Assembly: GCF_000300815.1 (NCBI RefSeq)
Contig: NZ_AMRX01000003.1
Coordinates: 124,001-188,000 of the forward strand
Direction: 5' to 3'
Origin: Gayadomonas joobiniege G7
GTDB lineage: Bacteria; Pseudomonadota; Gammaproteobacteria; Enterobacterales; Alteromonadaceae
DNA: 64,000 bases
In this document: positions 1 to 64,000 of the stretch, piece after piece
How positions within the stretch are numbered: position 1 is the stretch's first letter
How the letters are laid out: the number at the start of each line of letters is the position of its first letter
The notes under the pieces: generated by a model
What the model was told of the DNA's origin: nothing
Seen by the model: only the letters and a program-made list of their open reading frames with translations
Databases searched by the model: none
Program-made: the position numbers and the translations under genes

Positions 1-2
1 TC

Positions 3-965
3 ACCAATAGCACGCCGATTGGTTCAATTGCTGTTGGTGCAGAGCAAGCAAGAACGCGATATGAAGCCGATGAAATTACTTACCGTACAGACTCATCAGG
101 TGCGCCCGTTTATGACGATGACGGCAACCGAGTTATTGCCAGCGTGGTTGAAGGTGACGAGATTCAAGGTGATTTTAGCACGCTTGCTAGCTTATTAGGG
201 GGCGTCAACGGGACTTTAGTTGGGGTTGTTAAAGATGGTTGGGGGGCAGTGCTGCAAGCGGTCACGACGGCAACTAATTCTAATATATTGGCAACACCCA
301 GTTTAACGACATTAGATAACCAAGAAGCTTCATTTATCGTGGGTCAAGAAGTGCCAACAATCACAGGCGCCACGGCATCTAGCACTAATTCAAATCCATT
401 TCAGACCGTTGAGCGGAAAGAAGTCGGTATTAAACTCAAAGTAACGCCGCAAATTAATGAAGGTAATGCTGTGATGCTGACAATAGAACAAGAAGTGTCT
501 AGTGTGGCGGGCGCAACCGGTGTGGATGTAAGTTTTAATAAACGTGAAATTAAAACCACGGTAATGGCTGATGATGGTGCGACTATCGTTCTTGGTGGTT
601 TGATTGATGAAGACATTCAAGAAAGTGTCTCTAAGGTGCCTTTGTTAGGAGATATTCCAATTATTGGCAACCTGTTTAAATCAACCAGTAATACGAAACG
701 TAAGCGCAACCTGATGGTGTTCATCAAACCGACCATTATTCGGGATGGTTTAAGCCAAAGCAAAGTGAGTCATCGAAAATATAACTTCTTGCGTGCTCAG
801 CAAATTAAACGCCAATCTGAAGGCAACTTTTTGTCATACAGTGATGACATTTCTGTTTTGCCAGAGTGGGATGACCATATGGCATTGCCCCCTTCGTTTG
901 AAGAGTACTTAAGCGAAAAAGGCGCGTTAAAAGAGTATTTGAAAAAACATGACGAGCAAGAATAA
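3..965 (+). CDS. gspD: Type II secretion outer-membrane secretin GspD (3' part)
   Basis: GspD forms the outer-membrane channel of the type II secretion system. The reading frame is already open at the left edge, so the N-terminal N-domains lie outside the window and only about 320 C-terminal residues are seen. The visible part is the secretin domain: [18 protein letters not shown], the GQEVP stretch, an [15 protein letters not shown] strand and the closing [14 protein letters not shown] segment, typical of GspD/PulD secretins. A charged tail of about 70 residues follows, a common place for pilotin binding. The stop codon overlaps the gspE start by one base, showing translational coupling in the gsp operon. 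Confidence 0.95.
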
Positions 966-2518
966 TGAGTGATTTGCAAGCGAGTCTAGCTGAAGAACAA
1001 AGCGAGCTATTAGCGCCCGAGGTGTCAGACGAAGATCTTTTGCCACCTGGACATGCCCGTTTGCCTTTTGCTTACGCCAATCGGCATGGTGTTTTTGTAC
1101 AAGAAAATGATGACGGCAGTTGGGTGGCGGTTTGCCGAAATAATGTCTCACTCGCCAGTTTATTAGAAGTTAAACGCTTTTTAAGCAAGCCGTTTACGGT
1201 TGAAAAAATTGACAGCGAAGCATTTGAGTTACGGTTAACAACAGCCTATCAACGAGATTCTTCTGAAGCACGTCAATTAATGGAAGATATCGGAAACGAA
1301 GCCGACTTATTTTCGTTGGTCGATGAACTGCCAGAGACAGAAGACCTGCTCGAAAATGAAGATGATGCACCTATCATTAAATTGATTAATGCAATGCTCA
1401 GCGAAGCTATAAAAGAGGGCGCTTCGGATATTCACGTAGAAACCTTTGAAAAAGATTTGAAAGTGCGTTTTCGGGTGGATGGTATTTTACGTGAGGTGCT
1501 TAAACCAAACCGTAAACTGGCGTCGGTACTCATTTCTCGGATCAAGGTTATGGCTAAACTAGATATAGCCGAAAAGCGCGTGCCTCAAGATGGGCGTATT
1601 TCGTTACGTATTGCCGGTCGTGCTGTTGATGTTAGGGTGAGTACCATGCCATCAAGTCATGGTGAGCGGGCCGTATTACGTTTATTAGATAAAAATAACG
1701 CAAGATTAAATTTAGCTGACCTTGGCATGACGGCAGCTAACCGTGAGCGCTTTGATCAATTAATTCATAAACCTCATGGTATTATTTTGGTTACAGGTCC
1801 AACGGGTTCGGGTAAATCTACTACCTTATATGCTGGTTTGTCTCAACTTAACTCGGACGATCGTAATATTTTAACAGTTGAAGATCCGATCGAATATGCC
1901 CTTGAAGGTGTTGGACAAACTCAAGTAAATACTAAGGTGGATATGACTTTTGCTCGTGGTTTACGGGCTATTTTGCGGCAAGATCCCGATGTCGTGATGG
2001 TGGGTGAGATCCGAGATTTAGAAACTGCACACATCGCCGTGCAAGCGAGTTTAACGGGCCATCTGGTTATGTCTACGCTACACACAAATACCGCTGCTGG
2101 CGCTATTACCCGGCTTGAAGATATGGGAGTAGAACCTTTTTTATTATCATCGTCGTTGTTAGGCGTGTTGGCTCAGCGATTAGTTAGAACCCTGTGTGAA
2201 GATTGTAAAGTGTCGCATCAACCCGACAGCCGCGAACGTGAAATTTTGGGCTTAAGCGAAACGGACGATGTAACCATTTATAGACCGGGTGGCTGTGCTG
2301 AGTGTAATCATACCGGTTATCGAGGGCGCTCTGGCATTCATGAATTGCTGACCGTGAACGAAGAGATCCGCGAAATGATCCACAATGGAGTTGGCGAGCA
2401 AGCGATTGAAAAACTCGTGCGTCAAACCACTCCAAGTATTCGTCAAGATGGCTGTAGCAAAGTGCTGGAAGGCATCACCTCGTTGGAAGAAGTGATCCGC
2501 GTCACGCGGGAGGATTAA
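965..2518 (+). CDS. gspE: Type II secretion ATPase GspE
   Basis: Cytoplasmic hexameric ATPase that powers pseudopilus assembly. It is full length for the family (517 aa). An N-terminal GspE domain covers about residues 30-130, followed by the RecA-like ATPase core. Walker [10 protein letters not shown] starts at residue 278, the Asp box is TVEDPIEY, and the Walker B region [12 protein letters not shown] lies near residue 340. The zinc-binding tetracysteine of GspE is intact (C411, C414, C444, C447, in CEDC and CAEC). It starts one base inside the gspD stop and is followed four bases later by gspF. Confidence 0.97.
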
Positions 2519-2522
2519 TCTA

Positions 2523-3749
2523 GTGGCGGCATTTGCATATAAAGCGCTTGATAAAAAAGGGCGTAATAAAAAAGGCATCATTGAAGCGGATACACCGCGT
2601 GCTGCACGCCAACTCTTGCGAGAAAAAGGTTTAATGCCGGTCGCAATAGAGACAGCCAGCTCGCAAGAAAGCAATAAAGGCAAACGCAGCAAAAGCTGGT
2701 TCACGCTCGAAAAAAAGATATCAGCCACCGACTTGGCGTTATTAACGCGTCAGTTATCCACATTGGTAGCATCTGGTTTACCGATTGAAGAAGCCCTGCT
2801 TGCCGTGGCTCAGCAAACTGAAAAGCCACGTATCGAAAGCATGGTCATGGCGGTTCGTTCGCGAGTGACCGAAGGTTACAACCTAGCGGATAGCATGGCC
2901 GAATATCCACATATTTTTGACAATCTATTTTGTGCTATGGTGGCTGCTGGCGAAAAATCAGGCCACTTGGATACAGTATTAGAACGTCTGGCCGACTACA
3001 CAGAACAGCGCCAGCAAACCCGTTCGCAAATACAGCAAGCCTCTATCTATCCAATCATGTTGATGGTGGTCGCTTTGTCTGTTGTGTATTTTTTATTAAC
3101 GTCTGTCGTCCCTAAAATTGTTGCTCAGTTTGATCGATTGGGTGGGGATCTGCCCGCCTCAACTCAATTTATGATAGCGGTCAGTGACTTTTTAACCCAG
3201 TATGGGATCTTTTTTATTATTTTTATTTTAGCCGCTGGTATTACTTTTCAGCGGGCGATCAAGCGGCCAAAAATACGTTTTAAATACCACCAGTTGTTAT
3301 TAAAACTGCCTTTGGTTGGCAAGGTATCGAGAGGCTTAAATACGGCTCGTTTTGCTCGAACGCTCAGCATTTTAACGGCTAGCGCCGTGCCTTTATTAGA
3401 AAGCATGAAGATTTCTGGCGATGTGTTAAGCAACGATTATATTAAAGACGCCATTCAAAGTGCTCGCTTAAAAGTGCGGGAAGGGGCTAGCTTGCGCGGT
3501 TCACTTGAGCAAACCAAGCTTTTTCCACCCATGATGCTGCATATGATAGCCAGTGGTGAAAAAAGTGGTGAGCTGGAGAATATGTTAGGGCGGGCAGCCG
3601 ATAACCAAGATAGAGAATTTGAATCTTTAGTGAATATCACACTGAGCATTATTGGCCCGGCCATGGTCTTAAGTATGGCCGCTGTGGTATTTTTTATAGT
3701 GATGTCAATTTTACAGCCAATTATGGCGCTTAACTCAATGGTAGGATAA
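2523..3749 (+). CDS. gspF: Type II secretion inner-membrane platform protein GspF
   Basis: Polytopic inner-membrane protein that couples the GspE ATPase to the pseudopilus. It has the family length (408 aa) and two tandem T2SSF domains (about residues 70-195 and 275-395), each starting with the LTRQLSTLVASGLP or ARTLSILTASAVP type motif. Three hydrophobic segments are seen near residues 170-193, 222-238 and 375-397. The start codon is GTG, four bases after the gspE stop; no in-frame ATG gives a complete N-terminus. Confidence 0.97.
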   Translation: MAAFAYKALDKKGRNKKGIIEADTPRAARQLLREKGLMPVAIETASSQESNKGKRSKSWFTLEKKISATDLALLTRQLSTLVASGLPIEEALLAVAQQTEKPRIESMVMAVRSRVTEGYNLADSMAEYPHIFDNLFCAMVAAGEKSGHLDTVLERLADYTEQRQQTRSQIQQASIYPIMLMVVALSVVYFLLTSVVPKIVAQFDRLGGDLPASTQFMIAVSDFLTQYGIFFIIFILAAGITFQRAIKRPKIRFKYHQLLLKLPLVGKVSRGLNTARFARTLSILTASAVPLLESMKISGDVLSNDYIKDAIQSARLKVREGASLRGSLEQTKLFPPMMLHMIASGEKSGELENMLGRAADNQDREFESLVNITLSIIGPAMVLSMAAVVFFIVMSILQPIMALNSMVG

Positions 3750-3751
3750 AG

Positions 3752-4186
3752 ATGAAAGCGATCAAACAGCAACAAGGTTTTACAATATTAGAGATTATGG
3801 TCGTATTGGTCATAATAGGTATTTTGGCAGGCATGATTGCGCCTAACTTTATTGGTGAAAGTGATAAAGCAAAAGTTAAAAAGGCGGCAACCGACATAGT
3901 GACATTAGAGCAAGCGCTGGATATGTACAAATTAAACAATCATGTTTATCCATCAACCGAGCAAGGTTTGTCGGCATTAGTCGAAGAACCCACAATTGAT
4001 CCGGTTCCTAAAAATTATCCAGATGGTGGTTATATTCGCCGATTACCAGAAGATCCTTGGGGCAATGAATATCAATTATTAAGCCCAGGTGAAAATGGCA
4101 AAATCGATATTTTTTCAATTGGTCCAGATGGGCAAGCCGATACCGAAGACGATATTGGTAATTGGAACGTCAACGACTTTTTATAA
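3752..4186 (+). CDS. gspG: Major pseudopilin GspG
   Basis: Major pseudopilin of the type II secretion system. The short positively charged leader ends in a glycine followed by FTILEIMVVLVIIGILAG, the class III signal cleaved and N-methylated by the prepilin peptidase GspO/PilD, with the conserved Glu at +5. The C-terminal half carries the T2SSG features EDPWGNEYQLLSPG and an acidic loop DGQADTEDD that fits the family's calcium site. At 144 aa it has the usual length. It lies in the middle of the gsp operon, 2 bp after gspF. Confidence 0.97.
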   Translation: MKAIKQQQGFTILEIMVVLVIIGILAGMIAPNFIGESDKAKVKKAATDIVTLEQALDMYKLNNHVYPSTEQGLSALVEEPTIDPVPKNYPDGGYIRRLPEDPWGNEYQLLSPGENGKIDIFSIGPDGQADTEDDIGNWNVNDFL

Positions 4187-4189
4187 ATT

Positions 4190-4807
4190 ATGAAAACGGC
4201 TAGTTTTAACCACAAAAAATATCAGCACGGCTTTACTTTATTAGAGGTCATGTTGGTTATGGTATTGCTGGCCGTGATGGTATCAAGCATTAGTTTGTCT
4301 TTTGACTTACGTAGTCCCTACGATAAAGTTAAAGACGAAGCGCGTCGGTTTCAAGCTGCTTTTCAACTCGCTTCAGATTATGCGTTGTTAAATAGTTTTC
4401 AACTTGGGCTTGTTGTCGACAAGGCGACTTATCAGTTTGTTGCGTTTGATGGGGATAACTGGCAAACGCTAGAGGATGACAAAAGTTTATCTAAACATGA
4501 ATTAAGCCAAGAGATAGAATTAAGCTTAACCATGCAGCAGATTGATTGGTTGAGTGACCAGCAGCAAGACGAAGGCATTTTTAGTGTTGCAGGGAGCAAC
4601 GAAGAAGACTCAGACACTGGGCAAGATAATAAAGATAAAATAATACCGCAAGTGTATTTATTTAGTAGTGGTGAATACATCCCAAGTGAATTCAGTTTAA
4701 CTTTTACTTGGGTTGGCGACAGTGAGCAAACGTTATTTTTTGAAGTGACTGGCGCTGGCGGTTTCCCGCTTAAAATTAGCGATACGGAGGGGCAACTTGA
4801 ACAATAA
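4190..4807 (+). CDS. gspH: Minor pseudopilin GspH
   Basis: Minor pseudopilin with the prepilin cleavage signal HGFTLLEVMLVMVLLAVMV near residue 14. At 205 aa it is within the family range. An acidic low-complexity stretch near residues 134-148 (NEEDSDTGQDNKDK) looks like a surface loop insertion. The GspH assignment rests on the operon slot between gspG and gspI as well as the GspH-like C-terminus ending in a FEVTGAGG strand. The 3' end overlaps the gspI start by 11 bases. Confidence 0.9.
   Translation: MKTASFNHKKYQHGFTLLEVMLVMVLLAVMVSSISLSFDLRSPYDKVKDEARRFQAAFQLASDYALLNSFQLGLVVDKATYQFVAFDGDNWQTLEDDKSLSKHELSQEIELSLTMQQIDWLSDQQQDEGIFSVAGSNEEDSDTGQDNKDKIIPQVYLFSSGEYIPSEFSLTFTWVGDSEQTLFFEVTGAGGFPLKISDTEGQLEQ
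4786..4790 (+). promoter_or_regulatory. Shine-Dalgarno site deciding the TTG start of gspI
   Basis: GGAGG stands six bases before a TTG at 4797 inside the end of gspH. No in-frame ATG occurs near the prepilin leader, so this strong site supports the TTG start. Confidence 0.7.
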
Positions 4808-5207
4808 GTTAAGCACTAACGTAAACGCGTGCCAAACACCTAAAAAATCTGCAGGTTTTACCATTTTGGAAGTGATAGTAGCGCTTGGTATTTTAGCAAC
4901 AGCCGGGGTTGCTGTGGTGCAATCCAGCTCAGTTCATATTAACAACCAAGCCCGCTTACAAGAGCATGCAATGGCGTCTTGGGTTGCTTCTAATCAACTT
5001 AATCAGCTGCTTATGGCACAAAACTGGCCGATAAAAAAAGGTCAAAAAGGAGAAAGTGAGATCGGTGGCCGCAATTGGTACTGGCAGCTCGATGTTTTAA
5101 AAACCGCTTTTGGTGATGAATTGGTGGCCGTTAAAGTACTGGTTTACAGCGATGCAGAACGGCAAGACTATGTCACTGAAATGACGACCTATTTGAGTAA
5201 ACCATGA
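4797..5207 (+). CDS. gspI: Minor pseudopilin GspI
   Basis: Minor pseudopilin that in known systems forms the tip complex with GspJ and GspK. The leader ends at AGFTILEVIVALGILATAG, with Glu at +5 after the cleavage glycine. The C-terminal domain contains the GGRNWYWQLDV strand typical of T2SSI. The start is TTG, chosen because a GGAGG site lies six bases upstream; the gene overlaps gspH by 11 bases and gspJ by four (ATGA). Confidence 0.93.
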   Translation: MNNKLSTNVNACQTPKKSAGFTILEVIVALGILATAGVAVVQSSSVHINNQARLQEHAMASWVASNQLNQLLMAQNWPIKKGQKGESEIGGRNWYWQLDVLKTAFGDELVAVKVLVYSDAERQDYVTEMTTYLSKP

Positions 5208-5857
5208 AATTTAAACAAGCAAACTCCGGGTTTACTTTAATCGAAATGTTATTGGCATTCACCATTTTTGCCTTGATGGGTATGGCTGGCTTTAGCATTT
5301 TGAACAACACAGTCAATAGCAATGAAGCCTCTATTAAACATAGCGAAGCGTTAAACAAACTTCAGCGCAGCATGTTAATCATTGAACGTGACCTTATGCA
5401 AATGGCTCACCGCATGGTAAGAGTTCAAGGCGAAATTAAACCTCAACCAAGGACGATAGCGCATGGTGAGTTGATTTTAGAGAGTGAGTCAGAAGTCTTG
5501 GCATTTCGCCGTAACGGTTGGCTAAACCCATTGAATATACTTCCCCGCAGCCAAATACAATCACTCGCTTATCGAGTCAGGGATGAGCAACTAGAGCGCT
5601 TATATTTTAACTATCCCGATCCGGTTAAAGGTGAAGATTACAAAATCCAGGTATTAATGGACCAAGTTAAATCTTTACACTTTGAGTTTTATGACAGCAA
5701 TAGTAAAAAATGGTTAACCGAATGGTCAGAAGCTAAGCTTCCAGGCGGTATCAAAATTGTCATTGAGCATACAGATTTGGGCGCACTAGAGCGGGTGTTT
5801 GCGTTAGCCGGCGGAAATTTTAAATCCGGTGGGAGTCTAAATGATGCGACCCAATAA
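5204..5857 (+). CDS. gspJ: Minor pseudopilin GspJ
   Basis: Minor pseudopilin of the tip complex. Prepilin signal SGFTLIEMLLAFTIFALMG near residue 8, then a 180-residue globular domain with the T2SSJ core (IERDLMQMAHR, ESEVLAFRRNGWLNP, LERLYFNYPD). At 217 aa it is standard length. It overlaps gspI by four bases and gspK by 17. Confidence 0.95.
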   Translation: MKFKQANSGFTLIEMLLAFTIFALMGMAGFSILNNTVNSNEASIKHSEALNKLQRSMLIIERDLMQMAHRMVRVQGEIKPQPRTIAHGELILESESEVLAFRRNGWLNPLNILPRSQIQSLAYRVRDEQLERLYFNYPDPVKGEDYKIQVLMDQVKSLHFEFYDSNSKKWLTEWSEAKLPGGIKIVIEHTDLGALERVFALAGGNFKSGGSLNDATQ

Positions 5858-6896
5858 AGGCGTAGCTTTAATTACCGTATTATTGATTGTTGCATTGGTG
5901 ACTATCATTGCCGCTGAAATGGCAGTGCGTATGCAAATGCAAATTAAACGTGTTGATAATATATCTTCTAACCAACAAGCTTATTGGTATGCAATAGCAG
6001 GTGAATCGCTCGCGCGTTTAGCGCTGACTGAAGCCTATAAAGAAAACGCTGAGGCAATTAATTTAAATCAACCTTGGGCAGTTGAAGAACAAAGTTATCC
6101 GATCGAAAATGGCGCAGTTATCACAGGAACCGCAAAAGATTTACAAAGCTGCTTTAATTTAAATGCCGTTGTGGTTAATGAGGGTGCAGAGCAGAGTGAT
6201 GGCTCATTAAATGATAGTAATACAGATGAAGATAGTTCACAAGTGGATGATAAAAAGGCACTGAACCCAACTCGATTAGAACAATTTACGTATTTGTTAG
6301 AAAACATAGGTATAGATAATTATGAAGCAGAAGCTCTGCGCGACAGTGTTGCAGACTGGTTAGATGCAGATTCACAAACACGCAGTTATGGTGCTGAAGA
6401 TTATTTTTACGAAGCTAAAGCCGCACCTTACTTGCCTGCTAATGGCATGTTTGCTGATGCCTCAGAATTGCGGTTGGTTAAAGGATTTGACAGCCCGCCC
6501 AATGGCTATCAATACCTGCAAGATTTATTAGAGCATGCCTGTGTTATTCCGTCAGAAAATGAGATGATACTGAACGTAAATACGATTAAAGCTGAAAATG
6601 CCGAAGTATTGGCCGCTATGTTTAATAATAAATTAACGGTTACTGCGGCACGCGAAGTTATAGAATCCCGACCGGATGATGGGTTTAACGATATTAATGA
6701 TTTTTGGAATTTGCCCGAAATAAAAGCAGTTGGGCAAATATCCAGCGATTTTAAAAAACAATTTGCAACGACAAGTCGTTATTTTCAGCTGTTCAGTAAA
6801 ACCGAATATAACAATAGCTGGATAAGCTTAACTTCTCTGTTAGCCAGAGATCAGCAAGGCAAGTTTGTCGTCCTTGCGCGTAAGATTGGAGTCTAA
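5841..6896 (+). CDS. gspK: Minor pseudopilin GspK
   Basis: Largest pseudopilin and the expected cap of the pseudopilus. The leader KGVALITVLLIVALVTIIA lacks the +5 Glu, as is normal for GspK. The alpha domain and the DWLDADSQTRSYGAEDYFY motif with RDSVADWLD (metal-binding region in known GspK structures) are present, followed by APYLPANGMFADASELRLVKG. An acidic low-complexity insertion lies at about residues 113-135 (SDGSLNDSNTDEDSSQVDD). The start ATGATG lies within the end of gspJ, behind GGGAG. Confidence 0.95.
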   Translation: MMRPNKGVALITVLLIVALVTIIAAEMAVRMQMQIKRVDNISSNQQAYWYAIAGESLARLALTEAYKENAEAINLNQPWAVEEQSYPIENGAVITGTAKDLQSCFNLNAVVVNEGAEQSDGSLNDSNTDEDSSQVDDKKALNPTRLEQFTYLLENIGIDNYEAEALRDSVADWLDADSQTRSYGAEDYFYEAKAAPYLPANGMFADASELRLVKGFDSPPNGYQYLQDLLEHACVIPSENEMILNVNTIKAENAEVLAAMFNNKLTVTAAREVIESRPDDGFNDINDFWNLPEIKAVGQISSDFKKQFATTSRYFQLFSKTEYNNSWISLTSLLARDQQGKFVVLARKIGV

Positions 6897-6897
6897 T

Positions 6898-8118
6898 GTG
6901 TCTGAACAATTAATAATAAAGCTGGGCAGCCATGCCGACGAGCCAATAGATTGGCTGGTTTGGTCTACTCACGAAAATGAGATCATAGCGTCTGGGGTAT
7001 TGACTAGCGCTGATGATATGCAAAGCTTGCAACAAAGGGTAAATTTGCGCACGGCAACTGTATTAGTGCCAGCGTCTGATTGTGTATTAAAACAGTTGGC
7101 AACTCCAGGTAAAGCCAATAAGCAATTTATTTTAGCTCTGCCTTATGCAATGGAAGAAGACTTGGCGACGGATGTCGATGAACTGTTTTTTGCAACTGGA
7201 CGTCAATTCAACAATGGTGAGCAAGATTATATTGAAGTCGCAGCAGTGGCGATAGAAAAAATGCAAACTTGGCTTAATTGGTTAGCCGATGCCGGCATTC
7301 AGGCGCACGTCATGCGACCAGATTGTTTAGCGCTGCCTTATTTCGAGCAAGGCATCAGTTTAATACAAGTTGGCAATCAATGGTTAATACGGCATCATGA
7401 ATTTGGCGGTTTTAATTGCCGACAAGACGAATTAAATTTTTGGTTAAATGAATTAAATAATCAAGGTCAAGCGACTACTTTACACTGTTATTCACCTTTG
7501 CCTGATGGCATCGAAGTGGATCTTGAGCCTGTTGAACATGACTTCTTGCCGGCCATGCAGGTGCTCAATCAATATATTAATCAAAGCCAATTGAATTTGC
7601 GGCAAGGCCGTTTCGCGTTTAAAAAAGATACCGCAAAATATATCAAAATATGGCGTAACGCAGCTATTTTAGCCGCGGTCGCCCTGACGATAAATCTTGC
7701 TTTTAAAGGGGTGTCTGTTTATCAATTAAACGCCCAAGCTGAGCAAATTGAAGAACAAATTCGAACCAGTTATAGTCGAGTTTTTCCTAACGGAAAAAAC
7801 TTATCCACTGTGATCATGCGCAAACAGCTACAGCGTGAATTAGCAAACTTAGGCGGTGGTGAGCAAGGCGTATCTGTTTTATCTTTGTTTGAAACTAGCG
7901 CGAAAGCATTTGCAAGCGTCCCTGAACTAAAACCAGAAAATTTTAGATTTGATTTTAAGCGCGGTGAGATACGGCTGAATGTGAGGGGACCAAACTTTCA
8001 AAGTTTTGAAAAGTTTAAAGCGGTTGCTGAGCAGAATAATTTGAAAGTAGAGCAAGGCTCGTTAAATAACCAAGGTAGTCAGGTGGTTGGTGCCATCAGT
8101 ATACGGAGCATGTCATGA
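6898..8118 (+). CDS. gspL: Type II secretion inner-membrane protein GspL
   Basis: Bitopic inner-membrane protein that recruits GspE. The cytoplasmic actin-like domain spans about residues 1-245, one transmembrane helix (IWRNAAILAAVALTINLAF) follows, then a ferredoxin-like periplasmic domain. I chose the GTG at 6898, two bases after the gspK stop and six bases behind GGAG, giving 406 aa. A longer frame beginning at TTG 6865 would overlap gspK and adds only an arginine-rich out-of-family stretch. The 3' end overlaps gspM by four bases. Confidence 0.93.
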   Translation: MSEQLIIKLGSHADEPIDWLVWSTHENEIIASGVLTSADDMQSLQQRVNLRTATVLVPASDCVLKQLATPGKANKQFILALPYAMEEDLATDVDELFFATGRQFNNGEQDYIEVAAVAIEKMQTWLNWLADAGIQAHVMRPDCLALPYFEQGISLIQVGNQWLIRHHEFGGFNCRQDELNFWLNELNNQGQATTLHCYSPLPDGIEVDLEPVEHDFLPAMQVLNQYINQSQLNLRQGRFAFKKDTAKYIKIWRNAAILAAVALTINLAFKGVSVYQLNAQAEQIEEQIRTSYSRVFPNGKNLSTVIMRKQLQRELANLGGGEQGVSVLSLFETSAKAFASVPELKPENFRFDFKRGEIRLNVRGPNFQSFEKFKAVAEQNNLKVEQGSLNNQGSQVVGAISIRSMS

Positions 8119-8579
8119 AAAACTGGTTTGAATCGTTAGCACCACGCGAGCGTCAATTAGTGTTAGGGGCAAGTATTGTTTTGGTCATTGGTTTATTTAT
8201 GCAGCTCGTTTGGGGGCCACTTAACGAAGCCGAACAAAACGCTCGTCAAAAAGTAAACAACCAGCAGCAATTATTAACTTGGATGAACGAAAAAACAGCT
8301 GAATATCAGCAGATGAAGCGCCAAGATCGCAAAGCAGTTAATGGTAGCCTGAGTCAGATCGTCAGCAGTGCCGCGCGCTCAAGTGGCATATCTTTGTCAC
8401 GAATGCAGCCGCAAGGTGACTCTCTCAATGTTCAATTAGACGAAATTGAGTTCAATAAATTGGTGCGCTGGATGGCTGATCTAACACAAAACAAAGGGTT
8501 GACGATTGAGGCGATTGACGTTCATGCCGCAGAGCAATCTGGTGTGGTTAGAGTTAGACGTTTGCAGGTGAAAAAATAA
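8115..8579 (+). CDS. gspM: Type II secretion inner-membrane protein GspM
   Basis: Small bitopic partner of GspL. N-terminal cytoplasmic tail with the typical SLAPRERQLVLGASIVL entry into a transmembrane helix at about residues 14-34, followed by a coiled-coil-like linker and a periplasmic ferredoxin-like domain. At 154 aa it is normal length. Its stop overlaps the gspN start (TAATG). Confidence 0.93.
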   Translation: MKNWFESLAPRERQLVLGASIVLVIGLFMQLVWGPLNEAEQNARQKVNNQQQLLTWMNEKTAEYQQMKRQDRKAVNGSLSQIVSSAARSSGISLSRMQPQGDSLNVQLDEIEFNKLVRWMADLTQNKGLTIEAIDVHAAEQSGVVRVRRLQVKK

Positions 8580-9334
8580 TGACAGCTTGGGTTTCACGCA
8601 TTTTCTTTTTATTATTGTGTTATTTAGTTTTTTTAATCGCGACCTTGCCTGCTAATTTAGTGATTGATCAATTTCAACCACCTAAAAATGTTCAGCTTGG
8701 CAATGCAACTGGCACAATATGGAACGGGCACTTATCTGCGCTGGCGATAGAGGGGATTGCATTAAAAAATGTATCATGGCAAATGACCCCCGCTTCTTTA
8801 TTAACAGGTAAACTGGGCTACGACATCAACTTTGGGCAGACGCGCAAAGTATTGCAGCCAAGTGGCCAGTTGACTGCGGAGTATGGTTTTAACGGGGCTC
8901 AGTTAACGGACCTCAGTGCTCGTTTTCCGGCAGATTTAGTTGCCCAAAAGCTTCAGTTAGGGTTTCCAATACAAGCCGCAGGTTTGGTTGAAGTGAATAT
9001 TGAAAAAGCGAGTTTAGGCACACCGGTTTGTGGTCAATTGAGCGGCGATATCGTTTGGCGACTTGCGTCTGTTGATGTAAATAACTTAAATTTTAGTTAT
9101 GGTGATATAAAAACCGATTTACATTGTTTGAGTGGTGCACTGCAAGCGCAAATTAGTGGCAACCCAGATCGACTCAAGGTTGACCTTACGGCAGACTGGG
9201 ATGGCAAGGCCTATAAATTAACGGGCCATGTAGCGCCTGGCAAAAATGCGGATAAAAATTTGCGTGAGGCGATGCGCTTTTTAGGTAACCCTGACGCTCA
9301 AGGGCGATATTTAATTAGTTTTTCGGGCCAATGA
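8579..9334 (+). CDS. gspN: Type II secretion protein GspN
   Basis: Accessory inner-membrane/periplasmic component found in a subset of type II systems. One N-terminal transmembrane helix (residues about 6-26) precedes a beta-rich periplasmic domain with repeated GNATGTIWNGHLSALAI and GLVEVNIEKASL motifs, as in the T2SSN family. It is the last secretion gene of the operon and overlaps the following lipoprotein gene by four bases. Confidence 0.92.
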   Translation: MTAWVSRIFFLLLCYLVFLIATLPANLVIDQFQPPKNVQLGNATGTIWNGHLSALAIEGIALKNVSWQMTPASLLTGKLGYDINFGQTRKVLQPSGQLTAEYGFNGAQLTDLSARFPADLVAQKLQLGFPIQAAGLVEVNIEKASLGTPVCGQLSGDIVWRLASVDVNNLNFSYGDIKTDLHCLSGALQAQISGNPDRLKVDLTADWDGKAYKLTGHVAPGKNADKNLREAMRFLGNPDAQGRYLISFSGQ

Positions 9335-9555
9335 TGATGAAAATTAAAATAATTGTTTTAAGCAGCGTACTGGCACTGGCAGCATGCAGTCAAAAAAATT
9401 GGTATCAAGGTATGCAGGAAGCAGGTCGGCAGCAAAATTGTCGAGATATTGTTAATGAATTAGATAAAGAGAAATGCGAAGAACAATATCAAGTGGATTA
9501 TGAAACCTATCAAAAACAACGGCAAGATGTGCTAAACGCGCAGGATAAAAACTAA
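9331..9555 (+). CDS. Small conserved lipoprotein of unknown function
   Basis: A 74-residue protein with a lipoprotein signal peptide: charged N-terminus, hydrophobic core and lipobox LAAC with the acylated Cys at residue 19. The mature part is short, charged and glutamine-rich, with two further cysteines (about C37 and C49) that could form a disulfide. It starts inside the gspN stop, so it is co-translated with the secretion genes. I do not recognise a family. A role as a lipoprotein accessory (for example pilotin-like) to the secretin is only suggested by its position. Confidence 0.75.
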   Translation: MMMKIKIIVLSSVLALAACSQKNWYQGMQEAGRQQNCRDIVNELDKEKCEEQYQVDYETYQKQRQDVLNAQDKN

Positions 9556-9580
9556 AAAAGCAGCGCCGATTTGGCGCTGC
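9556..9580 (-). terminator. Hairpin with T-tract on the minus strand behind the gsp operon
   Basis: GCAGCGCC (9560-9567), five-base loop, GGCGCTGC (9573-9580). On the plus strand the stem is preceded by six A and not followed by T, so it is an intrinsic terminator only for minus-strand transcription. Confidence 0.6.
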
Positions 9581-9632
9581 AAAATGCTTCCCTGTCATTC
9601 CAATACGCATTAAAGCACATTGGAATTAGACT

Positions 9633-9716
9633 AAAAGCACTAACATCTAACATACACACGGACGTCATCCAAACAAACATCATTAAGATGACTATTTCAG
9701 TGTAGTGCTTTTTTTA
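9633..9716 (+). terminator. Long-range terminator structure after the gsp operon
   Basis: AAAAGCACTA (9633-9642) is perfectly complementary to TAGTGCTTTT (9703-9712), followed by more T. The 60-base interior contains a second pair GTCATC (9663-9668) / GATGAC (9687-9692). Upstream, ATTCCAAT (9597-9604) pairs with ATTGGAAT (9619-9626). The set looks like a structured 3' UTR or small RNA ending in an intrinsic terminator. Confidence 0.5.
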
Positions 9717-9755
9717 ATGATTACAAGTTATCTACACTTTTTTTACTTTTATTTT

Positions 9756-9761
9756 TATAAT
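9756..9761 (+). promoter_or_regulatory. Possible -10 box of hrpB
   Basis: TATAAT in an AT-rich stretch 12 bases before the GTG start of hrpB. No clear -35 element is seen. A start site seven bases downstream would leave almost no leader. Confidence 0.35.
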
Positions 9762-9773
9762 TTATTTTTGTGA

Positions 9774-12290
9774 GTGATTGTGACCCAGCATTTACCAGTG
9801 GCTGCCCACTTGGCCGAGATAGAAAAAGCTTTACACCATAAAAACTTAGTATTGCAAGCCGAACCAGGTGCTGGCAAGTCAACGTTAGTTCCGTTGCACT
9901 TGTTACAAAGCGAGAGGTTTTCCGATTCAAAAATAATTATGTTAGAGCCACGCCGTATAGCTGCCCGTACGCTCGCGACGTTTTTGGCCGCTCAGCTTAA
10001 ACAAAAGGTCGGCCAGACGGTTGGTTACCAGGTTAAAAATCAAAAAAAGATGAGTTCGGAAACACGTCTTGAGGTTGTCACTGAAGGCATTTTAAATCGT
10101 AAACTGCAAGCCGATCCAAGTTTAGAAGGATACGGCTTAGTGATTTTTGACGAGTTTCACGAACGTTCCTTGTTTACCGACTCAACTTTGTTAATGTGCA
10201 AAGAGAGCCAAATTGCTTTGCGCGACGATCTTCGTTTGCTGATTATGTCTGCAACCATAGATCAACGAAGTGTGATTGATTATCTACAGGGAGCAGAATA
10301 CATTTTCTGCCAAGGGCGGCAATACCCAGTAGATATCAGTTATTTGATGACACGCAAAACAGAGCTATCGGTTAATATTGGTCGTGCTGTCGATAGGTTA
10401 GTGCAAGCTGAACATAAACGCATTTTAGTTTTTTTACCCGGTGTTAAAGAGATCCGCCATGCGGCAGAAGCTTTGCAGAAAACCGGTAACAAGTATCATA
10501 TACTGACTTTGCATGGCCGGTTACCATTATCCCAACAGCAGGCTGTATTAACTCCAAACGATGAGTGTCCACAGCCGGATATTATTTTAACGACGAATAT
10601 TGCGCAAACCAGTTTGACAATTGATGGTGTCACCGCAGTTGTGGATTCAGGTTTAGAACGGGTCTTGTATTACGATGTAAAGTCAGGTCTGTCTCGCTTG
10701 CAGTTGCAAATGATCAGCCAAGCGGCTGCGACCCAGCGTAGTGGTCGGGCAGGCCGACTTAAGGCGGGCCAATGCATTCGTTTATGGAGCCAAAACCAGC
10801 AGCAAAGTTTAGCTCAATTTGACCAGCCTGAAATAGAGCGCGCAGATTTAAGTCAATTGCAGTTAGAGATCGCGGTCTGGGGAAGTACTCAATATAAAGA
10901 CATAGACTGGTTTACTCCGCCGCCGAAAGTGCATTTTGATGCAGCTGTTAAGCTGAATCAAACACTGGGTTATTTAGATCCGCAGCAAAGAGTGACGGCA
11001 ACAGGTTACCAAGCACAGAAAATGGGTGCCGATGTTAGAGTTTCTGCGCTTCTGCTCGCGGCAAACTCAGTTGCTGAAAAGCAACTCGCTTGTATTTTAG
11101 CCGCTATTTTGTCGGAAAAAGACCTATTGCCACAGGCGGATAGTTGTGACTTGCAGCTGCGCGTTAATTATTTGTTGAGCATGATGCAAAAACAGCCTGC
11201 AAAAACAGCCAGTGTATCCAATATACAATTACAGCAAGTGCAGTTGCAGATAAATGCTTTTGCCAAACGTTTGCATCTGGCGTCTGATTTTGATTTGTTA
11301 ACGGACTTTTCTCAGGCAAACTATGCCAAACTATTGATTGCAGCTTTTCCTGATAGGCTGGCTTATTGTAAAAATAAGCAACAAAGTGCCCTTAAACAAA
11401 GATACTTACTTGCAAATGGACGCGGCGTCACAGTGCAAACTTCTGATCCTATCAGTGCCAGTGAATGGTTATTGGTCTGTCATTGTGATGGTCAAAATGC
11501 TGATGGTACTGTCTATCTAGCATACCCACTCACCTTAGCAGAAGTACAGGTCAATGCTGACTTTTTAATTGAGCAGCAAAGCTTTGTAATAACCGATAAA
11601 AACATGTCCCGTTTTCAACGCTGTCGGCGTCAATACATAGGCGCAATTGAAATCAGTCGCGAACTCACTGCTGCAACCGACGCAGATATCAATCATCACC
11701 TTGTGCCGCTGCTTCGTTCGCATGCAGATCAGCTGTTGAACTGGGACGATAAAAGTCTTCGTTTACTTGAGCGTTGTCGCTGGTTGCAGCACTATTTGCC
11801 AGAATTTTCAGTGATGGAACATTCTCAGTTGATTTCTGAGATTGATCAGTGGTTGCTGGCTTATTTACCCAACCAAGTTGATTTAAAAGCGCTCAAACAG
11901 CAAGATTTATATCCATTGTTGCTCGCACGGCTCAATTTATCCGAGCAGCAAACACTAGATCAAGCAGCGCCAGACTATTACGTTAGTCCATCCGGTAAAA
12001 AAGTACGTATAGATTATTCGAGGCCAGAAGCGGTTGTTGCGATCCAATTGCAAGAGGTTTTTGGAGAGGTGAGATCACCCAGTTTGGCGAATAAAAAAAC
12101 ACAGCTGCGCTTTGAGTTATTGTCACCAGCGAGGCGTGTGATTCAAACAACTAGTGATCTGTCGCATTTTTGGGAAAATTCTTATTTTGAGGTCGCAAAA
12201 GAAATGCGCGGAAGGTACCCTAAACACCGTTGGCCAGAAAAACCATTAGAAGCCATCGCAGGACGTTCAATTAAAACAAAAGGTCGTTAG
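9774..12290 (+). CDS. hrpB: ATP-dependent RNA helicase HrpB
   Basis: DExH-box (DEAH/RHA type) helicase; the cellular role of HrpB is poorly known. Walker A PGAGKST at residues 31-37, motif II DEFH at 126-129, motif III SAT (LIMSATID), motif VI region TQRSGRAGRL. The C-terminal third is the HrpB-specific region ending in RYPKHRWPE. At 838 aa it is full length. Start is GTG with no visible Shine-Dalgarno site; a second GTG two codons downstream (9780) is an equally possible start. Confidence 0.93.
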   Translation: MIVTQHLPVAAHLAEIEKALHHKNLVLQAEPGAGKSTLVPLHLLQSERFSDSKIIMLEPRRIAARTLATFLAAQLKQKVGQTVGYQVKNQKKMSSETRLEVVTEGILNRKLQADPSLEGYGLVIFDEFHERSLFTDSTLLMCKESQIALRDDLRLLIMSATIDQRSVIDYLQGAEYIFCQGRQYPVDISYLMTRKTELSVNIGRAVDRLVQAEHKRILVFLPGVKEIRHAAEALQKTGNKYHILTLHGRLPLSQQQAVLTPNDECPQPDIILTTNIAQTSLTIDGVTAVVDSGLERVLYYDVKSGLSRLQLQMISQAAATQRSGRAGRLKAGQCIRLWSQNQQQSLAQFDQPEIERADLSQLQLEIAVWGSTQYKDIDWFTPPPKVHFDAAVKLNQTLGYLDPQQRVTATGYQAQKMGADVRVSALLLAANSVAEKQLACILAAILSEKDLLPQADSCDLQLRVNYLLSMMQKQPAKTASVSNIQLQQVQLQINAFAKRLHLASDFDLLTDFSQANYAKLLIAAFPDRLAYCKNKQQSALKQRYLLANGRGVTVQTSDPISASEWLLVCHCDGQNADGTVYLAYPLTLAEVQVNADFLIEQQSFVITDKNMSRFQRCRRQYIGAIEISRELTAATDADINHHLVPLLRSHADQLLNWDDKSLRLLERCRWLQHYLPEFSVMEHSQLISEIDQWLLAYLPNQVDLKALKQQDLYPLLLARLNLSEQQTLDQAAPDYYVSPSGKKVRIDYSRPEAVVAIQLQEVFGEVRSPSLANKKTQLRFELLSPARRVIQTTSDLSHFWENSYFEVAKEMRGRYPKHRWPEKPLEAIAGRSIKTKGR

Positions 12291-12296
12291 CTGTAT

Positions 12297-14600
12297 ATGT
12301 CTGATCACACGGACTCATTTAAACGTAGATTATTTTCGTTTTTTATCAAATTAACGATTGTAGCGCTGATTTTATTGGTCGCAATCGTGATCTATTTTGA
12401 CGCACAAATAAAAGATAAATTTAGTGGCCAAAAGTGGCAGCTTCCGGCCCAGGTTTTTGGCGTTGCTCACACCTACCGGGACCGGGATGCGTTAACAAAG
12501 AATGACCTAGTGGCGCACTTAGAGTTGTTAGATTATCGTGCCAGTGCGCAAGTGCGTCAACCCGGTGACTACAAGGTCAATACGGACTCAGTTGAGTTTA
12601 TTCGCCGTGCTTATAGTTTGTACCGAGAAACTTTTGCTGAACAAAGGCTAACCGTGAGTTTTCGCAAACACAGGATCACTGGGATTGTTGATAATGAGCA
12701 GCAAACTCAATTATCAGCATTCACTTTGGAGCCTTATTTGCTCGATCGCCTGCAAGCCAATAGTTATGAAGACAGAGTGTTAGTTGAGTTACAGCAAGTA
12801 CCGAATATCTTATTGCACACGCTGTTAACCATAGAAGATCGTAAATTTTTTGACCACCATGGGGTTTCTCCTATGGCTATTGCTCGGGCTATGTGGGTGA
12901 ATGTGCAAGCGGGTCGTACGGTACAAGGAGGTAGCACCTTAACTCAGCAGTTAGTAAAGAATATGTTTTTAACGAATCAGCGCAGCTTATTACGAAAAGC
13001 TAAAGAAGCGATTATGGCGTTGATATTGGATACTAGGTATTCAAAAGAAGAAATTTTACAAGCCTATTTAAACGAAGTTTATTTAGGACAAAATAATCGC
13101 CGCTCTATCAATGGCGTTGGATTGGCCAGTCAGTTCTATTTTGCCAAACCACTGAACGAGCTTGGTGCCCATGAAATCGCTTTGTTAATCGGCATTATTA
13201 AGGGGCCTTCTTATTACGACCCCAGACGGAACCCAGAACGGGCTAAAGAGCGCCGTGATCTAGTTTTGCAAGTGATGGCGGAAAACGCCATTATCAGCCC
13301 TGAGTTATATCAATACAGCATCTCACAGCCGCTCTCTGTGATCCCCTTAAAAGATCTAAAAAAGCGCCGTTTTCCTGCTTATTTAGATCAGGTTAAAGCT
13401 GAGTTGGCGCGTTTAAGCCACCTGGATACAGAGTTTTATTCAGGATTAAAAATTTATACACATTTTGATCCGTTAGCCCAAAATAGAGCGCAGGCGAGTG
13501 TGCAAAAAACATTGCGAGAAATTGAACAGCAGCGTAACTTAAACGAATTGCAAGCCGCTATGTTAATTGCAGATAGTCGCAGTGGAGGGATCAAAGCCAT
13601 TGTTGGTGATCGCGACGCTAGTTATGAAGGTTTTAATCGGGCGCTCAATGCGCAGCGTAATATAGGCTCGCTGATTAAACCTTATGTTTTTCTAACCGCG
13701 TTAGAATCAGCAAACAGCTATACGCTTGCCAGTATTTTACAGGACAAACCTATTAAATTGACTAATCAGCAAGGTAAAACCTGGGCACCTGAAAATTTTG
13801 ATAAAAAGTTTTCAGGTCAGATCAGTTTATTAGATGCTTTGGTCGATTCAGTTAATGTTCCTACGGTTAATTTAGGGATGCAAATTGGCGTTGAAGGAGT
13901 TATTAAAACATTAAAAAAGTTCTCAGTGAAACAGTCAATACCTGCTTATCCGTCAGTATTGCTGGGTTCGGTTACCTTAGCACCTTTTGATGTTTTGCAA
14001 ATGTACCAAGCATTGGCGAATGACGGTATTTTACGTAAACAGCATGCGGTAAGTGCTGTTTATAGCAATGAAAATTATCAGCTTTGGCAACAGCCGGATA
14101 GAAGCCAGCAGATTATCTCAGAAAAAGTCGCTTATTTAATCAATTATTCGTTGAATCAAGTCACTAAAAGAGGCAGTGCAAAAAGCTTGCGACGAGCACT
14201 ACCCGGTGCTCAATTTGCGGGGAAAACCGGTACCACAAATGATGGTCGGGATAGCTGGTTTGCAGGTTATGACGAAATTGAAACTGCAGTGGTATGGTTA
14301 GGTAAGGATAATAATCAAGGGTTGCCACTAACAGGGGCATCAGGCGCATTAAAAGTGTTTATTGATTATCAAAAAAGCCGAACACCAGAAAACTTAACAA
14401 TGGCAATTCCAGAGGGTGTTGAGATGCGATACTTTGATAAGGAGACAGCTCGGCATAGTTTACCAGGCTGCAAAAATCTGGTGCTGTTGCCTGCGATAGT
14501 TGACGCATTACCGGAGCCAAAAAGTTGTGCCGATAGTGGCCAGTGGCGTGAGCCTGAGGCCGAAGAAAAAACTTGGTTAGAGCGACTCTTTGGTGGCTGA
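12297..14600 (+). CDS. mrcB: Bifunctional penicillin-binding protein 1B
   Basis: Class A PBP that polymerises and crosslinks peptidoglycan. One membrane anchor at about residues 14-34, a UB2H-like domain (about 50-140), then the GT51 glycosyltransferase with catalytic Glu180 in EDRKFFDHHG and QGGSTLTQQLVKN. The transpeptidase domain has SLIK with active Ser458, the SVN motif (VDSVNVPTVN) and KTGT at 643-646. At 767 aa it fits PBP1B rather than PBP1A. It starts six bases after hrpB, so the two are probably co-transcribed, as in related genera where hrpB and mrcB are neighbours. Confidence 0.95.
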   Translation: MSDHTDSFKRRLFSFFIKLTIVALILLVAIVIYFDAQIKDKFSGQKWQLPAQVFGVAHTYRDRDALTKNDLVAHLELLDYRASAQVRQPGDYKVNTDSVEFIRRAYSLYRETFAEQRLTVSFRKHRITGIVDNEQQTQLSAFTLEPYLLDRLQANSYEDRVLVELQQVPNILLHTLLTIEDRKFFDHHGVSPMAIARAMWVNVQAGRTVQGGSTLTQQLVKNMFLTNQRSLLRKAKEAIMALILDTRYSKEEILQAYLNEVYLGQNNRRSINGVGLASQFYFAKPLNELGAHEIALLIGIIKGPSYYDPRRNPERAKERRDLVLQVMAENAIISPELYQYSISQPLSVIPLKDLKKRRFPAYLDQVKAELARLSHLDTEFYSGLKIYTHFDPLAQNRAQASVQKTLREIEQQRNLNELQAAMLIADSRSGGIKAIVGDRDASYEGFNRALNAQRNIGSLIKPYVFLTALESANSYTLASILQDKPIKLTNQQGKTWAPENFDKKFSGQISLLDALVDSVNVPTVNLGMQIGVEGVIKTLKKFSVKQSIPAYPSVLLGSVTLAPFDVLQMYQALANDGILRKQHAVSAVYSNENYQLWQQPDRSQQIISEKVAYLINYSLNQVTKRGSAKSLRRALPGAQFAGKTGTTNDGRDSWFAGYDEIETAVVWLGKDNNQGLPLTGASGALKVFIDYQKSRTPENLTMAIPEGVEMRYFDKETARHSLPGCKNLVLLPAIVDALPEPKSCADSGQWREPEAEEKTWLERLFGG

Positions 14601-14685
14601 TCTACAAAGGCCACTGGAGTTTAAATGGCTACCTGCTATGCTTAGGGTGAGCGCCGCATAAATTTAAAATAAATAGAGGCCTAAA

Positions 14686-15966
14686 ATGCAAAGTACTTTG
14701 CTGATATTCGAAAAAGACCAAACGAAGGCTGAGGCGTTAAAAAATTTGTTAGATTCGATGCGGGGTGACGTTCAAATCCTGACCTTTAACGAACAGTTAA
14801 ATCCCAACATGGTTTTTAAAACAATTCAGGTCGATTGTTTAATTATTGCTCATTCCTGTTTACCTGATGACGGTTTTACTTTTATCTCTCAGCTTAAGGT
14901 ATCAGGTCATTTGGTTGGGGTGATTTATATTAATGAAGACAATGACTACCACTTAGTAAGGAATGCGTTTAAAGCTGGTGTTGATGATTATGTCAATTAC
15001 CGAGACTTAAACGGGCCAGATTTTAATCGTGTGGTTAGCGCAATTTTGGCGCAGAAAAAAGTGGAAGCAATTCAGCAAAAATCTGCGCTTGAGCTAGCAA
15101 TGTTACGCAATGTAGTTGATCAGATGTCGAACTTACTCATGGTCTGCGATACCAATACCAGCCAGCTCATCTCTTTTAATTTAGCCCTTAACCGATTCTC
15201 TCGCTTGACGACTGAGCAGTTAAGAAGTAGCTCTTATGTTGAACTGTCTGAGCAATTTGACAGCCGTACGCAATGGATTGAATTTGTAAACAAGGTACGC
15301 GAAGAAGGCCATCGAAAATACGAAGCTGAATTAAAAAACTTTGCTGGTGAAAAAGTTCCTTTTGAGTTTGATACTTGCATCTCAAGTGTCAGCGGACAGG
15401 AATATATCATGTTTAGTGGTATGGATATTTCTCGATTAAAAGAGGTGCAAAACGATTTAGTTGAACAAGCGCGTAGAGATCCGCTCACGCAGTTGCGTAA
15501 TCGTCGTGGTTTATCTGAGGAATATACAAGAGCTTATAAAAACTCTGCACGTAATCAAGAGCATATTTGTTTAGCTTTATTTGATATAGATAATTTTAAA
15601 AAGCTCAATGATACCTATGGCCATGATATTGGTGATGAGATACTGATTCAATTTGCCGATCTTTTACGCCACCACGTACATAGACCTATGGATATTATTG
15701 CTCGGGCCGGTGGGGAAGAGTTTTTTGTAATGATCAGCGGGCAAAACATTACGGCGCTTAAAAACATCATTAACGAAATTATTAAAGCTACTGGCCAGCA
15801 ATTAGCGCCTCATACCACGGTAAGTGCTGGCGTTATTTTAGTTGAACCTTGGTTAGAAAAAGTCGGATTTACCAAAGCTTATAAAATGGCGGATAGTAAG
15901 TTATATGAAGCTAAAAATAATGGCAAAAACCATGCAAGATTCTGTAATTTGCAGGATATAAATTAA
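14686..15966 (+). CDS. Diguanylate cyclase with degenerate receiver and PAS-like domain
   Basis: Predicted soluble c-di-GMP synthase. Residues 1-125 have a receiver fold, but the usual phosphoacceptor Asp is replaced by His56 (LIIAHSCLPDDG), so phosphorylation there is unlikely. A PAS-like region (about 140-255) precedes a GGDEF domain with active-site GGEEF at 342-346 and an inhibitory I-site RPMD five residues before it, so both synthesis and product inhibition look intact. AGAGG lies six bases before the ATG. It is a single gene between mrcB and rsuA. Confidence 0.9.
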   Translation: MQSTLLIFEKDQTKAEALKNLLDSMRGDVQILTFNEQLNPNMVFKTIQVDCLIIAHSCLPDDGFTFISQLKVSGHLVGVIYINEDNDYHLVRNAFKAGVDDYVNYRDLNGPDFNRVVSAILAQKKVEAIQQKSALELAMLRNVVDQMSNLLMVCDTNTSQLISFNLALNRFSRLTTEQLRSSSYVELSEQFDSRTQWIEFVNKVREEGHRKYEAELKNFAGEKVPFEFDTCISSVSGQEYIMFSGMDISRLKEVQNDLVEQARRDPLTQLRNRRGLSEEYTRAYKNSARNQEHICLALFDIDNFKKLNDTYGHDIGDEILIQFADLLRHHVHRPMDIIARAGGEEFFVMISGQNITALKNIINEIIKATGQQLAPHTTVSAGVILVEPWLEKVGFTKAYKMADSKLYEAKNNGKNHARFCNLQDIN

Positions 15967-16016
15967 TCGATAGCTAGGTTACAATGTCCACATGACAGAA
16001 AAAATTTTGAGCGTTC

Positions 16017-16727
16017 ATGCGGCTAGATAAATATATTTGTGAATCAACAGATTCGACGAGACAAGAAGCCAAAGGTTTAATTAAGGCTGGATTAATTACA
16101 ATAGACGGCGTGGTCTGTAAAAAAGCAGCGGTTCATGTTGCACCTGAGCAACAAATTGCACTTGATGGTGAACGGATAGAACCTGTTGGTTTACGCTATA
16201 TCATGATGAACAAGCCAGTGGACACGCTTTGCACCACTTCAGATACAGAGCTTTACCAATCAGTTATCTCTCTGATGTTAATAGATAAACCAGAGCGCTT
16301 ACATATAGCTGGGCGGTTAGACGTCGATTCAACAGGGTTAATTTTAATTACAGATGACGGGTTATGGTCTCATAAAGTGACGTCACCCAGGCGCGGTTGT
16401 TTTAAAACATATTTAGTCGAATTACTTAATCCTGTTTCGAATACAGAGCAAACAAAGTTAATACAAGCATTTGCCGATGGTTTTTATTTGTCCGGTGATG
16501 ATAAAAAAACATTGCCGGCTGAAATTGAATTTACCGCGCCGAATCAAGCTAGGGTTAAGATCTGCGAAGGTCGTTTTCATCAGGTTAAGCGCATGTTTTT
16601 AGCCTTTGATAATCAAGTGACTAGATTGCACCGGCAGCAAATTGGTGAGATAGTATTAGGTACAGACTTAGCAGCCGGGGAATGGCGATATTTAAATGCA
16701 GCCGAAATCAACTCAATCGACGCCTAA
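16017..16727 (+). CDS. rsuA: 16S rRNA pseudouridine-516 synthase RsuA
   Basis: Modifies U516 of 16S rRNA. N-terminal S4 RNA-binding domain (MRLDKYICESTDSTRQEAKGL begins it, about residues 1-60) followed by the RsuA/RluB/E/F catalytic domain with the active Asp in GRLDVDSTGL and the KTYLVEL strand. At 236 aa it matches RsuA (231 aa in E. coli); RluE is the main alternative. The motif EGRFHQVKRM near the C-terminus is typical. Confidence 0.87.
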   Translation: MRLDKYICESTDSTRQEAKGLIKAGLITIDGVVCKKAAVHVAPEQQIALDGERIEPVGLRYIMMNKPVDTLCTTSDTELYQSVISLMLIDKPERLHIAGRLDVDSTGLILITDDGLWSHKVTSPRRGCFKTYLVELLNPVSNTEQTKLIQAFADGFYLSGDDKKTLPAEIEFTAPNQARVKICEGRFHQVKRMFLAFDNQVTRLHRQQIGEIVLGTDLAAGEWRYLNAAEINSIDA

Positions 16728-17151
16728 TATCCTATTTATCATGCATTGGATAGTGGCTGGTCTGCTGGTTTTATTTAGTATTTTGCGGCCGCTTCAGGCG
16801 GCTTCTTACGAAGTATACCGTTGTGTTGATGCACGAGGATTAGTTGAGTTTAAAGATCTCCCTTGTGATGAAAATCAAAGTGGAGAAATTTTAGATTTTA
16901 AAAAACATCAGCCGCAAAAACCAAACTGGCAAGAGCAGGTCAAACAAAATAAAATTGACGGTATTGAGCTACTGGATATTAGACCTGACGGTCGTGCCTT
17001 TATTGCTAAATATACCTTCACTTCAAACAAAGCTTCTAACGAATTTATGCGGGTTTTACGTCAGTACAGCGGGATGAATGTAAACTTAGTTTCGGTGGCG
17101 TTTTTAGATGAAGGTGTTCGGCAAGGGGAAGCCAAATTGACTCCCCAATAA
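16696..17151 (+). CDS. DUF4124-type exported protein
   Basis: A small secreted or periplasmic protein. After a hydrophobic signal segment (HWIVAGLLVLFSILRP, cleavage likely after QAA) comes the DUF4124 signature YRCVDARGLVEFKDLPC with two cysteines. The function of this family is unknown. The frame opens at 16696, overlapping rsuA by 32 bases; ATG 16741 gives a shorter, cleaner signal peptide and removes the overlap, but neither start has a convincing ribosome site. It converges on purD with only 14 bp between the stops. Confidence 0.72.
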   Translation: MQPKSTQSTPNILFIMHWIVAGLLVLFSILRPLQAASYEVYRCVDARGLVEFKDLPCDENQSGEILDFKKHQPQKPNWQEQVKQNKIDGIELLDIRPDGRAFIAKYTFTSNKASNEFMRVLRQYSGMNVNLVSVAFLDEGVRQGEAKLTPQ

Positions 17152-17165
17152 AAGTTAATAACGGA

Positions 17166-18458
17166 TTAACCTTGTTGTTTTTCTCTAGCAATCGCGCGAT
17201 ACGCAATATCTGTTCTTAAATAAACATCCTGCCATTGAATACTTCGTGCTAACCGATAAGCCAATTGTTGTGCTTCAGTCACTGAGTTTCCTAACGCAGT
17301 TGCGCATAATACGCGGCCACCATTGGTGACAACTTGACCATTTTCCATCGCGGTACCGGCGTGAAATACTTTTTCGCCAGCGACTTCTTCTTCAGGTAAA
17401 CCTGTAATTAAATCACCTTTATTATAGCTACCTGGATAACCCCCAGCGGCTAACACCACACCGACAGCTGGTTGCGGGGTAAAGTTTGCGGTCACTTCGT
17501 TTAGACGGCCTTCAGCGCCCGCTAAACAAAGTTCAACAAGATCAGACTCCAAACGTAACATGATAGGTTGAGTTTCTGGATCGCCAAAGCGGCAATTATA
17601 TTCGATAACTTTGGGTTGGCCCTGTTCTGAAATCATCAAACCAGCATATAAAAAGCCAGTGTATTCATTGTCTTCAGCTGCCATACCTTCAACGGTTGGA
17701 ATGATCACCTGCTCCATAATGCGCTGGTATACTTCTTCTGTTACCACGGGCGCGGGTGAATAAGCTCCCATACCGCCGGTGTTTAACCCTGTATCACCAT
17801 CTCCAGCACGTTTATGATCCTGGCTGGTAGCCATTGGTACTATGTTTTTGCCGTCGACCATGACAATAAAGCTGGCTTCTTCACCGGTTAAAAACTCTTC
17901 GATCACGACTCTGTTGCCTGCTTCGCCAAACGCATTTCCTGCTAGCATATCTCTAATCGCATCTTCTGCTTCTTGCTTTGTCATCGCAACAATGACCCCT
18001 TTGCCGGCACATAAACCATCAGCTTTAATAACGATTGGCGCACCTTTTTCATTCAAATAAGCTAAAGCTTCATCTATTTGAGTAAAGGTTTGATAATCGG
18101 CTGTCGGGATATTATGACGGGCTAAAAAGTCTTTAGTGAAGGATTTTGAACCTTCAAGCTGAGCAGCTTTTTCTGTTGGACCAAAAACTTTTAAATCGGC
18201 TTTTCTAAATGCATCAACAACACCAATGACTAAAGGCGCTTCTGGGCCAACAATGGTTAAGCCGATAGCTTCTTGTTTAGCAAATTTAACCAAACCTTGG
18301 ATATCGTCAACGGCAATTTTAACATTGCTCAATTTAGCTTCTAGTTCGGTTCCTGCATTGCCAGGGGCTACAAACACTTGCTCAACTAACGGAGATTGAG
18401 CTGCTTTCCACGCGAGTGCGTGTTCACGGCCACCGCCGCCTATTACTAATACTTTCAT
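17166..18458 (-). CDS. purD: Phosphoribosylamine-glycine ligase PurD
   Basis: ATP-grasp enzyme making GAR in de novo purine synthesis. N-terminus MKVLVIGGGGREHALAWK, ATP-grasp region with FVMVDGKNIVPMATSQDHKR, and GGMGAYSPAPV plus YNCRFGDPETQ are all typical. At 430 aa it is full length. It lies 35 bp after the methyltransferase gene, not directly after purH as in many relatives. Confidence 0.97.
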   Translation of the reverse strand: MKVLVIGGGGREHALAWKAAQSPLVEQVFVAPGNAGTELEAKLSNVKIAVDDIQGLVKFAKQEAIGLTIVGPEAPLVIGVVDAFRKADLKVFGPTEKAAQLEGSKSFTKDFLARHNIPTADYQTFTQIDEALAYLNEKGAPIVIKADGLCAGKGVIVAMTKQEAEDAIRDMLAGNAFGEAGNRVVIEEFLTGEEASFIVMVDGKNIVPMATSQDHKRAGDGDTGLNTGGMGAYSPAPVVTEEVYQRIMEQVIIPTVEGMAAEDNEYTGFLYAGLMISEQGQPKVIEYNCRFGDPETQPIMLRLESDLVELCLAGAEGRLNEVTANFTPQPAVGVVLAAGGYPGSYNKGDLITGLPEEEVAGEKVFHAGTAMENGQVVTNGGRVLCATALGNSVTEAQQLAYRLARSIQWQDVYLRTDIAYRAIAREKQQG

Positions 18459-18493
18459 TAAAACCTCTTACGGCAATTTTTTGCGATTAATTT

Positions 18494-19300
18494 TTAAATG
18501 GGTTTTCTAAATTTTAACGTAAATCTGTCGCTTTCACCGATGTTTTGATATTTTTCTTTTTCGGCTGCTGTTTTTAATCCCCGCAGGGTCGGAGGCAAAG
18601 TCCAAACACCGCTGGCATGATCTGCCGTGTCTTTTGTATTTGCATTGATTTCGCTACTAGCTTCAAGCACAAAACCTGCCTGCAACGCCCAGCTAATTGC
18701 CAAACTCATTTTAATATAGCCTGATTTTATATGGCTTTTTTGTTCTAAATGTTCTGGCAATCTATGGTCAACAACGCCTAAAACCCCACCGGGTTTTAGT
18801 GCTTTATAAAACTGCTTAAACGCTGCCACCGCAGCCTCATCACCATTATACATGTACCAATTATGCAGGTTTCTAAAAGTAAATACTTTATCGACCGAGT
18901 TATCTGGCGCAATGGGCGATTGAGAGGCAGGATGGAAGCTCGTTAGCGTCACATTTTTATATACCGGAGATGTCTGCAGTTTATCGGCAAATTGTTCTCG
19001 CATGCGTTTGAAAAATGCATTATCAAGATCGGTCGGAAAATGAGCCGTATACAATTTGCCATGCGGATGCAATTTAGCAGCTAAAATTTCTGTATACCAA
19101 CCACCGCCAGGCCATACTTCAACAACAGTATCACTATGTTTAAGCTCAAAAAACGCCAAAGTTTGATGTGGATGACGCGCTTGGTCTCGGGCGATATTTT
19201 GGGCTGTTCGGAGCGAGTCATTCGCCCAGCATGCTGTGCTTATCATTAAACCTGCAGTAACAAGTGCTGCATATTGTATAGCTTTGACGGTAGATCGCAT
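18494..19300 (-). CDS. Exported class I SAM-dependent methyltransferase
   Basis: A Rossmann-fold methyltransferase preceded by a signal peptide (hydrophobic segment to about residue 26, cleavage near CWA-ND), so it is predicted to be periplasmic. The SAM-binding motif I is VVEVWPGGGWYTEILAAKL; later motifs include LKPGGVLGVVDH. Proteins of this type (COG4798-like) are annotated only as predicted methyltransferases, and the substrate is unknown. A periplasmic location is odd because SAM is cytoplasmic. It sits between purH and purD, behind an intrinsic terminator. Confidence 0.8.
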   Translation of the reverse strand: MRSTVKAIQYAALVTAGLMISTACWANDSLRTAQNIARDQARHPHQTLAFFELKHSDTVVEVWPGGGWYTEILAAKLHPHGKLYTAHFPTDLDNAFFKRMREQFADKLQTSPVYKNVTLTSFHPASQSPIAPDNSVDKVFTFRNLHNWYMYNGDEAAVAAFKQFYKALKPGGVLGVVDHRLPEHLEQKSHIKSGYIKMSLAISWALQAGFVLEASSEINANTKDTADHASGVWTLPPTLRGLKTAAEKEKYQNIGESDRFTLKFRKPI

Positions 19301-19337
19301 TATTTTATCCTTACGGTTAGAGCATGGACAAATTAGC

Positions 19338-19376
19338 TGAAAAAATTGGCGGGGCTAGCATGACCTATCCCCGCCG
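19338..19376 (-). terminator. Intrinsic terminator after purH
   Basis: On the minus strand GGCGGGG and CCCCGCC (19369-19375 with 19348-19354) form a GC-rich stem followed by AATTTTTT. It lies between the purH stop and the methyltransferase start. Confidence 0.85.
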
Positions 19377-19383
19377 TATCCGT

Positions 19384-20970
19384 TTAGTGACGGAAATGGC
19401 GCATGCCAGTAAAGACCATTGCCATGCCATGTTCATCGGCAGCCGCAATTACTTCTTCGTCACGCATTGAGCCGCCAGGTTGAATCACAGCCGTAATACC
19501 CGCTGCTGCAGCTGCATCTATGCCATCGCGAAACGGAAAAAATGCATCTGAGGCCATCACTGAACCTGCTACTTCTAAATTTTCATCAGCCGCTTTGATA
19601 CCAGCAATTTTAGCACTATAAACTCGGCTCATTTGACCCGCGCCGACTCCAATTGTCTGGTTGCCTTTACAATATACAATGGCATTCGATTTTACATACT
19701 TTGCCACTTTCCAGCAGAATAACAAGTCGTTTAGCTCTTCGGCAGTCGGTTGTTTTTTAGTGACCACTTTTAAGTCAGCTTCGGTGACCATACCCTGATC
19801 CCGATCTTGGACTAATAAACCACCGTTAACACGCTTATAATCAAAACCTGATGTTTTATTTTGCCATTGGCCGCAGGCTAATAAACGGACATTTTGTTTT
19901 GCTTTAATCACTTCAGCTGCTTCAGCAGACACCTCTGGTGCAATAATGACTTCAACAAATTGGCGTTCGATAATGGCGGCAGCAGTCTCGGCATCCAAAG
20001 TTTGGTTAAATGCAATAATGCCACCAAATGCAGAGGTTGGATCTGTCTGATAGGCTTTATCGTAGGCCTGCAGTAAGTTTTCACCTAATGCAACGCCACA
20101 TGGATTAGCATGTTTTACAATGACACAAGCCGGTTGCTTGAACTCTTTAACACATTCTAACGCCGCATCTGTATCTGCGATATTATTGTATGACAGGGCT
20201 TTGCCTTGCAATTGAGTTGCACTGGCAACAGAAGCTTCTTGGCTTTCTTTTTCAACATAAAAAGCCGCTTTTTGATGGCTGTTTTCGCCATAGCGTAAAT
20301 CTTGTTTTTTAATAAACTGACTATTGTAAGTTCGTGGGAACGGACTTTCGTCTGCTTTTTCGCTGTGGTAGTCAGGCACTAAACGACCAAAATAGTTGGC
20401 AATCATGCCATCATAAGCGGCTGTGTGTTCAAATGCTGCAATCGCTAAATCAAACCGGCTTTGATAGCTTAAGCTATTATTGTTTGATTGCATTTCAGTC
20501 AGTACGCGCTGGTAGTCATTGGCATTCACAACTATGGTGACATCTTTATGGTTTTTAGCTGCCGAACGAACCATAGTAGGGCCGCCAATATCAATGTTTT
20601 CAATAGCGTCTTCTAACGTGCAGTCAGGTTTAGCCACAGTGTTTGCAAAGGGGTATAGGTTCACTACAACCATATCAATTTGCTCAATGCCATGCGCTTG
20701 CATAACTTCAGCATCTTGCCCACGACGACCTAAAATACCGCCATGAACTTTGGGGTGCAGAGTTTTGACTCGGCCGTCCATCATTTCAGGAAAGCCAGTA
20801 TAGTCAGATACTTCAACGGCTGGGATTTGATTTTCTTTTAATAATTTATAGGTCCCGCCGGTTGATAAAATCTCAACACCAGCTTGGTTTAAGGCGGAGG
20901 CAAATTCCACAATACCAGTTTTATCTGAAACACTAATTAAAGCGCGCTTAATCGGGCGTGCATTGTCCAT
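19384..20970 (-). CDS. purH: Bifunctional AICAR transformylase / IMP cyclohydrolase PurH
   Basis: Catalyses the last two steps of IMP synthesis. The N-terminal IMP cyclohydrolase (MGS-like) domain contains [15 protein letters not shown] and STGGTYKLL, the C-terminal AICARFT domain contains [14 protein letters not shown] and [10 protein letters not shown]. At 528 aa it is complete. It follows the fis terminator on the same strand; no PurR-type palindrome was recognised upstream. Confidence 0.97.
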
Positions 20971-20996
20971 TTTATGTACCTTTATACGATAAATTA

Positions 20997-21024
20997 AAAC
21001 AAAAAAGCACCCTTAGGTGCTTTT
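20997..21024 (-). terminator. Intrinsic terminator after fis
   Basis: AAAAGCACC (21003-21011) and GGTGCTTTT (21016-21024) form a perfect 9-bp stem with a four-base loop. Read on the minus strand it is followed by a T-run, ending the dusB-fis operon before purH. Confidence 0.85.
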
Positions 21025-21042
21025 AAATAAACAAAAAAAATT

Positions 21043-21336
21043 TTAGTTCATGCCGTATTTTTTAAGCTTTTTACGCAAAGTACCACGGTTGATACCTAAA
21101 ATGTTAGCTGCACGAGTCTGGTTGCCTCGAGTGTAAAGCATGATTTCTTCTAATAATGGTGCTTCGACTTCTGATAACACGATTTCATAAAAGTCATCAA
21201 TGTCCTGACCGTTTAATTGTGACAAGTAGTTAGTCACTGCCTGCTTTACAGAGGCGCGCAAAGGTTTTTGCGTTTGTTCTTGCGATGGGGTAACAGTACC
21301 AGTAACTAATTCAGGAGAAACATTTTGATCGAACAT
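21043..21336 (-). CDS. fis: Nucleoid-associated regulator Fis
   Basis: DNA-bending global regulator of growth-phase genes. The C-terminal helix-turn-helix [22 protein letters not shown] is nearly identical to E. coli Fis and the dimerisation helices precede it. At 97 aa it is the standard length. It lies directly behind dusB (one-base gap), the conserved gammaproteobacterial dusB-fis operon. Confidence 0.97.
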
Positions 21337-21337
21337 A

Positions 21338-22336
21338 TTAACTACTCTTCTCTTTTAAAGTGATTAAATTATCAAAAAAATCTGTCAGACTTTGAAGCTG
21401 TCCAACGGCATCATCGATGGCATTAAAAGCCCGTCTATATTGATCGCTGTTAGGGATCTGCTTTAAATACCAGCTCACATGTTTACGCGCCAGACGATAT
21501 CCTTTTTCTTCACCATAAAATTTATGGATCTGGGCTACGTGGGACAGAACCATTTCAGCAATTTGCGGCAATGGCGGTCGCTCTGGTATTGTTCCGTCCT
21601 CTAACAGCTGGCAAATCTCCTGAATTAACCAGGGATTGCCTTGAGCGCCGCGACCAACCATAACGGCGTCAGCGCCCGTAAATTCTTTTACAGCTTTTGC
21701 TTGCGGTGCCGAGCAAATATCCCCGTTTGCAATAACCGGAATATTAATTGCCTGTTTAATGGCGCGTATCGTTTGATATTCAGCACGGCCTTTAAACATA
21801 CATTCGCGAGTACGACCATGAACAGCGAGCGCTTGAATACCAGCCGCTTCCGCGATACGCGCAATTTCTACACCATTTTTATGTTGTTGTGACCAACCCG
21901 TTCTAATTTTTAAGGTCACAGGTACGTTAACTGCGGCCACAACTGAAGTTAAAATTTGCTCAACTAATTTAGGGTCTTGCAACAAAGCTGACCCCGCGAG
22001 CTTTTTATTCACTTTTTTGGCTGGGCAGCCCATATTAATATCAATAATTTGTGCCCCGTTCTCAACATTGAACTGGGCTGCGGCTGCCATTAGCGCCGGA
22101 TCACTGCCCGCGATCTGGACGCTTTTGATACCTTTTTCTTGTTTCAGGTCCATTCGTGCTTTCGATTTGTCTGTATCCCACACTTGCGGATTACTCGATT
22201 GCATCTCACCTGTTGCTAAACCTGCGCCTAAATCTAAACAGATATGACGAAAAGGTTGATCTGTGACACCGGCCATCGGCGCTAAAAAAACTGGACTTAA
22301 AATTTTATGTGCGCCTATCTGAATCATCTTAGTCAA
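21338..22336 (-). CDS. dusB: tRNA-dihydrouridine synthase B
   Basis: FMN-dependent enzyme reducing uridine to dihydrouridine in tRNA. TIM-barrel with [14 protein letters not shown] near residue 15, the [10 protein letters not shown] segment, the conserved catalytic Cys in MGCPAKKV, and [12 protein letters not shown]. At 332 aa it is full length. The operon partner fis supports DusB over DusA/C. Confidence 0.96.
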
Positions 22337-22617
22337 CTGGTTAAAAGTGCATCACCTGAAAAAGGCGGGCTAGTTTACGGATTTTTTGGCAGGCTGAAAA
22401 GCTTAATTTTTAATCAGTTTGAAATTTTTTTTTGTCAAGGGGGAACAGAATAAATATTTCAGTTTTATGAAGGTTAAAAATGATCATGAATTGCCACCTA
22501 TGTTAAAAAAAAGCGTTATTTTTTATTTTTTGTAATAAAATGTACAGATAACAAAGTTTAACAGTTTATTGATCTTGCTGATCTAAGATTAAATCGAGCT
22601 TATTTTGGGAGGTTATT

Positions 22618-23424
22618 ATGAACTTAAAACAAACAGCATTTGTGCTCACAGCATCTATATTAATTACCGCTTGTGATGATGATATTGACTATCATGTTGG
22701 CGTCGATCCTCATCATTTACGTATTTATAAAGACGATCAGCAATTATCCTGTCAACCAGACTCTGGCATTTCTATTCGCAGCCATGCGTTGGAATTGGCC
22801 GAGCAAAATATTACGATGCATTGCAGTCAAAAAGGAACTGATGGATTTTCTTATCCTCAATCCTGTGGCTCCGAAACTGGCAGTATTAATATTTACACGA
22901 TACACACAGAAGATTTGGCCGCTGCAAAAGCGCTCGGTTTTGAACGCTTGAGTAAATTACCACAAGCGAGTTTAAATAATTTGTGTGAATATCAAGTGAT
23001 CTCGGACCAGCGAAAATATTATCTAATGCATGATATTAAAGCGAATTTAGATATTTGGCAGCAGGCGCAAATCAATGACTATCATTATAAAATACAAACG
23101 GCATATCAGGACTGTTCTGAGAACTCTAAAAATGGTCACTTTCGTGTGCAAGTTGAAAATGGCCAAATCACCGAAGTAATGGACTTGGCTGATAATAGTA
23201 TATTAAATGATATCGACGATTTTTATACAATGGAGGAGTTGTTAAACGAAATTAAGCTATCTTTTTGGATGTCTCCTTTTGCCGCGGGGAAAAGTGTGCA
23301 AGAAGTGCAGAAGTTACCTCATTACAGTGAGCTAGGGGTCATTCAAAGTGTTTATTATGATAGTGGTACCTCTGCCTGTGATGCCCCTTACATACAAATA
23401 TCTGAATTTACCCCGCTTAATTAA
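22618..23424 (+). CDS. Putative lipoprotein with DUF6174-like C-terminal domain
   Basis: A 268-residue exported protein. The signal peptide ends in a lipobox LITAC with Cys19. The first half (about 20-135) is cysteine-containing and unrecognised. The second half has the pattern NLDIWQQAQINDYHYKIQTAYQDC...FRVQVENGQITEV, which resembles DUF6174 (Trp, Tyr pair, Cys, VENGQ). Function unknown. GGGAGG lies six bases before the ATG. It stands alone between the divergent dusB and the opgGH operon. Confidence 0.7.
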   Translation: MNLKQTAFVLTASILITACDDDIDYHVGVDPHHLRIYKDDQQLSCQPDSGISIRSHALELAEQNITMHCSQKGTDGFSYPQSCGSETGSINIYTIHTEDLAAAKALGFERLSKLPQASLNNLCEYQVISDQRKYYLMHDIKANLDIWQQAQINDYHYKIQTAYQDCSENSKNGHFRVQVENGQITEVMDLADNSILNDIDDFYTMEELLNEIKLSFWMSPFAAGKSVQEVQKLPHYSELGVIQSVYYDSGTSACDAPYIQISEFTPLN

Positions 23425-23458
23425 CGTTAGTTTTAAATCGCCTCATCATTAATCCAAA

Positions 23459-23494
23459 CCCACATAAGTTACGTATTAAATGAACTTGTGTGGG
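23459..23494. other. Stem-loop upstream of opgG
   Basis: CCCACATAAGTT (23459-23470) pairs with AACTTGTGTGGG (23483-23494) with one G-T wobble and a 12-base loop. No T-run follows, so it may be a weak terminator of the lipoprotein gene, an operator, or part of the opgG leader. Confidence 0.45.
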
Positions 23495-23575
23495 CTAGGT
23501 CTCAAAATTCAAACAACTACCGAACTCACCCAATTTACACAGGTCAAGCAAGGAAAGGAATAAAAGGAAACCACT

Positions 23576-25159
23576 ATGCAAGTTAAATTGATTTACGTTT
23601 GTTTGTTTTGGTTATTATTAGTCTCTGGTCAAGCGATTGCTGCTGCACAAATGTCGGTTAAAACGCCGCCGGAGAATTTGTTTGATGTACTAAGTGCACG
23701 GGCAAAAAATTTAGCCGCTCAACCTTATCAGGCGGTCTCTAAAATAGAGCAGGCTGTGCTAAATGATCTTGACTATTCAGCCTATCGAGCAATCCGTTTT
23801 AAAGCGGACACTGCATTGTGGGCTGGTCAAAAACCGTTTGAAGTGCAATTTTTCCATCCAGGCTTTTTATATGATCAACCCGTTAAAATCGTTCGTATTA
23901 ATGGCCGTGGTGAGCGCTTTACAGTACCTTTTGATCCTGCCAGTTACCAATACGATGGACCTGCAGCAGGTGCTGGTGATGCGTTGAAACAAGCCGGTGA
24001 TCAAATTCAGTTAGGGCATGCCGGATTTCGTGTGCATTTTCCGTTAAACAATCCAACCTATAAAGATGAAGTGATTGTTTTTCAGGGGGCTTCTTATTTT
24101 CGTCTGGTGGGGCCAGGCCAACAGTATGGTTTATCGGCACGGGGCCTAGCGATTGATACCGCAGAGGCCAGCGGCGAAGAATTTCCAACATTTACTGAGT
24201 TTTGGTTGTTAGAACCAGACGAGCAAAGCAATGAATTGGAAATTTACGCTTTGTTAGATAGCCCCTCAATCAGTGGAGCTTATCATTTTATTTTGCAACC
24301 CGGTGTCACTACCGAGGTTCAAGTAAAAAGCCAATTGTTTGCCCGCGAGGATATTAACAAATTGGGTGTAGCACCGTTAACCAGTATGTTTTTACATGGT
24401 GAAAACCAAGCGCACAAGGTAGATGACTTTAGACCTGAGGTACATGACTCTGATGGTTTATTGGTTCTGTCTGAGCAGGGGGAATGGACTTGGCGGCCGC
24501 TCACCAATCCGAATGGGTTACGGGTAAACGCCTTGCAATACGAAAACCCTAAAGGTTTTGGTTTATTGCAGCGGGATACCGAGTTCGGTCATTATTTGGA
24601 CGCCGAAGCCCATTATGGCGAGCGTCCTGGGCTTTGGGTTGAGCCGACTGAAAACTGGGGAAAAGGGCATGTTGAGCTGGTTGAAATTCCTACCGAGAGT
24701 GAAACAAACGATAATATAGTCGCTTATTGGGTGCCGGAAACGCCACTTAATAAAGGTGATAGTTTTTCTTTTAATTATCGTCTAACGACAGTCGCAGGTG
24801 CATTGTCTCAACAAACGCTTGGTCAAGTCACTCGCACACGCATAGGTTGGGCGGCCTTACCAGGCATGGATAATCCGCCGCCACAAAGTGAACGCCAATT
24901 TATCGTTGATTTTAATGGTGGGGCATTAGCTGATTTGCCTAAACAATTACCAATTCAAGCCAAGCTAACGCTGAGTAATGGCAGTTATAAAGATCTACAA
25001 GTTAAAGCATTACCGGGTGACGCTGGCTGGCGCGCTGCGTTTAAGTTAACACCCGATGAAGAACTGCCAGCAGATATGCGTTTGTCTTTACACTTACGGA
25101 ATAAAGCAATTACAGAGGTATGGAATTATGTCTGGTATGCAAGCGACTTTGAAGAATAG
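23576..25159 (+). CDS. opgG: Periplasmic glucan biosynthesis protein OpgG
   Basis: Periplasmic protein needed for synthesis of osmoregulated periplasmic glucans. Signal peptide of about 23 residues ending AIA, then the MdoG domain: PPENLFDVLSARAKNLA, FLHGENQ, EPTENWGKGHVELVEIPT and the C-terminal immunoglobulin-like domain. At 527 aa it is full length. It overlaps opgH by 32 bases, the usual opgGH operon. OpgD is the paralogue to consider, but the opgH partner favours OpgG. Confidence 0.95.
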   Translation: MQVKLIYVCLFWLLLVSGQAIAAAQMSVKTPPENLFDVLSARAKNLAAQPYQAVSKIEQAVLNDLDYSAYRAIRFKADTALWAGQKPFEVQFFHPGFLYDQPVKIVRINGRGERFTVPFDPASYQYDGPAAGAGDALKQAGDQIQLGHAGFRVHFPLNNPTYKDEVIVFQGASYFRLVGPGQQYGLSARGLAIDTAEASGEEFPTFTEFWLLEPDEQSNELEIYALLDSPSISGAYHFILQPGVTTEVQVKSQLFAREDINKLGVAPLTSMFLHGENQAHKVDDFRPEVHDSDGLLVLSEQGEWTWRPLTNPNGLRVNALQYENPKGFGLLQRDTEFGHYLDAEAHYGERPGLWVEPTENWGKGHVELVEIPTESETNDNIVAYWVPETPLNKGDSFSFNYRLTTVAGALSQQTLGQVTRTRIGWAALPGMDNPPPQSERQFIVDFNGGALADLPKQLPIQAKLTLSNGSYKDLQVKALPGDAGWRAAFKLTPDEELPADMRLSLHLRNKAITEVWNYVWYASDFEE

Positions 25160-27059
25160 AACCTCTGCGCGTCAGCAGGTTAAGATCCCAGTACTCTGGC
25201 TGCGCCGCACAGTATTTTTAGTGCTCGTCGTAGCCACCATGTTGACGGGTATTTGGCTCATGTTTGATATTTTACAGGCCAACGGGACCAGTATTTTAGA
25301 ATTGAGTTTGTTGGTGTTGTTTGCAATCACTTTTGCATGGATTTCAGTGGCCTTTTGGAGTGGTGCTCTGGGATTTATGATTCAATTATTGCGGCGAGAC
25401 CCATTAACATTGAAACAGTTTAAAGCAACAGCAGCGGTTTCTGAAGGGCGTCTGAAACAAGCTAAAACCGCGATCGTAATGCCTGTCTATAACGAGGATA
25501 CTGAGCGTGTAATGGCGGGGTTTGAAGCATGCTTTCGCTCCCTTGAACAAACCGGTAAATTGGCAGGTTTTGATTTCTTTTTATTAAGTGATACTCAAGA
25601 TCCTGAATTGGCTGAACGAGAAAAAGTTGAGTGGCAAAAATTTAAACATAGGTTAGGTGCCTCGTTAGCCAAAAAAGTATTTTACCGTCGGCGGGAAAAT
25701 AATGTCGGCCGTAAGGTGGGTAATCTTGAAGACTTTTGCTGCCGGTGGGGACAAGATTATGCCCATATGTTGGTATTGGACGCAGATAGTATAATGACTG
25801 GCAAATGTATTTTGCGGCTAACATATGCCATGCACCACAATCCAGAAGCAGGTTTGATTCAAACAGTGCCGATACCTGTCCGTCAGGACACATTTTTTGC
25901 CCGTTTTTTACAGTTTGCTGCGTCTTTATATAGTCCAATGTTAGCCACTGGGCTGGCATTTTGGCAAGGTGATGCAGCAAATTATTGGGGTCACAATGCG
26001 ATTATCCGTACCCGCGCATTTATTGATTATTGCGGGTTGCCACCATTAACAGGCAAAGGGCCTTTCAGTGGCGATATTTTAAGCCATGATTTTGTTGAAG
26101 CTGCCTGTTTACGTCGAGCTGGTTGGCAAGTGCTTTTATTTGCCGAACTAGAAGGGAGTTATGAAGAAGTTCCTAGTAATATGTTAGATTATGCAGTGCG
26201 CGACCGTCGCTGGGTACAAGGTAACATCCAACATTTAGCCCTTTTGCCTAAAAAAGGTTTTTTTTGGATGAGTAAAGTTCATTTTTTATTAGGCGCCTTG
26301 GCTTACATTACTTCATTGGTATGGCTTCTCATGTTGGCACTTTCAACGGTTGATGCGGTTGGGCGTTCTCTTACCAGTAATGACTTTTTTATCAGTGCCT
26401 ACCAGCTGTTTCCGAGCTGGAAAATTGCCAAAACCGAGTTGATATACGCTTTATTATATTTCACTGCGAGTCTGCTGCTGTTGCCTAAGCTGATGGGGAT
26501 CATTATTGCCCTCTTGTATCATCGCCAAGCTTTTGGGGGCACGATAAGATTATTATTAAGTGCCATGGTTGAAACCGTATTTGCGATTTTAATTGCACCC
26601 ATCATGATGGTCTTTCATGCGTACTTTGTCGTCTGTGTATTTGCCGGTAAAAAAGTTAGCTGGAATTCACAAAGTCGAGAAGGGCGCATGCTAAATTGGC
26701 GTGAGGCGTTTATTTATACTCGATGGGCGACTTTAGTCGCTGTATGTTGGGGCGCAGTCGCTTGGTATTTTGCACCTGTTTTTTTCTGGTGGATGTTGCC
26801 GGTTTTATTAGGTTTAGTCTTGGCGGCACCAATCTTACGCTATTCGAGCAGTTTAACGTTAGGGCTGTTATTTAAAAAAGCGGGCCTGTTTATGATCCCT
26901 GCTGAATATAAACAGGTACCTGTGATAGAGGCGGTTGCGAAACATTTGCAAATTTTGCGTCAGCAGGATGAACAAACAGTCGATCAAGCATTCCAATTGC
27001 CTGCCGAACGGCATTGTAAAATGCCACAGCAAAACTTTAACCAAATTTTAATTCAATAA
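25128..27059 (+). CDS. opgH: Glucan glucosyltransferase OpgH
   Basis: Inner-membrane GT2 family enzyme that polymerises the periplasmic glucan backbone from UDP-glucose. Several transmembrane helices flank a cytoplasmic catalytic domain with TAIVMPVYNEDTERV, VLDADSIMTG and the RDRRWVQGN acceptor motif. I chose ATG 25128 (MSGMQATLK, behind AGAGGT) giving 643 aa; the frame is open back to 25056 inside opgG. E. coli OpgH is 847 aa, so this version lacks most of its long N-terminal cytoplasmic region and has a shorter C-terminal tail. Confidence 0.93.
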   Translation: MSGMQATLKNRTSARQQVKIPVLWLRRTVFLVLVVATMLTGIWLMFDILQANGTSILELSLLVLFAITFAWISVAFWSGALGFMIQLLRRDPLTLKQFKATAAVSEGRLKQAKTAIVMPVYNEDTERVMAGFEACFRSLEQTGKLAGFDFFLLSDTQDPELAEREKVEWQKFKHRLGASLAKKVFYRRRENNVGRKVGNLEDFCCRWGQDYAHMLVLDADSIMTGKCILRLTYAMHHNPEAGLIQTVPIPVRQDTFFARFLQFAASLYSPMLATGLAFWQGDAANYWGHNAIIRTRAFIDYCGLPPLTGKGPFSGDILSHDFVEAACLRRAGWQVLLFAELEGSYEEVPSNMLDYAVRDRRWVQGNIQHLALLPKKGFFWMSKVHFLLGALAYITSLVWLLMLALSTVDAVGRSLTSNDFFISAYQLFPSWKIAKTELIYALLYFTASLLLLPKLMGIIIALLYHRQAFGGTIRLLLSAMVETVFAILIAPIMMVFHAYFVVCVFAGKKVSWNSQSREGRMLNWREAFIYTRWATLVAVCWGAVAWYFAPVFFWWMLPVLLGLVLAAPILRYSSSLTLGLLFKKAGLFMIPAEYKQVPVIEAVAKHLQILRQQDEQTVDQAFQLPAERHCKMPQQNFNQILIQ

Positions 27060-27071
27060 GGAGTAAATCGT

Positions 27072-27572
27072 ATGGCAACTGTGACATTAAAAGGTCAGCC
27101 AATTCAAACTCAGGGTGAACTCCCCAAAGTAGGAAGCAAATTGCCCGAGTTCACGCTTGTTAAAGGGGATTTAAGCGAAGCAAATTTAGCTGAATTTAAA
27201 GGCAAAAAAATTGTGTTAAACGTTTTTCCATCGGTGGATACTGGCACCTGTGCTATGTCTGTTCGCACCTTTAACGAACAAGCAACTGAGCTAGAGGATA
27301 CCCGAGTTCTTTGTATTTCGGCTGATTTGCCTTTTGCCCAAAACCGATTTTGTGGTGCTGAAGGCATCAAAAATGTAGCGGTTTTATCAGGATTTCGGTC
27401 ATCATTTGGTGATGATTATGGGTTAACCTTTAATACAGGCCCATTAAAGGGCCTGTATTCTCGATGTGTTATTGTCGCCAATGAGAACGGTGAGGTTTTA
27501 TATACTGAGCAGGTTGCAGAGACGGCAGATGAGCCAGATTATCAAGCGGCTTTGGCAGCTCTTAAAAACTAA
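27072..27572 (+). CDS. tpx: Thiol peroxidase Tpx
   Basis: Peroxiredoxin of the Tpx class, a periplasmic-type or cytoplasmic lipid hydroperoxide peroxidase. Peroxidatic Cys60 in SVDTGTCAMSVRTF and resolving Cys94 in NRFCGAEG match the family, as does the C-terminal RCVIVANENGEVLYTE. 166 aa, full length. GGAG precedes the ATG. It follows opgH by 12 bp, and a terminator closes the unit. Confidence 0.97.
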   Translation: MATVTLKGQPIQTQGELPKVGSKLPEFTLVKGDLSEANLAEFKGKKIVLNVFPSVDTGTCAMSVRTFNEQATELEDTRVLCISADLPFAQNRFCGAEGIKNVAVLSGFRSSFGDDYGLTFNTGPLKGLYSRCVIVANENGEVLYTEQVAETADEPDYQAALAALKN

Positions 27573-27573
27573 C

Positions 27574-27613
27574 ATCAATAGGCCACCAAATTTGGGTGGC
27601 CTATTGATTTTTT
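27574..27613. terminator. Bidirectional terminator between tpx and the dehydrogenase gene
   Basis: ATCAATAGGCCACC (27574-27587) and GGTGGCCTATTGAT (27595-27608) form a perfect 14-bp stem with a seven-base loop, followed by a T-run. The flanking genes converge, so it serves tpx and probably the minus-strand gene too. Confidence 0.9.
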
Positions 27614-28565
27614 AAACCAGCATATTGTCATAATTGCCAGCTAGAAAGTCACTGATGTTGTTAGCGATTTGATTTAACAATCGCTGACGCGCTTCTAAAG
27701 TTGCCCAAGCGGTGTGCGGGGTTATGGATAAATTATCAAGTCTTTTTTGTAAAAGAGGGTGTTCTCTTGGTGGTGGCTCAACTGACAAACCATCCAATAA
27801 AGCGGCTTGAATTAGGTTATCTTGTAGTGCTTGGCATAAATCATGTTCGTTAATTAAACCACCACGGGCGACATTCACTAAAATAGCGTCTGCTTGCATA
27901 CGCTCTAAAAATGCTCGGTTCACCATATGCATATTTTGCTCTGTGAGTGGGCAGTGCAGAGAAAGTATGTCGGCCTGTTCAACCACTTGCCAAAAAGGTG
28001 TCCGGCCAGCACGAAGTTCATTTTCACCTTGTCGCTCTGCGATTAGCACTTGCATGCCAAAAGCTCGGCCAATGTTTGCAGTTGCTTGGCCTGTATCGCC
28101 ATAACCGATAATGCCTAAGGTTTTGCCCGCTAGCTCAAAAGTTGCATAATTAAGCAAAGAAAAATTCCGGCTGCGGACCCACTCACCGTTAAAGCTGGTG
28201 CGATTATAATCGCTAATTCTGCTCGCCCAGTTTAATAACAACGCAAATACATGTTGTGCGACACTATCGGTTGAGTAGCCTTTGACATTGCAGACTTTCA
28301 CACCTGCTTTTTGACACGCTTGCAAATCAACGTTGTTATAGCCAGTTGCTGCCACACAGACTAATTTAAGTTGCTTAGCGAGCGCCAGCTCAGCTTCACC
28401 GATAACCACTTTATTGGTGATCACTACATTCGCATTTTCTAGTGCAGCAGCTGGATTTTGACGGAACTCATCAGACGAATAGCGGTCAATAGAAGTTGCA
28501 GTTTTGTTAATAAGTTGATAGTCGAGTTCACCCAAGGTGTCGGCATCTAAAAAGCTAATATGCAT
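27612..28565 (-). CDS. D-2-hydroxyacid dehydrogenase (glycerate/hydroxypyruvate type)
   Basis: NAD(P)-dependent reductase of 2-keto acids. Rossmann motif LGIIGYGDTGQA, catalytic Arg in NVARGGLINE, Glu in LSVEPPPREHPLL and His in ITPHTAWATLEARQR. The EPPPxxHPLL form is typical of glycerate dehydrogenase (HprA) relatives, which is the likeliest function; substrate cannot be fixed from sequence. 317 aa, complete. Divergent from the next gene. Confidence 0.88.
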   Translation of the reverse strand: MHISFLDADTLGELDYQLINKTATSIDRYSSDEFRQNPAAALENANVVITNKVVIGEAELALAKQLKLVCVAATGYNNVDLQACQKAGVKVCNVKGYSTDSVAQHVFALLLNWASRISDYNRTSFNGEWVRSRNFSLLNYATFELAGKTLGIIGYGDTGQATANIGRAFGMQVLIAERQGENELRAGRTPFWQVVEQADILSLHCPLTEQNMHMVNRAFLERMQADAILVNVARGGLINEHDLCQALQDNLIQAALLDGLSVEPPPREHPLLQKRLDNLSITPHTAWATLEARQRLLNQIANNISDFLAGNYDNMLV

Positions 28566-28645
28566 AAAAATTTACTCATCTGTTAGTCGAATGTCACTTT
28601 TGAGTCTAACATATGCATAATATAACAATAAAACAGGATGTGTTT

Positions 28646-28930
28646 ATGTTTGTTTCTACGATTGAATTTACAGTTGATCCGGCCGCTTTGCTGCAGTTTA
28701 TGGATGCCATTTTAGAGCAAGCGGAAGCGACATTAAAAGAGCAAGCTGGCTGCCATCAGTTTGAAGTCAGCCAATGCCGACAAAACCCTAAGCTATTTTT
28801 TTTGTACTCTCGTTTTGACAGTGAAGCAGATTTTCAGTGTCATTTAGACAGTCCACATTATTTATGTTTTACTAAACAAACGAATCAGTGGGTGATACGC
28901 AAACAAATAAGAACCTGGTTTGTTTGTTAA
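28646..28930 (+). CDS. Antibiotic biosynthesis monooxygenase (ABM) domain protein
   Basis: Small ferredoxin-like dimeric protein. The pattern ILEQAEATLKEQAGCHQFEVSQC and LYSRFDSEADFQCHLDSPHY is typical of ABM/YgiN-type quinol or polyketide monooxygenases. Start set at ATG 28646 behind AGGA (94 aa); the frame opens 11 codons earlier without a ribosome site. Substrate unknown. Confidence 0.75.
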   Translation: MFVSTIEFTVDPAALLQFMDAILEQAEATLKEQAGCHQFEVSQCRQNPKLFFLYSRFDSEADFQCHLDSPHYLCFTKQTNQWVIRKQIRTWFVC

Positions 28931-28944
28931 CCTAACTTAAATTA

Positions 28945-28949
28945 AAGGA
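28945..28949 (+). promoter_or_regulatory. Shine-Dalgarno site deciding a TTG start
   Basis: AAGGA eight bases before TTG 28958, whose product begins directly with the Rossmann strand (IFTIIGAGWLG). No upstream in-frame ATG exists. Confidence 0.65.
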
Positions 28950-28957
28950 CGTCTACT

Positions 28958-29770
28958 TTGATCTTTACAATAATTGGTGCCGGTTGGTTAGGTCATCCGC
29001 TTGCTTTGCAGCTACATAAAGCGGGGCATCAAATAAAAACCACCACTCGAGATGAAACTAAACGACGAGGTTTAATTCAACAGGGCTTAGCCTGCGAGCA
29101 GTTATCACTGCAGGCGGATACTGACTTTACCGCGCCAGTATTTGCCGAACTAATGCAAACCGACTGTTTGATCATCACTTTGCCACCCGGCATTCGTCAT
29201 GGCAAAGGAGAAGCTTATTTAACAATTATCAAAAGCTTGCTGGCGGTCGCTGATAAAAAAAAGGTGGCAAAAGTATTATTGACTTCATCAAGCGGGGTTT
29301 ACCCTGAACAGGATAAGTGGATGGATGAGGAAGCTGCTTTCCCACATAATGAAAAAGCGCGTTTATTGTTGGCTGCAGAATCTTTAGTTGCTGCACGACA
29401 AGGCGATTATCTTATTTGCCGTTTAACTGGGTTATTTGGCGGCCAGAGAGATCCCGCGCGTTTTGTTAAGCGCATGAGTCAGTTAAATAAACGGGCGATC
29501 GCTAATATGTTGCACCAAAAGGAAGCTGTCGCTGCTATTTATTTTTTATTACAACAAGAGATTAAAAACCAGTGTATTAATATTAGCAGCCAAATCCCAG
29601 TGACTAAGGTTGATTTTTACCAGGCTGCGATTGCCCGTTCTGATGTTACAACTGAATTGCCTCCGTTAGTTGACGGGGCAGTGGGGAAGTGTATTTCAAC
29701 GGCAAAGTTAGCTGGGCTTGGTTACTCTTTTATTTTTGCTGATGCAATTGCGGCGTTAGCAGCAGAATAA
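28958..29770 (+). CDS. NAD(P)-binding epimerase/reductase-like protein (YeeZ type)
   Basis: Extended short-chain dehydrogenase-like fold. N-terminal dinucleotide site FTIIGAGWLGHPLALQL, later LLTSSSGVYPEQ with the conserved serines, and LICRLTGLFGGQRDPARFVKR. It resembles E. coli YeeZ and related predicted nucleoside-sugar epimerases; the substrate is unknown. The start is TTG, supported by AAGGA upstream and by the GxGxxG motif beginning seven residues in. 270 aa. Confidence 0.82.
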   Translation: MIFTIIGAGWLGHPLALQLHKAGHQIKTTTRDETKRRGLIQQGLACEQLSLQADTDFTAPVFAELMQTDCLIITLPPGIRHGKGEAYLTIIKSLLAVADKKKVAKVLLTSSSGVYPEQDKWMDEEAAFPHNEKARLLLAAESLVAARQGDYLICRLTGLFGGQRDPARFVKRMSQLNKRAIANMLHQKEAVAAIYFLLQQEIKNQCINISSQIPVTKVDFYQAAIARSDVTTELPPLVDGAVGKCISTAKLAGLGYSFIFADAIAALAAE

Positions 29771-29792
29771 CAACTGCCACTAACGCTTGTGG

Positions 29793-32435
29793 TTATTGTA
29801 CTGGGCTACCGTATAAATCTATTTCGGTGATAGACCAGGTCTGTTTAGGGCTACCATTGGTTAATACAAAACGAATGTATTGAGCCGTTTTACCCAAAGT
29901 TTGATTAACTCGGCGTGGACTTGGTGATATGTCTTGAGCCACTCTTTCCCAGGTTTTTCCATCATCCGAAAACTCAATGTCAAATGAGCGTGCGCAACGC
30001 CAATTCCATTTTCGGCAATCCATTTCAACTTGGCTTATGTAGTATTTTTGTGGCAATTTGATTTGTAGCCACATGCCAATTTTTTGCAGTTCGCCACTAT
30101 CCCATTTACCCCAACCTGTTTTGCCGTCGACTAGATTTTTAAAACCTGTTGGATTATGGCTGGCGCTGAATTGCCACTGAGCTTTATTCGTCAGTTTGTG
30201 GCCATATTTTTGCTCTAATTCAGGCAAAGTCCAAGGGCTTCTACGTTGGTCGTTTTTACGCAATTCAGCAATTTGCTCGGCCGTGACCATGCTGGCTTGA
30301 TTGCCAAAGTTATTTCTAATATAGGTCAGCACGTCTGCAAGCCACAGGTCATCATTGCTGGCCAATGACGCCATGATAACACCAGCATAATTTTCACCTT
30401 CAATTGGACCCGTTAAACCATCTAAAGCAATACGCCCCAGCAAAGCTAGATTTCCCTGTACCCTGGGGTTGTTTTTAAATGAGGGGGCCAGCAAGCTGTT
30501 TCCTGCCGGGGTACCTAAACCATCTTTTCCGTGGCAGTTGGCACAAAGAGAATTAAAATGCTGTTGGCCGCGCTCAAGGGCCTCGGCCAAAGCTTTGTTG
30601 CCTTGCGCCAGTTTGGCTTTGGCTTGCTGCTCTTTAATTTGATACTGCATTGCCGTATCTATGGCTTTGACGCCTTTTTTGTTAGCATATCGGGCCAGTA
30701 CTTTGGTTCGAATTTGAGCTCTTTTATTTTCATCGGCCGCAACATAAAACGCTGACAATAAGATCTGTTGGGCAAGTTCTACATCTGCCTTTGGCAATAA
30801 TTTGAGCCAATGATCTATCATTTGCTGATTATTGTTATTGACCAGTTGTTCTGAAATACGCACTGCAGCAACCCGAACAACTGAACTGGCATCATTAAAA
30901 GCTTGCTCCAATAACGATTGATCAATGATGCCAAGGCCTTCTAATGTCCACAGGGCATGTAGGCGAGCGAGCGGTTCGTTATGCGTACGAGCCATGGTTT
31001 TTAAATCTGGCACTATGCTGTGATCGCCGGCTAATACCATAAGTTTTTGTGCATTTAACCGCCACCATTGATTTGGGTGGGATAAGTAGCTAACTAACTC
31101 TGCAGGTGACTTTTGATACAACCTAGGTTGTTCTCCGCGTTCAACACCGGGTTTGGTAACACGATAAATACGCCCCCGTCCTGTGATGTCATCTAAACCA
31201 AATTTTTCTATAATTTGGCGTAGATATGATCCGGGTTTGGTCCAGTTTCCTTCTTGAATAATACCACGGTACATATCAACTAAATAAAGGGTGCCATCAG
31301 GGCCTGTTTCACTCCAGACTGGGCGAAAAGCACTGTCGGTTGAGGCAATAAACTCTTTTTTCTGAGATTGATAAGGGTGGCTGATCACTGAATACCCATC
31401 ATGGCGAGTGATTTCAGCGCGGCGGATCAGGTGACCAACTGGCTCGGGAGCAATATAGTTGCCATATAGTTCAGGTAGTTTATCACCGAGGTAAATGCTC
31501 TGGCCTGCGATACCTGTGAACCTATCTAAAGTATTGTCGTCTCTTAATCTAGGCAAACCACCTTGCACATCTGGAATATGCTCAATTGGGAAGATTTCAT
31601 TAAAGCCGTCAGTTGTTTCGCCTTTGACTGGAATACCGCCATAAACGGTTGGAAATTGAAAGCTAAATACAGGCTCCTCTGCGCCCGCGGCTGAATAATA
31701 TAAACGCCCCTCTGCATCCTGACCTAGACCCCATTGGCCGCCACCAAAACGCATGTTTTCGGCTATCACTTTGTCGCCCTGAATTTTATATCTACGGTTT
31801 GTATAGGTGACGTATATCCAGTTATCGATTCCCCAAATTAACCCACTGGGTTGGTGTTCCAAGTTGCCGCCTCTTTTGCCACCTTTAAAAGCGATTGATT
31901 TTTTGTCAGCTACCCCATCACCATCAGTATCCTCCAGCAATAAAATATCGAAGGTATTGGTTTCGCGAACTAAAATTCGTCCATCTTCTAATGGCAATAT
32001 CATTCTGGGTAGCAGGAGTCCATCGGCAAAAATAGTATACTTATCCATGGTGCCGTCGTTGTCGCTATCAATCAGTCGCTTGATCCGGCTAGTGGCTTGC
32101 ATCTGCCCTTTGCCATCTAAATCTTGCATGTAGGTTAACATTTCAGCGACGTACATACGGCCATTGCCGTCGAAGGTTGCGAGTACAGGTTCTTCAACCA
32201 TAGGTTCGTGGGCGACTAGCTCCATGATATAGCCATCTTGAAGTTGCATTGTGGCTAAAGAGTCTTGTGGTGTTAAACCCTTAATAGGGCCACGCTCGTG
32301 TTTTTGATGATAGGCAGCACTATGCCCACCCGTATGTGTTTGAGCGCTGCCAGAATCTGTTATCTGCTGGTTCTGGCAGCCAATCTGTGCAGAAATGGCC
32401 AGCACTAAACTAATGGTAAAAACGATTTTTTTCAT
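29793..32435 (-). CDS. Lipoprotein with dehydrogenase propeller, cytochrome c and discoidin-like domain
   Basis: An 880-residue exported multidomain protein. Signal peptide with lipobox IGC (about Cys20). Residues about 50-420 form a six-bladed sugar-dehydrogenase-like propeller of the Pirellula/Verrucomicrobium membrane-bound dehydrogenase type (FDGNGRMYVAEM, DSDNDGTMDKYTIF, DTDGDGVADKK). HEAT-like repeats follow (about 430-590), then a cytochrome c domain with heme motif CANCH near residue 630 and a C-terminal F5/8 type C-like domain (about 755-880; WKWNWRCARSF-type core). Likely a periplasm-facing redox enzyme acting on a sugar or polysaccharide; the real substrate is unknown. Single-gene unit. 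Confidence 0.85.
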   Translation of the reverse strand: MKKIVFTISLVLAISAQIGCQNQQITDSGSAQTHTGGHSAAYHQKHERGPIKGLTPQDSLATMQLQDGYIMELVAHEPMVEEPVLATFDGNGRMYVAEMLTYMQDLDGKGQMQATSRIKRLIDSDNDGTMDKYTIFADGLLLPRMILPLEDGRILVRETNTFDILLLEDTDGDGVADKKSIAFKGGKRGGNLEHQPSGLIWGIDNWIYVTYTNRRYKIQGDKVIAENMRFGGGQWGLGQDAEGRLYYSAAGAEEPVFSFQFPTVYGGIPVKGETTDGFNEIFPIEHIPDVQGGLPRLRDDNTLDRFTGIAGQSIYLGDKLPELYGNYIAPEPVGHLIRRAEITRHDGYSVISHPYQSQKKEFIASTDSAFRPVWSETGPDGTLYLVDMYRGIIQEGNWTKPGSYLRQIIEKFGLDDITGRGRIYRVTKPGVERGEQPRLYQKSPAELVSYLSHPNQWWRLNAQKLMVLAGDHSIVPDLKTMARTHNEPLARLHALWTLEGLGIIDQSLLEQAFNDASSVVRVAAVRISEQLVNNNNQQMIDHWLKLLPKADVELAQQILLSAFYVAADENKRAQIRTKVLARYANKKGVKAIDTAMQYQIKEQQAKAKLAQGNKALAEALERGQQHFNSLCANCHGKDGLGTPAGNSLLAPSFKNNPRVQGNLALLGRIALDGLTGPIEGENYAGVIMASLASNDDLWLADVLTYIRNNFGNQASMVTAEQIAELRKNDQRRSPWTLPELEQKYGHKLTNKAQWQFSASHNPTGFKNLVDGKTGWGKWDSGELQKIGMWLQIKLPQKYYISQVEMDCRKWNWRCARSFDIEFSDDGKTWERVAQDISPSPRRVNQTLGKTAQYIRFVLTNGSPKQTWSITEIDLYGSPVQ

Positions 32436-32558
32436 TATTGTTTCTCAGTGACTATGATATATATGAAGCGTTTAATAAACAGATGTTAGTTTGATTTTAT
32501 GTTAATTGAATAAAGTTAACAATGTTTGATGGGGTTTTTTAACAATAGATACGATAAT

Positions 32559-32588
32559 AACGCTCAATTTAAAAAATTGAGCGTTTTA
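32559..32588 (-). terminator. Hairpin terminator candidate after the GS-hydroquinone reductase gene
   Basis: AACGCTCAATTT (32559-32570) and AAATTGAGCGTT (32574-32585) form a perfect 12-bp stem with a three-base loop just after the minus-strand stop. The downstream T-run on the minus strand is weak. Confidence 0.6.
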
Positions 32589-32590
32589 AC

Positions 32591-33550
32591 CTAAATTAAA
32601 TCACGGTTATGGGGGTGGTTTAGATTTAATACTGGGCCTGCCGGAATGATTTGAGTGGGATTGATCTGTTTGTGACTGTAATAATAGTGGCATTTTATGT
32701 GGTCAAAATTAACAGTTTCACGAATATCCTTGTATTGATATAACTCACGTAAATAATTTTGCAGATTAGGGTAATCGGCAATGCGTTTTAGATTACATTT
32801 AAAATGATTGACATATACAGCATCAAATCGAATCAAGGTTGTAAATAATCGCCAATCGGCTTCTGTGAGCCTGTCATCAACAAGATAACGGCTTTCCGAC
32901 AGTCTTAATTCAATATTATCTAGCGCATTAAAAAGTTCAGTCACTGCATCTAAATAGGCGGTTTGAGTAGTTGCAAAACCCGCTTTATAAACGCCATTAT
33001 TAATTTTATGGTAAACAAAATCATTAATTTGGTCTATGTTATGGCGTAGCTCGGTCGGATAAAAATCCTCTTGGTTATTGGTGATATGATTAAAGGCGGA
33101 ATTAAAAATCCGCATAATTTCACTCGACTCATTGTTTACAATGGTCTGTTCTTTTTTATCCCATAAAACAGGCACAGTCACTCGAGTGGTGATCTCAGGA
33201 TTGGTTTTGGTATAAAGCTGATGTAAATAATCTAATTGGTAAAGCTTATCACCAGTCGCGCCTGGATAGTGCTCGAAGCTCCAACCTTGAGCTAACATTT
33301 TAGGGTTGACTACAGAGACGCTGATATGAGACTCAAGTGATTTAAGCTGACGCATGATCAAGGCCCTGTGTGCCCATGGACAAGCAAGTGACACATATAA
33401 ATGATAACGGCCAGACTCGGCAGAAAATTGATCACTGTGACTGGTACTAATTGTTTTTCTAAATTGAGATTCTGAACGAACAAATTTACCACCGTGGCTT
33501 TTGGTATCATACCATTGGTCATGCCATTGCCCATCTATTAACAAGCCCAT
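32591..33550 (-). CDS. yqjG: Glutathionyl-hydroquinone reductase (Xi-class GST)
   Basis: Reduces glutathionyl-hydroquinones with a second glutathione. The Xi-class catalytic motif CPWAHR is present with Cys57 (SLACPWAHRALIMR), followed by VSVVNPKMLAQGWSF and the C-terminal helical domain containing EADWRLFTTLIRFDAVYV. 319 aa against 328 in E. coli YqjG. Divergent from the peroxiredoxin-glutaredoxin gene, suggesting a shared thiol-stress region. Confidence 0.9.
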   Translation of the reverse strand: MGLLIDGQWHDQWYDTKSHGGKFVRSESQFRKTISTSHSDQFSAESGRYHLYVSLACPWAHRALIMRQLKSLESHISVSVVNPKMLAQGWSFEHYPGATGDKLYQLDYLHQLYTKTNPEITTRVTVPVLWDKKEQTIVNNESSEIMRIFNSAFNHITNNQEDFYPTELRHNIDQINDFVYHKINNGVYKAGFATTQTAYLDAVTELFNALDNIELRLSESRYLVDDRLTEADWRLFTTLIRFDAVYVNHFKCNLKRIADYPNLQNYLRELYQYKDIRETVNFDHIKCHYYYSHKQINPTQIIPAGPVLNLNHPHNRDLI

Positions 33551-33695
33551 ACTATCACCTTAATTCCTGTTGAAAAATTCCTAATCGGTATTTTCGATTA
33601 AACAAAATACTTTTACTGACTTTAAATTATCATCATTTAGCTCAATACTAATACTGTGTTCAACGCAGATAGTTTACTTAAATCAGGAGAATAAG

Positions 33696-34427
33696 ATGTT
33701 AGTCAATAAAGAAGGTTCTAGAGTTCCAAGTGTTGAGTTTGTTGTTAAAGCTGAAGAAGGTTTTAAGCACGTAAAGTCAGATGATATTTTTAATAATCGT
33801 ACGGTCATTGTTTTTTCATTACCAGGCGCTTTTACGCCAACTTGTTCATCGACTCACTTGCCTCGCTATAACCAGTTAGCGGATGTGTTTAAGCAACAGG
33901 GTGTTGACGAAATTTTATGTGTATCTGTTAATGATACTTTTGTAATGAATGCTTGGGCAGCCGACCAGGAAGCCGATAAAGTCACTTTGATCCCTGACGG
34001 CAATGGCGAGTTTACTGATAAAATGGGCATGTTAGTTGACAAAGCAGATTTAGGTTTTGGTAAACGTAGCTGGCGTTATGCAATGTTAGTTAAAGACGGC
34101 GTTATTGATAAAATGTTTATTGAACCAGAAGTTGAAGGCGACCCGTTTGAAGTGTCTGACGCCGATACAATGCTGAAATATATCGCACCGGATTTAGCCG
34201 TTCCTAAGTCTGTTAGCTTGTTCACTAAACCAGGATGTCCTTTCTGTGCGAAAGCGAAAAAGTTATTGTCTGACAATGGCTATCAGTATGAAGAAATTTT
34301 GCTCGGTGACAGCATTGGTTTAACCAGCTTAAAAGCCGTTTCTGGCCGCGACACTGTTCCACAAGTTTTTATTGATGGTCAGCACATTGGCGGTAGTGAC
34401 GATTTAGAAGCTTATTTTGCTAAATAA
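33696..34427 (+). CDS. Peroxiredoxin-glutaredoxin fusion (glutathione-dependent peroxidase)
   Basis: Hybrid Prx5 enzyme. Residues 1-165 are a peroxiredoxin with peroxidatic Cys50 in PGAFTPTCSSTHLP. Residues about 168-243 are a glutaredoxin with CPFC (C181, C184) and the GSH-binding TVPQVFIDG and GGSDDLE motifs. The glutaredoxin domain recycles the peroxidase with glutathione, as in the Haemophilus and Chromatium proteins of this kind. GGAG precedes the ATG. 243 aa, complete. Confidence 0.95.
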   Translation: MLVNKEGSRVPSVEFVVKAEEGFKHVKSDDIFNNRTVIVFSLPGAFTPTCSSTHLPRYNQLADVFKQQGVDEILCVSVNDTFVMNAWAADQEADKVTLIPDGNGEFTDKMGMLVDKADLGFGKRSWRYAMLVKDGVIDKMFIEPEVEGDPFEVSDADTMLKYIAPDLAVPKSVSLFTKPGCPFCAKAKKLLSDNGYQYEEILLGDSIGLTSLKAVSGRDTVPQVFIDGQHIGGSDDLEAYFAK

Positions 34428-34444
34428 AGTCAATGAGTAAAGAT

Positions 34445-34474
34445 AAAAAGCCGGCTGGTCTAACCGGCTTTTTG
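34445..34474. terminator. Bidirectional terminator between prx-grx and folD
   Basis: AAAAAGCCGG (34445-34454) and CCGGCTTTTT (34464-34473), perfect 10-bp stem with A and T flanks, between convergent genes. Confidence 0.9.
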
Positions 34475-34504
34475 AACTGGGGTCGGCTTTCACGCCTGAT
34501 AATG

Positions 34505-35368
34505 TTAGCAGGCCGCAGCTTCTCGTTTTTCGCACGCCAGCAAAGTATTCTCAATTAACTTAGCAACTGTCATAGGGCCAACACCGCCCGGCACAGGAGT
34601 AATAAAGCCAGCTCGTTCTGCGGCTTTATTAAATTCTACATCACCGACTAAGGTGCCATCTTGCTGCCGATTAATACCAACATCAATCACAATGGCCCCA
34701 GGTTTGATCCACTCACCCGGAATAAAACTCGCTTTACCAACAGCCACTACTAAAATATCTGCGCGTCGTACGTGATTTTCTAAATCTTTCGTAAATCTGT
34801 GAGTGACAGTTGTGGTGCAGCCAGCTAATAATAACTCTAGGGACATTGGGCGACCGACAATATTGGACGCACCAACCACAACGGCTTCCGCGCCTGTGAT
34901 ATCTATTCCAGTGCTCTCGAGCAAGGTTATAATGCCAAAAGGTGTGCAAGGGCGCAGATAAGGAATACGCTGCGCAAGTCGACCGATATTGTATGGATGA
35001 AAACCATCAACGTCTTTTTCAGGCGCGATGCGTTCAATAATAGATGTCGCATCTAACCCTGCTGGTAACGGCAGCTGTACTAAAATACCATCTATCTCTG
35101 GATCTTCGTTTAGAGCATCAACCTGAGCGAGTAATTCTTGCTGACTGGTCGTTGCTGGTAGGTCAAATGATTTTGATACAAAGCCGACTTGCTCACAAGA
35201 GCGACGTTTGTTGTTGACATAAACTTGTGAGGCCGGATCGGCTCCCACTAATACTACAGCGAGTCCGGGCGCTCGTTTGCCTTCGGCGAGCCGTTTGTCC
35301 ACTGCAATTTTTACTTGTTGTTTTACCGATTGAGCAATGCTTTTTCCATCAATAATTTGCGCTGTCAT
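34505..35368 (-). CDS. folD: Methylenetetrahydrofolate dehydrogenase/cyclohydrolase FolD
   Basis: Bifunctional one-carbon enzyme. N-terminal [19 protein letters not shown] with the active Lys, [28 protein letters not shown], the NAD(P)-site [14 protein letters not shown] and closing [13 protein letters not shown]. 287 aa, full length. Confidence 0.97.
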
Positions 35369-35431
35369 GTATCTGTCTTCTCTATATCAGGCGTTGGCCG
35401 AAAATGGGTATATGGTACACGATTTTATTTT

Positions 35432-38014
35432 TTATTCAGCTTGTTGTTTCAGCAAATATAAAAAGTCGAGTGCTTGTTTGGCTGTCATATTATCTGGGTC
35501 ACAATTTTTTATATGATTGACTATTGGATGCTCTGGCTGTGGCATTGGGTTTAATTCGCCTTGAGCTGCGGTATCTGGTTCTTTGCTTAAGGTTTTGTTA
35601 TTTTCTAATTGATGCAGTTTTTGTTTAGCCAGATGAATCACATTTTGTGATACCCCAGCCAACTTAGCGACTTGAAGGCCGAACGAGCGATTGGCGCTGC
35701 CTTCTTTGACTGAGTGCATAAACGTAATGTGATCGCCTTCTTCAACTGCATCTAAATGTAGGTTTATTACGGCTGGGTAGTCGTCTGCGAGTTGCGTCAT
35801 TTCAAAATAATGAGTTGCAAACAAAGTGTAAGCTTTTACCGATTTGGCTAACTCAACTGCCACCGCCCAAGCTAACGATAAACCATCATAAGTGCTAGTG
35901 CCACGGCCAATTTCATCCATTAAAATTAGACTATCGGCACTGGCATTATTTAAAATATTTGCCGTTTCAGTCATTTCAACCATAAAAGTAGAGCGGCCAC
36001 TAGCCAGATCGTCTGACGCACCGATTCGCGTAAAAATTCTATCAATAGGACCAATAACCGCAGTGGCAGCTGGTACATAACTGCCAATATAAGCCATAAT
36101 GCAAATTAAGGCAGCCTGGCGCATGTAAGTTGATTTACCGCCCATATTCGGGCCGGTAATAATCTGTAAGCGCCGCTCCTCTGTGCAGCTAAGTGGGTTT
36201 GCAATAAAAGGTTCACTGCTTAATTGCTCAACAACAGGGTGGCGGCCTTCGGTAATTTCAATGCCGCGACTCTGGCTATATTCGGGGCGAACATAATTAT
36301 GGATGAGGGCAATTTGTGCCAAGTTATTTAATACATCCAGCTGCGCGACTAAGTCGGTTAATTCTTGCAGCTCGCTAATATGAGGCTCAAAAAAACAAAA
36401 GAGTTGTTCGTAAAGTTGTTTTTCCAGTGCTAATGCTTTGCTTTGGGCTGTTAGTACTTTATCTTCTAGAGCTTTTAGCTCTGGCGTAATAAAACGCTCT
36501 GCATTTTTTAAAGTTTGTCTTCGAGTATATTCAACGGGTGCATTTTGTGCTTGCGCTCGGCTAATTTCTATATAAAAACCATGAACCTTGTTATAGCTTA
36601 CTTTCAAAGTATTCAGTCCAGTGCGTTCACGTTCGCGCTGTTCAATTTGCTGAAGCGTTTCTTGGGCACCCGAACTCAACCGCCTTAATTCGTCTAATTC
36701 TTCGTTGTAGCCTTCAGCTAGCACCCCCCCGTCTCTAACGACAACGGGTGGGTTGTCAACGATTGCCTGAGTCAATAGCTGATAGAGTTTGGGAAAGGTA
36801 TTAATTGTGTCTTGGTAGCGAATTAATATTGGGTTTTGGGTAAAAGCTAAGCTGTCTTTGATGCTGGGTAGACAGCCAAGCGCCGAGCGCAAGCGCGAAA
36901 AATCACGTGGCCGAGCACTGCCAAGGGCAATTCTCGTGACTATGCGTTCAATATCGCCTACTTGTTGAAAATTTTGACGTAATTCTTGATAAATATCTGC
37001 CTCTAATAAGCTTTCTATCACATCAAGCCGCTGTTCTAATATTTGCCTATCTCTAATTGGCTGCACCAACCAGCGCTGTAATAGGCGGGCTGCCATTGGT
37101 GTGGCTGTTTGATCTAGGATATCAAATAGCGATTGACCTTTAGCACCTGATAAACTTTGTATGATCTCTAAATTGCGTAAGCTAATCGCATCCAGATAAA
37201 CTTTGTCATCTAACCGTATGACTTGCAGACCACGTAAATGCGGGATAGCTGATTTTTGAGTATCCTTGATATATTGTAATATAGCGCCAGCTGCCCCTAC
37301 GCCGGCGTGATTTTGCTCAATTCCAAAACCTGTTAGATCCCGCGTTTTAAATTGACGACAAAGTTGACGCGCTGCGGTATCGCTTGCAAAATCCCATTCC
37401 GGACGCCTTTTAAGCCCTTTAATGCTTTCAATTAAATCAAGTTGAGCAAAAGTATCCGGATATAAAAGCTCGGCTGGCTGCCACTGCTGTAAAATGGCTT
37501 GCAATTGCTCACGAGAAGCTAATTGCCCAACTGCAAAACGACCAGATGTTATATCTAAACTGGCAATACCAAACTGTGCTTTACCCGTTTCAACAACGGC
37601 CATTAATAAGTTATCTCGGCGACCTTCTAATAAAGATTCTTCGGTAATGGTTGCTGGAGTTAATACCCGCACTACTTTTCGTTCAACCGGACCCTTGCTA
37701 GTCGCTGGATCGCCAATTTGCTCACAAATGGCAACCGATTCACCCAATTCGACTAAACGCGCTAAATAATTGTCGACTGCGTGGTAAGGCACGCCAGCCA
37801 TTGGAATTGGGGTACCTGCTGTTTTTCCTCTATGGGTTAACGAAATATCTATCAGTTCAGCCGCCTTCTTAGCATCATCAAAAAAGAGCTCATAAAAGTC
37901 ACCCATCCGGTAAAATACTAAAATATCTTTGTATTCGGATTTTATTGTTAAATACTGGCGCATCATTGGGGTGTGTTGACTCAGCGACTGTTCTGAATAA
38001 ATATCTGTATGCAT
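35432..38014 (-). CDS. mutS: DNA mismatch repair protein MutS
   Basis: Mismatch recognition ATPase. The mismatch-contacting [18 protein letters not shown] motif (Phe-Xaa-Glu) lies near residue 35, Walker A is GPNMGGKST and Walker [17 protein letters not shown], with the C-terminal helix-turn-helix and a short tail. I set the start at 38014 (MHTDIYSEQ), giving 860 aa, because the longer frame opening at 38083 would run into the divergent pncC gene and adds an unmatched 23-residue stretch. Confidence 0.95.
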
Positions 38015-38049
38015 AAAGGTTCTATTTGGCCGAAAGGAGAATTTTAAAC

Positions 38050-38559
38050 ATGTTAAGCCAATCGATTTTAAACGGCTCAACACAATGTGGCGCTATTTTA
38101 ACGCAATATGGGCTATCAATTGCAACTGCAGAATCATGCACCGGTGGTGGGATTGCTTATGCTCTCACCGAAATCGCCGGTAGTTCAGCTTATTTTAAAC
38201 AATCCGTTGTGACCTACAGCAATCAGGCAAAACAAGATCGTTTGCAAGTTAATGCAGCAACTTTGCAAAAATATGGTGCGGTGAGTGAGCAAACAGTGAG
38301 TGAAATGGCTATGGGATTGTATCAATTAAGCCACTGTGACCTTGCGCTAGTGACCAGCGGAATTGCTGGGCCGGGTGGAGCAACGGCTGACAAACCTGTT
38401 GGGTTAGTGCATTTTGCTTGGTTGTGGCAAGGAGAACAGTTGAGCTTATCTGCTGAAGTTTTTAGCGGGAATCGCAGCCAAGTTAGATCCAATGCAATTG
38501 AATATGCGTTGAATAGAGCGCATCATTTATTAAAAAATTATACAGCAAATAAAACTTGA
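38050..38559 (+). CDS. pncC: Nicotinamide-nucleotide amidase PncC (CinA C-terminal domain)
   Basis: Deamidates NMN to NaMN in the pyridine nucleotide cycle. Stand-alone CinA C-terminal domain: [21 protein letters not shown] with catalytic Ser29, [30 protein letters not shown]. Start ATG 38050 behind AAGGAG, 169 aa; a TTG eight codons upstream is less likely. It sits directly before recA, as in E. coli, and is divergent from mutS. Confidence 0.93.
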
Positions 38560-38583
38560 TACTGTATGGTTAACCAGTATACT
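38556..38583 (+). promoter_or_regulatory. SOS-controlled recA promoter with LexA box
   Basis: TTGATA (-35, 38556-38561), 16-bp spacer, TATACT (-10, 38578-38583). The spacer contains the LexA site TACTGTATGGTTAACCAGTA (38560-38579; CTG-N10-CAG). The -35 box overlaps the first half-site exactly as in E. coli recA. Confidence 0.9.
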
Positions 38584-38619
38584 TAGCAGAATTGAACGAT
38601 TTAAATGATGGAGTGAGCC

Positions 38620-39663
38620 ATGAGTGATAATAAACAAAAAGCCCTGAGTGCGGCACTTGGGCAAATAGAGCGCCAGTTTGGTAAAGGCTCTATTATGAAA
38701 CTAGGTGATAATCAGGCGCTAGATATTGAAAGTATTTCTACTGGCTCACTGAGCTTAGACATAGCGTTAGGAATTGGTGGTCTGCCTTGTGGTCGAGTGG
38801 TCGAAATTTTTGGCCCTGAATCTTCAGGTAAAACAACCTTAACATTAGAAACCATTGCCGAAGCGCAAAAAGCAGGTAAAACCTGTGCATTTATTGATGC
38901 AGAGCACGCCCTTGACCCCTTATATGCTGAAAAACTGGGTGTTAACATTGATGAATTATTGGTTTCACAGCCGGATACAGGTGAACAAGCGTTAGAAATA
39001 GCCGACATGCTGGTTCGTTCAGCGGCCGTTGATGTCATTATTGTTGACTCGGTTGCTGCGTTAACACCAAAAGCTGAAATCGAAGGGGATATGGGGGATT
39101 CACATGTTGGTTTGCAAGCCCGTTTAATGTCACAGGCACTGCGAAAATTAACAGCAAATATCAAAAAGTCGAATACTTTATGTATTTTTATCAACCAAAT
39201 TCGTATGAAAATTGGTGTGATGTTTGGTAACCCAGAAACCACAACAGGGGGTAATGCGTTAAAATTCTACTCATCTGTTCGTTTGGATATTCGCCGCACC
39301 GGTGCCATTAAAGACGGTGACGAAGTGACAGGTAGCGAGACGCGTGTAAAAGTGGTTAAAAACAAAGTTGCACCACCATTTAGACAAGCTGAATTCCAAA
39401 TTTTATATGGCCAAGGGATCTCTAAGCAGGGTGAGTTATTAGACCTTGGTGTAAAAGAAGGTTTAATTGACAAATCAGGTGCCTGGTACAGTTACCAAGG
39501 TAATCGCATCGGTCAAGGTAAATCCAACTGTATTAAATTTTTATTAGAAAACACAGCAATGGCAGATGAAATTGAGGGTATCTTACGTGACCGCTTGTTA
39601 CTTAAAACGAAAAAAGAACAAGTAGTGGAAGATGTTGCTAATGAACAGGATCAGGTTGAATAA
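38620..39663 (+). CDS. recA: Recombinase RecA
   Basis: Strand-exchange protein and SOS co-protease. Walker [15 protein letters not shown], loop L1 region with [22 protein letters not shown] start, L2 region [24 protein letters not shown] (partly), and the usual acidic C-terminus. 347 aa. Own SOS promoter and a terminator at the end. Confidence 0.98.
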
Positions 39664-39693
39664 ATTACAGCGCGTAAACGATTTATAACCTAA

Positions 39694-39722
39694 TAAAAAA
39701 CCGCCGTGTGGCGGTTTTTTAT
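39694..39722. terminator. recA terminator, symmetrical
   Basis: AAAAAACCGCC (39695-39705), GTGT loop, GGCGGTTTTTT (39710-39720). The A and T flanks make it functional in both directions, so it could also stop transcripts from the minus-strand 6S RNA promoter. Confidence 0.92.
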
Positions 39723-39785
39723 TATGAAGCATTTTTAGTTTTATTTAACTGAGCTCGAAGAAAAATAAGTTGTGTAAATCTACTG

Positions 39786-39801
39786 GCAGGTGTACACCTG
39801 C
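39786..39801. repeat. 16-bp perfect palindrome downstream of the 6S RNA gene
   Basis: GCAGGTGTACACCTGC is its own reverse complement. It lies between the recA terminator and the 3' end of ssrS. It may be a 3' hairpin of the 6S precursor or a protein site; no T-run follows on either side. Confidence 0.55.
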
Positions 39802-39834
39802 TTACCGTGAAAGCTTAATCTATAGGATTGGAGA

Positions 39835-40018
39835 GGGCGTTCCCCGAAATGCCGCTTCGGGTCTAGCCCTTGAACCGTAAAGTTCAAGGCGGAAAACAAC
39901 CGTCTGCCGTAGGCTTCTCGGTACATGCCGAGCTTGCTCAATAGCAGACAAGATGTGATCCTGATAAAAAAGTATCGGCTCAGGGACATAACCCAAATAG
40001 CCAACACCTCAGGGAACA
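39835..40018 (-). ncRNA. ssrS: 6S RNA
   Basis: Regulatory RNA that mimics an open promoter and binds sigma-70 RNA polymerase in stationary phase. On the minus strand three blocks match E. coli 6S RNA in order: GTCCCTGAGCCGATAC, GAGCAAGCTCGG with ACCGAGAAGCCT, and CCTTGAACTTTACGGTTCAAGGG. The ends pair (TTCCCTGAGGTG with the 3' CATTTCGGGGAA), giving a closing helix and a length near 184 nt. Ends are approximate. The downstream ygfB-pepP-ubiH neighbourhood is the classical one, but zapA and fau are not adjacent. A 90-aa frame across this region is not a protein gene. Confidence 0.93.
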
Positions 40019-40033
40019 TAATTAAGATAATGC

Positions 40034-40065
40034 TGTATAGCGAGGCGCGCACTTTAACATGTCAA
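40034..40065 (-). promoter_or_regulatory. Possible ssrS promoter
   Basis: On the minus strand TTGACA (40065-40060) and TATACA (40039-40034) are separated by 20 bases, longer than ideal. The start would fall near 40027, a few bases before the mature 5' end, fitting a processed precursor. Confidence 0.45.
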
Positions 40066-40167
40066 AAACGAATTGCAAGCGCTAGCAGACTAGATTCGCT
40101 TGTGACTGGTGGCCTTTCGTTTGCAATGATAACATACACAGAGTTTTTTAATATTATAGGTGTCAAA

Positions 40168-40752
40168 ATGGCCGATGCCCAACTTCCCGATTACGATACA
40201 TTTGATTTTTTTCTGCATCAAAACGATCTAACTTGCACCGCTGCCGAAATTCACGGTGTTATCTGTGGCTGTTTATGCGCAGGTATGCCATATCAACAAG
40301 CTAAGTGGCGAAAATTTATTAGCGAATTTGTTTTACAAGATGCTGAAGTTGATGATCGAGTGGCTGAAAAATTTAGAGAAATTTACCAAGTGACTTATCA
40401 GCAATTAATGGAACCTGATTTTTCATTTCAAATCTATCTGCCTACTTCCGAGGACGTTCCATTAAATGAAAAAGCACAAATTTTATTAGAATGGCTGGCA
40501 GCGTTTATTTCTGCATTTGGGGCGGTGGTTGGTGAACAATTTTCTGCCGTTGATAAAGAAGTAAGAGAAGCTTATCAAGATTTGATTTCTATCAGTCAGA
40601 TGGATACTGAAATGGAAGAGACAGAAGAAAATTTGATCGCTTTTGAAGAAGTGTCGGAATATATCCGTATGACAACCCTAATGTGTTTTGCCGAATTAGG
40701 GGACCACAACAGCCAGCAAGCTGGTGGGCCAGCTAAGCCGACGTTGCACTAA
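40168..40752 (+). CDS. ygfB: UPF0149 family protein YgfB
   Basis: Conserved gammaproteobacterial protein of the YgfB/YecA family. Start at ATG 40168 (MADAQLPDYDTFDFFL) behind AGGTG, 194 aa; the frame upstream of it runs across 6S RNA sequence and is not coding. AAEIHGVICGCLCAGMP and the all-helical, acidic C-terminal half ending LCFAELG are family features. It heads the ygfB-pepP-ubiH-ubiI unit and is divergent from ssrS. Molecular function is unclear. Confidence 0.92.
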   Translation: MADAQLPDYDTFDFFLHQNDLTCTAAEIHGVICGCLCAGMPYQQAKWRKFISEFVLQDAEVDDRVAEKFREIYQVTYQQLMEPDFSFQIYLPTSEDVPLNEKAQILLEWLAAFISAFGAVVGEQFSAVDKEVREAYQDLISISQMDTEMEETEENLIAFEEVSEYIRMTTLMCFAELGDHNSQQAGGPAKPTLH

Positions 40753-40775
40753 TTAAATATCAGATGGAAACTAAA

Positions 40776-42095
40776 ATGATCACGCTACAAGAGTATGTTG
40801 CTCGACGTGAAGCTGTTTTTGCGCAGATGTTACCGAATAGCCTAGCGGTCGTTGCAGCTGCCGATGAAGCTAAACGCAGCAGAGATACTGAATATCCGTT
40901 TCGCCAAGACAGCGACTTTTATTATTTAACAGGTTTTAACGAACCTGAAGCCATTTTAGTGCTAGTGAACCTTGGCCAGTCGCAGCAAAGTGTATTATTT
41001 TGCCGCACTAAAGATGCGCTGGCGGAAATCTGGCAAGGCCGGCGATTAGGACCAGACGCTGCGGTTGACCAGTTAGCGGTAACACAAGCTTATCCTATCG
41101 AGGCGTTTGCAACTGAGTTCGCTGGTCTGAATAAAGGCTGTGATACTTTATATTGGTCACATGCAAATGAGGCACTTACCGATAAGCTGCAAGCGCTATT
41201 AAAGGTTCAGCGGCAAACAGGGAAACACGCTCAGGTGCCAAGTCAGTGGATAGACCTATGCCCCATGCTGCATGAAATGCGCTTGTTTAAATCAGCCGCA
41301 GAAATCTCAGTGATGCAAAAAGCAGCCGATATCAGCGTAGATGCCCATAAAAGAGCAATGAAGTTTGTACAGCCTGGGTGTTATGAATATCAGCTAGAAG
41401 CCGAGCTGAAACATGAATTTGCAATGCAAGGGGCTCGCTTTGAAGCTTACGCCAGTATTGTGGCTGGTGGGGCGAATGCCTGCATTTTGCACTATACAGA
41501 GAATAACCAGATCCTAAATGATGGTGACTTGGTGTTAATTGATGCTGGCTGTGAGTACCAGGGGTATGCAGCAGACATTACCCGAACTTTTCCAGTGAAC
41601 GGCTGTTTTAGCGAAGCGCAAAAAAAAGTTTACCAGCTAGTATTAGATGCACAGACAGCGGCACTTGCTGCACTTGGTCCAGGAAAAAAACTAACAGACG
41701 CGCAGGATATTTGTATTCGGGTATTAAGCCAAGGTTTATTGGAGCTGGGAATACTGTCGGGTTCTTTAGAAGATATTATTCAGGAGCGCGACGGCCAGCC
41801 GCCAGCTTATCGTCAATTTTTTATGCATGGGTTAGGACACTGGTTAGGTTTAGATGTGCATGATGTTGGTAATTACCAGCAAAATGGAGAAGCACGTTTA
41901 TTAGCGCCAGGAATGGTTTTGACGGTTGAACCTGGTTTATACATTAGCGAACAAGCAGATGTTGACGATTGCTGGAAGGGGATTGGTGTACGTATCGAAG
42001 ATAATATTGTTATCACAGACGATGGCCATCGGGTTTTGACCGCGGCGGTCCCCAAAACCATCACCGCAATCGAGCAATGGATGAAAAGCAGCTAA
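40776..42095 (+). CDS. pepP: Xaa-Pro aminopeptidase P
   Basis: Metallopeptidase removing N-terminal residues before proline. Creatinase-like N-domain with DTEYPFRQDSDFYYLTGF, then the pita-bread catalytic domain with DAGCEYQGYAADITRTFP (two metal Asp), HGLGHWLGLDVHD and TVEPGLYI and the final IRIEDN-type Glu (VRIEDNIVIT). Start at ATG 40776 (MITLQEY) has GGAAA five bases upstream and aligns with the family; ATG 40764 adds four residues. About 439 aa. Confidence 0.95.
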   Translation: MITLQEYVARREAVFAQMLPNSLAVVAAADEAKRSRDTEYPFRQDSDFYYLTGFNEPEAILVLVNLGQSQQSVLFCRTKDALAEIWQGRRLGPDAAVDQLAVTQAYPIEAFATEFAGLNKGCDTLYWSHANEALTDKLQALLKVQRQTGKHAQVPSQWIDLCPMLHEMRLFKSAAEISVMQKAADISVDAHKRAMKFVQPGCYEYQLEAELKHEFAMQGARFEAYASIVAGGANACILHYTENNQILNDGDLVLIDAGCEYQGYAADITRTFPVNGCFSEAQKKVYQLVLDAQTAALAALGPGKKLTDAQDICIRVLSQGLLELGILSGSLEDIIQERDGQPPAYRQFFMHGLGHWLGLDVHDVGNYQQNGEARLLAPGMVLTVEPGLYISEQADVDDCWKGIGVRIEDNIVITDDGHRVLTAAVPKTITAIEQWMKSS

Positions 42096-42098
42096 GTT

Positions 42099-43310
42099 AT
42101 GCAGAAAAATCACTATCACGCCGTGATTGTTGGGGCTGGGCTCGCAGGCACTTGCAGCGTACTCGCTTTATTGAAACAATTTACCAGCCGCGGGCTAAAG
42201 TTAGCTGTGCTGGATAAACAAGATGTGCTGACACCTCAAGCTGGGAATGGTGCCGATAGCCGCGCAATTGCATTATCAAAAAGTACCTATCAGAGTTTGT
42301 TAAACTGGGTGGATCATGCAAAGTTGTCGTTAATTAGCGAACCCATATTAGACATTGAAGTGAGCGAAGCTGGCAGTGCAGCTAGTAGTTTTTTAAACAG
42401 CAATAAACGAGAAGGGCCATACGGTTATGTGGTGACAGCAGCAGATTTGCAAACACTGTTTTTACAAACCCTTAGCGAGTCAGCTCTGAGTCAGTCCATC
42501 ACTTGGTATAGTCCTGATGAGCTCATCGACTATACAGCTGATGAGCAAGAGGTTGAATTAACACTAAATAAGTCGGGGCGTATAAGTTGTGATTATTTAC
42601 TTGCTTGTGATGGCAGCCATAGTCAGGTTCGTCAGTTAGCTCAATTACCTGTGCAAACTGAAGGTTTTGATCAATCGGCTTTAACAGCAATTATCACAGT
42701 CTCTGATAACCCTTTTTCGGGGCGAGCGTATGAGCGTTTTTGTGAGACTGGTCCACTGGCTTTGTTGCCATTAAAACAACCGGATCAGTTCGCTCTGGTC
42801 TGGTGTTTACCGCCAGCCCAATTAGCTACCTTTAAACAAAAGTCTGCGGCTGCACAAATAAACTCGTTACACACAGTGCTTGGTTATCGAGCTGGCCGCA
42901 TTCGTACCATACGTTTAGGGGCGACTTATCCTCTTAACAGCTATTGGATGCCACAGGCTTACTGTCAGCGTACACTGTTTTTAGCCAATGCTTGCCACAC
43001 CTTACATCCGGTTGCTGGGCAAGGTTTTAATTTAGCTGTCCGTGATATACTGGCCGCTTGTCAGCTTCTAGATAATAGTAAATCCGTCAATCGTTTGACT
43101 TGGCGAGCTGCAGATGTGGTCGCCTATCATCAGAGGCGTCAGCAGGATATTTTAGTTACGCGTCAAGCGACTGAATTTTTAGTACGATGTTTTTCAAATA
43201 ATTACCAACCACTGAGACTGCTTAGAAATATCGGACTCTGTGGTTTGCAAATTGCACCACCTCTTAAACAGGCGATGACTCACTTTGCCATGGGCTACAG
43301 AACAAAATGA
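42099..43310 (+). CDS. ubiH: Ubiquinone biosynthesis hydroxylase UbiH
   Basis: FAD-dependent hydroxylase of the ubiquinone pathway (2-octaprenyl-6-methoxyphenol hydroxylase). Dinucleotide site AVIVGAGLAGTCSVLAL, the DG motif LACDGSHSQVRQ, and LANACHTLHPVAGQGFNLAVRD, where Asn-Ala-Cys-His replaces the more usual GDAAH, as in UbiH. It starts three bases after pepP and overlaps ubiI by four. Confidence 0.93.
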   Translation: MQKNHYHAVIVGAGLAGTCSVLALLKQFTSRGLKLAVLDKQDVLTPQAGNGADSRAIALSKSTYQSLLNWVDHAKLSLISEPILDIEVSEAGSAASSFLNSNKREGPYGYVVTAADLQTLFLQTLSESALSQSITWYSPDELIDYTADEQEVELTLNKSGRISCDYLLACDGSHSQVRQLAQLPVQTEGFDQSALTAIITVSDNPFSGRAYERFCETGPLALLPLKQPDQFALVWCLPPAQLATFKQKSAAAQINSLHTVLGYRAGRIRTIRLGATYPLNSYWMPQAYCQRTLFLANACHTLHPVAGQGFNLAVRDILAACQLLDNSKSVNRLTWRAADVVAYHQRRQQDILVTRQATEFLVRCFSNNYQPLRLLRNIGLCGLQIAPPLKQAMTHFAMGYRTK

Positions 43311-44533
43311 TTAATAAATATCAACTTATCATCGTAGGAGCTGGGTTAGTGGGTTTAACTGCTGCACTGGCTGCATGCAGAAAAGGTTACAAAGTTGCGC
43401 TAGTGGGGGAGCAGTTGGCTCAGTTTAAAAATGACAGTCATGCTAAAGCCGCAAAGTTAAGAGTGGTTGCCCTAAATCAAGCATCAATCAATGCCTATGC
43501 AAACCTTAACGTATGGCCATTAATTTCTGCCAACGTCGGTATTTTTCAAAACATGCAGGTATGGGATCAAAATAGCACAGGACAGCTGGCATTTTCCGCT
43601 AAAGAAACAGAATACGAGCAGCTAGGTGCTATTGTAAATAATTTGGATTTGGCAAAAAGTGTCTACCAACAATTACAAGATGAACCTTTGTGCGAGTTTG
43701 TGACAGCGAATGCGGTTAAAGTTGAAACGGATGATCAAAGTGTTTGGCTGCAAGTCAGTGATGGAAAAATAATGCAAGGTTTGTTATTACTAGCCGCCGA
43801 CGGTCGTCATTCTGCGCTCCGCTCCATGCTTAACATACCTTGTTGGCATACTGATTATGCCCAAGATGCAATTGTTGCTGAAGTAACAACTGATTTACCG
43901 CATCAGCAAATAGCGCGGCAAATATTTACCCCAGAGGGTCCACTGGCGTTTTTACCATTAGCCGACACTCATCGCTGTTCTATTGTCTGGTCGTTAGATA
44001 AAAGCAAGGCCCAGCAGGTAATGCAGCTATCGAATCGCGCGTTTGCCAAACATTTAACAGCGACTTTTGACGGTGTATTAGGCTATGTTGAATTAGCTTC
44101 TGAACGAGTCAGTTTTCCACTGAAAGGGCATTATGCTAAATCTTTTGTGCATAACCGCTGCGTACTCGTTGGTGATGCGGCGCACACCATTCATCCATTA
44201 GCAGGACAAGGGGCAAATCTCGGCTTATTAGACGTATTTTATTTGCTTGATTCGTTACCAGACGTAATGTCACAGCTTGGTGACAGAGAGCTTGTTAAAA
44301 TCAGGCAGCAGATGCGAGGCCGGCAAGCAGAAGCAATTGAAAACCTGGCTGTTATGCAGGCATTTAAAGAGGGTTTTTCGATGACTGTGCCACCGCTGAA
44401 AATGCTTCGTAGCTTGGCACTAAACACAGTCGCTCATTTAAAACCACTGCAAAGGGCGTTTATTCGTCGAGCCTTGGGACCGACTGATACAGGACCAAGT
44501 TTGTGTCAGAGCTGGCCAGATAAAAGATTATAG
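43307..44533 (+). CDS. ubiI: Ubiquinone biosynthesis hydroxylase UbiI (VisC)
   Basis: Second FAD monooxygenase of ubiquinone synthesis, assigned C5 hydroxylation in E. coli. LIIVGAGLVGLTAALA, AADGRHSALRSML and VGDAAHTIHPLAGQGANLGLLD are intact. Position directly behind ubiH is the reason for calling UbiI rather than UbiF. 408 aa. It is the last gene of the ygfB unit. Confidence 0.9.
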   Translation: MINKYQLIIVGAGLVGLTAALAACRKGYKVALVGEQLAQFKNDSHAKAAKLRVVALNQASINAYANLNVWPLISANVGIFQNMQVWDQNSTGQLAFSAKETEYEQLGAIVNNLDLAKSVYQQLQDEPLCEFVTANAVKVETDDQSVWLQVSDGKIMQGLLLLAADGRHSALRSMLNIPCWHTDYAQDAIVAEVTTDLPHQQIARQIFTPEGPLAFLPLADTHRCSIVWSLDKSKAQQVMQLSNRAFAKHLTATFDGVLGYVELASERVSFPLKGHYAKSFVHNRCVLVGDAAHTIHPLAGQGANLGLLDVFYLLDSLPDVMSQLGDRELVKIRQQMRGRQAEAIENLAVMQAFKEGFSMTVPPLKMLRSLALNTVAHLKPLQRAFIRRALGPTDTGPSLCQSWPDKRL

Positions 44534-44575
44534 GCTTAACTTATAGCTTTTAATCTTTAACTAGCGGAGCGTGCA

Positions 44576-44875
44576 ATGGCTTTACTTTCAATTGATGATA
44601 CTGAGCCAGTTAAACGAACTTTTTGGCAATTTGCATTTTGCCCTCGACAAATTAAAAACGCCTTATTAACAGCAGCCGTGGTGGGGACTTTATTAAATTC
44701 ACTCAACCAAGGCAGTGTATTATTATCCATGCCAGCTGAGGTGAACTGGTTTAAATTTTTTTTCACTTATTTGGTGCCTTATTGTGTTGCGACCTACGCA
44801 GGCGCCACTGGCAGTTTACGTTGTGCCCATATGCAGGCACAATGGCAACAAAAACACCAAAAGCCTTCACAATAA
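44576..44875 (+). CDS. nrtS: NrtS-type small membrane protein (nitrate/nitrite transport family)
   Basis: A 99-residue protein with two membrane segments (about residues 26-45 and 62-82). It has the family motif LNQGSVLLSMPAEVNWFKF and TYLVPYCVATYAG. The NrtS family is described in cyanobacteria as nitrate/nitrite transport related, but in Proteobacteria the role is unproven. CGGAG precedes the ATG. Confidence 0.75.
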   Translation: MALLSIDDTEPVKRTFWQFAFCPRQIKNALLTAAVVGTLLNSLNQGSVLLSMPAEVNWFKFFFTYLVPYCVATYAGATGSLRCAHMQAQWQQKHQKPSQ

Positions 44876-44880
44876 TGGGC

Positions 44881-44904
44881 AAGCGCCAGCGAATGTTGGC
44901 GTTT
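44881..44904 (+). terminator. Weak hairpin after nrtS
   Basis: AAGCGCCA (44881-44888) pairs with TGGCGTTT (44897-44904) with one wobble; the following bases are only modestly T-rich. Candidate terminator. Confidence 0.4.
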
Positions 44905-45108
44905 GTGATGAAGTACCCTTAATTAGTCTGTTATAAATTAATTCGCTTATTAAACTATTGCCTTTGCAAATTAGTAAAAGTTAATCGTTTTTTTATTTTT
45001 TGTCTATAATAATACACATGCATTTTGTCATTGGGCTATGATGTAAAAGCTGGCTTTAAGAATGGGCATGGACGTTAATCTTATAATGGCATTAGGATAC
45101 TAACTAAG

Positions 45109-46029
45109 ATGTATAATTTATCAGTTGAATATAAAATTTTAGTGGTCGATGATGACAAATCGAACCGCCAGATTTTAACTTTGCTTTTAGCAGAATTAGG
45201 GCAGGTGATATTGGCTTCTACTGGGCAAGAGGCTATGCAGAAAGCTTGTCAGCAGCAACCAGATATTGTTATTTTGGATATTTTACTGCCTGATTTGAGT
45301 GGTTATGAGCTCATTAATGCATTAAAAAGCGAGGAGCGTACTCAGCATATCCCACTTATTGTTGTTTCGGCCAGTGACAGCTACGAAGCCGAAGAAAAAG
45401 CGCTCTTAAGCGGTGCGGTTGACTATATTAAAAAACCTTTTCATGCCTCTATCTTAAAAGCTAGAGTAAATGTAAATTTGAAAAACATTTCGCAGCGTCG
45501 AATGTTTGAAAAACTTACCCACCTAGATGCATTAACCGGTATTCCAAATTATGCCCAAATTGAAGAGTTATTTAATAAAATTCAGCATAAATGTGCAAAT
45601 GACGAAAAGTTGCTGCTTGCGGTAGTGGATATTGATGATCTTGCCCGATACAACAAACTCCAGGGGCGGCATGCTGGCGACCGGGTATTGCGTTTAGTCG
45701 CCCATGCATTGGCAGGTCGCTTGATGATGTTTAACGGTCATCTTGTGCGCTTGTATGACGCAACCTTTGCAATTATTATGGCTTGTTGTGATGAAAGCGA
45801 AGCCGAAAGTGTATTGTCTCAATTATTAAAAAGTGTGCGCTTATTAGAGTTACCTGTTGATGAAACAGGTAATCGAAGTGTTAGTGTAAGTGTTGGGGCG
45901 TGTTTGAGATCAAATACAGGGCAATCGACAGATGTCTTTCGGATGCTTAAATTTGCTCATACTTCATTGCAAGCGGCAAAAAATCAAGGCCGTAATTGTT
46001 TTGTTTTAGAGCAAACAAAAATCGATTAA
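45109..46029 (+). CDS. Response regulator with degenerate GGDEF domain
   Basis: Receiver domain at residues about 8-122 with an intact acidic pocket (VVDDD) and phosphoacceptor Asp57 (IVILDILLPDLSGYEL), so it is probably phosphorylated by a histidine kinase not present here. A GGDEF fold follows (about 140-300) with the LTGIPNYAQIEEL opening, but the GGDEF motif is YDATF (216-220), so cyclase activity is not expected. It may act as a c-di-GMP or protein-interaction effector. TATAAT at 45005-45010 could be its -10 box. Next to two active-looking c-di-GMP genes. Confidence 0.88.
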   Translation: MYNLSVEYKILVVDDDKSNRQILTLLLAELGQVILASTGQEAMQKACQQQPDIVILDILLPDLSGYELINALKSEERTQHIPLIVVSASDSYEAEEKALLSGAVDYIKKPFHASILKARVNVNLKNISQRRMFEKLTHLDALTGIPNYAQIEELFNKIQHKCANDEKLLLAVVDIDDLARYNKLQGRHAGDRVLRLVAHALAGRLMMFNGHLVRLYDATFAIIMACCDESEAESVLSQLLKSVRLLELPVDETGNRSVSVSVGACLRSNTGQSTDVFRMLKFAHTSLQAAKNQGRNCFVLEQTKID

Positions 46030-46109
46030 TAAGTTCTGAAGCTTGTTTTTTTTTGTTGATAAAGTAGTCTATTAGGCTGATTTTTAAGTATCCTGCTTAA
46101 GGTAGTATT

Positions 46110-47618
46110 TTGGCTGATAACTTTCGTTTACATGCGGTCCGCATCGCATTAATTTACCTGCTATTTTCGATAACTTGGATACTTTTTTCTGACCAAATGG
46201 TTGCCTTGTTATTAAAGGACTCGATATGGTTAACCTATGTGCATACATTAAAAGGTTGGATCTACGTTTCTATCTCTGCATTGCTTTTGTATCGCTTAAT
46301 TAGCAAAAGCATCGCGCAAGTTGAAGCGGTTTCCTTTAAAGACGAGTTAACCGGGTTAGCCAATCGAAATGCCTTTCGTCGTCAACTAGAAGTCTGCTGC
46401 GAGAAAAAAGAATATTTTTGTGTGAGTATTTTAGATATTGATAACTTTGCAGCCATCAATGATAGCAGTGGTCATGGTGCGGGTGATCGTCTGGTGCTGA
46501 ATTTAGCCCGTCTTTTTAACCAAGTATTGCCTGATGATTGGTATATTGCCCGTATCGGTGGTGATGAATTTGCTTTTATTTCACCGTCTGGTGTCGGTAA
46601 AAAAAAGGTAGTTAACAACTTAAACCAACTAAATACTGCGTTACAAACAGAACATTTAGACTTTGTACAATCCCACCTTGTCACAGCCAGTATTGGCGCT
46701 GCTGAGTATGGGCCGCATGGCACCAATGCAACGGATCTATTGCGTGCTGCTGACGCGGCCTTAATGCATATCAAGAATAATGGTAAAAATCAGTTATACT
46801 TTTTTCACAGAGAGTTAGAAGAAGAACTCACTGAATACTTACAGTTGGTTAAAGCGTTAAAACAAGCCTGTATTAAACAAACATTTTCACTGGTGTATCA
46901 ACCTCAATGGTCGTTAACAGAAAAGCGTTGGCATGGTGCTGAAGTGCTCATTCGCTGGCAGCATGAAACCTTAGGTTTTGTTTCACCTGAGCGTTTTATC
47001 CCAGTGGCCGAAAAAGAAGGTTTAATTGGTGACATTACTCGTTTGGTCGTGCAAAAAGCGTGCGCAGAACTACACAGGGTTGGTATTACATCGGCAGAGC
47101 TAAGCTATTTATCAATCAACTTTTCGCATAGCCTCATGAATCACAAAGCCGTAATCGCTGATATAGATAGCTGTTTACAGTCATCTTCTGAAGAGTTGCC
47201 GACTATTGTTATGGAGATTACGGAAACAGCTGCGATGCAGGCGCTCAATGATACTCAAGCATTGTTAGCAAAATGGCGGCAAGAAGGGGTGAAAACCTCT
47301 ATTGACGATTTTGGCACGGGTTATGCGTCATTGAGTCGAATTAAACAAATGCAGGTGGATGAAGTAAAAATTGATAAGAGTTTTATTCAAGGTTTGCCAA
47401 ATAACCAAAGCGATATCGCCATCACCAAAGCTGTGCTGGCGATGGCCGAGAGCATGGGCTTAAAAGTGGTTGCTGAAGGTGTTGAGACACTCCAACAGGC
47501 TCAATTTTTAAGCCGTGCAGGTTGTAACATTTTACAAGGCTACTTTTTAAGTCGACCTGTACCGATTGAACAACTCGCGCTTGTGATTGCCAGCCCTGCT
47601 CAGTTAGAGACTAGATAA
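46110..47618 (+). CDS. Membrane GGDEF-EAL protein
   Basis: Two transmembrane helices (about residues 10-30 and 48-65) anchor a GGDEF-EAL pair. GGDEF is intact at 150-154, but no RxxD I-site precedes it. The EAL domain reads EVL at 278-280 with the catalytic Glu kept, and N, MEITE, DDFGTGYASL, KIDKSF, AEGVE and LQGYFLSRP motifs are present, so phosphodiesterase activity is plausible; the net direction cannot be told. Start is TTG behind AAGGT. The next gene starts directly after the stop. Confidence 0.9.
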   Translation: MADNFRLHAVRIALIYLLFSITWILFSDQMVALLLKDSIWLTYVHTLKGWIYVSISALLLYRLISKSIAQVEAVSFKDELTGLANRNAFRRQLEVCCEKKEYFCVSILDIDNFAAINDSSGHGAGDRLVLNLARLFNQVLPDDWYIARIGGDEFAFISPSGVGKKKVVNNLNQLNTALQTEHLDFVQSHLVTASIGAAEYGPHGTNATDLLRAADAALMHIKNNGKNQLYFFHRELEEELTEYLQLVKALKQACIKQTFSLVYQPQWSLTEKRWHGAEVLIRWQHETLGFVSPERFIPVAEKEGLIGDITRLVVQKACAELHRVGITSAELSYLSINFSHSLMNHKAVIADIDSCLQSSSEELPTIVMEITETAAMQALNDTQALLAKWRQEGVKTSIDDFGTGYASLSRIKQMQVDEVKIDKSFIQGLPNNQSDIAITKAVLAMAESMGLKVVAEGVETLQQAQFLSRAGCNILQGYFLSRPVPIEQLALVIASPAQLETR

Positions 47619-48938
47619 ATGTATAAATATAAATTGTCAAAAGCGTTAGGTTTGTTAATCATTTTACTTTGTATTTTTGGGCTTGTGTATTTAACCGAAA
47701 GCATGGTTGGCCAAATAGAAAAAGATGCCGACAACCAGCAGAAGTTTAAAGTGACTATGCAGGTGGCAACCGTATCGGCCCGTTTAGAAGCGGCAATTTA
47801 TCAGGATGTTTATATCGCTGATAGTCTTGCAACTTTGTTAACTGTGCGTTCATTTGCCGATGAAGATGAGCTAGACCGATTAACCACAGAACTATTACGC
47901 AAATCTAACTATACCTCGCAAATTGGCGTTGCACCTAATGATGTGATCCGAAACATATTTCCGTTGGGGCGGGAACCTGAAATTATTGGTGTTAGATACA
48001 TAGACGTGCCCGATCAATGGGTGTCAGTGCGAGCTGCGCGTCAATCACAAAGCATTGTGATTAATGGTCCATTGAATTTATTAAATGGTAACGAAGGTAT
48101 TATTGCGCGCCTACCAGTATTTACCGATCCACCGTACAATTTAAATTATTGGGGAGTTGTCAGCGCTGTGATGCCAGTAAAACGTTTATTCGAAGATACC
48201 GGCGTTTATCAATTGCAACAACAAACAGAGCTCGCAATTAAACATGCCGATGGCAAAGTTTTTATGGGCGATAAAGGTGTATTCGACGAGCCCGATTATA
48301 GCGATTCAGTCCGTTTACCAGGCGGGCGATGGATCATTGCTGTCAAATTTAAACCTCACCCTGTGCAAAATATTATCTGGGTGCGCGGGGTGAGTTATTC
48401 AGCCTTATTTTGTTTAGTATTGGCAATTTTTCTTGTTTATCGCTCTTATCGGAAAATGCACCAGATGTCTTTGTACGATGAACTGACCGGGTTAGTCAAT
48501 CGCCGTTTTGTTATGCATCACCTCACTGAGCTGGTGGAGAGTAATAAACAGCAAAGTTTTTCAGTGATCAATTTAGATCTCAATAAGTTTAAATACGTGA
48601 ATGACAACTTCGGCCATGACGCTGGTGATGCTTTGTTAGTTGAGGTAGCTAAACGTTTTAAACACGCATTGCGAGCATCTGATGTAGTCGCAAGATTGGG
48701 CGGTGACGAATTTTTTATTATTTTGCCAAGGCAATCTGAGCTTGCCGATATAAATAAAATAATTGAGCAATTAGAGAAAAAAGTCACATCGCAGTCAATG
48801 CTTTATCAAGGGCATGAATTACCCATTTCGGTTGCCATGGGCGGTGCCTGTTACCCAGCCGATGCAAAAGATATTGAAAGTCTGTTAAAAGTTGCGGATC
48901 AGCGCATGTATCAGGATAAAGTTAATACAATTGATTAA
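47619..48938 (+). CDS. CHASE-domain membrane diguanylate cyclase
   Basis: N-terminal helix (about 8-28), a periplasmic CHASE sensor (about 40-235; SNYTSQIGVAPNDVIRNIFP, GPLNLLNGNEGIIARLPVF), a second helix (about 255-277) and a cytoplasmic GGDEF domain with GGDEF at 361-365 and I-site RASD. A complete, probably active cyclase responding to a small extracellular ligand. It is zero bases from the upstream GGDEF-EAL gene, so the two form an operon. Its end overlaps the end of the opposing AraC gene by four bases. Confidence 0.92.
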   Translation: MYKYKLSKALGLLIILLCIFGLVYLTESMVGQIEKDADNQQKFKVTMQVATVSARLEAAIYQDVYIADSLATLLTVRSFADEDELDRLTTELLRKSNYTSQIGVAPNDVIRNIFPLGREPEIIGVRYIDVPDQWVSVRAARQSQSIVINGPLNLLNGNEGIIARLPVFTDPPYNLNYWGVVSAVMPVKRLFEDTGVYQLQQQTELAIKHADGKVFMGDKGVFDEPDYSDSVRLPGGRWIIAVKFKPHPVQNIIWVRGVSYSALFCLVLAIFLVYRSYRKMHQMSLYDELTGLVNRRFVMHHLTELVESNKQQSFSVINLDLNKFKYVNDNFGHDAGDALLVEVAKRFKHALRASDVVARLGGDEFFIILPRQSELADINKIIEQLEKKVTSQSMLYQGHELPISVAMGGACYPADAKDIESLLKVADQRMYQDKVNTID

Positions 48939-49939
48939 AAAAAGGCGAGTCTAAGTTCGCTTGGCGTCGTTTTGAACCAGCGTTTGAATGCGCGGCGAAA
49001 GTTAGCTAAATCTGAATAACCTAATTGTTTCGCAAGCGCTTCTGTAGTTTGCGGTTGTTCGCTTAATAATTGTGCGACTCGGAGCCGATAGTAATTATCC
49101 AATAAGTTTTGATAGCGCGTATTATGTTGTTTAAGTTTACGTTTGAGTGTGGCTACACTCATTTTAAAGTGCTGTGCGGTCTCTTCTAACGTGAGTGGAC
49201 CATAACGATTTAATAAACGCTGAACTTGCGCCACAATAGTCGTTGGGGTCACTTGCTTGTTGGTTTGTTGCAACGCATATTGTCGAGTAAGAGGGCTATA
49301 ACAAAAACAAGGTTGTTGTAGTGCACTGAGCGGGATTTTAAACATATCAAAAGGCTGCGAAAAATTTATTTTTAAACCCAGGTTTTGTTCGTATTCTTGA
49401 ATTTGTTTGGGGCGTTGTTGGGTAAAATAATATTCGATGGGTAGGCGTTTTTGTGCAAGGTATTTTAAACCCGCGTGCAGGGCTGTAAAGCTGTAGTTTA
49501 AAATAAACTGATACAGTTCTTTGCAACCATAAATATCATAAAAATAAACAGTTAAATAACCTTGCCCGGTATGGCTATCACAGCCTAAAAACGGGCTGAT
49601 TTGAGTTTTAAAGCGTCCTAAAAGGGTTAAAAAGTCAGCACAGTTTTGGGCACTGGACAGCGCCTGACTTAAGTATCCGAAGTTGCCAGGCAAGATACGT
49701 TGACCCAATAAAAAGCTGGCGTCATGCCCAGGGATCAGTTGTTTAGCACGTGTTATTAATTGTAAAAATTGTTGGCTGGATATGAGATGGTTTGAGCCTG
49801 CCAAATCTTCTTTAAAAATGCCTGTACCCCTTAATAACTTATCGATAGATACACCCCGACTGACCGCTAAGTCGATTAAACTTGCGGGCAAGTGATGGGC
49901 TGCAATGACCTTATGGTCTGGCTGGATAAGCGATTTCAA
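48935..49939 (-). CDS. AraC-family transcription regulator
   Basis: Residues about 25-205 resemble the Arabinose_bd N-terminal domain (PF12625 type: LIPGHDASFLLGQRILPGNFGYL), and the C-terminus is the AraC double helix-turn-helix with TLEETAQHFKMSVATLKRKL and LGYSDLANFRRAFKRWFKTTP. 334 aa. The start overlaps the stop of the membrane GGDEF-like gene by four bases, so both are one transcript. Targets unknown. Confidence 0.9.
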   Translation of the reverse strand: MKSLIQPDHKVIAAHHLPASLIDLAVSRGVSIDKLLRGTGIFKEDLAGSNHLISSQQFLQLITRAKQLIPGHDASFLLGQRILPGNFGYLSQALSSAQNCADFLTLLGRFKTQISPFLGCDSHTGQGYLTVYFYDIYGCKELYQFILNYSFTALHAGLKYLAQKRLPIEYYFTQQRPKQIQEYEQNLGLKINFSQPFDMFKIPLSALQQPCFCYSPLTRQYALQQTNKQVTPTTIVAQVQRLLNRYGPLTLEETAQHFKMSVATLKRKLKQHNTRYQNLLDNYYRLRVAQLLSEQPQTTEALAKQLGYSDLANFRRAFKRWFKTTPSELRLAFF

Positions 49940-50826
49940 TTTGCGGCTTGTTCCAATTTTAAATTGACCTGTTTAATAGCGTCTTCAATATCGCTGCCCG
50001 CGAGCATATGCTGCCAAGCTGCAGACACTTTATGATAAACAGCTTTACCGGTGCGGCTTGGTTTGAACGCTAAATGATTAATGGCTGTTTGAATTTGCGT
50101 AATAATTTCACCGGTCTCTCGCTCACAGGTGTCTGGCAAAACTAAAATAAATCTATCACCCGCATACCGGCAGGCGAGATCCGCGTGGCGTAAGTTCATT
50201 ACAATAATATCAGCAACTTCCCGTAATAACCTGTCACCGTCAAGGTGACTATATTGGCGGTTAAATGCGGCAAAATTATTAATATCTAACATTGCAAGTG
50301 AATAAGGGGTACCCGCCCGATTGAGTTTGGCTAAATGCGTGCGCATATATTCAGCGCTATACAATTGAGTGACATAGTCAATTAGGCTATGTTCACGATA
50401 AAAAGCTTCTCTGCGGCTAAGCTGTTGATGCAACTTGACTTGCTCTTGGTGCCATAAATATAGCCCCCAACTCATCAATATCATGCCGATCGACGCAGGC
50501 AAAGACTCAACCCAATAGAGCCAAAAATCTTTATCTGGGTAGCTAAAAAATTCATCTAATAGATCTAACATGCAGCTCATTAAAAAACAGCTTAGTCCAA
50601 CAGCTAATAATAATGTAACCCGTCCATGAGGACGGCTAGCTAATAGAAAAAACAGCCATAACCCCGTCATTATTAACATCCCGCCTTCCCCAAGAATATC
50701 TAAATAATCTGAGTCTGACTGTGCTTTTAATGTGCCTTGGCTAAATACGATTAACAGCAAACTACAGCAGATCCCTATGATAAACATAAGTAATTTACTG
50801 TGGCCTTTTAACATTGAAAATTCCAT
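49936..50826 (-). CDS. Membrane protein with degenerate GGDEF domain
   Basis: Four hydrophobic segments (about residues 11-30, 46-64, 70-91, 107-123) are followed by a GGDEF-fold domain (about 150-290). The motif position reads AGDRF (222-226), so it lacks the residues for cyclase catalysis. It could be a sensor or partner for the AraC regulator, whose gene overlaps it by four bases. Start may be 50826 or the ATG four codons later (50814), which has GGAA upstream. Confidence 0.82.
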   Translation of the reverse strand: MEFSMLKGHSKLLMFIIGICCSLLLIVFSQGTLKAQSDSDYLDILGEGGMLIMTGLWLFFLLASRPHGRVTLLLAVGLSCFLMSCMLDLLDEFFSYPDKDFWLYWVESLPASIGMILMSWGLYLWHQEQVKLHQQLSRREAFYREHSLIDYVTQLYSAEYMRTHLAKLNRAGTPYSLAMLDINNFAAFNRQYSHLDGDRLLREVADIIVMNLRHADLACRYAGDRFILVLPDTCERETGEIITQIQTAINHLAFKPSRTGKAVYHKVSAAWQHMLAGSDIEDAIKQVNLKLEQAAN

Positions 50827-51138
50827 CTTGTCGCTCGCTCAATTTAAGTCGCGCGAACAGTAGCGAAAAATCTTCGAACTGCAAAGGGTTAATTTAGCTC
50901 AGTCAATTTCACCTAAAGGGGCTTAGTATGGGTTCTTGACTATAGGTTTATCCATTGGTTTTTTTTAACTAATTGATTTTTATTTATTTTATGTGAGGTT
51001 TTTTTGGCTCAAACCAGCCTGTTTATCACCCAATTTGGTCCCCCTAAAGGCCTGTTTTTAACTTCTGTCATAAATGTTTCATAGCAATTAAAAACACAAA
51101 ACGGTTAACTGCTGCCAACTTTTAAGGGAGTCAAACTT
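50827..51138. promoter_or_regulatory. 312-bp divergent intergenic region before the phytate genes
   Basis: AT-rich region between the membrane GGDEF-like gene and the TonB receptor gene. The only clear signal is the Pho box at 51065-51082. AGGGAG at 51124-51129 is the receptor's ribosome site. No gene or other repeat was seen. Confidence 0.6.
51065..51082 (+). promoter_or_regulatory. Pho box (PhoB-binding site)
   Basis: CTGTCAT (51065-51071), four-base AAAT spacer, GTTTCAT (51076-51082). The first repeat matches the E. coli Pho-box half-site perfectly and the second 5 of 7, with the right spacing. It lies 57 bp before the start of the TonB receptor gene that precedes the phytase. Confidence 0.75.
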
Positions 51139-53856
51139 ATGTTTATGCAAAGCAATTTTAAAAAAAATAAAGTGCTGTTGGCCTGTGCTGCAGCTTTAAC
51201 ATTCGCTTCTACTTCAGCCGATGCGGGTATTCTGTTAGGTAAAGTAACGGGGCCAGAACAAAAGCAATTGTTTAAAGGCGCTCAAATCAATATTACAGAA
51301 CTTGGCATTCGTACGACGACTGACGAGCGTGGCCAATACAGATTTAGTGATCTGCCCGCAGGTGAATATACATTGGAAGTGACTTATTTAGGTGAACAAC
51401 CGACGAATTATCGTATTCGCGTGCCAGAGACAGGTATTGAACAGAAAAACTTAGTGATCTCCTCGGCCAAAACAATCGAAAATCTAGTCGTTTATGCACA
51501 AAAAACAGGTCAAGCCAGTGCGTTAAACATGCAAAAAAATGCTGCTAGCATTAAATCGATTGTCTCATCAGATGCGATCGGTCAGTTTCCAGATCAAAAT
51601 GTGTCGGAAGCATTGCAGCGATTACCAGGATTATTTATTGAGCGAGATCAAGGGGAAGGTCGTTTTGTTGGCATCCGCGGGATCGACCCTAATTTGAACA
51701 ATGTCACTATTAATGGCTTAAACGTTCCATCACCTGAAGCTGGGGTGCGCTCTGTGGCGCTTGATGTGATCCCATCACAACTAGTAGGCAGTTTAGAAGT
51801 TTCTAAATCAGTCACGCCAGATATGGACGCAAGTGCGATCGGTGGTTCAATCGAAGTTAAAAGTTTAAGTGGTTTTGACCGACCTGATGGAAGCATGAGC
51901 GCGACAGTCGCCTTATCAAATAACCGCTTACGTGACGAAACCAGTCCTAAATTAGAAGCCAGTTATAGCAAAATATTTGATGATAGCTTAGCGCTGGCCG
52001 CAGCGGTTTCATACTCTGAACGAAAATTTGGTTCTGACAATTTAGAGTCAAACGGTGATGATGAGCTAGAGCAAAGGTTTTATGATATTACGCGAGAGCG
52101 TTTGGGTGCGGCGGTGAACTTAGATTTTCGTCCTGATTTTAATAACAGCTATTATATTCGAACTTTATTTAGTGAATTTAGCGATGATGAATTTAGGTTG
52201 TCAAATACTTTTGTTTTTGCTGACGAAACAGAAATAGAACGAGCCAGTAAAGATCGTAAAGAAACACAGCAAATAATGAGCTTAACAGCAGGTGCTGAGC
52301 ATATTGTCGACACTTGGACGCTAGAATACCAGCTTGGTTATTCAAAATCTAAAGAAGAAAATCCAAACGCCCTTTATTACACTTTAGTGGCGGAAGAATT
52401 GGACTTTAGCAGTGATATGCAAGGGAAAACCCCAGCGATTGAACAGTCTGATGAGGTCAGTGACTTTGCGAATTATGAGCTTGACGAAATTTCAGATGAG
52501 AGTGAAAAAGCGGAAGATGAAGAAACCAGCTTAAGTTTAGATTTATCTAAAAAGCTTGATATTCAGGGACAGCTAGTCGAGTTAAAGTTTGGTGGAAAAT
52601 ATCGTCAGCGTGAAAAAACAGCTATGGCGAATATTAAAATATTTGGTGGCGAGTTCGATAACTTTGACTTGCTTGCGCTGCAAGGCGGTCAACCCAATTG
52701 GTCAATAGGTCAATTTGGCTCGGCGTTAAAACGTGCTGAACTTAAAAATATGTTTGCCGATAATTTTGCCGACTTAGAGCTTGAAGAGAATGATTCGAAT
52801 GCAGAATCAGCCGGTGCCTCCTACTTGGTAGAAGAAGATATTTTTGCAGCTTATGCAATGGCAAGCTTTGATATTGAACAACTTCATGTGGTCGCTGGTG
52901 TTCGTTATGAAAAAACTGAATTCTCGACTCATGGTCAAAAGGTTGAAGTTGTTGCGATTGAAGATGAGTTGAACGATATTGATTCTGAAGAGGTTATTAC
53001 GACGGATTGGGCCTCAGAAAACGACTATGATAAATTTTTACCCAGTGTCAATCTTAGGTATGAGTTTAATGAAAACTTGATTGCTCGTGCCGCCTATACA
53101 CAAACACTCGCCAGACCTAAGTTTGAAGATGCGGCTGCATTTCAAATTATTGATAGCTCAAGTGAGCGTGATGAAGACACAGGTGAGCTAGTAACCGAAC
53201 GTGAAGCAGAAGTGGGTAATCCAAATCTAAAACCCTATTTTTCGGATAACTTCGACCTGACATTAGAGTATTACCCAGGCAATATTGGTATGTTTTCAGC
53301 GGGTTATTTTTATAAAAACATAGATAATTTTATCATTATTGCAGATGTGGCCGGCCGTGATGGTTGGCAGGATTACGACGAAGTTTTCCAGCCAATCAAT
53401 GGTGACAGCGCTGAATTACATGGACTTGAGTTGGCTTGGGTTAAATCTTTCCAGTCGGGCTTATTGTTAGCGGCGAATGCAACAATTACGGATTCAGAAG
53501 CGACAACATTTTTAGACGGTGAAACCTTTACTACCCAGTTGCCAAACCAATCAGATGAAACAGCTAATCTAACCATAGGTTATGAATCTGAGCAGTTTAG
53601 TATTCGTTTGACCGGCGTTTATAAAAGTCAAAACTTAGAAGAAATTGATGGGGATATGTTGCGCTATGAAGACGACCATACACAAATAGACTTGTCAGCC
53701 AAATACTACATTAATCAACAGATGCATGTGTATTTTAATGGGGTGAATTTAAATGATGAGCCACTTTACCATTATTTTGACCAATCCAATGTGAATGCCC
53801 AGTACGAAACTTACGGTCGCACTTTTGAGCTTGGTTTTAGTTGGACATCTTTCTAA
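51139..53856 (+). CDS. TonB-dependent receptor, probable inositol-phosphate/phytate transporter
   Basis: Outer-membrane active transporter. Signal peptide to about residue 30, then a carboxypeptidase-regulatory-like domain (about 32-112), a TonB-box-like ENLVVYA near 119, the plug (about 130-245; FPDQNVSEALQRLPGLFIER, VGIRGIDPNLNNVTINGL) and a 22-strand-type barrel ending in the terminal Phe (WTSF). 905 aa, complete. AGGGAG precedes the ATG. A phytase follows within 100 bp and a Pho box precedes it, so uptake of phytate or its breakdown products is inferred, not shown. Confidence 0.93.
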   Translation: MFMQSNFKKNKVLLACAAALTFASTSADAGILLGKVTGPEQKQLFKGAQINITELGIRTTTDERGQYRFSDLPAGEYTLEVTYLGEQPTNYRIRVPETGIEQKNLVISSAKTIENLVVYAQKTGQASALNMQKNAASIKSIVSSDAIGQFPDQNVSEALQRLPGLFIERDQGEGRFVGIRGIDPNLNNVTINGLNVPSPEAGVRSVALDVIPSQLVGSLEVSKSVTPDMDASAIGGSIEVKSLSGFDRPDGSMSATVALSNNRLRDETSPKLEASYSKIFDDSLALAAAVSYSERKFGSDNLESNGDDELEQRFYDITRERLGAAVNLDFRPDFNNSYYIRTLFSEFSDDEFRLSNTFVFADETEIERASKDRKETQQIMSLTAGAEHIVDTWTLEYQLGYSKSKEENPNALYYTLVAEELDFSSDMQGKTPAIEQSDEVSDFANYELDEISDESEKAEDEETSLSLDLSKKLDIQGQLVELKFGGKYRQREKTAMANIKIFGGEFDNFDLLALQGGQPNWSIGQFGSALKRAELKNMFADNFADLELEENDSNAESAGASYLVEEDIFAAYAMASFDIEQLHVVAGVRYEKTEFSTHGQKVEVVAIEDELNDIDSEEVITTDWASENDYDKFLPSVNLRYEFNENLIARAAYTQTLARPKFEDAAAFQIIDSSSERDEDTGELVTEREAEVGNPNLKPYFSDNFDLTLEYYPGNIGMFSAGYFYKNIDNFIIIADVAGRDGWQDYDEVFQPINGDSAELHGLELAWVKSFQSGLLLAANATITDSEATTFLDGETFTTQLPNQSDETANLTIGYESEQFSIRLTGVYKSQNLEEIDGDMLRYEDDHTQIDLSAKYYINQQMHVYFNGVNLNDEPLYHYFDQSNVNAQYETYGRTFELGFSWTSF

Positions 53857-53948
53857 AAACTTTTGTAAAACGTATATTCTGGCGGTCAGTACGCTTTGTC
53901 CGCCAGAAAGCGCTATATCCATTTTATCTATATCAGGTTTTATCATTA

Positions 53949-55883
53949 ATGAAGTTTATGCAAACAATGCTGGCGATCGTGGTTATCTTTATGGCTATCG
54001 CTTGCAGCCATTCCGTCTCCCAGGTAGACAATGCAGATCAACAAGAATCTTTAACACCAGTGACCCGCTTTGCGGTGGACAAATTAAATGGCAATCGGGT
54101 GATTCAAATCACCAAACAGCAATGGTTGGCCAACAGTGAAAATTTGGGTTTATTTGTATTTGATGCAGATCAAAATATCCAATTAAAACACAGCGGCAAT
54201 TATGAATCGCTTGATGTGCGGGCAAACGGTACAAAACAATGGTTTGTCAGCAGTATCGAAAAAGAGCAAGGGCGTTTTGAGCTATGGCTTTTAGATCTTC
54301 AAGCAGAACAGCTTAAGCCTTTATTCGAAATAGCGTTGGCCGACAGTGTCATCAACAATCAATGTCTGTATCAAGATCCGGCAAGCGGTGATTTACACGT
54401 CTTTTTATTGACGGCTGAGCATCAGGTAGCACAATATTTAATTGATCAAACGCAAGGCAAAGTTCACTTGATCCGTCAGTTTTCATCACCGCCGGGTAGC
54501 GAAGCATGCCGAGTAGACGACGCGGGTGGTTTTTTGTACATAGTCGAAGAAACGGTCGGTGTATGGCAATATCCGGTTGATCCAGAAGCCGAATTGGTAA
54601 GAGAGCCTATTGCAATTAAATACCCTTTTGGTGCGATTACCGGCGAGATTAAAGATCTACAAAGCTTACCAGACGGCAGTCTTTTAGTGGCGTTACCAGA
54701 ACAAGGACAAATTCACCACTATCAACAACCTTTAGGGCGGGGCAAAGTGAAAACCTATTCGGTTGCCGACAGCGTGATCGAAAGTGTTGCTGCTTTTTTT
54801 AATCAAGGACAGTGGACTCTGAGCTTGTATGACGATAAACAGGGACGATATATTAGTAGCTCAATCAACTTATTGCTTGGTAAAAGAGCAGAAAAAGCGC
54901 TAAACATTGCTATATTAACAGCGGATATGCAAACCGATCCAGTAGCACGTTTTGCCGACGCGGCGGACGATCCCGAGATTTGGTTTAATAGTGCTAATCC
55001 GGCTCAAAGTTTGATATTAGCAACAGACAAAACTTATGGTTTAAAGGGATACGACTTATCGGGCAAAGAAGTCGCTGATATTGCCTCGGGACGAATTAAC
55101 AACATAGATATTTTGCGCCAGCTCGAATGGCAAGGGCAGCGCTGGGATTTTGCCGCCGCCAGTAACCGCACCGATAATAGCATTGCTTTGTATCGTATCG
55201 CGCAAGATGGTCAGCTCACAGAGTTACCTGGGTTGCCAACCAGCTTGCCAGATGTATATGGTTTGTGCACCTATCAATCGCCATTAAATGGCGCCGCTTA
55301 TGTGTTTATCAATGACGAATCGGGTCGCTTTCAACAATATCAGTTGGATTTATCAAACGAAAAAATTACAGCTAATTTAGTTAGAGAGTTTGCGGTTTCA
55401 TCTCAGCCGGAAGGTTGTGTCGCCGATACAGGAACACAAACCCTTTATTTAGGTGAAGAAAATAAAGCGATCTGGTCTATCAGTGCTGAGCCAGATGGAA
55501 AAGCACTGAGCTTGTTTTATCAAGTTGACAATGAAGTTTTGTTTGCCGATGTTGAGGGTTTGTCTATTTACAAATCACAGTCAGCTTTGAGTCCAGATTA
55601 TTTAGTGGTTTCAAGCCAAGGCAACAATAGTTATTTAGTGTTTGATTTAAGCACAGGTCAGTTGGCCGCTCGGTTTAAAATTGGTGCTGATGCGACTAAT
55701 GGCATAGATGGAACCTCTGAAACTGATGGTTTGGCGGTGATATCTGAGCCTTTAGGAGATGCCTATCCGCAAGGTGCACTCGTTGTGCAAGATGGACGGA
55801 ATGTCATGCCAGTGCAACCGCAAAACTTTAAGTTGCTTGATTGGCGCAAAGTGGCTGCTTTAATCGAGCAACAAAAACCATAA
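53949..55883 (+). CDS. Dual-domain beta-propeller phytase lipoprotein
   Basis: Secreted hydrolase releasing phosphate from phytate. Start ATG 53949 gives 644 aa with a signal peptide and lipobox (MAIAC), so it is probably outer-membrane anchored; the frame is open further upstream into the receptor gene. The C-terminal domain (about 325-644) is a canonical calcium-dependent beta-propeller phytase: DAADDPEIWFN near residue 337, NDESGRFQQYQL, SQPEGCVADTG, DVEGLSIY, VVSSQGNNSYLVFD, SETDGLAV, YPQGALVVQDGRN. The N-terminal half (about 60-320) repeats these motifs in degenerate form (SEACRVDDAGGFLYIVEE), as in known dual-domain phytases. Confidence 0.93.
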   Translation: MKFMQTMLAIVVIFMAIACSHSVSQVDNADQQESLTPVTRFAVDKLNGNRVIQITKQQWLANSENLGLFVFDADQNIQLKHSGNYESLDVRANGTKQWFVSSIEKEQGRFELWLLDLQAEQLKPLFEIALADSVINNQCLYQDPASGDLHVFLLTAEHQVAQYLIDQTQGKVHLIRQFSSPPGSEACRVDDAGGFLYIVEETVGVWQYPVDPEAELVREPIAIKYPFGAITGEIKDLQSLPDGSLLVALPEQGQIHHYQQPLGRGKVKTYSVADSVIESVAAFFNQGQWTLSLYDDKQGRYISSSINLLLGKRAEKALNIAILTADMQTDPVARFADAADDPEIWFNSANPAQSLILATDKTYGLKGYDLSGKEVADIASGRINNIDILRQLEWQGQRWDFAAASNRTDNSIALYRIAQDGQLTELPGLPTSLPDVYGLCTYQSPLNGAAYVFINDESGRFQQYQLDLSNEKITANLVREFAVSSQPEGCVADTGTQTLYLGEENKAIWSISAEPDGKALSLFYQVDNEVLFADVEGLSIYKSQSALSPDYLVVSSQGNNSYLVFDLSTGQLAARFKIGADATNGIDGTSETDGLAVISEPLGDAYPQGALVVQDGRNVMPVQPQNFKLLDWRKVAALIEQQKP

Positions 55884-55911
55884 GCTGCGTATTCACGGCA
55901 AAACAATCGAT

Positions 55912-55960
55912 TGGTAGCCAGGTGGTAAAAGTGCTGGCTGCCATTTTACCGGGAACCTGG
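55912..55960 (+). terminator. Two mutually exclusive hairpins after the phytase gene
   Basis: TGGTAGCCAG (55912-55921) pairs with CTGGCTGCCA (55934-55943), followed by TTTT. Alternatively CCAGGTGGTAAAA (55918-55930) pairs with TTTTACC and ACCTGG (55944-55960) with a four-base bulge. The first looks like a weak terminator. Confidence 0.5.
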
Positions 55961-56029
55961 TTGCGAGCATCAATAAAACAAATAATCAATACAAATTAAC
56001 CCAGATTGAGAGAAATCCATCTGCAGTCT

Positions 56030-56060
56030 CTGTATAGTTGCTACAACAGCGACTATACAG
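56030..56060. promoter_or_regulatory. 13-bp inverted repeat just before ybaK
   Basis: CTGTATAGTTGCT (56030-56042) and AGCGACTATACAG (56048-56060) differ from perfect symmetry at one G-T position and leave a five-base loop. It ends 13 bases before the ybaK ATG, so it could be an operator or a translation-controlling hairpin. Confidence 0.55.
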
Positions 56061-56073
56061 CGGATAACAGGAT

Positions 56074-56538
56074 ATGACACCAGCCGTTAATTTATTAAAA
56101 AAACTCAAAATTGATTTTAACCTGCATGAATACATACATGATGAAAAAGCTACCAGTTACGGCTTAGAAGCCGCTGAAAAGTTAGCAGTGCCAGCGCAAA
56201 AAGTATTTAAAACACTCTTAGTTTGTAACGAAAAACAACAGCTGTTCGTAGCTATTGTGCCTGTTTGCCAACAATTAAACTTAAAACTTGCCGCAAAAGC
56301 AGCCGGTTGTAAAAAAATGCAAATGGCTGATAAGGCGATCGCCGAAAAAACAACTGGATACATCCTTGGGGGCGTAAGCCCGTTTGCGCAGAAAAAAAAG
56401 CTAGCGACGCTAGTTGATATCAGCGCTATGGCTCACAATAGTATTTTTGTTAGTGGCGGTAAAAGAGGGCTAGAAATTGAACTTGCGCCACAAAATTTAA
56501 TAAATGTTTTAAATGCTAAAGCGGTTGCTTTGTGTTGA
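56074..56538 (+). CDS. ybaK: Cys-tRNA(Pro) deacylase YbaK
   Basis: Trans-editing enzyme that hydrolyses misacylated Cys-tRNA(Pro). ATSYGLEAAEKLAVPAQKVFKTLL with the conserved Lys, GGVSPFAQKKKLATLVD and SGGKRGLEIELAP are family motifs. 154 aa, full length. AGGAT precedes the ATG. Confidence 0.93.
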   Translation: MTPAVNLLKKLKIDFNLHEYIHDEKATSYGLEAAEKLAVPAQKVFKTLLVCNEKQQLFVAIVPVCQQLNLKLAAKAAGCKKMQMADKAIAEKTTGYILGGVSPFAQKKKLATLVDISAMAHNSIFVSGGKRGLEIELAPQNLINVLNAKAVALC

Positions 56539-56603
56539 GTCATCCAATTGTTAGATAAATACGTTATAGTATATCAATTATAACAAATACAAGGATCGGC
56601 TTA

Positions 56604-57212
56604 ATGTACCAAAAGTATGCAGCACTCATTTTTGATATGGACGGCACCTTGGTTGATAGTGGTCAGTTACATCAAAATGCTTGGATAAAAACATTTAACC
56701 GCTACTCAATTCCAGTGGATTATGCGCTTATGCGCTCACTTGCTGGCGTGCCAACTAAACAAACAATAGAAATAGTCGCAGATCATTTTGAAATAGATTT
56801 AGCTGTCTCTAGTGATGAGATGAACTATTTCAAAGAAGCGATTGTCCGTGCAACCTTATTAGATTATGTGCAAGCGACACCTCTACTTGAGGTAGTAAAA
56901 GAGTACCATGGTAAAAAGCCTATGGCGGTTGGCACTGGCGCTTATACAGACGAAGCAGAGCTGATTTTAAAAGCCTGTGGTTTATCCCCCTATTTTGACT
57001 ATGTGGTAGGCGCTGATCAGGTTACTCAGCCAAAACCAGCGCCAGACACTTATTTACACTGTGCTAAGCTTTTAAAAGTAAACCCTGCTGACTGTGTTGT
57101 ATTTGAAGATGCACCTGCTGGCATGCAAGCCGCTCGCCGTGCAGGAATGGAAGTTGTAGATGTTTTGCAGACACTGAATATTAAAAACGATTATTTTTTG
57201 GACAATAAATAA
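56604..57212 (+). CDS. HAD-family sugar phosphatase (YqaB-like)
   Basis: Phosphatase of the beta-phosphoglucomutase-like HAD group. Motif I is FDMDGTLVDSGQLH, motif II is in the VGTGAYTDEAE region, and motifs III/IV are KPAPDTYLHCAKLL and VVFEDAPAGMQAARRAGM. It resembles E. coli YqaB, which acts on fructose-1-phosphate and 6-phosphogluconate. 202 aa. Overlaps the next gene by one base. Confidence 0.88.
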   Translation: MYQKYAALIFDMDGTLVDSGQLHQNAWIKTFNRYSIPVDYALMRSLAGVPTKQTIEIVADHFEIDLAVSSDEMNYFKEAIVRATLLDYVQATPLLEVVKEYHGKKPMAVGTGAYTDEAELILKACGLSPYFDYVVGADQVTQPKPAPDTYLHCAKLLKVNPADCVVFEDAPAGMQAARRAGMEVVDVLQTLNIKNDYFLDNK

Positions 57213-57751
57213 TGAGCGCTGAACTGGTATTAGACTTTTGGTTTAACCAACTGACTTCTAAACAATGGTTTATTAAAGATGCCGAACTTGATCAGGAAAT
57301 AAAACGCAAATTTTCTGGATTAGTCGAGCAAGCCGCTGCTTGTGAATTATTTGATTGGCGTCATACAGCACGGGGGCGGTTAGCCGAAATTATTGTGCTT
57401 GATCAATTCTCGCGCAATATTTACCGAGACACCGCCACTGCGTTTGCTCAAGACCCGCTAGCGCTTTGTTTAGCGCAAGAAGCCGTATTAGCAAATAAAG
57501 ATGCTGATTTAAATCCTATCGAACGCAATTTTTTATATATGCCCTATATGCATAGTGAGTCGGCAAAAGTGCATTTACACGCGGTAACCCTGTTTGCCAA
57601 TAACGACGTCAATGACAGCTATAAGTTTGAGCTTAAACATAAAGCTATCATTGATCGATTTGGCCGCTATCCACATCGTAATAAACTGCTTGCGCGGGCT
57701 TCAACCCCTGCTGAGATTGAGTTTTTAAAACAGCCTGGGTCAGGTTTTTAA
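57212..57751 (+). CDS. DUF924 family protein
   Basis: All-helical protein of the DUF924 (TPR-like) family: LDFWFNQLTSKQWF, RHTARGRLAEIIVLDQFSRNIYRDT, FLYMPYMHSE and RFGRYPHRNKLL. 179 aa, complete. Function unknown. Starts one base inside the phosphatase stop (TAATG) and converges with a four-base overlap on the LysR gene. Confidence 0.88.
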   Translation: MSAELVLDFWFNQLTSKQWFIKDAELDQEIKRKFSGLVEQAAACELFDWRHTARGRLAEIIVLDQFSRNIYRDTATAFAQDPLALCLAQEAVLANKDADLNPIERNFLYMPYMHSESAKVHLHAVTLFANNDVNDSYKFELKHKAIIDRFGRYPHRNKLLARASTPAEIEFLKQPGSGF

Positions 57752-58620
57752 GCAGTATAGAATTTTTTTAGTTTATCAATCAGCCAGTGCATGGCATCAT
57801 CTCGATAGGCTCGATCAGCCATCCAATAAGCATTAATCGGATATTTTTTCAGGCTAATTGGGCTCGATGTAACTTTAAGGTTTAATGAGCTCTGGTATTT
57901 TTCTGGCGCTATCGCTAAGCAAGTCAAAAGTGCGTCCGAGTTGTGAAGTAACGGCAGCGTTGCCCAAAAAGAATCATGGTTTAGTTTTACTAATGTATTC
58001 GCCTGTACCCCAGTCAAATCTGGGTGATCGGCTAGTATATGTGAGTATGTTTGCCACTCAGTTAAATTGGGTTGTTGACTTATGGGGTGATCTTTACGCG
58101 CCAGCAGTGCCCATTTTAGCTCTCCACAATTTAAATGTTCAACCTGGCTACTTTGAAGTTCTAACTCATTAGCAAAGAGCAAATCAGTACGGCAACTTGT
58201 TAAAGCGGATGGGTCTTTATCATGGGTTTCAATATTTATCGTAAGTTCAGGGGCAAGTGCTTTGATTTGTTGAACGAATAAACTCAACTCCCACAAAAAA
58301 ATATCAGGTGCCGTGATATTGATCACCCGTTGAGAGGTTGCTGGCTCAAATGCCTGATTGCTTTCAACAAGCAGTTCTATGTCTGCTAAAATTTGTTGTA
58401 AAGGGCCTCTGAGCGCTTTCGCTTTATCCGTTAACAGCATTTCTCTCCCCTCTCGAATTAATAATGGATCTGAAAAAGTTTCCCGTAACTTTTGTAGCGC
58501 ATGGCTAACTGCCGATTGAGTTCGAAAAAGCCTTAAAGCCGCATTAGAGACAGATTTTTCTGTCAACAAAGCATCTAATGTTTTAAGCAGGTTAAGATCG
58601 ATTTTGGCAAGTTTACTCAT
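57748..58620 (-). CDS. LysR-family transcription regulator
   Basis: N-terminal winged helix-turn-helix (LNLLKTLDALLTEKSVSNAA, RLFRTQSAVSHALQKLRETF) and a periplasmic-binding-like effector domain (about 90-285). 290 aa. It lies 15 bp behind the ABC ATPase gene on the same strand, so it is probably the last gene of the transporter operon, which is unusual since LysR genes are more often divergent from their targets. It likely controls the transporter genes. Confidence 0.9.
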   Translation of the reverse strand: MSKLAKIDLNLLKTLDALLTEKSVSNAALRLFRTQSAVSHALQKLRETFSDPLLIREGREMLLTDKAKALRGPLQQILADIELLVESNQAFEPATSQRVINITAPDIFLWELSLFVQQIKALAPELTINIETHDKDPSALTSCRTDLLFANELELQSSQVEHLNCGELKWALLARKDHPISQQPNLTEWQTYSHILADHPDLTGVQANTLVKLNHDSFWATLPLLHNSDALLTCLAIAPEKYQSSLNLKVTSSPISLKKYPINAYWMADRAYRDDAMHWLIDKLKKFYTA

Positions 58621-58635
58621 AGTTGACCACCTTGC

Positions 58636-59775
58636 TTAAATGAGCATTTCTGCAGGGGTTGTAACTTCCTCCATAGTCACTGTTCTGGGTAGACTTTTAC
58701 CATCCTGAGTAAATAAGTGTGCTTTTTCTGCCAAAATTTTTAAATTTAGGGCGCTACCTTCTTGAACTTTAATTGAGCCAGGAATACTAAATTCCAAGCG
58801 CTCATCGCTGCCATCAAGCGTCGCATGTATATAGGTTAAATGGCCTTGGTATTGCACGTTTTTGATCCAGACCAGTGGGTCGTCATCTGAGCCGACAAAA
58901 ATACTTTCTGCTCGAAAGCCCAGCGTCAGAAGACTACCAGGTGAAATATTGCTAGCGTCCACTCTAATTAAGATTAAAAAACCGTTTAAACTTATTTGTG
59001 CATGCTGTCCTTGTTGTTTGATAAAGGTGACTTTCAGCAGGTTGATTTGGTGTTGTCCGAATGCTTCAGCGGCAAATTGATTGCAAGGGAATTCGTATAG
59101 AGCCAAGGGGGTGTCGACTTGAATGATTTCTCCTTCTCTCATTAACACCACTCGGTCAGCTAGCGCCATGACTTCATCCGCTTCATGGGTAACAAAAATA
59201 CTTGTACATTGATTAAGTTTGTGGTGCCTTTTAACCTCTAACAACATTTGCTGTTTTAGCTTCTGGTCTAGGTTGGAAAAAGGTTCATCTAGCAAAAAAA
59301 CCCCAGGTTTTTTTATCAAGCCTCGCGCCATAGCGACTCTTTGCTGTTCGCCAGTACTCAACTGAGTAGGGTATCGCTCTAACTTATCTTCTATTTGCAA
59401 TTGTTTCGAAATTTGGATCACTTGACGGGCTATTTCGCTCTCATTTTCTCCCCTTACTTGCAGTGGAAACGCGATATTATTAAAAACGTTCATATGTTGA
59501 TATAGCGCGTAATCTTGAAAAATCATGCTGATATTTCTCTGCGATGTCGGTGTTTGGGAGATATCTTGATTATTAAAATATAAGCAGCCTGAATCGGCCT
59601 CAACTAAACCCGCAATAATATTGAGAAGGGTTGACTTACCACAACCAGATGGGCCAAGAATACATAAAAACTCGCCTGAATCGACAGTCAAAGAAATATT
59701 GTTTAATAGCATTTTTCGACTACTATCTGCCGCTGGATGTTTTTTATTGATTTGTTTCAAGCTGACAATTGGCAT
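58636..59775 (-). CDS. ABC importer ATPase, MalK/UgpC type
   Basis: Energising subunit of a CUT1-type sugar importer. Walker A GPSGCGKST, signature LSTGEQQRVAMARG (Thr in place of the first Gly after Ser), Walker B VFLLDEPFSNLD, the switch His in VTHEADEV, and a TOBE-like regulatory C-terminus (about 240-379). 379 aa. Starts one base after the MalG-like permease stop. Confidence 0.92.
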   Translation of the reverse strand: MPIVSLKQINKKHPAADSSRKMLLNNISLTVDSGEFLCILGPSGCGKSTLLNIIAGLVEADSGCLYFNNQDISQTPTSQRNISMIFQDYALYQHMNVFNNIAFPLQVRGENESEIARQVIQISKQLQIEDKLERYPTQLSTGEQQRVAMARGLIKKPGVFLLDEPFSNLDQKLKQQMLLEVKRHHKLNQCTSIFVTHEADEVMALADRVVLMREGEIIQVDTPLALYEFPCNQFAAEAFGQHQINLLKVTFIKQQGQHAQISLNGFLILIRVDASNISPGSLLTLGFRAESIFVGSDDDPLVWIKNVQYQGHLTYIHATLDGSDERLEFSIPGSIKVQEGSALNLKILAEKAHLFTQDGKSLPRTVTMEEVTTPAEMLI

Positions 59776-59776
59776 C

Positions 59777-61093
59777 TTAACTAACCTTTTTCATTAAGCG
59801 ATCAAAGTGCCACTGTTGGTTCATTGTTTGAAACAAGCTACGGCGACAGAAAATAAATAATAACAACATCGGAAACACAGAAATAAAACAAGCAGCTAGC
59901 AAGCTCCCCCAGCTGGTCGACATACCGACAGAGTTGCGTAAAGAAAGTAACCCTAGTGGAAGGGTAAAAGTACTTTCAGGCGCGGTTAACAATATAAAAG
60001 GCCAGAAAAAATCATTCCAAGCACTTTGCACTGTTAATACGGCAACGCTGATTAATGCGGGTTTAGCTTGCGGCAGATAGATGTAACGAAAGATTTGCCA
60101 ATGAGTTGCACCATCCACTCTGGCGGCAAACAATAGGTTTTTGTCCAGTCCATCAAAAAAATGTTTCATTAACAAAACTTGGGCAGACAGTATGCACATT
60201 AAGATAAGTGCCCAAGGAGAGTTTAGTAAGTCAACACTGCTAAACAACATATAATTTGAGATAAATATAGCTTGTGGGGGGATAGCCAAGCTGAATACTA
60301 GCAGAAATATCAGAGGTCGCCGCCCTGAAAATGAATATTTAGATAATAAATAGCCAGCAACGACCGCAATAACCATGCTCAAAATTAATTTACAGATGAC
60401 AATAAATATAGAGTTGTATAACCAGCTGAAAATCAAACTGTGGCCGAGCTCTGGGGCATAAGTTGACTGATTTAAGTCGCGGTAATTATGAAATAGATAG
60501 TTGAATAAGCCAGGGGAGATATTACCCCAGCTAAGTAGTTGGCCGACCTGCTCTATATGGTCCGGTGGCAGGCTATAACTTAAGGCTTCAACGCCATCTG
60601 GTAATTTAATTTGCAGCGGTAGAGTCGCAAAAAATTGCTCACTGATATTTTTTAACTGGATGACAACCTGAAAGGTGTCTTGACTGAGCTGGTCCATTTC
60701 TAGGTGAATTTGGGTTGCTTCGTGTGAGGCAAAATTTGAGCCAGGGCGTTGCAATTGTTGTAACCAATTAGGCGTATTAACCTTGACGCCTATATTGTTT
60801 AGGTCTGGTTTGGTAAGACTACTAATTTGCATTTTAAATTTAATGGAGTGATTTGGCGTAAAGCCACCGGAAAAAGGTGAAAAAGCGCCTTGGTAGCCAG
60901 TGCTAATACTCTGGCCTAAATAACTTAATTTTAAGTAGTTGCTATCTGCTTGTAAGCGACCGGAAGTAGTTCTGACTTCACTTAAACTAGCATACAAGGC
61001 ATAGGTAAAAGTCCCTAATGTCATCAGGGCTATCGCCAAAATGCAGATGAACAAATTAAAGCCACTGGGTTTGATAGTTTTAACGGCTAGCAT
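59777..61093 (-). CDS. MalG-like ABC permease with large extracytoplasmic insertion
   Basis: Second membrane subunit of the importer. After one N-terminal helix (about residues 13-35) there is a soluble loop of about 185 residues, rich in beta-strand-like sequence (FKMQISSLTKPDLNNIGVKV, FQVVIQLKNISEQFFATLPL), before the remaining helices. The BPD_transp_1 part contains the EAA loop AARVDGATHWQIFRYIYLPQAKP. MalG-type permeases are usually 275-300 aa; this is 438 aa. It overlaps the MalF-like gene by 14 bases. Confidence 0.9.
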   Translation of the reverse strand: MLAVKTIKPSGFNLFICILAIALMTLGTFTYALYASLSEVRTTSGRLQADSNYLKLSYLGQSISTGYQGAFSPFSGGFTPNHSIKFKMQISSLTKPDLNNIGVKVNTPNWLQQLQRPGSNFASHEATQIHLEMDQLSQDTFQVVIQLKNISEQFFATLPLQIKLPDGVEALSYSLPPDHIEQVGQLLSWGNISPGLFNYLFHNYRDLNQSTYAPELGHSLIFSWLYNSIFIVICKLILSMVIAVVAGYLLSKYSFSGRRPLIFLLVFSLAIPPQAIFISNYMLFSSVDLLNSPWALILMCILSAQVLLMKHFFDGLDKNLLFAARVDGATHWQIFRYIYLPQAKPALISVAVLTVQSAWNDFFWPFILLTAPESTFTLPLGLLSLRNSVGMSTSWGSLLAACFISVFPMLLLFIFCRRSLFQTMNQQWHFDRLMKKVS

Positions 61094-62132
61094 ATAAACT
61101 CCGATGTTTAAGCAAACGCTTAAGCGGCCAAACGATCAGCGTTAATATAAACAAAAACATAACAACAGCGGCAGCGCTTGCTATGCCTGCGCTAGGGTTC
61201 TGATTTGCTGGAAAAACATGCTGGTAAATATATTGTGCTAACGTGAGCTTAGACTCGATAGGCACAGCGCTGCCTAAAAAAAACACTTGCTCAAAGGTTT
61301 GCATCCCACTGATCAGGCTTAAAATAAGCAAAAGTAGTAGCAGTGGCTCAAGCAAAGGTAAGGTTATCCATTGGTGCATTTGAGCTCGGCTTGCTCCATC
61401 ACAGGCTGCCGCTTGGTATAAGTTGGATGGGATGCTATTGAGTGCGCAAAACAATAATAAACAATACATGGGCACGTTTAACAAGGAGTTCTGGATAATT
61501 ATCAACCAAAGCGGTGGACTTAGCCCTAACCAGCTTTGATAGCTACTTAATAAAGGGTTGCTAGTGAACTTCATACTCGCAGCAGGAATATATTGATATC
61601 CTAAAATGAGTAGTATTATGACTATGCTCCACCGGACAACAGCTTTAAATTTTTTAATCGGTAGTTGAAAGACAACATATAGAATACTAGCCGTCGAAAT
61701 AAACCAAATAGCAAACTCTTTGGGCGCTTGCAAAAAAGTATAAACTGCTTCTGATTGAATCAAAAATAAACAAATAACAGTTAAAGCAGCACTTGAGAAT
61801 AAAGCTGGAAGGTACAAAATTTCTCGGTAAAAGTGATGGCTATGCATATGCTTATGCAAACTCAGCGCAATAAATAAAGCGGCGCTTATTTGGATGATAC
61901 TGCCGATAGTGCTCATCAGTAGGGTATTTATACTTGCTTGCCAAAATACCTCATCAAACATAAGTTGGGCAAAATTATTTAAGCCAACCCAGTTAGGCGC
62001 ATTAAAGAGATTATAACTTTGTAAACTGTACCATATGGTTTTGCCAAACGCGTAGACGATAAACAAACTTAAACTCGCTACAAGTGGCGCTAGCAGTAGC
62101 CAACATAATAAATTGAAATTAAGGCTGCGCAT
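61080..62132 (-). CDS. MalF-like ABC permease
   Basis: First membrane subunit of the importer, 350 aa. About eight hydrophobic segments are seen, two more than the usual six, with the extra ones around residues 140-190. The EAA loop is present but reads YQAAACDGASRAQMHQWITLPLLEP. Overlaps the binding protein gene by 14 bases. Confidence 0.88.
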   Translation of the reverse strand: MRSLNFNLLCWLLLAPLVASLSLFIVYAFGKTIWYSLQSYNLFNAPNWVGLNNFAQLMFDEVFWQASINTLLMSTIGSIIQISAALFIALSLHKHMHSHHFYREILYLPALFSSAALTVICLFLIQSEAVYTFLQAPKEFAIWFISTASILYVVFQLPIKKFKAVVRWSIVIILLILGYQYIPAASMKFTSNPLLSSYQSWLGLSPPLWLIIIQNSLLNVPMYCLLLFCALNSIPSNLYQAAACDGASRAQMHQWITLPLLEPLLLLLLILSLISGMQTFEQVFFLGSAVPIESKLTLAQYIYQHVFPANQNPSAGIASAAAVVMFLFILTLIVWPLKRLLKHRSLYASR

Positions 62133-63387
62133 CTACATAAACCTCCTTGTACATAGCCAAGTAAGCTTTTTGAGCCTCTTGGATAAGTTGTTCAAGGGGA
62201 CGGTTACTTAACATGGCCGATCTAAGGGCTTTATTGATTGGCGCCATCCAAGCACTGCCATACCGTTCAAATTGATAAGGATATAATTGACTCGTCGCTA
62301 AAATGCGGGCGGTAGATTGAAATAGCTGGTTTTCACTCGCTGTGTTGCCGGCTTTAGCCTTCATGATGACTTGATTGCTAGCGGGGAGTGCGACGGCATT
62401 GTTCCAAATAAAGTGCTGTACTTTTTGGCTAGTCAAAATTTGGATAAGTTGCAGGCTTTTATCAAGTTGTGCTGAATTTCTATTCACAGCCCAAGCTACC
62501 GCAAAGATCAAATTGCCGGGTTTCTTTTCTGCAGACGAGACGGGTGGGGCTACGGTGGCAAAATTTAAATTTGGAGCATGAATTTGAATATGCTGATTAA
62601 TCCAAGTACCCTCAACAGAGACGGCAGACAAACCAGAAGTTAGGCAGCCACTGCTCCAAGTATGGCCAACGTTGTTAGGCACAGCGGCAATGCCTTTACG
62701 GACTAAACCGACATAAAAACGGAATGCAGTGATAAAGTTTTCATCTAACTGGGTTTGCCCATTTTCAGTAAATGGCTGCCACCCAGCTGATAGGGCAAAG
62801 GGGGCAAATGATGCATAGTCAGGTGTCAGACATATAGAAATTTGCCCTTTAGGCTTTAAGTGAGCCGCTAGCTTTGCTAGTTTATCCTCTAAACTAGCAA
62901 AGGTTTCTGAATCCGTTAGAAAGGGGACTTTTGCAGCGCGAAACAAGTCCTTATTAAATTGCATTGAGATAGTATTATAGTCTTTAACTATGCCAAAGGT
63001 TTCACCTCGAATAGTAAATAATTGGTTCAATTCAGGATAAATTCTGTTGACCAGTTCGGGCGCACCATAGCTAAAATTATATAATAGATCGAGTTTGGCC
63101 AGTCGATGAATATCTGACACATCAACGTAAAAAACATCTGGGGCTTTGCCAGATGAAAAACGATTCAGTAAAAATGAATTATGGCTGCTTTCTAGCGCTG
63201 TGTAAGCAACTTGAATGTTCGCTTGGGTGAGCTCAGTTGCGACCACGTCAGAGAGAATTTTTTGGATGACTAAGCGGTCAAAGCCACCCCATCCAGAGAG
63301 AACGACAGTTTCAGCCGAAGCTTTTTGGAGCGTGAACAAAAAAATTAAAGGCAAACAAATAGTCAGCGAAAATAAGCTCTTAAACAT
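62119..63387 (-). CDS. Extracellular solute-binding protein of the ABC importer
   Basis: Family 1 (CUT1) binding protein that delivers the ligand to the importer. Signal peptide of about 25 residues ending ASA, then the type II periplasmic-binding fold: FSSGKAPDVFYVDVSDIHRLAKL, GIVKDYNTISMQFNKDLFRAA, WSSGCLTSGLSAVSVEGTW, GNLIFAVAWAVNRNSAQ. 422 aa. The ATG lies only four bases after an 11-bp hairpin arm and has no recognisable Shine-Dalgarno site. The ligand is probably an oligosaccharide, but this cannot be fixed. Confidence 0.88.
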   Translation of the reverse strand: MFKSLFSLTICLPLIFLFTLQKASAETVVLSGWGGFDRLVIQKILSDVVATELTQANIQVAYTALESSHNSFLLNRFSSGKAPDVFYVDVSDIHRLAKLDLLYNFSYGAPELVNRIYPELNQLFTIRGETFGIVKDYNTISMQFNKDLFRAAKVPFLTDSETFASLEDKLAKLAAHLKPKGQISICLTPDYASFAPFALSAGWQPFTENGQTQLDENFITAFRFYVGLVRKGIAAVPNNVGHTWSSGCLTSGLSAVSVEGTWINQHIQIHAPNLNFATVAPPVSSAEKKPGNLIFAVAWAVNRNSAQLDKSLQLIQILTSQKVQHFIWNNAVALPASNQVIMKAKAGNTASENQLFQSTARILATSQLYPYQFERYGSAWMAPINKALRSAMLSNRPLEQLIQEAQKAYLAMYKEVYVDAQP

Positions 63388-63391
63388 GATA

Positions 63392-63435
63392 AACAGGCGT
63401 TCAGCGTGTAATAGAATAACTTTAGAACGCCTGTT
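63392..63435 (-). promoter_or_regulatory. Perfect 11-bp inverted repeat before the binding-protein gene
   Basis: AACAGGCGTTC (63392-63402) and GAACGCCTGTT (63425-63435), 22-base loop. One arm ends four bases before the start codon of the binding protein on the minus strand. It may be a terminator-like attenuator, a translation-blocking hairpin or a regulator site. Confidence 0.6.
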
Positions 63436-63442
63436 GGATAAG

Positions 63443-63455
63443 GTAAAGACTTTAC
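63443..63455. promoter_or_regulatory. 13-bp palindrome in the hydrolase-transporter gap
   Basis: GTAAAGACTTTAC is a perfect palindrome around one central base, between the hydrolase stop and the binding-protein start. Candidate operator, perhaps for the LysR regulator. Confidence 0.4.
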
Positions 63456-63477
63456 TTATGAATTATATGCATAGATG

Positions 63478-64000
63478 TCATAGGCCAGGGATGGCAAGAT
63501 AAACCGTACTCCACAATTGGGCCGCATTTGACTCAGATTTGTGGCCACTAGTCTGCCCAAAGGGGACTATTTCGAATTGACCTTGTTTGTATTCCCATGT
63601 CCATAACTCACTGTTTTTTATATCATCGGTATTTTTAACCACTTGATAGAGTCTTGTTTGTGCGGTTTTAAGCTGCTGCATAATATTTGCCGGTAAGTCC
63701 GAACGTTGTAGCTGCTTGTTGACGCCAGACAGCATTAGAGCTTGTTGCCAAGACCAAACCACAGCACCATGGTAATAGTGGTTTGTGAATATCTCCCGCG
63801 TTTTTTGATTTGCATACACAGGGTTGGCCACCAAAACGCCCGCATCAGTGATTAGACCGTATGGATACGGCTTAAGGGCAGTCTTTAACAAGAGTTTTAA
63901 TTCTTGGGCACTTGGTTGTTGGAATAAAAGTGCAAAACCAACATCCGAATGTATCACTGGCACAGGTGACCCGTCTTCCATCAGTGCCAAAGCGTAAAAG
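63478..64000 (-). CDS. C-terminal part of a probable (alpha/alpha)6-barrel glycoside hydrolase
   Basis: The frame is open to the right edge, so the N-terminus lies outside and only about 174 C-terminal residues are seen. The segment VIHSDVGFALLF, ALKPYPYGLITDAGVLVANP and FTNHYYHGAVVWSWQQALMLSG resembles the C-terminal region of six-hairpin glycosidases such as debranching-enzyme-like or GH63-like proteins; I could not assign a family. It stands 90 bp upstream of, and co-oriented with, the sugar ABC importer genes, so it may process the imported ligand. Confidence 0.6.
   Translation of the reverse strand, partial: FYALALMEDGSPVPVIHSDVGFALLFQQPSAQELKLLLKTALKPYPYGLITDAGVLVANPVYANQKTREIFTNHYYHGAVVWSWQQALMLSGVNKQLQRSDLPANIMQQLKTAQTRLYQVVKNTDDIKNSELWTWEYKQGQFEIVPFGQTSGHKSESNAAQLWSTVYLAIPGL

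Follow-up and report, generated by a model that had tools for sequence, protein, structure and literature searches.

The most constant features of the locus described here are a divergent pair of regulatory genes, encoding a membrane GGDEF-like protein and an AraC-type regulator, and the operator-like motif that it shares with the facing transcription unit. The locus lies in a 64,000-nucleotide window of the Gayadomonas joobiniege G7 genome (contig NZ_AMRX01000003.1, positions 124,001 to 188,000), and all coordinates given below are those of the window. The facing unit comprises a TonB-dependent receptor gene, with a Pho-box-like site upstream, and a beta-propeller phytase gene. We propose, with a probability of about 60%, that the whole is a phosphoester-scavenging module under the control of both PhoB and the AraC protein, in which the GGDEF-like protein acts as a nucleotide receptor. 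The conserved layout suggests that phosphorus scavenging at this locus answers to more than phosphate starvation; it supports control by PhoB and by the AraC protein, and makes a third input, through the GGDEF-like protein, probable.

The receptor, the phytase and associated phosphatases

An earlier note on this DNA had bounded the locus at 51065–55883. The Pho box, the receptor and the phytase were found where it placed them, but the conserved divergent pair at 48935–50826 falls outside these limits. The receptor gene (51139–53856, forward strand, 905 aa) scores 538.9 bits against TIGR01782, for a curated cut-off of 310, and its product contains a Plug domain (PF07715), a barrel (PF00593) and a carboxypeptidase-regulatory-like N-terminus. 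The mechanical ORF of the phytase begins at 53841; translation of the lipoprotein more likely starts with the ATG codon of position 53949 (MKFMQTMLAIVVIFMAIAC), which gives a gene at 53949–55883 (forward strand, 644 aa) encoding a probable lipoprotein. This ATG is 92 bp from the receptor stop codon, within the distance of about 100 bp previously claimed. No terminator was found in the receptor–phytase gap, which is weak evidence since the same scan averages 4.9 in shuffled sequences, and no RNA element was detected in 50000–57000 at gathering thresholds.

The complete phytase domain covers residues 315–640 (PF02333, 282 bits; PDB 1poo, E 1.7e-60). Because a second, weak phytase match (27.4 bits) lies in the N-terminal half (54114–54605), the protein is read as having two domains; a search on dual-domain phytases returned nothing. 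In one more distant relative (L301), the phytase is read as two adjacent ORFs of 303 and 236 aa. The canonical phytase motifs noted earlier are borne out by the comparison with 1poo: of 13 positions in the active-site region, 10 are identical, one is changed from V to I and two differ. The 10 identical positions are also invariant across the 61 rows compared, which represent 60 loci with the G. joobiniege phytase entered twice. The two that differ are, in what we take to be the active-site numbering of 1poo, K179 and E180; they are replaced by E and S (55317–55322), are variable in relatives too, and their replacement may alter phosphate binding.

A phytase was detected in 64 of 196 genomes of the family at E 0.001, with 60 scoring above 150 bits. 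Sixty-three phytase loci were fetched, and the receptor lies upstream on the same strand in 60 of them, so that the receptor–phytase pair is conserved, as proposed; the remaining loci (L093–L095) are phytase matches below 90 bits without a same-strand receptor. The receptors of several Pseudoalteromonas loci show only weak similarity to that of G. joobiniege. In many relatives a further gene is inserted between receptor and phytase; its product is a type 5, tartrate-resistant purple acid phosphatase (1qhw, E 7.1e-47). This arrangement is present in all seven other genomes of the genus. The G. joobiniege genome yielded only two poor matches to this enzyme (23.1 and 21.7 bits) and none in 53857–53948; therefore, the gene has probably been lost from this genome.

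The receptor–phytase pairing itself is of a known kind, since both the pairing and its response to phosphate are in print (PMC8115612, PMC3400609 and PMC11208175, each seen in part). In Flavobacterium johnsoniae, the phytase Fjoh_1367 and the adjoining TonB receptor Fjoh_1368 are both induced by phosphate depletion, a transcript-level result that belongs to that species; it is of a different phylum, and the text available names no AraC/GGDEF-like pair, operator or purple acid phosphatase gene there (PMC8115612). A receptor gene also adjoins a phytase gene in Citromicrobium bathyomarinum, from which uptake of phytic acid, the proposed substrate, was predicted; no regulation is described in the accessible part of that report (PMC3400609). 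In Caulobacter, a phytase and several TonB receptors belong to the PhoB regulon, and the sections consulted describe no local AraC/GGDEF-like pair (PMC11208175).

Occurrence of the divergent regulator pair

The AraC-type regulator gene (48935–49939, reverse strand, 334 aa, TTG start as listed) encodes an N-terminal Arabinose_bd domain (73.6 bits) and a C-terminal HTH_18 domain (52.9 bits, cut-off 33.6). Its ORF overlaps by 4 bp that of the GGDEF-like protein (49936–50826, reverse strand, 296 aa; GGDEF domain, 90.4 bits), which has the motif AGDRF and an I-site RxxD. When the neighbours of the 63 phytase loci were clustered, a divergent membrane GGDEF-like gene was observed upstream of the receptor at 57 loci and an AraC-type gene at 55. 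A full-length profile distinguishes this GGDEF-like protein (314 bits or more) from other GGDEF proteins (139.2 bits or less). With it, the protein was found in at least 59 of the 60 family genomes that carry the phytase, versus at least 12 of the 136 others (Fisher 9.6e-37, uncorrected for descent); G026 is the one phytase genome without the regulator pair. All genome counts for this protein are lower bounds, because a limited number of first-look candidates was scored in each genome (at most 11 in the family search, 5 in the order search and 6 in the class search). Order-wide, at least 39 of 394 genomes match the profile at E 1e-45, including 21 from other families; class-wide, at least 4 of 369 match, including two from other orders.

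Among 281 loci found through the GGDEF-like protein, 80 were kept for locus reading. The AraC gene adjoins the GGDEF-like gene in all 80, and a receptor with phytase and/or metallophosphatase does so in 76: receptor, purple acid phosphatase and phytase in 38, receptor and phytase in 27, receptor and another metallophosphatase in 10, and receptor and an acid phosphatase at a contig end in one. In the four loci without receptor or phosphatase, either the pair has moved (two loci) or the contig ends (two loci). Twelve genomes of the family have the regulator pair and lack the phytase module; in 11 of them the receptor is followed by a metallophosphatase, and the twelfth is interrupted by a contig end. 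The constant part would thus be the regulator pair, the receptor and some phosphatase. Phytate fits as a substrate, but it need not be the only one, given the metallophosphatase in these 11 genomes. Since the pair marks loci at which a metallophosphatase stands for the phytase, it can be used to flag phosphoester-uptake loci devoid of phytase.

More distant relatives gave a similar picture. Of 23 such loci 20 were read, and 18 have a receptor with a phytase or metallophosphatase; of the other two, one is cut after the receptor and one has a phytase without a receptor. In this tally, the AraC neighbour of one locus (L306) was not recognised by the automated reading.

We could not find the conserved regulator pair and its promoter layout in the literature searched. 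That search, which also covered degenerate GGDEF receptors, gave no account of the pair at a phytase locus, with subscription literature mostly outside its reach. One paper that contains both terms (PMC6355987) deals, in the part seen, with unrelated genes.

Genes downstream of the module (58636–63387) resemble by eye a sugar-type ABC transporter, with an ATPase, two permeases and a binding protein; they are absent from the conserved neighbourhood of phytase loci.

Promoter elements between the divergent units

K-mer counts and alignment of the regions between the divergent units revealed the motif GGTCAnnTTRGCTCA. Its core is present in 80 of 81 regions and is essentially one-way (118 forward copies, one reverse). 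Allowing two mismatches, the motif was found in 97 of 101 regions, compared with 83 of 101 for a Pho-box-like site in either direction, and in 16 of 20 more distant loci, which had not been used to derive it. It is concentrated at the module: of 212 matches in 1,437 kb, 145 lie within 420 bp upstream of the GGDEF-like gene, and of 17 perfect copies in eight genomes, 11 are at the module, the reversed control giving 8. In the two genomes where the regulator pair has moved (G006 and G007), the motif precedes the relocated genes (L213, L212), and two copies of it precede the receptor operon, which is now at a distance (L016, L017); these genomes are natural cases for the study of control in trans.

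The motif search of intergenic regions placed two forward-strand copies in G. joobiniege, at 50887–50901 (GGTTAATTTAGCTCA) and at 50997–51011 (GGTTTTTTTGGCTCA, two mismatches to the consensus), 110 nt apart. Two copies are present in 63 of 80 loci, and in 49 of these 63 they are 97–100 nt apart. The GGTCA and GCTCA halves are separated by 10 bp, the distance expected for the two helix-turn-helix contacts of one AraC monomer. The motif would be the operator of the AraC protein.

The receptor-facing Pho-box-like site (CTGTCAT-AAAT-GTTTCAT, 51065–51082, forward strand) lies 56 nt upstream of the receptor start codon (ATG, 51139). Its form is as the earlier note had described it, with a perfect first half, 5/7 matches in the second and a four-base spacer. 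The box alone was rejected as evidence: 25 sites in the 3.9-Mb genome are equal or better (two mismatches or fewer out of 14), which by our own arithmetic is about the random expectation, and with up to three mismatches there are 299 sites versus 178 for the reversed pattern. Its significance therefore rests on conservation. To score sites, a matrix was built from the pst-region boxes of eight congeners; the G. joobiniege pst-region box sits before a 322-aa ORF that follows the pst genes. The receptor box (16.8 bits) is the best of three sites reaching 13 bits in the window. The other two Pho-box-like sites are at 35362–35379 (14.7 bits, one mismatch out of 14) and 32676–32693 (14.6 bits).

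Conservation was then assessed at orthologous loci, the survey that the earlier note had called for. Compared with dinucleotide shuffles, the receptor upstream regions have a p of 0.05 or less in 49 of 60 loci, with 37 at the floor value of 0.01 (60 of the 63 loci were taken, omitting L093–L095). Of 76 intergenic regions that separate the GGDEF-like gene from the receptor side, 57 contain a site of at least 12 bits, versus 3 of 239 control regions drawn from elsewhere in these loci; the controls are somewhat shorter (median 232 versus 312 nt). Four of the 80 loci had no acceptable intergenic region. Of 30 other receptors of the genus that were scanned, out of 351 receptor matches, 2 reach this score. 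Among the 101 regions, sites of at least 10 bits face the receptor in 66, the opposite direction in 35 and both in 18 (83 in either). PhoB is present in all eight genomes of the genus (TIGR02154, over cut-off). The earlier claim of control by phosphate starvation thus holds in that boxes are conserved at orthologous promoters, but only four of the eight receptor promoters of the genus reach 10 bits (G. joobiniege, G002, G003 and G007; the other four are below), and PhoB probably does not control the receptor–phytase operon alone.

The motif and the boxes are arranged at preferred distances. From motif to receptor-facing box, the distance is 67–69 or 78–80 nt in 41 of 55 regions; in G. joobiniege it is 68 nt, counted from the start of the second motif copy. 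To the opposite-facing box it is 20 nt in 23 of 25 regions. The 78–80-nt class spans 11 genus labels, the 67–69-nt class is mainly composed of Alteromonas and Glaciecola, and Pseudoalteromonas has a different spacing, 156 nt in nine loci. The 68/79-nt split may only reflect the choice of best-scoring units, since the two top-scoring units were used even where a box may be longer. All motif and spacing counts include close relatives, and the tests are uncorrected for shared descent.

The GGDEF-like protein and the control of the module

Active diguanylate cyclases are expected to carry GG[D/E]EF with Glu at the fourth position, and none of the 71 family sequences does: the fourth residue is R in 58, C in 9, H in 3 and Q in one. 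At the position that we take to be equivalent to PleD K332, none of the 71 has Lys. Presumed I-site and ligand positions, also assigned by equivalence to PleD, are retained: the R and D of RxxD in 71/71, the Asp at the third motif position in 71/71, the guanine-contacting Asn in 67/71 and the guanine-contacting Asp in 68/71. Given this loss of cyclase residues and retention of the I-site, the protein is read as a receptor and not as an enzyme, most likely for c-di-GMP or another guanine nucleotide. Among the more distant loci, 16 of the 19 proteins read match RxxD (the Arg is missing from L313, and L312 and L315 are ambiguous), so that sensing of c-di-GMP may not be general; none of the 16 matched proteins has Glu at the fourth position. 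An AlphaFold2 model (mean pLDDT 86.5, pTM 0.53) shows four main N-terminal helices, of which the fourth is 46 residues long, followed by the GGDEF domain, and its best structural matches are SiaD, DgcZ, DgcB and PleD. The membrane domain has invariant charged residues.

Published cases bear on the reading of such motifs. VCA0965, with AGDEF, is active, and a change to AGDAF abolishes its activity (PMC3974145, seen in part). PelD, like the protein studied here, is a membrane protein whose dead GGDEF domain keeps RxxD, and it binds c-di-GMP at that site; according to the part of the source seen, it acts post-translationally on exopolysaccharide synthesis, whereas the partner of the GGDEF-like protein is a transcription regulator, and nucleotide binding is here only predicted (PMC7112168). 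In Caulobacter, phosphate starvation strongly induces a canonical diguanylate cyclase, and the authors state, in the text available, that a link with c-di-GMP is not yet established (PMC10723716).

In the mechanism that we propose, the module would obtain phosphorus from organic phosphate esters, of which phytate would be the main one here. The TonB receptor and the phytase lipoprotein would come from one transcription unit (with the purple acid phosphatase between them in many relatives), and the membrane GGDEF-like protein and its AraC-type partner from the divergent unit. Upon phosphate starvation PhoB would act on the Pho box, while the AraC protein, on the one-way motif copies between the units, would co-activate both; the GGDEF-like protein, with c-di-GMP or another guanine nucleotide, would adjust the AraC protein. 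Binding by PhoB and by the AraC protein, co-activation, nucleotide sensing and phytate import are what we infer from gene order, co-occurrence, motif conservation and spacing, and residue loss and retention, all read from the genomes. The locus would then be a compact case of phosphorus scavenging tied to a GGDEF-derived receptor, with a named operator and promoter spacing. A stricter form, which we advance tentatively and hold to be possible but not probable, is an AND gate: the PhoB starvation signal would be combined with the state of c-di-GMP or another guanine nucleotide, through a dead-GGDEF membrane receptor gating an AraC activator, on a fixed promoter grammar of one-way operators and Pho boxes, for phytate or phosphoester scavenging in Alteromonadaceae and allied gammaproteobacteria.

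The locus might instead be a plain member of the PhoB regulon, PhoB alone switching the operon and the GGDEF-like/AraC pair being a neighbour with other targets. Conserved Pho-box-like sites agree with this, as do the phosphate response of known receptor–phytase pairs (PMC8115612) and the Caulobacter PhoB regulon (PMC11208175), so far as these sources were seen. We consider it quite unlikely, because the motif is retained upstream of the receptor operon in the genomes with a relocated pair, is more constant than the box (97 versus 83 of 101) and because regulator pair and phosphatase module co-occur almost exclusively.

Alternatively, what the pair senses could be a signal from the envelope or a substrate such as an inositol phosphate, perceived by the N-terminal domain of the AraC protein or by the membrane domain of the GGDEF-like protein, the GGDEF domain being a structural remnant that senses no nucleotide. 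The Arabinose_bd type of that N-terminal domain, the invariant charged residues in the membrane domain and the three of 19 more distant relatives with unmatched RxxD are in line with such a signal; it is rendered rather unlikely by the I-site R and D, present in 71/71, and by the nearly constant guanine-contacting residues (67 and 68 of 71). Phytate is a metal chelator, and TonB receptors often serve iron uptake, so that the receptor might import metal–phytate complexes for their metal, with phosphate release being secondary. Pho-box-like sites at the promoter, and the fact that the partner replacing the phytase is a metallophosphatase, make this very improbable.

Three further GGDEF-type genes were observed in a row at 45109–48938, ending against the AraC gene: a response regulator–GGDEF gene, a GGDEF gene with an EAL domain recognised by eye, and a CHASE–GGDEF gene, the first and third being assigned by Pfam.
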